Of a DNA stretch of 40,138 nucleotides, positions 1-40,138 are shown in pieces. This DNA is from Planctomycetaceae bacterium (lineage in GTDB: Bacteria > Planctomycetota > Planctomycetia > Planctomycetales > Planctomycetaceae). The DNA is taken from assembly GCA_020426105.1 (NCBI GenBank), contig JAGQQS010000096.1, forward strand, positions 1 through 40,138, given 5' to 3'. Made by a program: the position numbers and the translations under genes. The notes beneath the pieces were generated by a model. That model saw only the letters and a program-made list of their open reading frames with translations. It did not search any database and was not told the origin of the DNA. Position 1 is the first letter of the stretch. Each line of letters begins with the position of its first letter.

Positions 1-456
1 TTCGTAGACGTCAGGAAGACGCTGATGCAGTTGTTCGACCAGATTGTCCCACACATCACGTTCGCCGGATGCAATTGTGCTGTCATAAAGATTGTTCAGC
101 ATCTCGTATGCCATTTCGTCGTCCATCAGTTCCGGCTCGTCCAGCGTCTTGATGAACAGCTCACGGCGAACATCTTCAGCCGCGTTTTCGAATTCAGTCC
201 ACCGCGCGTTGATCGCCTCCATTTTTGGATCGAGGGGTTTCGGATCCGGGATCGGTTCGGCAGGCCGCTGAAGCGGCGTTGATCTTTGAATCACATCGGC
301 TGCGTCGTCGTCATCGACCGAGCCCATGTCGCTCGACCTGATGCCGAGAGGTTTTGCGTGTTTCGATTGCTCTGCCGCCAGATCAGAAGCCAGACAACAC
401 TTCTTGTATTTCTTACCACTGCCACAGTGACACGGATCGTTCCGACCGGTTTTCAT
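1..456 (-). CDS. SEC-C motif protein (3' end beyond the window)
   Basis: The reading frame is open from an ATG at 456 to the left edge (152 codons), so the C-terminus is missing. Residues 7-21 form a SEC-C zinc-binding motif, with Cys9, Cys11, Cys20 and Cys21 in the CxCx8CC pattern also found at the C-terminus of SecA. A low-complexity Asp/Pro linker (residues about 46-80) follows, then an acidic, probably helical region. SEC-C domains bind zinc and often mediate protein or ribosome contacts. A stand-alone protein of this kind has no assignable reaction. The ATG overlaps the stop of a 55-codon upstream ORF by ATGA, which suggests translational coupling. The family call is firm; the function is unknown. 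Confidence 0.8.
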   Translation of the reverse strand, partial: MKTGRNDPCHCGSGKKYKKCCLASDLAAEQSKHAKPLGIRSSDMGSVDDDDAADVIQRSTPLQRPAEPIPDPKPLDPKMEAINARWTEFENAAEDVRRELFIKTLDEPELMDDEMAYEMLNNLYDSTIASGERDVWDNLVEQLHQRLPDVYE

Positions 457-620
457 GTTTGCTCAATCTCCGTATTGTAGTCCACGCGTCTCGGATCTAT
501 TGCGACTGCCGTAAACCGTGAAGAGTCTGTGCGCGACTCGATAAAAATTCGTTTCGTCGCCGTCGTTCGAATCCGGATATAAAAACGGACGCCTCCGAAT
601 TCTGGCGCTTCCGGCATCAT
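453..620 (-). CDS. Small hypothetical protein, coupled to SEC-C gene
   Basis: This is a 55-aa ORF of unrecognised family, with a mixed beta-like composition (GVRFYIRIRTTATKRIFIES) and no signal or membrane segment. I chose the ATG at 620 because AAGG lies four bases upstream. A second ATG follows directly at 617, and the frame extends upstream to an ATG at 665. The stop TGA overlaps the start ATG of the SEC-C gene (ATGA), an arrangement typical of translationally coupled genes and the main reason to believe the ORF is real. It could also be a chance ORF in the leader of the SEC-C gene. Confidence 0.45.
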   Translation of the reverse strand: MMPEAPEFGGVRFYIRIRTTATKRIFIESRTDSSRFTAVAIDPRRVDYNTEIEQT

Positions 621-842
621 GTTGCCTTGTTCCACGATGAGTGTAATCGCCCTGCGACTTCGCATCAAACAGGCGACGAAGCCGAGCGAATGCCTGCATC
701 CGGATAGGTTGCAAAGTCAAGTGCTGCTCGAAGGGGGTAGAGGTCGCTCAATCGGCCCCGAAAGAAACTTCGTGATGCGGATGTCCGACAGCAAAATCCG
801 ATTTCCCCCATTTTCCTTATTGACGCGCACCGATTGTTCTCA

Positions 843-861
843 TACTCTTAGTTTAAGAGTA
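843..861. promoter_or_regulatory. Perfect palindrome, possible operator
   Basis: TACTCTTA (843-850) and TAAGAGTA (854-861) are an exact 8-bp inverted repeat with a 3-bp spacer, centred 55 bp before the ATG at 907. Position and symmetry fit an operator for the winged-helix regulator encoded by the second gene of this operon, i.e. autoregulation. This is inference; no known site matrix was matched. Confidence 0.45.
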
Positions 862-906
862 ATCGTGTTTTGCGAGTTTGTCGAAGGATTATGCCGGAGC
901 GTTTTA

Positions 907-1533
907 ATGCCAAACGAAGAAATTCAGCGACTGCAGGACGATTTGACGACCATGCGGCAGGTGATGCGGCTGGATAAGCCGTACGATGCTGGCGACATCC
1001 CATCGCTGTTGCTGATTGGATTGGGTGCGTCGGTGGCGGTCCCACTGTTGGAGTTTACGTCGTGGCATCAGGGGATGACGATGATAGTGGCATTGGCTCC
1101 CGGAATGACTGCTTTTCTGTACCGCTACATGCTTGCGAAGAGAAACCGCGTGAAACGCCCGGCGTTGTGGAAGGAGTATAGAGTGGCTGCCTTTCTTGGG
1201 GTCTGCGCAACGCCACTTGTCGTGGGATGGATTTGGTGGAGCCAGCATCAATTTGGCACAACCCGAGAGGCTGCCGGGGCTTCCATCATGTTCTGCGTCG
1301 GCGCAGTTTTGTCGGGCTTCGGCGTGCTGGATTCCGATCGACGAAGCTATTTGTCTGGTGGATTCTTCCTGATCGCATTCGCGCTGGTGATTCCGTGGTT
1401 GACACCGCGGCAGATGGCGCCGGTTGGTGCAGGAGTTCTGGCGATTGTCAGTTTAGCCACAACTGCGTTCATTTGGTGGCAAACTCGCAATGATGTGGGG
1501 CCGAGGACAGCCGTGAGTTGCGGACATGACTGA
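907..1533 (+). CDS. Six-helix membrane protein, partner of HTH regulator
   Basis: This 208-aa protein of unrecognised family has a soluble N-terminal stretch (1-29) and about six hydrophobic segments near residues 31-48, 55-75, 93-111, 122-140, 147-165 and 170-190. The open frame extends far upstream, but the ATG at 907 is preferred: GGAG (896-899) precedes it by 7 bases and the palindrome at 843-861 would otherwise fall inside the gene. Its stop overlaps the start of the winged-helix gene by 8 bp, so the two are almost certainly co-transcribed. Small membrane proteins paired with PadR/HTH_34-like regulators are common in bacteria and usually uncharacterised. A role in sensing or envelope stress is possible but not shown by the sequence. 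Confidence 0.8.
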   Translation: MPNEEIQRLQDDLTTMRQVMRLDKPYDAGDIPSLLLIGLGASVAVPLLEFTSWHQGMTMIVALAPGMTAFLYRYMLAKRNRVKRPALWKEYRVAAFLGVCATPLVVGWIWWSQHQFGTTREAAGASIMFCVGAVLSGFGVLDSDRRSYLSGGFFLIAFALVIPWLTPRQMAPVGAGVLAIVSLATTAFIWWQTRNDVGPRTAVSCGHD

Positions 1534-1843
1534 CAATCCCATCAATTTCAACGGGCTTGACAGTGCCGTGTACGGTCCGGTTCGACTAGGCGTGTTAACT
1601 GCGTTGCAGATGGACGGATCGCTGGATTTCACCACGCTGAAAAAGCGTCTTGAAGTTGCTGACGGCGCACTTGGTTTGCACCTTGGAAAGCTCGAAGAGA
1701 TCGGCTACCTCACCTGCAGAAAGGCGTTTGTCGGTAAACGGCCGAAAAGCACTTATATGATTACAGTCAAAGGCAAACGAGCACTTGCCAACTACCTCGA
1801 CGAAATGCAGCGGCTTATCGATGCGATTGGCGAGTTCCGATAG
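1526..1843 (+). CDS. Winged-helix transcriptional regulator (HTH_34/MarR-like)
   Basis: This 105-aa protein consists almost entirely of one winged helix-turn-helix domain. Residues about 14-40 give helices 1-2 (VYGPVRLGVLTALQ, FTTLKKRLEV), residues 42-58 the recognition helix (GALGLHLGKLEEIGYL), and residues 60-85 the wing (KAFVGKRPKSTYMITVKGKRAL). This resembles the HTH_34 family of small DNA-binding proteins. No ligand domain is present. It overlaps the preceding membrane-protein gene by 8 bp and probably controls this operon, perhaps through the palindrome at 843-861. The family assignment is confident; the target and signal are inferred. Confidence 0.85.
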   Translation: MTDNPINFNGLDSAVYGPVRLGVLTALQMDGSLDFTTLKKRLEVADGALGLHLGKLEEIGYLTCRKAFVGKRPKSTYMITVKGKRALANYLDEMQRLIDAIGEFR

Positions 1844-1959
1844 TCGGTGGCCAGGTGGCCTCGTCAGGCTTTGCATTTCCAGGGCAGGACTGTGTGAGGT
1901 AGAATCGCGGGCCGGGTACGTCAATGAAAATGTCGGTGTTCAATGGACTGAGTGAACTC

Positions 1960-2739
1960 ATGCAAATACACGACTGGACGCGAGTCACTGCCGGGACGTT
2001 CCATGATTTCCATTCCGCGTGGATCACTCATCTCAAAGAAGCCCTGAATCTGAATCTGCTGCCGCCAGGCTTCTATGCGATGGCCGAGCAGCACGCGGGC
2101 CGGATTGTCCCCGATATTCTGACGTTGACGTCGCCGGAATGGGCGACCGGTGACCGTGTTGAATCAAATCCTGAAGACTATGCTGTCAACGACAACTCCA
2201 ACGTTTCCCCGCCGCTCGGAGCCGTTGCTCTGGCGGACGCTCCTCCGCACGTCAGCTTCCGCAGCGTGCCTTCCGAAGCCGCCGTGTATCGTGAAAAACG
2301 GCGGACAATTTCGATTCGTCAGGTACCGGACAATCGCGTTGTGGCCATGATCGAGATCATCTCGCCCGGCAACAAAGACGGCTCTAAGGCGGTCCGTGAA
2401 TTCGTCATCAAAAGTCTGGAAGTGATGAACGCCGGCATTCACCTGCTGATTGTTGATCTTTTTCCGACGAGTGCCAGCAATCCCGAAGGCCTTCATGCGT
2501 TGTTATGGGATGATCCGTTCACGCTGCCCGCTGGCAGGCGACTAACGCTCGCGTCTTATCGCATCGACGTCCTGAATGAAGCGTTCATTGAACCCGTTGC
2601 CGTGGGGCAGGAAATGCCCGACATGCCGATTTTTCTTAACCCGGCGTGGTACGTCAACGTGCCACTGGCCGGCACTTACGAGTCCGCGTGGCGCGGCATG
2701 CCGAAACCTTTCCAGCAAATCCTTGACGCCATTGAGTGA
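1960..2739 (+). CDS. DUF4058-like protein
   Basis: This 259-aa cytoplasmic protein resembles the DUF4058 family seen in cyanobacteria and planctomycetes. Its opening (IHDWTRVTAGTFHDFHSAWI) and the block near residues 120-165 (VVAMIEIISPGNKDGSKA, GIHLLIVDLFP) fit that family as I remember it. The EIISPGNK segment faintly recalls nuclease-like cores, but no function is established. The frame is open from 1924, but the ATG at 1960 starts the conserved IHDW block and is preferred. There is no clear ribosome-binding site at either start. The gene stands alone, 27 bp from the end of a converging lipoprotein gene. The family call is from memory of its motifs, not a search. Confidence 0.75.
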   Translation: MQIHDWTRVTAGTFHDFHSAWITHLKEALNLNLLPPGFYAMAEQHAGRIVPDILTLTSPEWATGDRVESNPEDYAVNDNSNVSPPLGAVALADAPPHVSFRSVPSEAAVYREKRRTISIRQVPDNRVVAMIEIISPGNKDGSKAVREFVIKSLEVMNAGIHLLIVDLFPTSASNPEGLHALLWDDPFTLPAGRRLTLASYRIDVLNEAFIEPVAVGQEMPDMPIFLNPAWYVNVPLAGTYESAWRGMPKPFQQILDAIE

Positions 2740-2766
2740 AGCCATAAAACAAATTGCCGCGTTTTG

Positions 2767-4308
2767 CTACTCCCCAACTGCTGTGATGCGGACGCTCACT
2801 GTGCCGTGATTTCTGTCGCGTTCTGACCATTCGTCGTTGATCTGCAGCCACAGAATGCCGTCGATTGGAGAATGCACATGCCTGGTGGAACCAATGGGGA
2901 TTCGGCGCGTTGTTCGGGTGCCATCCTCCGAAATAATCGCCCCCACGACCTGCCCCAAAGGACGACCGTGAACGTAGTCGATCGTAATTCCGTCCGGCTC
3001 AGAAAACCAGGGCTTCGTTGTTTCCTCAACGATGCAGCGCCCGTGACATTCGATCATGATTTCCTGACCGGTGGTTAATCGAAGACCGGTGGATGCCCAT
3101 TGCTGACCGGCGGTCAGTACAAATTCCCCTGGCAGCGACGAGCCACTTTGGGAGTCTGGTGACTTCAGCTCCTTGACAGCCGGGAATCGCACGGAAGCGG
3201 CTTCTGCTTCTTTGAGTCCATCAAGGTACAGTGGCCAGATCTGGTTGAGTTGCTGCCAGGAGGATTCGGAAACGTTCGCCAGTGCAGCCTGAAACTGCTG
3301 CCGCGTGCGGCTGGCGGCAATGTCGGCGAAGTCGGCCTTCAATTCGGGATGATGATTGATGAGCCAGACCAGGGCCCAGGCATGGGCATATTGCAGATCG
3401 TCAACGAACCTTGCGTCGGGCGGATGCAGCACCGTTTGCAGCGGGACTAAGTCCGTCAGTTCAACCGGTGCTGATGGATTGAGATTAAAGTGTCTTTGAA
3501 TTTCCGCGATCCGATGCCAGCCTTCGAATCCTGTAACGGATGAAGGAAGCACTCCGAACTCACTGGATGCGAGATCATCGTGCAGTTTATGCGTCGCAAA
3601 ATACTCGGCTATCCCTTCTGTGTACCACAGCGGCGGAATGTCGGTCATCCCATATTCGCACATCAGGAAACAGTGCACAAATTCGTGCAGCAGCAGATGC
3701 CGACGGTAGTAATCGGCCGTTTGGTTGTTCATCCAGAAGCGATACCCCAGATTGCGACCGTGTCGAATGGGATATTGTTCCGGCGGAAGCAGACCCGCAC
3801 GGTCAAATCGGTCGCGAACATCCATCAGGAATCCAGTGACTTGAAATGTTTTCCCCGCGATGTCAGGTGTCAGCTTTCCCAGGCGCTGTTCAAGAGTTCT
3901 GAACAACGCGTCGGCCAATGGTGGCAGATTGGCCACAGACTCCAGTGGCAGATCGGTGACCAGCATCAGATGTTCTGACTCAAGAACCCGCAAGCCTTCG
4001 GCCAGCAATTCGTCGCGGTTGAGCGGTCGTCGGTCATCGGGCAGTCGAAATCGACGCGCCGGAGAAGTTTGTTCGGCCGCAGGTTCTGCCGGAATCTCCG
4101 GGACTTCTGTGGGCATTTCCGGGACTTCAGCCTGCGGTGCAATAACCGCCAAATCAGATGTCTTCGCGGGCTTCGTTACGGTCTCCGCGGGCCTCGGTAC
4201 GGTCTCCGCCAATGGCGCGCTGCCACTGCACCCGAAGAGCGTGAGATGCAGCAAAACGCAGCCACTGCTGGCAAACCATCTGCAGAATGCGGCGAATCCT
4301 GACGTCAT
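2767..4308 (-). CDS. Lipoprotein with HExxH metallopeptidase-like domain
   Basis: This 513-aa protein has a lipoprotein signal peptide (hydrophobic residues 9-26, lipobox LFGC with Cys27), then a Pro/Glu/Thr-rich linker with imperfect repeats (about 36-83). A gluzincin-like core follows: HEFVH at 208-212 and WYTEGIAEYF at 228-237, where Glu231 or Glu235 could be the third zinc ligand. This matches the peptidase MA-like/DUF1570 pattern common in planctomycetes. The C-terminal 150 residues look like a beta-rich domain. The start at 4308 is chosen because it gives the signal peptide and lies 37 bp after the MFS stop; the frame itself runs into that gene. The two are probably co-transcribed. Substrate unknown. 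Confidence 0.8.
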   Translation of the reverse strand: MTSGFAAFCRWFASSGCVLLHLTLFGCSGSAPLAETVPRPAETVTKPAKTSDLAVIAPQAEVPEMPTEVPEIPAEPAAEQTSPARRFRLPDDRRPLNRDELLAEGLRVLESEHLMLVTDLPLESVANLPPLADALFRTLEQRLGKLTPDIAGKTFQVTGFLMDVRDRFDRAGLLPPEQYPIRHGRNLGYRFWMNNQTADYYRRHLLLHEFVHCFLMCEYGMTDIPPLWYTEGIAEYFATHKLHDDLASSEFGVLPSSVTGFEGWHRIAEIQRHFNLNPSAPVELTDLVPLQTVLHPPDARFVDDLQYAHAWALVWLINHHPELKADFADIAASRTRQQFQAALANVSESSWQQLNQIWPLYLDGLKEAEAASVRFPAVKELKSPDSQSGSSLPGEFVLTAGQQWASTGLRLTTGQEIMIECHGRCIVEETTKPWFSEPDGITIDYVHGRPLGQVVGAIISEDGTRTTRRIPIGSTRHVHSPIDGILWLQINDEWSERDRNHGTVSVRITAVGE

Positions 4309-4345
4309 GGCAATTTTCGCTGGCCGATTCCGACAAAGAGCCGAC

Positions 4346-5866
4346 CTATTCAGGCAACGGCTGGTCTTTGGTCTCTTTGGCAAAGCACAGTGTGATGATT
4401 CCAATCATAAAGACGAGCGACATCCACATGCCGGCGGCTCGCCAGTTATCGGGTGCCGTGTATCCTCGTTCGACCGTAAAAACGCGTCTGGTTAAGAGGC
4501 CAAAAATTGTGGGCCCGAATGCCGCAACATAACGTCCCACGTTGTAGCAGAAAGAAGTTCCTGTACTGCGAAGGTATGTCGGGAAAATCTCAGGAAAATA
4601 AATGGCATACAGGGAGAAGAGTGACAACTGGAAGAACCCCATGACGGCGATCATCCAGAAATCTCCCGGCGAATCCAGCTTCCAGAATACCAGGGCCGTC
4701 GAAACCATCGCTGCGACATAGGCGATCAGGAACGCGGGCTTGCGTCCCAGCTGCTGCGCAATCCAGCCGAAACAATACATTCCCAGGGCGGCTCCGATCT
4801 GTTGGGTCAGCAATGTCAGGCTCTGCCAGAACGTCAGTGTGCTGCTGATTTTGTCTTCCATGCTCTTGGCCACTGCCGCTTCATCGGTGCTGAGAACTCG
4901 TCGCTCTTCTTTGGGCGTCAGGTTTTTTTCCCATTCGTATATTTCCTGCAGGACGGCCGACTTTTGTGGATCAGATTTCGCTTCCGCCAGTGCTTCCTCA
5001 TATTTCACAATAGCCACACGCTGCCGAAAGACCATCCGCGTCAGATCACCGCTGAAGAAGCCAATCCCCCACAGACCAATTACGCCCGGAATTGCCAGGA
5101 ACAATCCAACCAGTGCCGATCGTCTCCAGCGAGGATCAGAGAACAACGCCTTGTAAGACCCTGTCCGCTTATCCCGGTTGGGATCGTTTTTCATCTGCTG
5201 CCAGCGTTCGGGTTCTTTCAAACGTCGGCGAATGACAAGCGCCAGAATGGCGGGAACGGCACCGATCACAAACATGACACGCCAGGCGCTGAGACCTTCG
5301 GCTTCCCAGGGAGCCAGTGCGGCTCCGATAAATGCGGCGGAGATATTGCCCACTGCCGACAGGGCCTGAAGTAAACTCAATGCCCGCGGTCGGGCACGGT
5401 CCGGCATGATCTCAGCCACGAGCGCGACACCCACCGCGAATTCACCCCCGACACCCAGTCCGGTCAGAAAACGATAAAAGGCAAAGTCCCAGAATGTTGT
5501 CGACAGAGCACTCAGGCCGGTGCACGCTGAATAGATCAGAATCGTGATGACCATCGTTTTGGCACGACCAATGCGGTCGCCGAGTGATCCAAAGATCAAT
5601 CCGCCGGTAGCCCAGCCAATAATGAAAATGCTGGTCGCGTAACCGCCCCATTCTCCAATGAGCGGGTCGCCGGCAGGCACCTTCAGCAGGTCACGCATCG
5701 CGGTCGGTCGTGCCAGCGTAAATAACTGCTGGTCAAGGCAGTCAAACAACCACCCCAGTGCCGCCACAACTAAAACGAACCAGTGATAGCGGGTCAGTTC
5801 TTTGTACCAGCGATAGTTGGGATCCTTGATCACAGGGCTGTCGGATGGTGGAATTTCAGCGTGCAA
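4346..5866 (-). CDS. MFS transporter
   Basis: This 506-aa major facilitator superfamily permease has about 12 membrane helices and the loop 2-3 signature GDRIGR (residues 96-101), with a second copy-like motif near the middle (QQLGRKP). The N-terminal segment LFDCLDQQLF and general layout recall the sugar/aromatic-acid or SHS-type proton symporters, but the substrate cannot be read from sequence. A charged, probably coiled insert of roughly 65 residues (about 281-345) separates helices 7 and 8, which is unusual. The start is TTG at 5866, supported by AGGAG six bases upstream. The HExxH lipoprotein follows 37 bp downstream on the same strand. Confidence 0.9.
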   Translation of the reverse strand: MHAEIPPSDSPVIKDPNYRWYKELTRYHWFVLVVAALGWLFDCLDQQLFTLARPTAMRDLLKVPAGDPLIGEWGGYATSIFIIGWATGGLIFGSLGDRIGRAKTMVITILIYSACTGLSALSTTFWDFAFYRFLTGLGVGGEFAVGVALVAEIMPDRARPRALSLLQALSAVGNISAAFIGAALAPWEAEGLSAWRVMFVIGAVPAILALVIRRRLKEPERWQQMKNDPNRDKRTGSYKALFSDPRWRRSALVGLFLAIPGVIGLWGIGFFSGDLTRMVFRQRVAIVKYEEALAEAKSDPQKSAVLQEIYEWEKNLTPKEERRVLSTDEAAVAKSMEDKISSTLTFWQSLTLLTQQIGAALGMYCFGWIAQQLGRKPAFLIAYVAAMVSTALVFWKLDSPGDFWMIAVMGFFQLSLFSLYAIYFPEIFPTYLRSTGTSFCYNVGRYVAAFGPTIFGLLTRRVFTVERGYTAPDNWRAAGMWMSLVFMIGIITLCFAKETKDQPLPE

Positions 5867-6269
5867 GGAAATCTCCTGCGGTGGGCAGCGTTTTAGTCAG
5901 AGCGGAAGTTTTCAATTCCCAACGAAATCAGTCGCACTTTGTCAAAACACGTGCCCTGGTTCAACCGTTTGCTCCTGTCATTTTCCGGGTTCGGCGGATT
6001 TGCAGAGAATCATTGGCCTGAAACCCATACGATCGGCAGGGATCTGTCATATGCCGGAATAAAACGCGCTACTGGCTGTCGACGGGGCGCCTGAGTTCTC
6101 AGGCGAGAGCAGATCGCTGTTGCACAGCATGCTGGAGACGATCAGATCAGGCTGTGGCATAATGTGGTTGCCGGATTCGGGTCAGATCTGCCAGACAATG
6201 TTATTCCCGGTCCGCAACCGGGAACCGCTGACAAAACGCACGGGGCCGCCGAGTACTTGTTCGAGGCTC
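5867..6269. other. Intergenic region, no gene seen
   Basis: This stretch of 403 bp lies between two minus-strand genes. It should carry the promoter of the MFS gene near 5870-5950 and the 3' end signals of the thioesterase gene. Only one hairpin near 6204-6224 stands out. The open frames here look non-coding. Confidence 0.6.
6204..6224 (-). terminator. Hairpin downstream of thioesterase gene
   Basis: TTCCCGGT (6204-6211) pairs with ACCGGGAA (6217-6224) across a 5-nt loop, 45 bp past the stop of the minus-strand thioesterase gene. The stem is strong but no clean T-run follows on the minus strand, so termination is only a possibility. Confidence 0.35.
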
Positions 6270-6725
6270 TTAGCCGTCAGTATCGGGCACGATTTCAAAG
6301 GCGTTCAGTACTTCCGTGGGGACTCGGCAGGGCTGCAGCGTGTCGAATTTTACGAAGGCCCAGTTCGTCGACGCAAGGGTCAGTTTCTTCCCGTCGGCGA
6401 TTCGCAACAGTTCATACCGCCGCATCGACGTGACCCGCTTCATTTCGGCGACCCATGTCCTCACGATAATTTCATCGCCCGCGAAAGCAGGCACCAGATA
6501 TTCAATGAAATGCGAACGCACAACCCAGCCCTGTCCGAGTTCATAATAGGCTTTCGTTGGCCATCCCTGCGCTGCAGAATGAGCAACAGCCGCATGCTGC
6601 ATCCAGCGCATGTATTCGATATTGTTTACGTGTCCGACGCCGTCAATTTCGGCCTCGGTCACCTGAAGTCGATATTCGAATACGGCCGGCACGATGGTTC
6701 CTGCTTCTCTGTATAAGCTTTTCAC
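6270..6725 (-). CDS. Acyl-CoA thioesterase, 4HBT/YbgC-like hot-dog fold
   Basis: This 151-aa protein has the 4-hydroxybenzoyl-CoA thioesterase-type pattern. Residues about 20-45 (VTEAEIDGVGHVNNIEYMRW) carry the Asp-Gly-x-Gly-His-Val-Asn-Asn active-site turn, followed by a long central helix and strands ending in LASTNWAFVKFD. Such enzymes hydrolyse acyl-CoA thioesters in the cytoplasm. The chain-length preference cannot be told. The start is GTG at 6725, because no ATG lies before the conserved motif; the ribosome-binding site is poor. It lies 21 bp after the amidohydrolase gene, suggesting one transcript with the upstream amidohydrolase, second thioesterase and KAS III-like gene. Confidence 0.85.
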   Translation of the reverse strand: MKSLYREAGTIVPAVFEYRLQVTEAEIDGVGHVNNIEYMRWMQHAAVAHSAAQGWPTKAYYELGQGWVVRSHFIEYLVPAFAGDEIIVRTWVAEMKRVTSMRRYELLRIADGKKLTLASTNWAFVKFDTLQPCRVPTEVLNAFEIVPDTDG

Positions 6726-6746
6726 GGTACGACGAGAACGAATTGG

Positions 6747-8171
6747 CTACTCCGATGGTACTCGTTCCAACAAAGCCTGCGGCTGACACATGATCCCATG
6801 GTGCATAATCAGTTCCAGACTTCGTGTGTGGCGAATGTCGTCCAGGGGATTTTTCGACAGGAGCAGGATATCAGCAACCTTGCCTTCGGAGATAGAGCCG
6901 CAGCGTTCGTGTTCTCCGAGGACTGTGGCGTTAGTGAGGGTCGCCGCTTTGAGCACGGCTGCGGGGGGCAACCCGGACTGAACCAGCATTTCCATTTCCT
7001 GATGCAGCGCGAAGCCCGGCGTCACCTGCGGTTCGGGTGAATCCGTTCCCACAAGTAACGGCACGCCAGCGCGATACAGTTTGCCGGTCAGTTCCAGATA
7101 CTTTGCGAATTCAAGTTGACGATCTTCCAGTGATCCCCCCTGCGGACATCCTGTACGCCGCAAATAGACAGGCCAGAATTCACGCAGGCGTTTGGGAACC
7201 AGTGCGTTGTCTGGATGGTCATGGATGCCGGCAACGTCAGGCAGCAAAATCATATTTCTGAAAACTGCCAAAGTCGGATCAACAAACACTTTGCGCTGCG
7301 CGAGTTCCGTTACCAGGGATTCACAGACTGGACTGTTGAGACTCAGTCGACCGCGGTGGCCAGGCTGATTTTTGATCTCAGGCGGGATCACGTAATTGAA
7401 GACCGACCAGATATGTTCCAGACCATCAACGCCGTCCATGACCGCGTCCTGAGCTGAATACCTGCCGAGGTGCGCCGTCACAAAAAGTCCTCGTCGATGG
7501 CTTTCTTCGATCACGGCACGACCCACCGGGCGTGATGTTCCCGCATAGATTTTTACAGTCGTGATGTCCCATCGTTCGAGGTCGTCAAACAACTCGGGAA
7601 CCAACAGGGGATCGGTGATTGCGCGGCCAATGTCGCGATGAATCGGAGGATCTGCATCAAGCAGCGGACTGCATGTGAACACACGGGGGCAGAATTCCGG
7701 ATGTGCAGCGGCGAACCTCGCCACCAGTGTGGCCGCGACGACTTCATCTCCCGTACTGCGCACGGCTGTGACACCTGCTGCCAGGTAGAGTGGCAGTAAT
7801 TCGTCCCCTGTGACATGTGCATAGTCGAGGACATGCACGACATGGACGTGCGCATCGATGAATCCTGGCAAGGCGTACTTGCCGCGACCGTCGATCCGTA
7901 CCGCATCTGCGGGTATCTCCGGAATGTTGTTTTTTCCGGCTACATGGATGATTGTCGAACCGCGAACCACGACCGTCTGATCCGGCACCAGCGTGGCGGA
8001 TTCAGAATCAAACAGGCTGCAGCCCTCGATCACGATCGTCGTCTCAGCGGCGAAGACTTTCGAGGATGTCGCTGTGATTAAGGTCAAAGCGATGGCAGCA
8101 ATGCCAGACCAGACATACCGCTGGACCGGACGAAAACGGGTCTGTACCGCCATGCGTTTTGAATCGGACAT
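6747..8171 (-). CDS. Exported amidohydrolase family protein
   Basis: This 474-aa metal-dependent hydrolase is of the amidohydrolase (imidazolonepropionase-like/prolidase-like) type. The signal peptide is about residues 1-42 (VFAAE). The metal motif HVH is at 108-110 in GFIDAHVHVVHVL. Later ligands are likely in KIYAG (Lys), TAHLGR and GLEHIW (His), and VGTDSPEP (Asp), so the set looks complete. Export to the periplasm is inferred. The frame extends to 8255, inside the neighbouring thioesterase gene; the ATG at 8171 (or 8153) gives the signal peptide and avoids overlap. It sits between two thioesterase genes, 49 bp and 21 bp away. Substrate unknown; cyclic amide or dipeptide hydrolysis is typical of relatives. 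Confidence 0.85.
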   Translation of the reverse strand: MSDSKRMAVQTRFRPVQRYVWSGIAAIALTLITATSSKVFAAETTIVIEGCSLFDSESATLVPDQTVVVRGSTIIHVAGKNNIPEIPADAVRIDGRGKYALPGFIDAHVHVVHVLDYAHVTGDELLPLYLAAGVTAVRSTGDEVVAATLVARFAAAHPEFCPRVFTCSPLLDADPPIHRDIGRAITDPLLVPELFDDLERWDITTVKIYAGTSRPVGRAVIEESHRRGLFVTAHLGRYSAQDAVMDGVDGLEHIWSVFNYVIPPEIKNQPGHRGRLSLNSPVCESLVTELAQRKVFVDPTLAVFRNMILLPDVAGIHDHPDNALVPKRLREFWPVYLRRTGCPQGGSLEDRQLEFAKYLELTGKLYRAGVPLLVGTDSPEPQVTPGFALHQEMEMLVQSGLPPAAVLKAATLTNATVLGEHERCGSISEGKVADILLLSKNPLDDIRHTRSLELIMHHGIMCQPQALLERVPSE

Positions 8172-8220
8172 GTGCGCTTCACTCGTCGGCCGACCGAAGC
8201 ACATCGACCTGTTTGTTGTT

Positions 8221-8691
8221 TCAGCCAGGGTTTGGATTGTGGACAGACAGCTCAAACTGTTTCCTCAACTCTTCGGGAATTCTGGTTACGCGCTGGGCTT
8301 CGTAGTTGAAGATGACGACGACAGACTTGCCCTCAGCAACAATTTCACCCTGCTCCCGACTGACAACAGCATGCGCGATGTCTGCACTGGAACGACCCAC
8401 TCGAGTCACTTTCGATCCGACGTAGACGGTATCCGGGAAGCGCAGTTGTCGACGAAACTCGCAATTGATCGCCGCCAGAATGGGACCTATACCGGTGCCC
8501 TTCATTGACACGTGCGTATGGAGGGCCTCAAGAAAATCGATGCGGGAAGATTCGAACCAGCGAAAATAGACGATGTTATTGACGTGCCCGAAGGCATCCT
8601 GATCGCCCCATTGCACGGGCAGTGTCGTGATAGACGCATAGCCTGTTAGTTTTGTTCGAATAACAGCAGGAACTTCAGCGGCATGGATCAT
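8221..8691 (-). CDS. Acyl-CoA thioesterase, 4HBT hot-dog fold
   Basis: This 156-aa protein has the 4HBT signature WGDQDAFGHVNNIVYFRWFE at about residues 28-47, with Asp31 the likely catalytic residue and the long helix following. It resembles FadM/YbgC-type thioesterases. It differs clearly from the other thioesterase of the cluster, so the pair is not a recent duplication. The ATG at 8691 lies 41 bp after the KAS III-like gene, and the amidohydrolase start follows 49 bp downstream, which supports an operon. Release or trimming of acyl-CoA made or used by the neighbouring condensing enzyme is plausible but inferred. Confidence 0.88.
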   Translation of the reverse strand: MIHAAEVPAVIRTKLTGYASITTLPVQWGDQDAFGHVNNIVYFRWFESSRIDFLEALHTHVSMKGTGIGPILAAINCEFRRQLRFPDTVYVGSKVTRVGRSSADIAHAVVSREQGEIVAEGKSVVVIFNYEAQRVTRIPEELRKQFELSVHNPNPG

Positions 8692-8732
8692 GGTTCTGTC
8701 TCATTGCACCCTCGATATGATCATGGTTTGCC

Positions 8733-9881
8733 TCACCGTGCGAGAGTCGTCTCCTGGAAGCGACTTACTGAATTGGCCGCAGACACCCATTCCAGGCAGG
8801 CATGCCCCGCCGACATGTGGTTTTCAATTTCACGCATGCAAATCCCTGCACCCAGAAGAATAATGAGGTCACCATCGCTGATTGGCTGAAGATCGTTTTC
8901 TGCGAGCACCTGTGGAAGACGTGACATGATGGTGGGTACCGCAGCCGAAATTGTATTTCCGAAATCGCTGAGATTATTCAGAAACTCGAAATCAGGGTAT
9001 TCCAGTCGGGCTGCGGCAATGAGTGCTTTCAGCAGTTTACCACTGGGTTGATGCGGAATGACAATGACGCGCTGACCGGGCGTCAGATCGACCGATGCGA
9101 CGGCGGACCGCAAATTGTTCAGCATCAGCTCAATCCCGTTCAGAAACACGGTTTCTGCATTCATTCGCATGACAGTGCGCGTGACTGATTCTCCGCGGAA
9201 GGTGTAGACCTGTCCGGTTTCCTTTCGGAACAACGGTTCGGGGTTCGGGCGGAGGTCGGGAGAAATTGCAAAATCATCGGTACGAATCACGGCGACCGGA
9301 ATTCCGGTGTTGCGTTCCAGAATCACGCCGGTTGCTCCGGCCGACACGATGCCGCAGAACAATCGATCTGATCCATCATGCCACGTTTCCGGTGTTTCGA
9401 TATTCAATAACGCGATGCGTTTCACCTGTCTGCGATCGGCAAGCAGCAGCGTGCCCTCGTGCAGCAGTTTCAGGAAACCGCTGCATCCATAATTGAACGG
9501 CTGCACGGTGCGCGGTGCGTGGCCGTAGTGTGTCTCAAGCGCAGCAGCAAGTTGCTTTGCGCCGGAGTTATCCACGCCCGAATGACACAGCAGAACTGCG
9601 GAAAAATCGGCCGCAGTGTACCCTGACACACAGCAGAGCCTGTCGAATACGGCCGTGGCCAGATCGAACGCCGTGACACCGGGCTTCAACATGCGGCGCA
9701 GGATTACACCGGTTGATTTCTGGACAGAATCGGTACTCGAAAACCCGTTTTTTTGCCCCAGCGACGACAGATGGACAACGGTTTGGTTATCAATTCTGTC
9801 AAACAGATCCACTCGATCAAACACATCGACGAAACAGGACAGCCCGGGAGTTGCCTCCCGATCGACTGCATTGTCATCCAT
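8733..9881 (-). CDS. Beta-ketoacyl-ACP synthase III-like condensing enzyme
   Basis: This 382-aa thiolase-fold protein carries the FabH-type Cys-His-Asn triad: Cys133 in NYGCSGFLKLL, His277 in VIPHQPSGKLL and Asn309 in SDFGNTISAAVP. It is longer than typical FabH (about 320 aa), with a diverged N-terminus (1-40), and is more like the divergent KAS III-type enzymes of secondary or special lipid pathways. A frame-internal TTG at 9887 is possible, but ATG 9881 has GGAG six bases upstream and is preferred. Downstream lie a thioesterase (41 bp), an amidohydrolase and another thioesterase. It probably condenses an acyl-CoA with malonyl-ACP or a related donor; the product is unknown. Confidence 0.8.
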   Translation of the reverse strand: MDDNAVDREATPGLSCFVDVFDRVDLFDRIDNQTVVHLSSLGQKNGFSSTDSVQKSTGVILRRMLKPGVTAFDLATAVFDRLCCVSGYTAADFSAVLLCHSGVDNSGAKQLAAALETHYGHAPRTVQPFNYGCSGFLKLLHEGTLLLADRRQVKRIALLNIETPETWHDGSDRLFCGIVSAGATGVILERNTGIPVAVIRTDDFAISPDLRPNPEPLFRKETGQVYTFRGESVTRTVMRMNAETVFLNGIELMLNNLRSAVASVDLTPGQRVIVIPHQPSGKLLKALIAAARLEYPDFEFLNNLSDFGNTISAAVPTIMSRLPQVLAENDLQPISDGDLIILLGAGICMREIENHMSAGHACLEWVSAANSVSRFQETTLAR

Positions 9882-9968
9882 GGACAACTCCGAACCCTAA
9901 GAAGAAGCGGCAAGTTGAAAATCACTGGCCGCTCTTCGACAGGGCAGTCAGCTGTAAAGACACCAGAG

Positions 9969-11366
9969 CTACGCCTGGATTTCATAACCTTTACGTTGCT
10001 CGCGTGCCTGCCACATCGCAGCATCCGCATCGCCCTCGATTTGCTCCGTATCAGGATTCCAGTGCAGAGTCCGATCGAGGCGAATCGCGATATTTGCAAG
10101 GTGACAAACTGTCATCGCGCGATGGTGGCTGTGGACATCACTAATCGGCTGAGTCCGGTCAACAACGCTGTCAAAGAAATTTCTCATGTGCTGATTGGGT
10201 TCAAGGCTCGGCTGCTTACCCTTGTAAAGTGCCGTCAGCGTTTCTTCTTTCAGCGGGTTGTCCTTCAGAGCTTCAACTGCCGCACCCGTCAACTTGCTGC
10301 GGTTTACAAAGATCCGACCCTCAGTGCCTTCCAGCATTAGCCCGTTATCGAATCCCAGTTCTTTGGCGTCATTGCGGATGTGCAATACCGCATTGTTTTT
10401 GAATGTCGCAGTAACATGGAAATCCGTGGCCGTATTGTACTGCGTGGCATCGGTTGGCATGCCCTTAACAAACGGCACAGGATGTTTGGCCATAACCGGT
10501 TCCACTTTGACAGGACCGGTGTTTTCCAGATTAAATGCCCAGGCGGCAATATCAACGTGATGTGCGCCCCAATCAGTCATCTTGCCACCCGAGTATTCGT
10601 ACCACCAGCGGAACTCGTAGTGACATCGCGAGTTGCCATATCGGCTGCCCGTGTCCTTGAAACGATATTCTGTCACGGGTGCCTGACCGAGCCACATGTC
10701 CCAGTTCAGTCCAGCGGGCACATCGACGACATCAATGGGCCCGCTGGAAGGCGCGCCTCCAATGGCGACCGTGACGGTCTTCAGTTCTCCAATGCGTCCT
10801 TCACGAACCATGGCCACGGCGTGCAGGAACTTTAATCCCATTTCGCTGCGCTGCTGAGTACCGACCTGGAAGACTCGACCGGTTTCTTCAAGCACCTTGC
10901 GAATCTGTTTGCCTTCTTCAATTGTCAGCGTCAGCGGTTTCTCGCAGTAAACATCTTTGCCGGCCTTCATCGCCTCAATCGCGATTTTGGAGTGCCAGTG
11001 ATCGGGCGTCACAATGGTGACAACATCGATATCGTTGCGTTCGAGGATTTTGCGGTAGTCTTCGTACATGTCCACCGTACGCTCAGCACCCGGCTTGCTT
11101 TGCTTTTCGAGCGCAGTCGCTTTTCCCTTTTCAACATGGGCTTTGTCCACGTCACAGACCGCGGCACAATCAGCAAAGGCCATGGCATTTGGACCTACTC
11201 CGTTCCAGCGATCACCAGTCCCGATACAGCCCAAAACCGGTCGTTCCAGCGCACTGCGAAATGGAGCTGCAAATGAAGATGGCGCAAACCAATATGGGGC
11301 GGCAGCGGTCGCCAGTCCAGCAAGAGTCGTGTGCTTCAGAAATCCGCGGCGAGACTGGTTTGTCAT
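9969..11366 (-). CDS. Tat-exported Gfo/Idh/MocA family oxidoreductase
   Basis: This 465-aa protein has a twin-arginine signal (SRRGFLK, residues 5-11, hydrophobic to about 34), a Rossmann NAD(P) motif GCIGTGDRWNG (46-56), TPDHWH (120-125) and the family hallmark EKP at 142-144. The C-terminal alpha/beta domain includes TDWGAHHVDIAAWAF. Secreted members of this family are strongly expanded in planctomycetes and probably act on sugars or inositols with tightly bound cofactor. The start ATG at 11366 is preceded by GGAG at a 9-bp distance; the longer frame to 11381 would disturb the Tat signal. The KAS III-like gene follows after 87 bp, so co-transcription is uncertain. Confidence 0.92.
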   Translation of the reverse strand: MTNQSRRGFLKHTTLAGLATAAAPYWFAPSSFAAPFRSALERPVLGCIGTGDRWNGVGPNAMAFADCAAVCDVDKAHVEKGKATALEKQSKPGAERTVDMYEDYRKILERNDIDVVTIVTPDHWHSKIAIEAMKAGKDVYCEKPLTLTIEEGKQIRKVLEETGRVFQVGTQQRSEMGLKFLHAVAMVREGRIGELKTVTVAIGGAPSSGPIDVVDVPAGLNWDMWLGQAPVTEYRFKDTGSRYGNSRCHYEFRWWYEYSGGKMTDWGAHHVDIAAWAFNLENTGPVKVEPVMAKHPVPFVKGMPTDATQYNTATDFHVTATFKNNAVLHIRNDAKELGFDNGLMLEGTEGRIFVNRSKLTGAAVEALKDNPLKEETLTALYKGKQPSLEPNQHMRNFFDSVVDRTQPISDVHSHHRAMTVCHLANIAIRLDRTLHWNPDTEQIEGDADAAMWQAREQRKGYEIQA

Positions 11367-11644
11367 GAGTAGTGACTCCACTGAAACGAAGATTTTAACC
11401 GGGCGTATGTGGCGATGACGTGCAGTTCACGCCATCTTTCAATGGACAGCAGTTTACCGAGTCTGTAACGGGACTTCCAAACCGCAGAGCCTTTTCGTCG
11501 CACGTTGAGACAGATTTTCGATGGAGCGCTGCATTATCTTCAATGCCATGCGAACCTCCGTCGCAGGGATACAGAGGACATTGACTGTATAAATCCGTTG
11601 TCAAAACCAACTTTCGCAACATTCTGGCGATGGAGAAAGCCCCG

Positions 11645-11685
11645 AAAAAGAAACGGCTTCAACCACTTTCGCAGCTGAAGCCGTT
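11645..11685 (-). terminator. Rho-independent terminator, minus strand
   Basis: AACGGCTTCA (11652-11661) and TGAAGCCGTT (11676-11685) form a perfect 10-bp stem with a 14-nt loop. On the minus strand the stem is followed at once by TTTCTTTTT (11653-11645). No protein gene on the minus strand ends here, so the terminated transcript is unidentified. Confidence 0.65.
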
Positions 11686-11990
11686 CGATATAAACGCTCG
11701 CAGATAAACAAGAACAGGAGAACAGACTTATCATCTCCGTATGAACCGCGCGAGCATTTTCCGGAACCCCCGGACCAGGATGGAAACCGCCACGCGCAGC
11801 AAATGCTGATTGTGGCGAATGAACCCAAACTAAAATCAGCGTGCCGCAGAAAAGATCACTCAGTCGCACGCTGTGATAATAGAACGCAGGAAAGCAAAGT
11901 ACGTGCCAGACGGATCGACCAAGCCGCACAACGTGCGGCGATGAGGCACTTATGGAGGTATTCCTCACCTGATGTTAGCCAAAAACTACA
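11645..11990 (-). ncRNA. Possible structured RNA in a gene-free gap
   Basis: The 944-bp gap 11367-12310 holds no convincing protein gene. Upstream of the minus-strand terminator there are further inverted repeats: GGAGA/TCTCC (11717-11721, 11734-11738), CAGCGTGC/GCACGCTG (11837-11844, 11866-11873) and GCCGCAC/GTGCGGC (11923-11929, 11933-11939). A weak promoter-like pair (TTGGAA, TAACAT, 16 bp apart) lies near 11975-12002 on the minus strand. Together these fit a minus-strand RNA of about 0.3 kb. I could not match it to tmRNA, RNase P RNA or SRP RNA by their conserved blocks. The ends are approximate. Confidence 0.25.
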
Positions 11991-12089
11991 ATTTTCCAAC
12001 TTCCAAATGGGAAATCCCAATATTTTAAAAATTCGATGAGCCCAGGCACGGTCATGAATGGCGTGTGGCTTTTTGCCGCGTCACCTGTG

Positions 12090-12126
12090 GCAGTTTTGCA
12101 CGGCTGGCTCAGCAGTTTTGCACGGC
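12090..12126 (+). repeat. 15-bp direct repeat, two copies
   Basis: GCAGTTTTGCACGGC occurs at 12090-12104 and again at 12112-12126, a 22-bp period, about 190 bp before the DUF374 gene. It could be a regulatory tandem site or the relic of a minisatellite. Confidence 0.7.
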
Positions 12127-12310
12127 GCGGTGCCTCCTGCCATGTTTCGTGCTCCAGGCGGCTCCCGTCTCGATTTACGCAGTCTGGTCTCAACACGGAC
12201 ACGTAAATCGTATAAACTCGAATAGCCAGAGTTGATGGTGACTGTCAACTAATCCCGATTCCTGTTTACGACCGCAGGTCGCCTGTTTTAACTTCAGGGC
12301 ACGGAAGCTG

Positions 12311-13057
12311 ATGAAGATTCGTTCGCGTAAGTTAAACATTGTCGCATCGTACGTGGCGACTTTTTTCCTCAAAGTGTTGTTCCTTACCGTGCGCGTGGAG
12401 CATTTTCGGACCGTCGAAGACGGAACGCCGTATGAGCGCCCTTCGAAATCTCAGCGTTTTACGTTCAGTATGTGGCATGATCAGATCGTGCTTGCGGTGT
12501 TTTCACTGCGGACGTGGAGTTTGGCAGGATTAATCAGCCAGCACCGAGATGGAAGTTACCTCGCAGACTCTGTGTTGATCGCCGGTATTCAGCCGGTGCG
12601 TGGCAGCACGAGTCGTGGGGGTGCGGAAGCGGTGAGCGAAATCCTGAGTCGTCCGGACCTGCATCTGGCGATCACCCCCGATGGTCCGCGCGGCCCGCGT
12701 CGCGTGATGAAAGAAGGCATCGTTTATATCTCATCGAGATCCGGACGGCCCATTGTACCCACAGCGCTGGTCTGTGATCGCTACTGGGCGATTCCTGGTA
12801 ACTGGTCCGACATGGTAATCCCCAAGCCATTTTCCAGAGTAGTTTTGATCGCTGGTACTCCGATCGTCGTGCCTTCAGAACTGCCTCGGGAACAAATGGC
12901 ATGCTGGGCAGGCCTGGTGAATACGGAAATGGGACGTCTGGAACTCATCGCGCACCGGTTACTCAGCGGAGACGCCTCCGCCGCAACTGAAATTGACCGC
13001 ACCGCAGATCCGGAATATCGACCAAAGTCGGAATCACGCGTATCACAGGCGGCGTAG
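12311..13057 (+). CDS. DUF374 lysophospholipid acyltransferase-like protein
   Basis: This 248-aa protein shows the DUF374 pattern. An N-terminal hydrophobic anchor (about 10-28) is followed by MWHDQIV (54-60), SQHRDGSYLAD (76-86, with the acyltransferase-like His78), GSTSRGGAEA (98-107) and ITPDGPRGPRR (121-131). These resemble the HxxxxD and glycerol-phosphate-binding motifs of PlsC-type enzymes. Relatives act at the inner membrane in lipid A or phospholipid acylation in Gram-negative bacteria. The start ATG is preceded by GGAAG. The C-terminal 40 residues are polar and probably disordered. The 3' end abuts a transposase remnant on the other strand. A lipid A role is inferred from the family. 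Confidence 0.88.
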   Translation: MKIRSRKLNIVASYVATFFLKVLFLTVRVEHFRTVEDGTPYERPSKSQRFTFSMWHDQIVLAVFSLRTWSLAGLISQHRDGSYLADSVLIAGIQPVRGSTSRGGAEAVSEILSRPDLHLAITPDGPRGPRRVMKEGIVYISSRSGRPIVPTALVCDRYWAIPGNWSDMVIPKPFSRVVLIAGTPIVVPSELPREQMACWAGLVNTEMGRLELIAHRLLSGDASAATEIDRTADPEYRPKSESRVSQAA

Positions 13058-13516
13058 CAAACGGGGGATGACCCTGGGAGTCTGTCCGAATACAGGGAGG
13101 GCGAGGCTCCCGCCGAGCCGAAGCAGGGCACCCGTTCCACGATTCTCGCGGCTCAACAGGCGCTTCGCCGTCCCATACAAATTCACAGCCTTCACTGCGC
13201 GAGTCAGCAGCGTCGCGCCGGGCCAGTGGCTCGCCACTCGGAACCAGAGGTGGCGATGTGTCGCCTGCACCAGAGCGCCCCCTTTAAACAGGCGAGTTCG
13301 CGCCGTGTTCACTTCCATCCTGTTCACTTTCGGCGTCGCTTCATTCGCTTCGCGAAACAGAACATACAGAGCGTACGCCAACAGGGGCGTCATCCGTTTG
13401 TGACTGTTCGCCAGAAAGCGTTGCGAACTCAACCGATCCATGTGCAGATCATTCTTCGGTTCATCGATCGGACGTTCGGGGACATTGCCGCGCTGAACAT
13501 AAAACCCCGGATTCAT
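13043..13516 (-). pseudogene. IS1380-type transposase remnant (C-terminal part)
   Basis: The translated fragment FYVQRGNVPERPIDEPKND, then DRLSSQRFLAN, LLAYALYVLFREA and RTRLFKGGALVQATHRH, matches the end of IS1380-family transposases as I know them, where the catalytic Glu lies in an RGxxExxIxExKxD block. Here that block reads RGNVPERPIDEPKND. The N-terminal two thirds, including the first catalytic Asp residues, are absent: the GMC gene ends at 13562. The last 25 codons run into a dispersed palindromic repeat and are not transposase. No flanking inverted repeats or target duplications were found. This is an old, inactive fragment. Confidence 0.75.
13095..13120 (+). repeat. Dispersed GC-rich repeat, copy 1
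   Basis: GGGAGGGCGAGGCTCC followed by CGCCGAGCCG is nearly identical to three copies at 17470-17576. The inner GGCTC and GAGCC are complementary, so each copy can fold. Such elements resemble REP sequences. This copy sits just beyond the transposase remnant. Confidence 0.7.
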
Positions 13517-13561
13517 ACATTTCGGCAGCAGGTATTGTTTGAGATTTCGATGATGGTACTG

Positions 13562-15337
13562 CTAAAACCTGAGTGCCCCCTGAGCCGAAGTGGGCACGAT
13601 CGGGTTCTTCGGATAAATCGGCTGCAGTCGCTGGTAGGGTTCATTCATCGACGGCCGCGGATCCTGGTCGCCTTTGTTGGGCCATAGGGACATCGCACGC
13701 TCGGCCTGAGCGGTGATGGTCAGCGAGGGGTTGACCCCAAGGTTGGCGGACACCGCAGCACCGTCAACCACATGCAGTCCAGGGTAAGCATAAACACGAA
13801 GATATGGATCCACCACCCCGCTTTCGATCGAGTCCCCAATGGGGGCACCGCCCAGAAAGTGGGCCGTGAGCGGAATATTGAAAACATCATTCCATCCTCC
13901 GTAAGCCTCTCCCCGAATCTGGCGGGCGATTCGTCGGACGACCTCATGGCCGGTTGGGATCCAGGTCGGGTTGGGCTGGCCATGGCCCTGTTTGGATGTG
14001 AATCGTCGACCAAACCAGCCACGTTTGGTGTAGCAGGTGATCGAATTATCATGCGTCTGCATCACGAGGGCGATGATCGTCTGCTCCGACCAATTTCGAA
14101 GGTTCACGTTTCGCAGGACTTTGCCCGGATGTCGCAGAAATTCGCGCAACCACGTCACAATCGGGAACCGCTGGCCTCCCTGGGCAAGTGCCGTCGTCAG
14201 CAGGCCCATTGCATTGCTTCCCTTACCATAACGTACCGGCTCGACGTGCGTCTGTGGGTCCGGGTGAAATGAAGAAGAGATCGCGACACCGCGAGTAAAG
14301 TCTTTGGCATTTGAAAAACTACGAGCCCCCAGGATGGCCTCGGAATTGGTTCGAGTCAATTCACCCAGTCGTGGAGATAATCGGGGAAGCTGGCCTTCGT
14401 CGCGCATTCGATGCAGGAGTTTTTGTGTGCCCATCGTGCCTGCGGCGAATACGACCTGTCCAGCAATGAATGTTCGACTGTTTTGATGAATCCATTTTCC
14501 TTTAAACAGGCGATCACTTTGCACGGTATCAATTGCGTAGCGGCCATCTTCCAGGGGGCGGACAGTGGTCACGGTGGTCAGCTGATGCACGGTCGCGCCA
14601 CCACGTTCAGCCAGGTACAAATAATTCTTCAGCAGCGTGTTCTTGGCATTATGGCGGCAACCGGTCATACATTCTCCACACTGTATGCAGCCACGTCTTG
14701 GCGGACCAACACCTCCAAAAAAAGGATCTTTGGACTCGACACCCGGCTCGCCGAAAAACACACCAACTGGCGTGGGACGGAATGTGTTCTCGACTCCCAT
14801 CTCTCTGGCCACCTCCCGCATAATTTCATCGGCAGGAGAAATGCCCGGCGTCGGAACCACTCCCAGCATCCGGCTGGCCTGATCATAAAAGGGGGCGAGT
14901 TCAGCCTTCCAGTCCGTAATGTGGCCCCACTGCGGATCTGAAAAAAAGGCCTGCGGGGGAACATACAGCGTATTGCCATACACCAGGGAGCCGCCGCCCA
15001 CACCGGCGCCTGAAAGAATCATGACATTTTTCAACAGCGATATTCGTTGAATACCAAAGCATCTCAGAAGAGGAGCCCACAGGAATGATCGCAGATCCCA
15101 GGAGGTTTTCGGAAGGCTCTGCTCATCAAAGCGGCGTCCGGCTTCCAGCACTGCCACACGATAACCCTTCTCTGTCAGGCGAAGCGCTGCCGTGCTGCCC
15201 CCAAAACCACTCCCAATGACAACCACGTCAACCACTTCGGCATCATGCCCGACCTTCGCAGAATCATTGCTGCTGGCAGGCTGAGCGATTTTTTGTACGG
15301 TGGTTTTTGGGGCAAACTCGTTCTGGATGGATTGCAT
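13562..15337 (-). CDS. GMC-family FAD oxidoreductase with Cys4 motif
   Basis: This 591-aa flavoprotein is of the glucose-methanol-choline type, cholesterol-oxidase-like. The FAD motif GSGFGG is at 42-47, LEAGRRF at 64-70 and GAGVGGGSLVYGNTL at 110-124. C-terminal conserved blocks are TAHFLGGAPIGDS, HVVDGAAVSANLGVNPS and TITAQAERA, with the catalytic His in TAHFLGG. Cys217, Cys220, Cys223 and Cys227 form CxxCxxCx3C, a pattern that could hold a 4Fe-4S cluster and is found in a subset of GMC enzymes. No signal peptide is evident. The gene begins with ATG at 15337, 228 bp from the TolC-like gene on the same strand. The substrate is probably an alcohol or sterol-like lipid, not determined. Confidence 0.88.
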   Translation of the reverse strand: MQSIQNEFAPKTTVQKIAQPASSNDSAKVGHDAEVVDVVVIGSGFGGSTAALRLTEKGYRVAVLEAGRRFDEQSLPKTSWDLRSFLWAPLLRCFGIQRISLLKNVMILSGAGVGGGSLVYGNTLYVPPQAFFSDPQWGHITDWKAELAPFYDQASRMLGVVPTPGISPADEIMREVAREMGVENTFRPTPVGVFFGEPGVESKDPFFGGVGPPRRGCIQCGECMTGCRHNAKNTLLKNYLYLAERGGATVHQLTTVTTVRPLEDGRYAIDTVQSDRLFKGKWIHQNSRTFIAGQVVFAAGTMGTQKLLHRMRDEGQLPRLSPRLGELTRTNSEAILGARSFSNAKDFTRGVAISSSFHPDPQTHVEPVRYGKGSNAMGLLTTALAQGGQRFPIVTWLREFLRHPGKVLRNVNLRNWSEQTIIALVMQTHDNSITCYTKRGWFGRRFTSKQGHGQPNPTWIPTGHEVVRRIARQIRGEAYGGWNDVFNIPLTAHFLGGAPIGDSIESGVVDPYLRVYAYPGLHVVDGAAVSANLGVNPSLTITAQAERAMSLWPNKGDQDPRPSMNEPYQRLQPIYPKNPIVPTSAQGALRF

Positions 15338-15565
15338 TCGATTACCTAATGGCTTGCCACTTCCATTATGACCGACTTATACCACGGCGTCCGCCCGGGC
15401 GATGGAGGCCAACCCAGATCACCTCGTTGTTTTTGGCATCCATCCCGAGCTGTTTGATAAACGCAGGTTATCTGAATGGATGAATTGCTCAAGTTTCACC
15501 CGGGATTCGCCAACTTCCACCACTTTCACGACCGGAGGAAGTGGATCGGCTGCTTCGCAGCGGCA

Positions 15566-17182
15566 TCAACGTCCCAGTCGATCTTCCGCAAGTGCCGCGC
15601 GATAATCGGCGCGGGATTCGAAGTACAGTTTTAACGCATCCACATGCTTTTCTGCCGATTCAACGGCGTACTGTTCACGCAGAGTGACTTTCAGCAGGTC
15701 GGAAAGTCCGGCCTCCTGGTTTTTGCGTTCTCGAACGGCCAGATCTTCCGCATATTTCAATGCTTCGCCGGTTTCGTCCACCTGCTCCCATGCGGAAACA
15801 ATCGCCGCGTGCGCCATCTGCACATCAACCCCGATTTTATCTGCGGTGATGCGACGTTTGGCAGAAAGCTGTGCGATCTTGGCCTGCGACTCAGTCATTT
15901 TTCCGCGCGCTTTGCGGCGCTGAATCGGCACGTCCAGATAGACAGAGGCTTCGCTCTCAAACGGGGTCTTATCGCCTTTCTTGCTCGACGGTTCACCCAC
16001 ATCCTGAGATCCCCACAACACGGCGTTCACTTCCGGCTGCAGCTGATTAATGGCTTCTGAATAATCTACATGGATCTGTTGCCGCAGAATGTCGAGCACA
16101 CGGAGTTCAGGACGCTGTTGCAGAGCCTGCTGAATGCTGGCGGTCACATCGACTTCGATGACAGGAGTTTCCGGAAAACCGGGAAGCTGATCTTCTGTGG
16201 CGACAATCGGATTACCTGCAGCATCCCGCCAGTATACCGACAATTTAGCCGCAGTCTGCTGCATTTTTCGACGCGTATCCGCAACCTTCGCCTGGCGGAT
16301 TGAGACCAGACGTTTGTTGTCGGTAAGTTCCGGCGGATCGACCAGCCCCGCATTGACCTGCGATTCGATTCTTCCCGTGCGTTCTTCCGCCAGTGTCAGA
16401 ATACGTTTGGCGATGTTATGATATTCGCCCGCCGCAACCCAGTCCCAGTAGGCATACGAAGCGTCCTGGACAAAGCTGATCAGCTGCGCCTGGATTTCAG
16501 GCTCGGCAAGACTCTGACTGTATCCGGCTTTCCAGAGCTCAGCACGCCGCGCATCAATATCGCGGTTACGTGCGAGAGGAACCTGAACTCCTGCTTTGAA
16601 TTCACCGGCACCGTTGGTCTGCCGTTCCTGATACCACGGCTGAAAGTCGCCGCGTCCGATGCGATAGCCGGCAAAAACCTCGCCGCCCCAGTACGTGGGC
16701 TGCACCACGCCGATATTCTGACGATACGTCTGATAAAAACCCTGCGGGCCGTTTTCACTGGCGCCTTTGAGTTTCAAGTCGAATGCGCCAGAAGCGCCCA
16801 CGCGCTGACCCCAGGCGATATTTCGGCTGAGCAGGGCCGATTCGAGCAACGGGTAGCTTTGATACACCGAACTGACGACTTCATCGAACTGGACGGCGTG
16901 CAGTCCGGCGTCCATCGCTTTTCCCGGTGCGGCACTTTGCAACTCAGAGGTGGCAGCTTCAGGACGCTCTGCTTGTGATTCAGGAATATCCGCCTTGTCG
17001 TCCGTAACTTCTGCCTGATAGCTGGTCCGTTCAATCGCCGCTTCTGCTGTCTGCGGTGCGGAAGGCTGTTTGGGGGTGGGGTCGGACGTACGGGGTGTAT
17101 CAAGGATTGCCGTCGGCTTCCCTGAAGTAGCGCAACCAGTCAGCATGATCGCGGCAAAGATAATGCGGCAGATTCTGCGCAT
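15566..17182 (-). CDS. TolC-like outer-membrane efflux lipoprotein
   Basis: This 538-aa protein has a lipoprotein signal (RIIFAAIMLTGC, Cys17), a Ser/Thr/Pro/Glu-rich linker to about residue 90, and then the repeated helical hairpins of the outer-membrane efflux protein (OEP) family. Examples are the coiled-coil stretches with RQAKVADTRRKMQQTAAKL and MTESQAKIAQLSAKRRITAD. TolC-like proteins form trimeric channels for type I export or RND efflux; no inner-membrane partner is next to it. The frame allows TTG at 17188, but ATG 17182 directly before MRRIC is preferred, with GGGAAG about 10 bases upstream. Sequence after the last helix is short, as in the family. Confidence 0.88.
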   Translation of the reverse strand: MRRICRIIFAAIMLTGCATSGKPTAILDTPRTSDPTPKQPSAPQTAEAAIERTSYQAEVTDDKADIPESQAERPEAATSELQSAAPGKAMDAGLHAVQFDEVVSSVYQSYPLLESALLSRNIAWGQRVGASGAFDLKLKGASENGPQGFYQTYRQNIGVVQPTYWGGEVFAGYRIGRGDFQPWYQERQTNGAGEFKAGVQVPLARNRDIDARRAELWKAGYSQSLAEPEIQAQLISFVQDASYAYWDWVAAGEYHNIAKRILTLAEERTGRIESQVNAGLVDPPELTDNKRLVSIRQAKVADTRRKMQQTAAKLSVYWRDAAGNPIVATEDQLPGFPETPVIEVDVTASIQQALQQRPELRVLDILRQQIHVDYSEAINQLQPEVNAVLWGSQDVGEPSSKKGDKTPFESEASVYLDVPIQRRKARGKMTESQAKIAQLSAKRRITADKIGVDVQMAHAAIVSAWEQVDETGEALKYAEDLAVRERKNQEAGLSDLLKVTLREQYAVESAEKHVDALKLYFESRADYRAALAEDRLGR

Positions 17183-17217
17183 GTTCAAGAAGTCTTCCCT
17201 GACGAATTCCGGTCCAG

Positions 17218-17231
17218 TGATAACGATTATC
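17218..17231. promoter_or_regulatory. Fur-box-like AT-rich palindrome
   Basis: TGATAACGATTATC lies 36 bp upstream of the TolC-like gene and matches the core of the classical Fur consensus at most positions. It is a short site and could be chance; regulation by iron is only suggested. Confidence 0.25.
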
Positions 17232-17469
17232 CGTGATTGTCATACTCATCGGATGTCGGAATCGTGTCACAGCGGCAAAGAGTTGCGCGTCACAGCCGGT
17301 TGTGCAATACGTTCACAGAGAAATCGTTATAGCCGGAATGATCGGTATGGTCACTGAAACCTGCATCCAGACATAACCGTCATGCGCCCCCGTGACAAGT
17401 CCCCCGGGAAGGCCGCGCGGCCACGGGTCCAGTCGCGGATTTCGGGAATTCGTCGAGGCGTCCGATTCC

Positions 17470-17576
17470 GGGAGGGCGAAGCTCCTGCTGAGCCGTGAGT
17501 TTCCGCGGTGCGACGGCTCGGCAAGAGCCTCGCCCTCCCATGTTGTGCAATGGCTCGGCAAGAGCCTCGCCTTCTC
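17470..17576. repeat. Cluster of three dispersed GC-rich repeats
   Basis: One copy in plus orientation (17470-17495) is followed by two in minus orientation (17515-17539 and 17552-17576), the latter two sharing a spacer ATGTTG. The first and second can pair into a long hairpin. The same element occurs at 13095-13120. The rest of the 453-bp gap 17183-17635 shows no gene. Confidence 0.8.
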
Positions 17577-17635
17577 ATGTTGACAATCATTCGCGACGAT
17601 ACCTGAACCAGGCCTCGATGTCGCTGGCCAGCGAC

Positions 17636-18142
17636 CTACAGTTCCCTTGAAATCACCTCCTGTTTATAAAGCACAAAACCTGCCTTGATGTAGTTGGGCA
17701 GCGCGGCAGGATGATCCAGCGTGCAGGTGTGCAGCCAAAGTCGCTCCGGTCGGTAACTCCACGCCGTGTCAATAATTTCCTGCAGGAACCATTTACCAAT
17801 TCCCTGCCCCATAAAATCTTCGGTCAGGCCGAACTGGACCAATTCAATCTCATCCGGCTGAAATCGATCCAGTTCAGCAAACCCGGCAGGTGTCCGGTCA
17901 ACGTATAACACATGTAACTCATTTTTGGGTTCGCACAGGAGAGCGGCAAGTTGTTCGTCCGTCATTTTTCGCCGACTCAGCCAGCGATATTTTTTTCCTA
18001 CGGCGTTGTACAGTGGGCGATAGAATTCCACCGTGGCTGTCGTCAGGTGGACCACGCTCAGGCCTTCTCGCGGAGCTGGCACCATGCGATTTGAGGGGAC
18101 ACGCATTTCAAGGCTGTAGACTGTCGTTTCAACCATCTCCAT
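17636..18142 (-). CDS. GNAT-family N-acetyltransferase
   Basis: This 168-aa protein has a GNAT fold. Strand-helix elements lead to ELVQFGLTEDFMGQGIGKWF (about 100-119), where QGIG is the pyrophosphate-binding loop for acetyl-CoA, and to ALPNYIKAGFVLYKQE near the C-terminus, the motif B region. These enzymes transfer acetyl groups to amines of small molecules or proteins; the substrate is unknown. The frame is open up to 18256, but the ATG at 18142 (or 18136) marks the start of the domain. No strong ribosome-binding site decides between them. The gene diverges from the oxidase operon beginning at 18355. Confidence 0.82.
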   Translation of the reverse strand: MEMVETTVYSLEMRVPSNRMVPAPREGLSVVHLTTATVEFYRPLYNAVGKKYRWLSRRKMTDEQLAALLCEPKNELHVLYVDRTPAGFAELDRFQPDEIELVQFGLTEDFMGQGIGKWFLQEIIDTAWSYRPERLWLHTCTLDHPAALPNYIKAGFVLYKQEVISREL

Positions 18143-18354
18143 GAATGTGGATCTCTGATAAAATTGTCTGTTCGTAGTAAGCAAGAACCCGTGTCCGACG
18201 GGCCGCCGCATCTCAGGGTTCCTGAGGTTTTCACGATAGATCATAACAACCGTCAATGAGAATCAGCTTTCTGACCGGACGAACGTACGCAGGAATTTCG
18301 TTTGACGAATCCATCTGATTACGCGACGGAACGATCGATGAAAGGGATGCCCCG

Positions 18355-19815
18355 ATGCATGAGATTTACCCTGTAAATGACTATGGGCCGCTGATGCCGG
18401 GACTGGTCATGGCAGCCGTCGCAATTGTACATGTATTTCTGGCTCAGTTCGCCGTCGGCGGTGGTATTCTGTTGTGCTATTTCCAGTGGCTCGCGATGAC
18501 CAGCCGCAGCGAAAGTGCGCGAATTTTTGTGCACGGCTACTTTAAAGTTCTCGTACTCATCAGTTTTGTCCTGGGTGCACTCACGGGGGTTGGCATCTGG
18601 TTTACGTCGATTCAGATCAGCGCTCCCACGATTGGCCTGATGGTGTTCAATTTCCACTGGATTTGGGCCACAGAGTGGACGTTTTTCTGCCTTGAAGTCG
18701 TGGCTGGTTACTGTTTTTACCGGTATCACACGCAACTGAGTGACCGAACCTGTCTAACGCTGCTGATTCTGTACGCTTTCGCCGCATGGATGAGTCTGTT
18801 CTGGATCAACGGCATTTTGTCGTGGCAACTGACTCCGGGAAACTGGCTTACCACGCATGCGATCGCGGATGGATTCTTCAACCCGGGATTCTGGCCGAGT
18901 CTCCTGTTTCGCACCATCGTTTGCATGACTCTCGCGTCACTGATCGGCTGTGTGGTTGTCAATATAATCCCGCATCTCAGCCGGGAACAGCGTTCGGAGT
19001 TGATTCACAAATCAGCGCATCTAATGCTGCCGATGCTGGCTATGCCACTCCTTGGATTCTGGTTTCTGTTTTCAATGCCAGCGGACAGTCGCGGCTGGGT
19101 ATTGGGCGGCAGTCCGGCCATGATGCTGTTCTTTATGATTTCTGTCGGAGCGTCTCTGGCCATAGGCGGGTATGCGTTTGTTGGACTATGGTTGCAACGA
19201 CTGTATGTCAATGGAGCAACCGCATCGTTGTTGCTGTTACTGGCTTTCGGGGCGACGGCGGGTGGCGAGTTTGTTCGTGAAGGATCACGTAAACCGTACA
19301 CGATCCGACAGGTTCTGTATTCGAACGGAATTCGGCCCGAAGAGGTGGCTGAGTTAAGAGTCCGAGGCTGCGTGTCGAAGGATCCGTTTCCGATCATCCA
19401 CGAGAAGCAACTCCCCAACGAAACGGTTGCTGTCGGTGCCAGGGTATTTCGACGGCAGTGTGCCGTCTGTCATACAATGGAGGGCTCAAATGCTGTGGCG
19501 CATCTTACGGCATCGTGGGATACCAACCAGATGCGCATGAATATCGCCAAACTCCAGCATACAAAGCCATTTATGCCCCCGTTTGCAGGGACGGCGCGAG
19601 AACTGGAATCACTGGTGCAGTACATTCACTGGGTTCATATGAAACGGCAACATCCATGGCCCGATAAGACTGACTCCAAGGTCATTCAACAGATTCAGGT
19701 CTGGCTTGATGAGGCAGGGACAGAACCGGCTGATGCGTCCGAGAACCAGTTCGTGGCCCTTGATCCTTCGTCCGTGACTCCTGCCATCCCTGCAGTCGAG
19801 GGGAGTGAAGAATAA
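18355..19815 (+). CDS. Cytochrome bd-like oxidase subunit I fused to cytochrome c
   Basis: This 486-aa inner-membrane protein has about nine helices, beginning with MHEIYPVNDYGPLMPGLVMA, of the CydA-like superfamily. His26 in IVHVFLAQF, Glu107 in WIWATEWTFF and His221 in KSAHLMLP are candidate haem ligands or channel residues. The C-terminal soluble part (about 345-460) has a c-type haem site CAVCH at 369-373 and a likely axial Met407 in KPFMPPF. The order differs from quinol oxidases of the E. coli type and suggests a bd-family enzyme taking electrons through haem c. AAAGGG precedes the ATG. Its stop overlaps the next start by one base (TAATG), so translation is probably coupled. Confidence 0.82.
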   Translation: MHEIYPVNDYGPLMPGLVMAAVAIVHVFLAQFAVGGGILLCYFQWLAMTSRSESARIFVHGYFKVLVLISFVLGALTGVGIWFTSIQISAPTIGLMVFNFHWIWATEWTFFCLEVVAGYCFYRYHTQLSDRTCLTLLILYAFAAWMSLFWINGILSWQLTPGNWLTTHAIADGFFNPGFWPSLLFRTIVCMTLASLIGCVVVNIIPHLSREQRSELIHKSAHLMLPMLAMPLLGFWFLFSMPADSRGWVLGGSPAMMLFFMISVGASLAIGGYAFVGLWLQRLYVNGATASLLLLLAFGATAGGEFVREGSRKPYTIRQVLYSNGIRPEEVAELRVRGCVSKDPFPIIHEKQLPNETVAVGARVFRRQCAVCHTMEGSNAVAHLTASWDTNQMRMNIAKLQHTKPFMPPFAGTARELESLVQYIHWVHMKRQHPWPDKTDSKVIQQIQVWLDEAGTEPADASENQFVALDPSSVTPAIPAVEGSEE

Positions 19816-20939
19816 TGGGACGAATCTTTCCGTTCGGTTTTGAGTCTCACCTGTCATTTTACCTTGCCGTCTATGTGCTGACACTGGTCATGCATGTATT
19901 CCTGATGTCGTACGTGCTCGCCGGAAGTTTGTGGCTGGCGTGGGCCACGCTGTTTCCGGGCGGCGGCCTGATCCCTCGCGCGAAACAGCCGCTGGCCGCA
20001 ATCCTGCGGGACTGGATGCCGTTTGCGTTAAGTGGTGCCATCACTGCGGGTGTTGCACCGTTGCTATTTGTCCAGATCCTGTATCGACATCAATTCTATA
20101 CGGCGAACCTGATCCTGGGATGGCGCTGGATGGTGGTGATTCCGGTGCTGGTGACTGCGTTCTATCTGCTTTATGTTGTCAAAAGCAGAACGGTCAGTCA
20201 CTGGTCTGTTCCCGCGCGGCTCGGACTGTCGGTCAGTATTGCCTCCTGTTTTCTGTTCGTGGCATTCTGCTGGACTGCAAATCATTTGCTCGGTCTCAAT
20301 CCGACCACATGGCCTGAAGCTTACCGTTCGGGAAATACAGTTCGATCTTCTGTGGCCTTGATGTTAAGACTTGTGATGTGGGTGGCAGGCACATTTCCCG
20401 CACTGAGTATCCTCGCCAGCTGGCAACTTCGCGGCGCGGAAACCTGTGCTGTTCCCTCGACAACAGCGGGGGGCGAGTCCGACCGGACAACATTGATCCG
20501 GCTCGAACACCGTCGTCTCGGGACAGTGTCGATTGCCGGTCTGACCCTGGCGTTTGCGTGTGCAACGGGTTACTGGACGACGCTCGAGCCGTCCGTGCAG
20601 ACCCAATTGGTCGGCAGCATTGGTCTGCCGTGGCTCCTGATGGTCGTGGCGAGCGGTTTGTTTCAGGTGATTGTTTGGTTGTTGCAGTTGCAGCGCCCCT
20701 GCATCTGCAGCCGCTGGCTGTCAGCGATCACCATTGTGATGGTGATGATGCTGATTGGGACGGCTTCATTGCGTGAGATCGTCCGATTGAGTCAGGCAGA
20801 CCTGGACCAGCTGGCGGCATCGACAAGAGCCGCTGCTGCAGTCGGTGGCTTTGAGCTGTTTATCGTGTTTACCATGCTGAATGCAGTTCTGATTTTCTGG
20901 TGTATTCGCATGGTACGATCGGCAGTGCACCGCCGTTAA
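19815..20939 (+). CDS. Multi-helix partner subunit of the bd-like oxidase
   Basis: This 374-aa integral membrane protein has eight or nine hydrophobic segments (starting at about 14-40, 46-75, 95-120 and 135-160). It is translationally coupled to the cytochrome-containing subunit. Its pattern, HLSFYLAVYVLTLVMHVF at the N-terminus and a run of alternating helices without a CxxCH site, suits the second subunit of a CydAB-like complex. I see no clear sequence match to CydB. His34 of the first helix might bind haem. The gene ends 2 bp before a converging regulator gene. Assignment rests mainly on coupling and membrane topology. Confidence 0.7.
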   Translation: MGRIFPFGFESHLSFYLAVYVLTLVMHVFLMSYVLAGSLWLAWATLFPGGGLIPRAKQPLAAILRDWMPFALSGAITAGVAPLLFVQILYRHQFYTANLILGWRWMVVIPVLVTAFYLLYVVKSRTVSHWSVPARLGLSVSIASCFLFVAFCWTANHLLGLNPTTWPEAYRSGNTVRSSVALMLRLVMWVAGTFPALSILASWQLRGAETCAVPSTTAGGESDRTTLIRLEHRRLGTVSIAGLTLAFACATGYWTTLEPSVQTQLVGSIGLPWLLMVVASGLFQVIVWLLQLQRPCICSRWLSAITIVMVMMLIGTASLREIVRLSQADLDQLAASTRAAAAVGGFELFIVFTMLNAVLIFWCIRMVRSAVHRR

Positions 20940-20941
20940 TC

Positions 20942-21304
20942 TCATTCTGATCCGCTGGCCCAGCCTGCCAGCGTCCCCAGCATCCCGGCAGCGACCGCTG
21001 TTCGTTCACAGCATTTTTGCATGTGCTGCAGAAAAGCAGGCTCGTTGAAGATTGCAAAATTTGCCGGTATGCCTTGACTTCGGACAATGCCTTCATCCTG
21101 CAGTTCTTTGAGCACACCGAGGACGTTGGCTTCTGATGCTCCTGCTTTCTCGATAATTTCGGCAAGCGTCAGCGATCCTTTGTGATTGATCGCCAGCAGC
21201 ATCACCACACGCGCTCGGCTGGCCGACTCCCACCACTCCGAAACCTCCTGCCACAGATCATCCCTGGAATACTTCGCCCAAAGTGCATCAATTTCTGAAT
21301 TCAT
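20942..21304 (-). CDS. Small winged-helix regulator
   Basis: This 120-aa protein has a winged helix-turn-helix at about residues 28-86: ASRARVVMLLAINHKGSLTL as helix 1, then LAEIIEKAGASEANVLGVLKEL as helix 2 and recognition helix, and a short wing (EGIVRSQGIPANFAIF). The domain resembles ArsR/MarR-like regulators. Cys98 and Cys99 lie in the C-terminal tail; a metal or redox role is possible but unproven. The frame runs back to 21484, but ATG 21304 is the natural start of the domain protein. It converges on the oxidase operon, which ends 2 bp away, and diverges from the kinase gene; the palindrome at 21417-21429 lies between. Confidence 0.75.
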   Translation of the reverse strand: MNSEIDALWAKYSRDDLWQEVSEWWESASRARVVMLLAINHKGSLTLAEIIEKAGASEANVLGVLKELQDEGIVRSQGIPANFAIFNEPAFLQHMQKCCERTAVAAGMLGTLAGWASGSE

Positions 21305-21416
21305 GTGTTCTGCCAATGTTACGAATCCTGTTTGTTTTTCAACTGGGGCGACGATCCACTCCGCGTCAACGTGCCGGGCCGCCGAACCGCTCGCATGGTG
21401 AATTTGGTGAAGTGTA

Positions 21417-21429
21417 TCAGAAATTCTGA
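21417..21429. promoter_or_regulatory. Palindrome in divergent promoter region
   Basis: TCAGAA (21417-21422) and TTCTGA (21424-21429) are a perfect inverted repeat with a 1-bp centre, midway in the 334-bp gap between the winged-helix gene and the kinase gene. The beginning of the regulator gene repeats the half-site AATTCAGAA. It may be the operator of that regulator. The rest of the gap shows nothing else. Confidence 0.4.
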
Positions 21430-21638
21430 ATTGACAATCGCGAGCGAAATGATTGGCACCGAAGCGTCGCTGCGCTGGCTGCAAGTGCGAGAAATCGGCT
21501 CGAGTGCTGATTTCTCACGGGCGAACGATTGCCGAAACCGGCGGCTTCATCGATATTGGAGTGATATGCGACCCGCAACAAGGGGCTCGCAGGAGCTTAT
21601 CACATTTATTCCGGCAGCTCGTTGGGCATTTCCAGTTT

Positions 21639-23198
21639 ATGTCATCGAACGAATCAACCGAAAACTCTGATCAGCCTGCCGACGATCTCAGCAATGTGCG
21701 AATTGGCGAGTTTCTCTTGCTGCGACGACTGGGCAGCGGCGGGATGGCTGATGTGTATCTTGCGGAACAGACGTCGCTGCATCGCAATGTGGCCGTCAAG
21801 GTACTTAAAAATGATGTGCTCAGCGGCGACAGTGGACTTTTGCTGAAACGTTTTGAACTGGAAGCACGCGCCGCCGGTGCCCTGAATCATACAAATCTCG
21901 TCCAGATCATCACCACTGGCCGCGAGGGCAGTATCAATTACATCGTGCAGGAATATGTCCCAGGCCTGAATCTCAGCCAGTGGATCCGGAAGCATGGACC
22001 ACCGGATTACGGTACCGGATTGAAGTGGATGCAGCAGATCGCCGCCGCCCTGCATGCAGCGGCGGAGGCAGGAATCGTGCATCGCGATGTTAAGCCTGAA
22101 AATGTGATGGTCACGCGCCACGGCATTGCGAAAGTAACCGATTTCGGTCTCGCTCAGCTGAATCAGCCATCCACTCCTAAGATGAATCTGACCCAGATCG
22201 GCACGACGATGGGAACGCCGTGGTACATGAGTCCAGAGCAGATACAGGGTGATAAGCTGGACCATCGCAGTGATCAGTATTCATTCGGCGTCACCTGCTA
22301 CCATATGTTCGCCGGACGTCCACCGTTTCCCGGCAAGAACTCAGTTACCGTGGCTGTTCAGCATCTGAAGGAAGAGCCGTTGCCCTTAAATACGTTTCGG
22401 GGTGACCTTCCAAAAGAATTATGCGCCGTCGTGCATCGCATGCTTCAAAAGAAACCCGAAGACCGATTTCAGGAACCGGCTGAGCTGGAAGCAGAATTGA
22501 AACGTCTTGATTCTGTTCCGATTAACGCAAAACTGGGAAACGGCAACAGTCTGTTTGGTCAATGGAAACCGTGGTTGCCGCAGGCCAGGCGTGTTTCTCT
22601 GGGTTTTCTGGCGATGTTCGTGATTTCTTTTGTGGCGGGACGACGGATGGAAAATCCAGTCCGCGTTCCGGAACCGCAGCTGCCTGTAACCATCGAAAAA
22701 CAGGCTACGGCGGAAGCTCAATTTGCCTTTGCCATGCTGCAGCCGACGCGTGTTGCCGCATGGCGAGCGGTAATTTCGAATTTCGGCGAAAGTCCTCTGG
22801 CTGATCTTGCGCGCCTGCGTCTGGGAATCGCATTGATGTCGGGAGCTGTGCCGGATACAGAAAAGGCGCTGTCAGAATTTCGCCAGATCACCGATGCCAG
22901 CAGCCTTGGTCCAGAGAAGAAATATCTGAAATTGCTTGGATTGACTGGACAGCTTTGGGTGCTGGAAAAACGACCAAGAACTGACGAAACGGATCGTGTG
23001 GTGAGTGAAATTGAGGCCGTCGTGGCTGATTACGCGGACGCCGATGAACTGGAGAATGCTCTTAACAAGGGACCTCAGGAATTGAAATGGTTCTTCGAAC
23101 GTTCGCAACTGGGAATGGTACCGACATCCGGCTTTAATTTTGGTGTGCCCGAATCCAGACCAGCGGATCGCGGCAACTTTCGGCCCGACCCTGGATGA
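21639..23198 (+). CDS. Transmembrane Ser/Thr protein kinase
   Basis: This 519-aa Hanks-type kinase has a glycine loop GSGGMADV (32-39), Lys54 in VAVKVL, HRDVKPEN (148-155, catalytic Asp150), DFG at 168-170 and SPEQ at about 198-201 in place of APE. The kinase domain ends near residue 290. One membrane helix follows (about 319-335, LGFLAMFVISFVAG), then a 180-residue helical extracytoplasmic tail resembling TPR-like repeats. The kinase faces the cytoplasm and could relay an envelope signal. The open frame begins at 21453, but the ATG at 21639 gives a normal N-terminus. It is 21 bp upstream of mtnA. Substrates unknown. Confidence 0.92.
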   Translation: MSSNESTENSDQPADDLSNVRIGEFLLLRRLGSGGMADVYLAEQTSLHRNVAVKVLKNDVLSGDSGLLLKRFELEARAAGALNHTNLVQIITTGREGSINYIVQEYVPGLNLSQWIRKHGPPDYGTGLKWMQQIAAALHAAAEAGIVHRDVKPENVMVTRHGIAKVTDFGLAQLNQPSTPKMNLTQIGTTMGTPWYMSPEQIQGDKLDHRSDQYSFGVTCYHMFAGRPPFPGKNSVTVAVQHLKEEPLPLNTFRGDLPKELCAVVHRMLQKKPEDRFQEPAELEAELKRLDSVPINAKLGNGNSLFGQWKPWLPQARRVSLGFLAMFVISFVAGRRMENPVRVPEPQLPVTIEKQATAEAQFAFAMLQPTRVAAWRAVISNFGESPLADLARLRLGIALMSGAVPDTEKALSEFRQITDASSLGPEKKYLKLLGLTGQLWVLEKRPRTDETDRVVSEIEAVVADYADADELENALNKGPQELKWFFERSQLGMVPTSGFNFGVPESRPADRGNFRPDPG

Positions 23199-23219
23199 AA
23201 CGAACTGAGGCAAACTCAC

Positions 23220-24272
23220 GTGTACAAGACTCTCTTCTGGACCGGCGACGCTTGCGGTCAACTGCATTTGCTCGACCAGACGCAACTTCCGACACACGTT
23301 GGGAATATCATCTGTACCACGGCGGACGACACCTGGGACGCCATCCGGAAATTGCAGGTGCGTGGAGCTCCGGCCATTGGCGTCGCTGCCGCCTATGGAC
23401 TTGTGCTCGGCCTTCAGGGGGCTCGAAATTTTTCCCTTGATGAATTCCTGAATGAAGTCGATCGCGTGGCCGCTTATCTTTCGACGAGTCGACCAACGGC
23501 GGTAAATCTCTTCTGGGCGCTGGATCGCATGCAGAAACATGCACGAAGTGCAGCGGCTCAATCGGCCGCAGCCTGCCACGATTATTTACTTGCAGAGGCC
23601 AGGCAAATCGAGGCGGAGGATCAGGCGATGTGTTCGGCCATTGGCCGACATGGCAGCCCGCTTTTGAGTTCGGGCATGTCCATTCTGACTCATTGTAATG
23701 CGGGCGCTCTGGCCACCGCCGGTGACGGCACGGCCCTCGCGATCATGTTTCAGGCGGCCGCAGAGGGCAAACAAATTCACGTCTTTGCCGATGAAACCCG
23801 GCCGTTGCTTCAGGGCGCACGACTGACAACCTGGGAACTTCAGCAACGTGGAATTCCCGTCACTCTGATCTGTGACAACATGGCCGCGCAGGTCATGAAA
23901 GAAGGACGGGTGCAAATTGTCATTACAGGTGCAGACCGTATCGCCGCAAACGGAGATGCCGCCAATAAAATTGGTACCTACGGTGTTGCGGTACTTGCGA
24001 AATACCATGGGATCCCATTCTGCATTGCGGCACCGTCAAGCACCTTTGATTTGAGTTTGCCCGACGGAAATTCCATACCGATTGAAAATCGCGCCACCGA
24101 CGAGGTCGTCGCCGGTTTCGGAAAGCAAACGGCTCCGGAAAAGACCGATGTCTATAACCCGGCCTTTGATGTCACGCCGTCCGAACTGATCACCGCCATC
24201 ATTACAGAGAATGGGATCATTCGTTCGCCCACTACGGCGGCGGTGTTGAGTCATTTAACGCAGACCGGCTGA
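23220..24272 (+). CDS. mtnA: S-methyl-5-thioribose-1-phosphate isomerase
   Basis: This 350-aa protein fits MtnA in length and motifs: LLDQTQLP near the start, VRGAPAIGVAAA (48-58), HCNAGALAT (158-166, catalytic Cys159) and ITGADRIAANGDAANKIGTY (236-255, catalytic Asp239). It isomerises the aldose 5-methylthioribose-1-phosphate to the ketose 5-methylthioribulose-1-phosphate in the methionine salvage pathway, in the cytoplasm. The start is GTG at 23220, with GAGG eight bases upstream. Other salvage genes are not nearby, so pathway partners must be elsewhere. It lies 21 bp downstream of the kinase gene, probably in one transcript, without functional logic I can see. Confidence 0.95.
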   Translation: MYKTLFWTGDACGQLHLLDQTQLPTHVGNIICTTADDTWDAIRKLQVRGAPAIGVAAAYGLVLGLQGARNFSLDEFLNEVDRVAAYLSTSRPTAVNLFWALDRMQKHARSAAAQSAAACHDYLLAEARQIEAEDQAMCSAIGRHGSPLLSSGMSILTHCNAGALATAGDGTALAIMFQAAAEGKQIHVFADETRPLLQGARLTTWELQQRGIPVTLICDNMAAQVMKEGRVQIVITGADRIAANGDAANKIGTYGVAVLAKYHGIPFCIAAPSSTFDLSLPDGNSIPIENRATDEVVAGFGKQTAPEKTDVYNPAFDVTPSELITAIITENGIIRSPTTAAVLSHLTQTG

Positions 24273-24655
24273 GGCACTGCGTCTATCCGGCGAAGTTCAC
24301 CCGTCAGGTTTGTGCCATTGCAGGATCGTCGCAATACGAAATGACCTGATGTGCTGACACAGAAAATTAGGAGACAGGAAACGATGATCCTGCTGAACCT
24401 CTGACGCTTTTGGGGAAATTCGCACGTTTGCGATGGCAAGCGAGACTATCGGCAGGGCAGATAGTTCGGGCAGGTGGCGGGTTCGGTCAGCTTTACAACT
24501 CCGGCGACCGCGCAGAATGGCATGTCGTTGCCGTAGAAAGCGGTTGCGTTAAAGAACTCGGTTACGCACGTTCGATGATGAAACGGGGGATACCGCGCGA
24601 CGAGTTTACCGGCGGAATTTGCCGGAACGAACCGACATCCAGGGACGGATTGGAC
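24273..24655 (+). other. Intergenic region before ExeA-like gene
   Basis: This stretch of 383 bp has no gene I accept. An AGGAG/AGGA stretch (24369-24379) precedes a six-codon ORF (MILLNL, 24384-24404). The open frame that runs into the ATPase gene from 24410 does not resemble protein. No terminator was found after mtnA. Confidence 0.5.
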
Positions 24656-27118
24656 ATGTACGTATCGCATTTTGGATTTCATCGACAGCCTTTCCACTCT
24701 GCCGATGCAGGTCGAGCGTTTTTTGTTTCGGAGTCGATCCGGAACATTCTGCCCCAACTGTTGCACGCACTGCGCTCAGATCTGGGGATCGCGGTTCTGA
24801 CCGGCGTTCCAGGCAGCGGTAAGACTTCGTTGCTGCGACACATTCAGCAACAGATCTCGAACGAGGGCCGAGCGATCGTCTGTTCAGGAGCCAGTCTGTC
24901 GACATCCGCAGAACTTTTCAGCGTATTGCTGGAGGCTTCCCGGAAAAGAGCGGGCACAGCCGAGCTGTCACGGACTGTCACTTCGGCCTCTTCACTGCAG
25001 GAGTCGCGGAGCGAAATTCTGGAACAGCTCCGCCGATCAGCCGAACTCTGGGGGCCTGTGCTGTTGTTGATTGATGACGCGCAGCTGGTACCACTCCCGG
25101 TTTTAAATGAATTACGGGCCTGTACCGAAGAAGAATGGAATGGTCGGGATCTGGTCCGCTGTCTCGTCTCTGCCCCCATCGTGTTCGAAGAACAGCTTGC
25201 GCGGGCGGAGTACGCCGAATTCAGCCGCAGAATTCGTTGCCATGCGTTCCTGGAGCCATTCAGGTCTTCTGAATCGCTGCGCTTCCTGCAGGAACAAATT
25301 GAACTTGTCGGAGGCCGCCTGTCGCAGGTATTCACAACGTCAGCGCTGGAGTTGATATCATCGGCTGCCGCAGGGATTCCACGCTGCCTCAGTCTGCTTG
25401 CCGACGAATCACTTGTCGTCGCAATGCAGAATGATGAACTGATTACCAGCGAAAAGTCTGTACGCAGGGCGCTCGGTCGTCTGCAGCATCTCCAGTATCA
25501 CTGGAACGCTTCGCCCGACTCAGACATCACTGATATTTCCACTGATATTTCAACCATCGCAAACCCGCTGTCGTCTGTATCGCAGCAGCCCATGCAGTTG
25601 TCCGGGAGTGCGGGCGTCGTGGAATTCGGAACGCGCAGTGCCGATCGATCCTGTTCAGCGAAATCACCTGTTGCCACAGAATGTGAGCCGACATCGAATT
25701 GTGCCAGCCTGGCACCCGGTGTCGTTGAATTTGGTGGTCCAGTGTTGCGATCAAGTGCGGCAGTTGCCCCACCATCTGCTGATTTACCTGCGGAAACCAT
25801 CGCAGAAGAAGCCTCAACTGCCACACCTGCGACCAGTGCAGAGTCGCGAACCACGTTCGAAGTCGGGCGTCGATTCTTTGCCGAGTCGTCTTCAGACAGT
25901 GTGTCTATTGAGAATTTCGGGGACTCAGAAGCCTCATCAGGTACTGGTATCGACGGGCTGGAAATTTACTGGATCGACGGGAATGCCCACGTATCAATTC
26001 CGGAGTCAGCGGCAGATGACGTTGATCTGCCCCTCCCTGCAGAGGTCCCGGCATCTGCACAAACGTGGATCGGGCCCGTTGAAACGGCAGAAGGGCAAAC
26101 GCTCAGCGAACCACGCGACAACAAATTCGTTTACACGCCAACTACTGACTTCATCGATTTGGGCGATTCGCGGCAATCGGTCTGTACGCCCGTGTTTGAT
26201 CGATATACGTGGATCGCTCTGGGGCGTGAAATTCCGCCGGGTATTACTTCCTCTGGATTGTCTGATCGGCACGGAATGTCGGCGGTTTCGGGGACACCTT
26301 CCGCAATCCATGCTGGGATTCCGTTTGAATCCATGCCGAACCGACTCAGGTCGTTATCCATTGATCACATTCCAGTCACGCGGACGACTGACGAAGTTCT
26401 GCTGGATCAGATTCGGAAAAACTCACTCGAGATCGAATCCGGAGCTTTTGTTGCGATTCAGCAGGAACCGCAGGCCGCTGGCCAGGTTTCTGAAGTCCCG
26501 GCTTTGAAGCTATGGCATGATGGTCAGCTGATATTCCCTGAAACGACCGAGCGTGAGTCTGTGATCGAGCAGGAAACGGAACTTGCGGAGCCAGTGTTGC
26601 CCAGCGGCGCGAAGCCATCGACAGCGCCCCGCCAGATTTCGGCAGGTGGCTTCTTCACATTGCCGATTCCTGTCGATCGGATTGAATTGGATTTGCGAGC
26701 GCTGGATTCTGCAGATGACTCAGACGTATTTCCGATCGTTGAAACGCTGGCAGGTTTGCGTGCAGAGATGCGAGAATTTCAACAGACCGGCAGAACTTTT
26801 GAACATGAACGGAGTGGACGCGAATCTGGCAGCGCCGGGAGCCATGAAAATTCCAGCGCCGACCGCGCCTCTGATGATTTGCTTGCCCGGGCCAAACGAC
26901 GACTTGATGAGCCGGGTGGGTTGGAAGCATCCACGATGGCTGCGGTGCAATTGGCATCTGTGGAATCCCGCCCAATGCGAGAAACCTGCGAATCCGTCAA
27001 TGCATCACGCGCACCTGAGGCTGAGGAGGATGCTGGAAAGACACTGCAATTAAGCCGTTTGTTTACAAGACTGTGGGAGACCCGGCGGCAAGATACGGGA
27101 GACATTGTTAATCCCTGA
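24656..27118 (+). CDS. ExeA-like AAA ATPase with long acidic tail
   Basis: This 820-aa protein has an AAA domain of the ExeA/AAA_22 kind in its first 280 residues: [15 protein letters not shown] (typical ExeA opening), Walker A GVPGSGKT (50-57), Walker B LLLIDDAQ (136-143) and a sensor region near 180-215. The remaining 540 residues are low-complexity, rich in Ser, Glu, Ala and Pro, and probably disordered, which is unusual for ExeA. ExeA-like ATPases help type II or type IV pilus secretion assemblies or transposition; no such genes are next to it. The frame begins at 24410, but the ATG at 24656 matches the family start. Function uncertain. Confidence 0.82.
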
Positions 27119-27279
27119 CAGTTTCCGGATATCGTATCAGTTTAAATAACACAGCAGGTGGAAGTATCATTCCGGTTGTGTCTTCACTGGATGTTAGGGA
27201 CAATTCCCGCTTGTATTCTCAACAGGTATGGTCGGCAACTGCGACCTCTTCCGTTTCATTCGGATCTGATTCAGACGCC

Positions 27280-29256
27280 ATGTCAAAACATACCACACCG
27301 CTGTCGACAACCGACTCAAGCATACGTACCACCACGTTCGATCAGGCTGCGGACGCGACTACGTTGTATCGTTACTGGGGTGCTCACCTGGTGGAAGGTG
27401 GAGTCCGATTTGCCGTCTGGGCTCCGAATGCCCGCGAAGTATCCGTGATTTCCGATGGTAATGGGTGGACATTTGGCCGCGACTGGCTCAACTCCAGCGA
27501 CAACGGCGTCTGGCACGGCGTCATCAAGGGCGTGCTCCCCGGAACTCGCTACAAATACGCGATTCGAACGCAAAGTGGCAATCTGCTCGAGAAGACTGAT
27601 CCTGTCGCTTTCTATCATGAAATGCGTCCCCAGACCGCCTCAATCGTCTGGAGTTTACGCGACTTTCAGTGGAGCGACGATGAATGGTTGCAGCACCGTT
27701 CTCAGACTGACTGGCTAAAAGCGCCAGTTTCCATGTATGAAGTGCATCTCGGGTCGTGGAAGCGTCCTCATGACGGGCGAACTTATTTTAACTATCGTGA
27801 ACTGGCCCATGCACTCGCTGACTATGTACTCGAAACTGGTTACACGCATGTGCAACTGATGCCGGTCACCGAACATCCGTTTGATGGTTCGTGGGGCTAC
27901 CAGACGACCGGCTATTTTGCACCGACCTCGCGATTTGGATCACCTCAGGATTTTCAGTACTTCGTCAACCACATGCACCAGCGCGGAATCGGCGTTCTGC
28001 TGGACTGGGTTCCCGGGCATTTTCCGACAGACACACACGGTCTCGCAATGTTCGACGGGACATGCCTGTACGAACATTCTGATCCGAGACTGGGCTATCA
28101 TCCGGACTGGAACACGCTGATCTTCAATTATGGTCGGCGCGAAGTCACTGAATTTCTGATTTCCAGCGCCCGATTCTGGTGCGACGTATATCACATCGAC
28201 GGCATCCGTGTTGATGCCGTTGCCTCCATGCTGTACCTCGACTATTCACGCGATTCCGGACAATGGATTCCCAATCAGTATGGTGGGCGTGAAAATCTGC
28301 ACGCGATCGATTTTCTGCGACACTTCAATACGTTGATCCATGCGGAATTTCCAGGCGTAATCACCGTTGCTGAGGAATCTACGGCATGGCCCGGCGTTTC
28401 ACGTCCGTGTTATACCGGGGGGCTGGGATTCACGATGAAATGGGATATGGGGTGGATGAACGATACGCTGCGGTTCATGCGACGCGATCCGATCCACCGC
28501 CAATATCATCTCAATGACCTGACGTTTCGCGGAATCTATGCGTTCTCGGAGAATTTTGTCCTGCCCTTGTCGCATGACGAAGTCGTGCACGGCAAACAAT
28601 CGCTGTTGTCTCAGATGTCCGGCGACACATGGCAGAAGTTCGCTAACCTGCGAGTTCTGTTGTCGGGGCAGTTTGCTGCACCAGGGAAAAAGCTGCAGTT
28701 CATGGGGACTGAAATCGGACAGTGGACCGAATGGAATCACGACGCAGAGATCGACTGGATTCTCCGGACGTTCGATACGCATGAGGGTATTCGTCGCATG
28801 ATTTGCGACCTCAATCGACTCTACTGCAGTGAACCCGCACTGCACGACGGCGATGTGGTCGCCGAAGGATTTCAATGGCTTGTCGGTGACGATCACACAA
28901 ATTGCGTCGTTGCATTTCTGCGCCAAACCCGGAATCGCCGCGAGACGATTCTGGTGGTCAGCAATCTGACGCCCGCACCACGCGACAACTACTGTCTCGG
29001 AGCCCCTTGCGCGGGTTACTACAAAGAAATATTTAACAGCGATGCCGAATGGTACGGTGGAGCCGGGCTCGGCAATCAGGGCGGCGTCTATTCAAAAAAT
29101 AACCCTGCTCATGGAAAACCAGTGAGCATCGTGATTACTGTCCCTCCACTCGCAACAGTCATGTTTAAGGCCGTTCCCCCGCCGACTGATTCGACGAAAG
29201 TCAGCCTCGGGAACGAGGATGCCGTGCGAGTGGATGCCCGGAAAACGATCCGCTAA
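27280..29256 (+). CDS. glgB: 1,4-alpha-glucan branching enzyme
   Basis: This 658-aa GH13 enzyme has an N-terminal CBM48-like domain ([20 protein letters not shown], about 30-49) and the catalytic barrel with EVHLGSW (154-160), the nucleophile Asp312 in [12 protein letters not shown], the acid Glu365 in TVAEEST and [10 protein letters not shown] near 430. A C-terminal beta domain ends in [11 protein letters not shown]. It makes alpha-1,6 branches in glycogen in the cytoplasm. The frame has an earlier GTG at 27178 (34 extra codons, low complexity). The ATG at 27280 is preferred, though neither start has a good ribosome-binding site. No other glycogen genes lie in the window. Confidence 0.95.
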
Positions 29257-29396
29257 CGATGTCCGGTATGCAGCCGTTGACTGCTCACTGGCTGTGTGAA
29301 CAGAAATGCATCGACACGCACGCATCAGTCTGAACGTTTGACATTCAACGGTGTCCAGGTACAGAAACGCAGTGTGGCGAATTCGGCGTCCGGATC

Positions 29397-30845
29397 TCAG
29401 AATTGCAGATTGTAACGCTTCGTCATCTCACGGCGGATTTCTGTGGTGGCGTTGTCGATGAGATTCCATCCCTGTAGTTTAACTGCAGTCCCTGATGCTG
29501 CGGCGTTAGCGCGATCATTCCCGGCGGCTGTCTCACGGGATCGCGGTGTCGAATAACTGTAGTTTCCGTAGCCGTAGCCTGAGTCGTACGAAATACCGCC
29601 TGTGCTCAGTTCGCCCCGCGCCGCCGCTCCACCCTGGAGATTGGTCATCTTACGGCTCCCGGACATAACACGCAGCGTTTCGGAAAGCTTCTGACCATAA
29701 TCCAGCAGGTCATCATCAACGTGCAATATTGGCAGCCGGTCAATTTTGCCCGCATAACGGTCAATCCAGTAGGCATCCGAAGTGTAAGAGCCCGCTTTCT
29801 GTCGCAGGTCTTTCATTAACGCCTGTGTCGCCTGAAAATACTCAAGCGAGTTCTGAGCCATGTCGTCCCCGGACGCGGTTTCAACATTTGCATCTTTCAA
29901 GCTGCTGAATTTTGTACTTGGTGGTTCCATGAGACTCAGCAGGCGACGCAGCGAATCCATCGGGAGATCACCGTCCATCACGATGGACTTGCCAACGACG
30001 GCACATTTCCACGAATCCAAACCGGGAAGTGACATTTGTCGGGCGTCGAGTGCCGCAAGAACCAGGGCTTTGGCGACGTTGCTGTTCAACGTGACTTTTT
30101 CGGAGAAATCGATCCGGGCCGTGGCCGCAATTTTGTCGGTCAACGACACCTCGAGGACTACGCCGCGGAGCCCCGATACCAGCGTCGTCATCTGATCAAG
30201 ATTCAGGTCATGCTTTTCGATAAAGCCCGATTTTTCGAGCTGCTGTTTCACGCGGTGTGTCTGAGGAGCGTCACTGGCATCAAGTGCCATGACGATTTGC
30301 GGATCTCGCTTCATCGCGGAGACCGCCACACCCAGATATTCCGGAATCTCAGACACATGGCTGTTCTTATGCCGATCGATCCAGCGTGCGACGGCCTGCC
30401 GATTGGCCGGAGCCTGCATGACGAGAGTATTTTCTGCGGGCTGCAGCACATAAGCATCACTGGGGATCCAGACCGCATCAGTCCCTTCGATTTTGTCCAA
30501 ATAGCCGCCCTCAGCACGGGCGACGAGACGCAGCGGAATGGATTCAGTCAGACCAAACAGCGTGACGTCCCAACCGCGGTTGAAGTCGCGAACAATATCA
30601 AACTGAGCAACCGCAAGAACTTTGTCCGCTTCCGGCGGAAGATACATAGGACGGTTTGTGCTGTCCGAGATCTTCTTGTCCCAACCGTTCGCCTTTGCGA
30701 TCGGTGCCGCAAGCGTCTTTGCCACATCGATGGCCATGACAGCGTTGCCGCCGCGCGGAACATGCTTCACCAAATCATCGAATTCCGATGCCTGTGAGAT
30801 CGGAGAAAGTATCAGCGACAGCATAAGAGAAAAAAAAACTCGCAC
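29397..30845 (-). CDS. Secreted protein of unknown function
   Basis: This 482-aa protein has a Sec signal peptide (residues 1-19, FSLMLSLILSPISQAS). No family is recognised. The mature part is alpha/beta, starting FDDLVKHVPRGGNAVMAIDV, with repeated strand-rich segments that look like two related halves (about 30-180 and 190-330). A Tyr/Gly-rich stretch (GYGYGNYSYS, near 425-434) is followed by a C-terminal segment ending in YNLQF. The start is GTG at 30845, supported by GGAG six bases upstream. It probably works in the periplasm or on the outer surface. It faces glgB tail to tail and diverges from the porin gene. Confidence 0.75.
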   Translation of the reverse strand: MRVFFSLMLSLILSPISQASEFDDLVKHVPRGGNAVMAIDVAKTLAAPIAKANGWDKKISDSTNRPMYLPPEADKVLAVAQFDIVRDFNRGWDVTLFGLTESIPLRLVARAEGGYLDKIEGTDAVWIPSDAYVLQPAENTLVMQAPANRQAVARWIDRHKNSHVSEIPEYLGVAVSAMKRDPQIVMALDASDAPQTHRVKQQLEKSGFIEKHDLNLDQMTTLVSGLRGVVLEVSLTDKIAATARIDFSEKVTLNSNVAKALVLAALDARQMSLPGLDSWKCAVVGKSIVMDGDLPMDSLRRLLSLMEPPSTKFSSLKDANVETASGDDMAQNSLEYFQATQALMKDLRQKAGSYTSDAYWIDRYAGKIDRLPILHVDDDLLDYGQKLSETLRVMSGSRKMTNLQGGAAARGELSTGGISYDSGYGYGNYSYSTPRSRETAAGNDRANAAASGTAVKLQGWNLIDNATTEIRREMTKRYNLQF

Positions 30846-31271
30846 AATATTCTCCGGTTAAGAGGAACATAAAAACCTAACGTCCTGCACTGCTCTCCAG
30901 GGAAAACATCCCATACGCCGAGCTTTATACGGAGGACCATTTTCAGCAGGATCCAGGCGTTTGCAAGCGCACGGCGCGAATTCCCTGAAGGATTGTCGTA
31001 CTGGCGGGGAATTCCGCCAATTGCAGCGACGCCCGGCAGGCGCCACTATGGATTCCGGTTTAACCCGGGAACGGCAATAACTGCCGAATCTTCCATTGCG
31101 GAAGCTGTCCGAAGATACTGACTTTTCTGTGTGTAAGATGCCCGCTGTCACAGCTTGTCCTAAGTATCGCCCGGCATCCTGAATAACAGTGCGGGGCCTC
31201 CGATTAACGGTCGACAACTACAGAAATGTAAAACCCTCCATTTTTTGGGTCGTCGCGGTCGGGGTGCAATC
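30846..31271. other. Intergenic region between divergent genes
   Basis: This stretch of 426 bp should contain the promoters of the secreted protein (minus) and the porin (plus). Apart from the ribosome-binding sites next to each start, I see no palindrome, hairpin or convincing promoter. Confidence 0.5.
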
Positions 31272-32690
31272 ATGCTTATGTTCAGAACGTCGATGGAATC
31301 CAATGCACTATGGCGTGACATGGTCGTTCGTCTGACGATCGGAATTATAGGTGTTTTACCTGTCACGATGATTTGCTGTGATCAGGTATGTCAGGCCAGC
31401 GTGAACTCCTGTGGATGCTCAACAACGTCAGGGGCAGTATCAGACAGTTGCGCGGCAGAATCCGGCGTCTACAGTGACGCAGGTAATAGTTGTGGTGAGT
31501 CGCTATTCGGCTGCATTCCGCCGCTGACCTCGTCGCCACTCTTCGACAGCTGCAGTGACGTTCAAAAATCCCTCGCAGATTCCGGCATCGTGTTCAATGC
31601 GAATGTCGCTCAGTTTTATATGGGAGTTGTCGATGGTGGCATCAATCAGTCGGGAAGATATTCGGGGCACGGAGACTATATCGCCAATATCGACGGTGAC
31701 AAACTTCTGGGTATGAAGGGTATGTTCGTTAAAGTGCGCGCTGAACATCGATTTGGTCAGTCGATGGCTGGCACGACAGGAACATTCTTTCCGCCGAACG
31801 TAGCGGCCGATCTGCCTGTTGCAGACAGCGAAACGCTCTATCTCACCAACGTGCTGTTCACTCAGATGTTCTCTGAAACATTCGGCGTGTTTGCTGGTAA
31901 GCTGGATACCCTGGACGGGGATCAGAATGCTTTCGCCAGCGGTCGAGGTATACGGCAATTCTCAAATGTGGCGTTTGTTGCGACGCCGATTGGTCTGAGG
32001 ACCACTCCGTATTCAACGCTCGGAGCCGGGTTCGTCATTCTTCAGGACCTGGAGCCCGTCTTCACATTTTCGGCGCTCAACGCGACGGATACCGCGGGTA
32101 CCGTCGGTATCAGCGAACTCTTCAGAGATGGCGTAGTTCTGGTTCCCGAATTAAGACTTCCGACGACATTTTTCGGACTCCCCGGACACCAGCTGATTGG
32201 CGGTACGTGGAGCAGTCGTAACTACGTCAGCCTGACACAGGATCCTCGTATTATACTTCCGAGTGTTCCTATCGCGCGGCAAAATGATTCGTGGTCTTTG
32301 TATTACAATTTCGATCAGTTTCTTTTTGTAGACAAAAATGATCCAAAACGCGGCTGGGGCCTTTTCGGTCGTGCTGGAATCGCCGACGAAAAGACAAATC
32401 CGATCGGATGGTTCCTGAGCGGTGGGGTCGGCGGAAACAGTATGATCCCCGGCCGGAAAGATGATACCTTTGGTGCCGGCTTCTATTATTCTGGTACCAG
32501 TTCAAATCTCGCCCCCCTTCTGTCCGCTGCACTTGGGGGTGTCGGCGACGGGTATGGGACGGAACTGTACTACAACGTCGCAGTCACAAAATGGTTCAGT
32601 CTTACGGGCGACGCGCAGTTCCTGACACCAGCTCGCGAGTCTGTCGATTCATCTGTGCTGCTTGGTTTGCGTGGCGTTGTCAGCTTCTGA
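31272..32690 (+). CDS. OprB-type carbohydrate-selective porin
   Basis: This 472-aa outer-membrane protein has an N-terminal signal region (hydrophobic about 19-35 after a long charged start), a Cys/Ser-rich linker (about 40-70) and then alternating beta strands typical of the OprB family. Examples are NVAQFYMGVVDGG, GMKGMFVKVRAEHRFG, FGVFAGKLDTLDGDQNAFASG, WSLYYNFDQFLF and a final strand ending in GLRGVVSF. OprB porins pass sugars and related solutes. The ATG at 31272 has GGGG seven bases before it; a TTG at 31245 and another ATG at 31278 are alternatives. Its neighbours downstream are the arylsulfatase and HAD phosphatase, suggesting uptake of substrates for them. Confidence 0.85.
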   Translation: MLMFRTSMESNALWRDMVVRLTIGIIGVLPVTMICCDQVCQASVNSCGCSTTSGAVSDSCAAESGVYSDAGNSCGESLFGCIPPLTSSPLFDSCSDVQKSLADSGIVFNANVAQFYMGVVDGGINQSGRYSGHGDYIANIDGDKLLGMKGMFVKVRAEHRFGQSMAGTTGTFFPPNVAADLPVADSETLYLTNVLFTQMFSETFGVFAGKLDTLDGDQNAFASGRGIRQFSNVAFVATPIGLRTTPYSTLGAGFVILQDLEPVFTFSALNATDTAGTVGISELFRDGVVLVPELRLPTTFFGLPGHQLIGGTWSSRNYVSLTQDPRIILPSVPIARQNDSWSLYYNFDQFLFVDKNDPKRGWGLFGRAGIADEKTNPIGWFLSGGVGGNSMIPGRKDDTFGAGFYYSGTSSNLAPLLSAALGGVGDGYGTELYYNVAVTKWFSLTGDAQFLTPARESVDSSVLLGLRGVVSF

Positions 32691-33410
32691 TCGGCCTCGC
32701 AATTCATTCTTTCATCCGCGTTGAATTGGGACGGCATTCGGGAACCGGTTCGAGCGCTGTTTTGCCAATCATTTCAAAATCACATGTTCAACGTGTGCAT
32801 CATCAGGGCCAACCGCACAACGACGAAACCCAGGACAATTGACTCCTGCATCCGGAGTTGACGCTATAATACAGGTGTTCGACTTCGAAGAACAACCCGG
32901 CTGAAAGCAAGTATCAGCAGACGCCTGCTGCGCAGCAGCCAGAAGGCATACCTTCCGCTCGCAAGGCTGCTCAAATATGCAGTGCTGATGACGACAGTCA
33001 GCGCGCTCGACGCAGCACGGAGGCGACTTCGCAGCAGACCGACGGTTTCGTCCGCGAATTTTGAGCGACTACCCGCAACGAACATGAATGTTTGCGCGCG
33101 ACACGTCAACCGAAGTATACTGGCGAACCGCCGTTGCAACTGTGTGACCGATAATCGTTGCCTGAAGTGCATCAGATTCCATGTTCTGCCTCGTCCTGAT
33201 CTGCGTTCAATGCTTCTCTCCGGAAATACTCCACAATTGTTCTGCTCGATGGCTTCTGCAAGATAGTCGAGGAAGATATCCTGCGGCAAGGAAGCACTGT
33301 CATACTGAATCTTTCCGAACTGTTGGTCTTTGTAACTGTTTTTGCATCGCTGATTTGCACCGACCTCAAACAGATCAACAAACAAATCGCGCCAACAATA
33401 AGGAACAATC
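32691..33410. other. Intergenic region, 720 bp
   Basis: No credible gene. A 226-codon minus-strand frame crosses it but overlaps the start of the arylsulfatase gene and looks non-coding. TATAAT at 32865-32870 on the plus strand could be a -10 box, but the nearest TTGACT (32839-32844) is 20 bp away, too far for a classic promoter. A perfect palindrome CTGCTGCGCAGCAG lies at 32925-32938. Confidence 0.45.
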
Positions 33411-35861
33411 ATGAAAACCATGAATTTCAGGTTCAGTGTCTGCCCTCTCGTCGTCGTGGTATGCTTTGTGGCCATCACGCCGCAAGGTTTGGCGCAAACG
33501 CCGGGGACTCGGGACGCGAAGCTTGACCGAACATCGCTGCCCATTGCGGAGCCGAAGATTCCTCACAGCAGGATCCTGGATGCACGCGACGCGACACCTC
33601 CGCCGCGATTCCAGATTAAAGCGCCCGACGGAGCGCCGAACGTACTGATTGTCCTCGTGGACGATATGGGTTTCGGAATGCCCAGCGCCTTTGGTGGCCC
33701 GGTGCGCATGCCTGCGGCGGAAGGACTGGCCGCGCAGGGTTTGCGCTACAACCAGTTCCACACCACGGCGTTGTGTTCGCCCACGAGAATGGCATTGCTC
33801 ACCGGACGGAACCACCATATGGGAAACATGGGAAGCATCACTGAAACTGCGACGGCGTTTCCAGGCAACACGGGACAACGCCCCGATAACGATGCCATGC
33901 TGGCCGAGATGCTGCGACTGAATGGCTACAGCACCGCCATGTTTGGTAAGAATCACGAAACAGCACCGTGGGAAGTCAGTCCGTCCGGTCCTACAGATCG
34001 CTGGCCCACCCGTTCGGGTTACGACAAGTTCTACGGTTTCTATGGCGGCGAAACAGACCAGTGGAATCCTACGATCTATGACGGCATGACTCGAATTCCT
34101 ACGCCGCATTATGACGGCTACAATTTCATGACCGACATGACTGATAAGGCGATCGGCTGGATGAAATTCCAGAAGTCGCTCACGCCGGACAAGCCGTTCT
34201 TCATGTACTTCGCTCCAGGAGCGACCCACGCACCGCATCACGTGCCACAGGAATGGATCGACAGGAACAAAGGTCGGTTCGATGAAGGATGGGACAAACT
34301 CCGCGAACAGACACTGGCGCGACAGATCGAGCTGGGTGTCGTGCCGAAGGGGACGAAGCTGGCCAACAAACCTGAAGCCATTTTGGATTGGGACAAACTC
34401 ACTTCAGATCAACAAAAGTTGTTTGCACGGCAGATGGAAGTCTATGCCGGCTTCGGAGAATACGCCGACCATGAGATCGGACGTTTGTTCGACTCGCTGA
34501 AAGACATCGACCAGTTCGACAACACGTTGATCTTCTACATCCTCGGCGACAACGGTACCAGCGCCGAGGGCGGGATGAACGGTATGTTCAGCGAGATGAC
34601 GTATTTTAACAGGGTTGAGGAAACCGTCCAGGAGATGCTGAAACACTACGACGAATGGGGTGGTCCTTCGACATATCCGCATATGGCTGCGGGCTGGGCA
34701 GTTGCGGGCGACACGCCGTTCATGTGGACGAAGCAGATTCCATCCAATTACGGTGGTACACGCAACGGTATGATCGTCTCGTGGCCCAGACGCATAAAAG
34801 CCGGAAACGAAATTCGCTCTCAGTGGCACCATGTCATCGACGTTGCGCCTACCGTGCTCGAAGCCGCAAACCTGCCGGAACCGACCAGTGTTAACGGTGT
34901 CTTGCAAACCCCGATTGAAGGCGTGAGTATCGCTTACACTTTTGACAATGCAGATGCAGAAAGTACCCACAAGACGCAATATTTCGAGATCTTCGGCAAC
35001 CGCGCCATCTATCACGACGGCTGGTTTGCCGACACAATTCACCGTGCCCCGTGGGAAATGGAGCCGCGGAGAAAGTTACAGGAGGACATCTGGGAGCTTT
35101 ATGACACGCGGAACGACTTCAGTCTTGTGAATGACCTGGCCAGTACTCATCCGACCAAGCTGCAGGAAATGCAGGATCTCTTCATCAAAGAAGCAATTAA
35201 ATATCGCGTACTGCCGATCGATGATCGCGTCGTCGATCGCGTCAACGCAGCGACAGCAGGTCGACCAGATCTGATGGCCGGACGCACGTCGCTGACGCTT
35301 TCGCCAGGTATGGATTCGATGAGCGAAAACGTGTTCATCAACATCAAGAACCGTTCACTTTCGATCACGGCAGACGTAGAAATTCCCGAGGGCGGTGCGA
35401 ATGGTGTGTTGCTGGCTCAGGGCGGACGTTTCGGTGGCTGGTCGTTCTACCTCAAGGAAGGAAAGCCGGTCTATTGCTACAACTTTCTTGGACTTCAGGA
35501 ATTCAGGGTCGCTGCCACAGAGGCTGTGGCACCGGGCAAGGCCACCATTCGCATGAACTTTGACTATGATGGTGGCGGTCTGGCCAAAGGCGGGCTGGCC
35601 ACGGTTATGGTCGATGGCCGGAAGGTCGCCAGCGGACGGATTGAACGTACACAGCCGATGATCTTTTCTGCGGACGAGACAGCGGCCATTGGCGTGGATG
35701 ACGCCACACCAGTGACGCCGGACTACAAGGAACGCGACAACGCCTTCACTGGCAAAATCCATCAGGTCGTCATCGACGTGAAACCAATGGGACTGGCGGT
35801 TAAAGCCGAAGAAGATGCGGCCAGGAAGGACATGAAAGCGAAGAAAGCTTTGTCCGAATAG
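33411..35861 (+). CDS. Arylsulfatase, formylglycine-dependent
   Basis: This 816-aa type I sulfatase has a signal peptide (about 1-29), IVLVDDMGFG (80-89, metal-binding Asp pair) and the sulfatase signature CSPTRMALLTG (122-132), in which Cys122 would be converted to formylglycine. Further metal and substrate residues are in ATHAPHH (about 270) and LGDNGTSAEG (about 380). A C-terminal beta domain of about 200 residues (from about 620) follows, as in large arylsulfatases of this group. It hydrolyses sulfate esters, presumably in the periplasm. The ATG at 33411 has AGGA seven bases upstream. It is followed by an exported HAD phosphatase and preceded by an OprB porin. Confidence 0.95.
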   Translation: MKTMNFRFSVCPLVVVVCFVAITPQGLAQTPGTRDAKLDRTSLPIAEPKIPHSRILDARDATPPPRFQIKAPDGAPNVLIVLVDDMGFGMPSAFGGPVRMPAAEGLAAQGLRYNQFHTTALCSPTRMALLTGRNHHMGNMGSITETATAFPGNTGQRPDNDAMLAEMLRLNGYSTAMFGKNHETAPWEVSPSGPTDRWPTRSGYDKFYGFYGGETDQWNPTIYDGMTRIPTPHYDGYNFMTDMTDKAIGWMKFQKSLTPDKPFFMYFAPGATHAPHHVPQEWIDRNKGRFDEGWDKLREQTLARQIELGVVPKGTKLANKPEAILDWDKLTSDQQKLFARQMEVYAGFGEYADHEIGRLFDSLKDIDQFDNTLIFYILGDNGTSAEGGMNGMFSEMTYFNRVEETVQEMLKHYDEWGGPSTYPHMAAGWAVAGDTPFMWTKQIPSNYGGTRNGMIVSWPRRIKAGNEIRSQWHHVIDVAPTVLEAANLPEPTSVNGVLQTPIEGVSIAYTFDNADAESTHKTQYFEIFGNRAIYHDGWFADTIHRAPWEMEPRRKLQEDIWELYDTRNDFSLVNDLASTHPTKLQEMQDLFIKEAIKYRVLPIDDRVVDRVNAATAGRPDLMAGRTSLTLSPGMDSMSENVFINIKNRSLSITADVEIPEGGANGVLLAQGGRFGGWSFYLKEGKPVYCYNFLGLQEFRVAATEAVAPGKATIRMNFDYDGGGLAKGGLATVMVDGRKVASGRIERTQPMIFSADETAAIGVDDATPVTPDYKERDNAFTGKIHQVVIDVKPMGLAVKAEEDAARKDMKAKKALSE

Positions 35862-35910
35862 TGTTGGACCACGCGGGCCACGGCTGACTAATAGGTGAGG
35901 CGGCACGATT

Positions 35911-36001
35911 TGTAGGGTGGGACAAGCGGCAGCGCCGGCCCACCAAGCGACTGAAAAATGGTGGGCCGGCGCGGCTTGCCAGCCACTTGTCCCACCCTAC
36001 A
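35911..36001. repeat. Long imperfect palindrome (91 bp)
   Basis: Outer arms TGTAGGGTGGGACAAG (35911-35926) and its complement (35986-36001) enclose a second perfect pair, GCGCCGGCCCACCA (35932-35945) and 35959-35972. The 13-bp loop contains AAAAA. This looks like a MITE or REP-like element. It lies between the arylsulfatase and HAD genes; any terminator role is uncertain. Confidence 0.85.
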
Positions 36002-36100
36002 CTGCCACCAAATCAATAAATTGTTCAACCGCACTGACAGTCGAGCAACATCAGAATCGATAGTGAAGTATTCGAGCCATTAGAATGAGGCGACAACACA

Positions 36101-37093
36101 ATGTTTAAGAAGCGATTTTCCGGTATGCTCTTTTCGATCGTCTTTGGCGCTCTGGTGTTCACGACGTCCAATGCTCGTGCGGCAGATCCTTTGCCTTCCT
36201 GGAACGACGGCAAAGCCAAACAGTCGATTATCGATTTCGTCGAAAAGATCACGCAGCCTGACTCGCCGAACTTTATTCCACCGGCTGAACGCATCGCCAC
36301 GTTCGACAATGACGGCTGCCTCTGGACTGAACAGCCGATGTACTTTCAGGCGTTTTTTGTGTTCGACCGCGTCAAAGCACTTGCGCCGCAGCACCCGGAA
36401 TGGAAGACACAGGAACCATTTGCGTCCATCCTGAAAGGCGACATAAAGTCTGCGTTGGCAGGTGGAGAACATTCTTTGGCGCAACTGGTGATGGCGACTC
36501 ACGCAGGAATGACGACAGATGAATTCGAAAAGATTGTCACCGCTTGGATCACGACTGCCAAACACCCGAAGACAGGCAAGCTTTATACAGAAATGGTCTA
36601 TCAGCCCATGCTGGAGGTCCTGGCCTATCTGCGAGCGAACGGCTTCAAGACCTTTATCGTTTCTGGTGGTGGTATCGAATTCATGCGTCCGTGGAGTGAA
36701 CGAGTTTACGGCATTCCGCCTGAGCAGGTTGTGGGCAGCAGCATCAAAACCAAATACGAAGTGCGCGATGGGAAGCCGGTTCTTGTGCGGCTTCCTGAGC
36801 TCAACTTCATTGATGACAAAGAGGGCAAGCCAGTCGGGATTCAGCAACACATCGGCCGACGTCCCGTCATGGCCTTCGGCAATTCTGATGGCGACTTCCA
36901 GATGCTGGAGTGGACGACTTCCGGATCAGGAGCTCGCTTCGGTCTGCTCGTTCATCACACCGATGCTCAGCGTGAATTTGCCTACGACCGCGAGTCATCA
37001 GTCGGACGGCTCGCCAGAGGACTGGATGAGGCAGCCAGCCGCGGCTGGACGGTGGTGGATATGAAAAATGACTGGAAGCAGGTCTATCCGTAA
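36101..37093 (+). CDS. Exported HAD-family phosphatase
   Basis: This 330-aa protein has a signal peptide (1-28, ending ARA) and all HAD motifs: motif I FDNDG (68-72, nucleophile Asp69 and Asp71), motif II SGGG (Ser188), a Lys near 243 and motif III GNSDGD (260-265). It resembles phosphoserine-phosphatase-like enzymes with a helical cap between motifs I and II. Acting in the periplasm, it should remove phosphate from a small metabolite. GAGG precedes the ATG. It follows the arylsulfatase across a palindromic repeat. Similar sulfatase-HAD pairs occur in other bacteria, in my recollection, and suggest joint processing of an imported compound. Confidence 0.88.
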   Translation: MFKKRFSGMLFSIVFGALVFTTSNARAADPLPSWNDGKAKQSIIDFVEKITQPDSPNFIPPAERIATFDNDGCLWTEQPMYFQAFFVFDRVKALAPQHPEWKTQEPFASILKGDIKSALAGGEHSLAQLVMATHAGMTTDEFEKIVTAWITTAKHPKTGKLYTEMVYQPMLEVLAYLRANGFKTFIVSGGGIEFMRPWSERVYGIPPEQVVGSSIKTKYEVRDGKPVLVRLPELNFIDDKEGKPVGIQQHIGRRPVMAFGNSDGDFQMLEWTTSGSGARFGLLVHHTDAQREFAYDRESSVGRLARGLDEAASRGWTVVDMKNDWKQVYP

Positions 37094-37130
37094 CAGACAC
37101 TGAGCGGGGGACGTTATTCTTCGCGCGGTC

Positions 37131-37232
37131 AGGATTGAGTCGTTTAACCGTCAGCCGCAGGCGTACGCGCACGCGGCCTTGTTTGAAGCGTACGCCTGCG
37201 GCTGAAGGTTAAACGAAAAACACCTCAATCCT
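37131..37232. repeat. Long imperfect palindrome (102 bp)
   Basis: Left arm 37131-37168 and right arm 37188-37232 pair almost fully (core CAGCCGCAGGCGTACGC), with one mismatch and a small bulge, around a 19-bp loop. It lies between the HAD gene and the large gene at 37404 and resembles a mobile hairpin element. The core is unrelated to the one at 35911-36001. Confidence 0.85.
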
Positions 37233-37403
37233 CCCTGTGCATAGTACAATCTCCTGATATTTCGTGTGGTCACCGCCGAGATCGGGGGACTCACGTTGCA
37301 GCAAACAACACAACGAATATCGGGTTACTTGATCGTCGACACGTAGTGTTCGTTGGCATATGATTCGCGGATTCGAACCATCATAATTTAGAGAGTTGGT
37401 TAA

Positions 37404-40138
37404 ATGCCGTGGACACGCGCAACTCACTTGGACCAGTGGGCGGACACAGAGGTTGCTTCGCGGCGGCTGCCTTTACTCGTCCGAAAATTGGTTCGAAAAA
37501 CCGTTCCTGACGTCAACCGACTTAATATTCCGGCAAATGAGCAGACTGTTCGTCCCGGATTTGATGGCATCGTTGAATGCACCGTCGGTAATCAGTTTGT
37601 CCCTGCCGGGAGAAGTGTTTGGGAAATGGGGACGAATCAAGACCCCGAAGTTAAGGCGAACAGCGACATATCGCTGCGAGCCAAGCAATTGGGTACCGTG
37701 GAGCGAAGTGAAACAACTTTTGTATTCGTTACGCCGCGCCCATGGCACAAGAAGGACACATGGGCCTCAAGAATGGCCACGAACGAGGGCTGGAAATCCG
37801 TCGTAGTCCACGATTCGAACGACCTCGAACATTGGCTCGATTTGGCACGCGACGTTGATGCCTGGATTTCACATCAAACGCGACAAGTCCCCTCTGGAGT
37901 TCAGAGTTTAGAACAGTACTGGGGATCGCTTCGCCTGATTGCCAAGCATCTGCTACTTCCGGAAGTGTTTACCGCCTCCCGCGAAACGGAACGTCAGTCT
38001 ATCACAGCGTTTCTAGGCCGATCCCCCGATTCATTGTTTATCCGGACCGCGAGTCTCAGTGATGGAGTAGATTTTCTTGCTGGCCTTGCATCTGAGCAGG
38101 CCGAAGCGTTTCAGTTGGGGGACCCTGCGATTGAGCCGCAGCATCTCTCGCTATTGCAGAATGCCGTAATTGTCTTCAACCAGGACGATTGGCGGCAGTT
38201 GGCCCATAGTGATACCTCGCTGCTTTTGATCCCTTCCCCCACGTTGCAGGTGTCCTCGACTGACGTTGCATCCGCAGTTGAGGCCGGCCACTACGTTATC
38301 GTGACAGGGCCGAGAGGGATTGTCCCAGCTGACCGGGGCATCGTATTGAGAGGAGTCCAGCAATATGAACTGGAAAAGGCGTTAGTAAGTAGTGGTTACA
38401 GTGATTCTGAAGCCGGCTCACTTGCGAAATCGTCTACAGGAAATACGACAATTCTCAAACGGCGGATGGCTTTGCACCCGGAAACAGTTCTACCACCTTG
38501 GTCGGAACCTCCGCTGGCAACCGACCTTGCTTTTTTGGCTTTGATAGGGGGATGGACTCACGTCAGTCCTACGCCTCCTTCTCAGCAAGACGTACCAGAA
38601 GCTTTCAGACACATTCCACCCAGTGACTTGACCATCCTAGAACTTGGTGGATACCCGATGAGGGAACTTGATCAGCTGATAGCGCGATGGAAAGAACCAC
38701 CAGAGCCATTCTTCTTAAGATTCAGCGACACGGTCTTGATCACTTCGAGGGAAGATGCGTGGTATTTACTTGGAGACTACGTCACTGCAGAGCAACTAAG
38801 AAAGTTTCGTGACTTGGCAATCATGGTCCTCGTCGAAGACAACCCAGCTTTGGAGCTAGAGCCTGAAAAGAGGTGGCTGGCCAATGTTTACGGCAAGCGT
38901 CATTCGATGTCCGGCGAGTTACGCAAATCCCTAGTTGAAACGCTGGCCATTATGGCGACGTGTCCGACCGTAACACAGCAGTCGGCCAAAAATCGCTTCA
39001 CAAGTACGATCGAAGAAGTTGTCAGGTCTGTACTGCCAAAGAAGTGTGATTGGAAGCGCTGGGCTTCTTTGCGAAACCACTTCCGCGTCATCGCCGAGGC
39101 AGTACCGGAGATGTTCTTAAGTCGTATTGAAGAAGATCTAGAGTCGCCCTCGCCTGCAGTACCCCAATTGTTCGAGGAGCAGACTGGTTCGTTCACGGGC
39201 GGCCGAATGCACTGTGAGCTTCTCTGGGCGTTGGAGGCCTTAGCATGGTCGCCCGATTACCTTCCTCGTGTAACAGTCATCCTTGCCAAACTCGAATCTC
39301 TGACAAATGTTCCCGGAAACCAAAGCAATCGGCCAGAAAACAGTCTTCATGAGATCTTCTTACTATGGTTACCCCACACTAACGCAACCGTCAGTGAACG
39401 GGTTGCGAGCTTGGAAAATGTGTTGCACATCGAACCGACCGTAGGGTGGCAAGTTGTTTTGGCACTTCTGCCGAGTTCGTACTCGGGTTTTTCGCATTCC
39501 ACCTCAATGCCGCGTTGGCGCCCGTGGGCCGATGGATGGTCACGAGACTTGGTTAACCAGCAGCGATACGAGTATGCAATGGCCATTGCCGATCTCGCGT
39601 TTGCATGCATCGGAGACTCTCCTGAGAAATGGTCCGAAGCTTTGGCTGGCATGTTGAGTTTTAATGAAGCGGTCTCGAAGCGGGCGGTTGTAAATCTGCA
39701 GCAAGTCGCCGAGGTGTACCAGGCGAATACAGACGGAGCATACCAACTATGGGATGCACTACGTTTGATCATTCAGCGACATCAGGAGTTCTCGGAGGCT
39801 GACTGGGCCTTTTCGGCAGAGACCATCGAGACGTTGCAACAAATTCGAGATCAGGTGGTTCCGACGGATCCAGTCTTGAAGCATCTATGGCTGTTTGATT
39901 CGCATGTGGAGCTACCTGGATGGAGGCAAACGCCATACGAAGACCAACAAGCGGCGTTGGAAGTCGCCAGAACTAATGCCATTCGTGAAGTTCTTAATGT
40001 GAATGGTTCGGACGGACTCTGGCGACTGATTGACCACGGCGCGGATGCCAGAGGGGTGGGTGTTGCATGCGGTAAACACGCGCTGGTCGATCCAAGTGTA
40101 GCACAACTGCCTCGGTCGCTTGCTGATGTGAGCGAGAG
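37404..40138 (+). CDS. Large nuclease-like/STAND-like protein, 3' end beyond window
   Basis: The frame stays open from ATG 37404 to the right edge (911 codons). Residues 48-150 resemble a PD-(D/E)xK nuclease fold: RPGFDGIVEC (Asp54), SVWEMGTNQDPEVKA (Glu74, Lys84), TFVFVTPRPWHKKDTW and a final strand with VVVHDSNDLEHWL. Residues about 190-360 look like an AAA/STAND core: SLFIRTASLSDGVDFLA, LQNAVIVFNQDDW, TSLLLIPSPTL and GYSDSEAGSLAKSSTGNTTI. No Walker A P-loop is visible where one is expected. The rest is helical and repeat-like. Large proteins of this build occur among phage-defence genes, but I cannot name the family. Function inferred, C-terminus missing. Codon use shows more A/T-ending codons than neighbours, by eye. 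Confidence 0.75.
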   Translation, partial: MPWTRATHLDQWADTEVASRRLPLLVRKLVRKTVPDVNRLNIPANEQTVRPGFDGIVECTVGNQFVPAGRSVWEMGTNQDPEVKANSDISLRAKQLGTVERSETTFVFVTPRPWHKKDTWASRMATNEGWKSVVVHDSNDLEHWLDLARDVDAWISHQTRQVPSGVQSLEQYWGSLRLIAKHLLLPEVFTASRETERQSITAFLGRSPDSLFIRTASLSDGVDFLAGLASEQAEAFQLGDPAIEPQHLSLLQNAVIVFNQDDWRQLAHSDTSLLLIPSPTLQVSSTDVASAVEAGHYVIVTGPRGIVPADRGIVLRGVQQYELEKALVSSGYSDSEAGSLAKSSTGNTTILKRRMALHPETVLPPWSEPPLATDLAFLALIGGWTHVSPTPPSQQDVPEAFRHIPPSDLTILELGGYPMRELDQLIARWKEPPEPFFLRFSDTVLITSREDAWYLLGDYVTAEQLRKFRDLAIMVLVEDNPALELEPEKRWLANVYGKRHSMSGELRKSLVETLAIMATCPTVTQQSAKNRFTSTIEEVVRSVLPKKCDWKRWASLRNHFRVIAEAVPEMFLSRIEEDLESPSPAVPQLFEEQTGSFTGGRMHCELLWALEALAWSPDYLPRVTVILAKLESLTNVPGNQSNRPENSLHEIFLLWLPHTNATVSERVASLENVLHIEPTVGWQVVLALLPSSYSGFSHSTSMPRWRPWADGWSRDLVNQQRYEYAMAIADLAFACIGDSPEKWSEALAGMLSFNEAVSKRAVVNLQQVAEVYQANTDGAYQLWDALRLIIQRHQEFSEADWAFSAETIETLQQIRDQVVPTDPVLKHLWLFDSHVELPGWRQTPYEDQQAALEVARTNAIREVLNVNGSDGLWRLIDHGADARGVGVACGKHALVDPSVAQLPRSLADVSE

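Follow-up and report, generated by a model that had tools for sequence, protein, structure and literature searches.

A contig-truncated planctomycete protein with a predicted nuclease and a P-loop-less STAND/AAA+-like module belongs to a likely mobile anti-phage family

The focal gene and its surroundings

The window, that is, the whole stretch of DNA analysed (40,138 bases), comprises contig JAGQQS010000096.1 (G000:C1074) in its entirety and ends in a large open reading frame that is preceded by an inverted repeat:

37404-40138, plus strand: focal gene, ATG at 37404, frame open to the window's last codon, 911 codons seen
37140-37216, no strand assigned: inverted repeat between a HAD gene and the focal gene, arms 37140-37168 and 37188-37216 (29 nt, 97% complementary)

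The reading frame and coordinates given in the initial annotation are borne out. Because the window is the entire contig, the focal protein is cut at its C terminus after 911 residues, and a full length of ~1,260-1,300 amino acids is expected. The nearest relative found, L097, is encoded on the minus strand (6896-10765) in a genome of the same family, comprises 1,289 amino acids and is 56% identical to the focal protein over 905 residues. Searches of Pfam, NCBIfam and PDB sequences with the focal protein returned nothing above the cut-off, and the family has no name in Pfam, NCBIfam or PADLOC. Its sole listing is PHROG 18693, annotated as of unknown function, whose profile matches over most of its length (E 2.3e-87; focal residues 1-876 to profile positions 1-843 of 1258). 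At the level of curated families, the suggestion that the protein may be undescribed was therefore right.

A palindromic element ahead of the gene had been pointed out before and is indeed present, whereas a role for it in the focal system is not supported: the inverted repeat occurs as one copy in the genome and has no Rfam match, and we set it aside. It is probably unrelated to the focal gene; that it marks the transcript end of the upstream HAD gene is a guess. The proposed difference in composition from neighbouring genes holds in part. The gene has a low GC3 of 0.540 and a codon-usage divergence of 0.087, roughly double the 0.03-0.05 of the other long window genes, but its GC content is ordinary (0.529), and foreignness on GC grounds was rejected. 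The genes upstream in the window are metabolic but are not conserved neighbours of the family, so the consistent housekeeping context that had been named as speaking against a defence role was not observed. The HAD gene was considered as a conserved neighbour and dismissed, since in five genus relatives that carry it neither the focal gene nor other window genes lie beside it. Further upstream, positions 24410-27118 encode a 902-residue protein with an AAA_22/AAA_16 ATPase domain.

A predicted PD-(D/E)XK nuclease domain

The N-terminal region carries the following predicted elements, with conservation counted across 40 aligned relatives that are mostly 24-40% identical to the focal protein:

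37404-37883, plus strand: predicted PD-(D/E)XK nuclease domain, residues 1-160 (AlphaFold, alignments of relatives)
37563-37565, plus strand: D54 codon, predicted metal-binding Asp; D in 39/39 relatives with the residue present
37623-37625, plus strand: E74 codon, predicted second acidic active-site residue at the end of strand 69-75; E in 40/40
37653-37655, plus strand: K84 codon, predicted relocated catalytic Lys in helix 81-95; K in 39/40
37665-37667, plus strand: D88 codon, invariant; D in 40/40

Two AlphaFold models agree on an alpha-beta-beta-beta-alpha-beta core composed of strands 37-40, 55-59 and 69-75, helix 81-95 and strands 105-109 and 132-136, with pLDDT values of 90-97 over most of residues 60-140. 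The Asp54/Glu74/Lys84 arrangement recognised in the initial annotation is thus present and conserved, the flanking strands (residues 37-136) are of nuclease type, and the AlphaFold check on residues 48-150 predicts the nuclease fold instead of its absence. Lysine relocation is known within the PD-(D/E)XK superfamily. If the catalytic lysine has moved, paired changes are predicted in which K84 is lost and K76 gained; the sole K84 exception, L055 (WEVK...AEANKD), has E84 in place of the lysine together with K76, which restores the canonical E-x-K, although this paired change is seen in one sequence. On the basis of sequence conservation, D54, E74 and K84 very likely form a PD-(D/E)XK site whose lysine has moved. 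In a PDB fold search with residues 1-420, the restriction enzymes Nt.BspD6I and EcoT38I as well as MUS81 appeared as weak, lower-ranked matches. By its predicted site, the focal protein would be expected to cleave DNA in a metal-dependent manner.

A STAND/AAA+-like module that lacks a P-loop

The nuclease domain is followed by a degenerate module:

37956-38498, plus strand: degenerate STAND/AAA+-like module, ~residues 185-365; aligns with the PD-Lambda-4_A P-loop NTPase and has PDB fold matches
38046-38072, plus strand: Walker A-equivalent position; TASLSDGVD against the cousin's GASGLGKSR in hhalign

A P-loop (G-x4-GK[S/T]) is absent from the module region in 40 of 40 relatives, and the P-loop-bearing cousin aligns across this region, in line with the STAND-like part without a P-loop described earlier. 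One P-loop pattern, in L026, sits in the nuclease part and was discarded as a chance match. A lid-like motif, LxRRL, runs across the family with L351 and R353 invariant; model confidence in the full-length AlphaFold prediction is low at residues 260-311. Two members, L018 and L027, have a short N terminus only, and two variants are wholly devoid of the ATPase-like module. The module is probably a hinge or oligomerisation scaffold that would work independently of ATP, without using nucleotides.

The top two hits of the PDB fold search with residues 1-420 were structures of Avs4 in complex with phage portal, and AAA+ clamp-loader subunits came next. The Avs4 scores (probability 0.94, E 0.005) come with a modest TM-score of 0.30 by query, and such fold scores are suggestive but not decisive. 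Helical-repeat proteins such as importins and SAMD9 (TM-score ≤0.2) swamped the full-length fold search, which was not taken as functional evidence.

Kinship with PD-Lambda-4_A

Profile comparison by hhalign between the focal family and seven PD-Lambda-4_A relatives gave a probability of 99.4% (E 6e-22), colinear over 980 columns at 13% identity. Against a single PD-Lambda-4_A sequence the value was 97.1, and none of eight decoys, which comprised reversed and shuffled sequences as well as unrelated large proteins, exceeded 0.3. Another PD-Lambda-4_A sequence, trimmed to its annotated start, reached only 3.1. The focal protein gave no strong match to the PD-Lambda-4_A HMM, scoring 14.9 bits (E 9.4e-4) in one stretch, where a true member gives E 8e-66. 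At the level of sequence profiles, the two families clearly appear to share a common, albeit remote, ancestor. The PD-Lambda-4_A relatives keep D53 and Q76-x-K78 invariant in their nuclease-like part, and all seven sequences have an invariant G-x-SG-x-GK and V-D. In a published screen, PD-Lambda-4 lowered the plating of lambda-vir (Vassallo et al. 2022, PMC9519451); no mechanism for it was found in the literature searched.

The helical C-terminal part and domain exchange

The remainder of the protein forms one long element:

38499-40136, plus strand: C-terminal helical repeats from residue 366 to the truncation, a predicted sensor; all-helical in AlphaFold

The long helical part noted before is thereby recovered. 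In L019, L021-L025, L029 and L035/L051 the same C-terminal module (hhalign 100) is joined to another N-terminal domain, which reads NPFSTGGGG...GQIKHS and is D...QxK-like by eye. This exchanged-N-terminus variant was also found in 8 of 5,426 genomes, where it lies in lambdoid prophages of E. coli and adjoins tail-fibre genes. Its copies L072 and L073 (both 12007-15549) are annotated as hypothetical only and lie beside tail-fibre assembly genes. Most plasmid members bear an extra Xre-type HTH ahead of the nuclease, which the focal protein does not have. Just upstream of L018 (6387-9481), the member devoid of nuclease and ATPase-like parts, lies a separate 106-residue HetE-N gene.

Distribution and neighbours of the family

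Within a set of 99 near relatives, the focal gene was found in no genome but the window's own; the 17 other genomes searched from the genus do not have it. Matches were found in 18 of 398 genomes of the class sample and 9 of 392 of the phylum sample, some relatives being fragments. The family is further represented in 22 plasmid records from Pseudomonadota, Bacteroidota and Actinomycetota, all less than 60% identical; 11 of them are conjugative and 5 mobilizable. A Shewanella plasmid copy is closer to the focal protein (30% identical) than L050, a relative from the same family (24%). This patchy spread fits horizontal movement. Two further scans of viral contigs added nothing new for the family. 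The single-protein search of genome contigs gave one locus, L002, which is no relative but a spurious hit within a gene resembling tRNA-lysidine synthetase. Corynebacterium glutamicum gave the sole family match among 14 well-known control genomes.

The initial annotation had proposed that related genomes be inspected for defence genes around the family. A recognised defence gene lies within ~8 kb of 16 of the 27 relatives inspected, namely in 8 of 12 annotated plasmid regions and 8 of 15 chromosomal regions; none was recognised around the other 11, among them L097, the closest relative. The 245 kb of control sequence, five stretches of the same plasmids, held 2 defence genes, a contrast that is indicative only, since these stretches are small and the plasmids were picked for defence neighbours at the focal regions. 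The neighbouring systems, confirmed by PADLOC or annotated, are AbiE, type I and type III restriction, Lamassu, PD-Lambda-4_A, PDC-S02 and SIR2, and abortive-infection genes and a Lit-like gene likewise occur. AbiE stands head to head with the family gene in three Rhizobiales plasmids (L007, 5096-10783; L008, 5097-10783; L009, 5094-10783), AbiEi/AbiEii lies beside L102 (6221-12280) and L103 (3823-9740), and AbiEii beside L100 (4533-10545). This head-to-head order of HTH-bearing members with AbiEii or AbiEi/AbiEii recurs across phyla, in Rhizobiales plasmids and in the window's class. In two Rhizobium plasmids, from R. leguminosarum (pPR4) and R. gallicum, a PD-Lambda-4_A gene directly follows the relative (L012, 6659-14686; L008, 6719-14679). 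In L051 the family gene is located between hsdS and hsdR; the type I restriction operon there (2729-16093) holds a PDC-S05 (RhuM-like) gene in addition to the family member.

Proposed role and alternative explanations

The domain order and the relation to PD-Lambda-4 support a role in defence. We consider it likely that the focal gene encodes a mobile defence protein that acts alone against phages (or plasmids), is similar to Avs and NLR proteins and has a switch devoid of nucleotide-binding motifs. The helical repeat, from about residue 366 onward, would sense something that an invader makes or alters, and the signal may be relayed via the STAND/AAA+-derived module, which has lost Walker A and B. 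This relay could free or assemble the N-terminal PD-(D/E)XK nuclease (D54, E74, K84), which would then cut DNA, either that of the invader or the cell's own in an abortive infection. Nuclease activity, trigger, phage target, cell fate and independence from nucleotides are features that we infer. The anti-phage logic put forward in the initial annotation gains support from the remote PD-Lambda-4_A homology, the frequent defence neighbours, the N-terminal exchange and the prophage-borne variant; its account of the domains was correct and its view of the role probably so. Points against our explanation are the modest fold matches, the two variants without the ATPase-like module and the 11 neighbourhoods that contain no recognised defence gene.

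The occurrence of the family on plasmids, half of the 22 records being conjugative and five more mobilizable, would also suit a protein that restricts incoming plasmid or conjugative DNA in a competition of element against element instead of acting against phages. Such a function has a small but real chance of being correct; the family is, however, found in prophages and chromosomes too, and lambda was the phage by which the closest tested cousin was selected (PMC9519451). The Xre-type HTH of many members and their head-to-head arrangement with AbiEi/AbiEii could be taken to indicate a regulator or toxin-antitoxin partner, whose nuclease would serve plasmid stability or be kept silent by the HTH. 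We regard this as improbable, as the focal protein and many others have neither HTH nor AbiE, chromosomal members lie inside type I restriction operons, and AbiE itself is a phage-defence/TA system.

The apparent AAA+-like fold and the lid-like motif LxRRL kept across the family leave room for a nucleotide-dependent STAND protein, in which the pocket binds ATP or another nucleotide via a diverged non-Walker site or via a partner. This seems unlikely given that none of 40 relatives has a P-loop, whereas the cousin's motifs are invariant in 7 of 7 sequences. Finally, the truncation at the contig end, the fragmentary state of some relatives and the metabolic genes lying upstream might point to an inactive remnant or a housekeeping DNA-binding protein. 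The active-site residues are nevertheless kept at great distance, the frame is open and the gene is missing from 17 other genus genomes; together with the domain and context results, these observations make a remnant or housekeeping protein hardly credible.

Immune proteins of the NLR and STAND type are generally regarded as switches driven by ATP. A family with their architecture, a nuclease and a sensor but no nucleotide site would show whether the ATP switch is dispensable, and the P-loop-bearing PD-Lambda-4_A provides the natural comparison. The occurrence of the family in Pseudomonadota, Bacteroidota, Actinomycetota and the window's phylum includes an E. coli variant that is directly testable. 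In addition to the anti-phage role, we tentatively propose, at somewhat below even chance, an effector-switch-sensor immune family that permanently dispenses with nucleotide binding, with a relocated lysine, ATP-free activation and a sensor that works with two or more nuclease types as well as with a separate HetE-N partner.

Comparison with known systems

PHROG 18693 is the same family as the focal protein by sequence and offers neither function nor mechanism. Inactive STAND (iSTAND) modules have been recognised in MoxR-vWA and in BREX BrxB/BrxF/PglW/PglZ (PMC7159879, PMC8195603, PMC12839542). Like them, the focal family seems to combine a STAND fold with degenerate Walker motifs, and they too serve as sensor or relay, nuclease fusions included. 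The likeness is one of concept. The focal protein is a standalone giant gene product with fused nuclease and helical sensor and has a P-loop-bearing sister family, and no MoxR, vWA or BREX genes were seen beside the inspected relatives among the neighbours that carried annotations or were scanned with HMMs. Avs4 (AVAST type 4; PDB 8dgf, a phage portal sensor) has the same succession of nuclease, STAND module and helical sensor, but the focal protein lacks the P-loop and matches no Avs model by sequence. PD-Lambda-4_A (PADLOC PDLC03991) shares a D...(Q)xK nuclease-like start, the NTPase and the helical C terminus and is colinear almost throughout. Intact Walker A and B motifs and a canonical Q-x-K are retained in PD-Lambda-4_A and missing from the focal family, whose lysine lies in the next helix.
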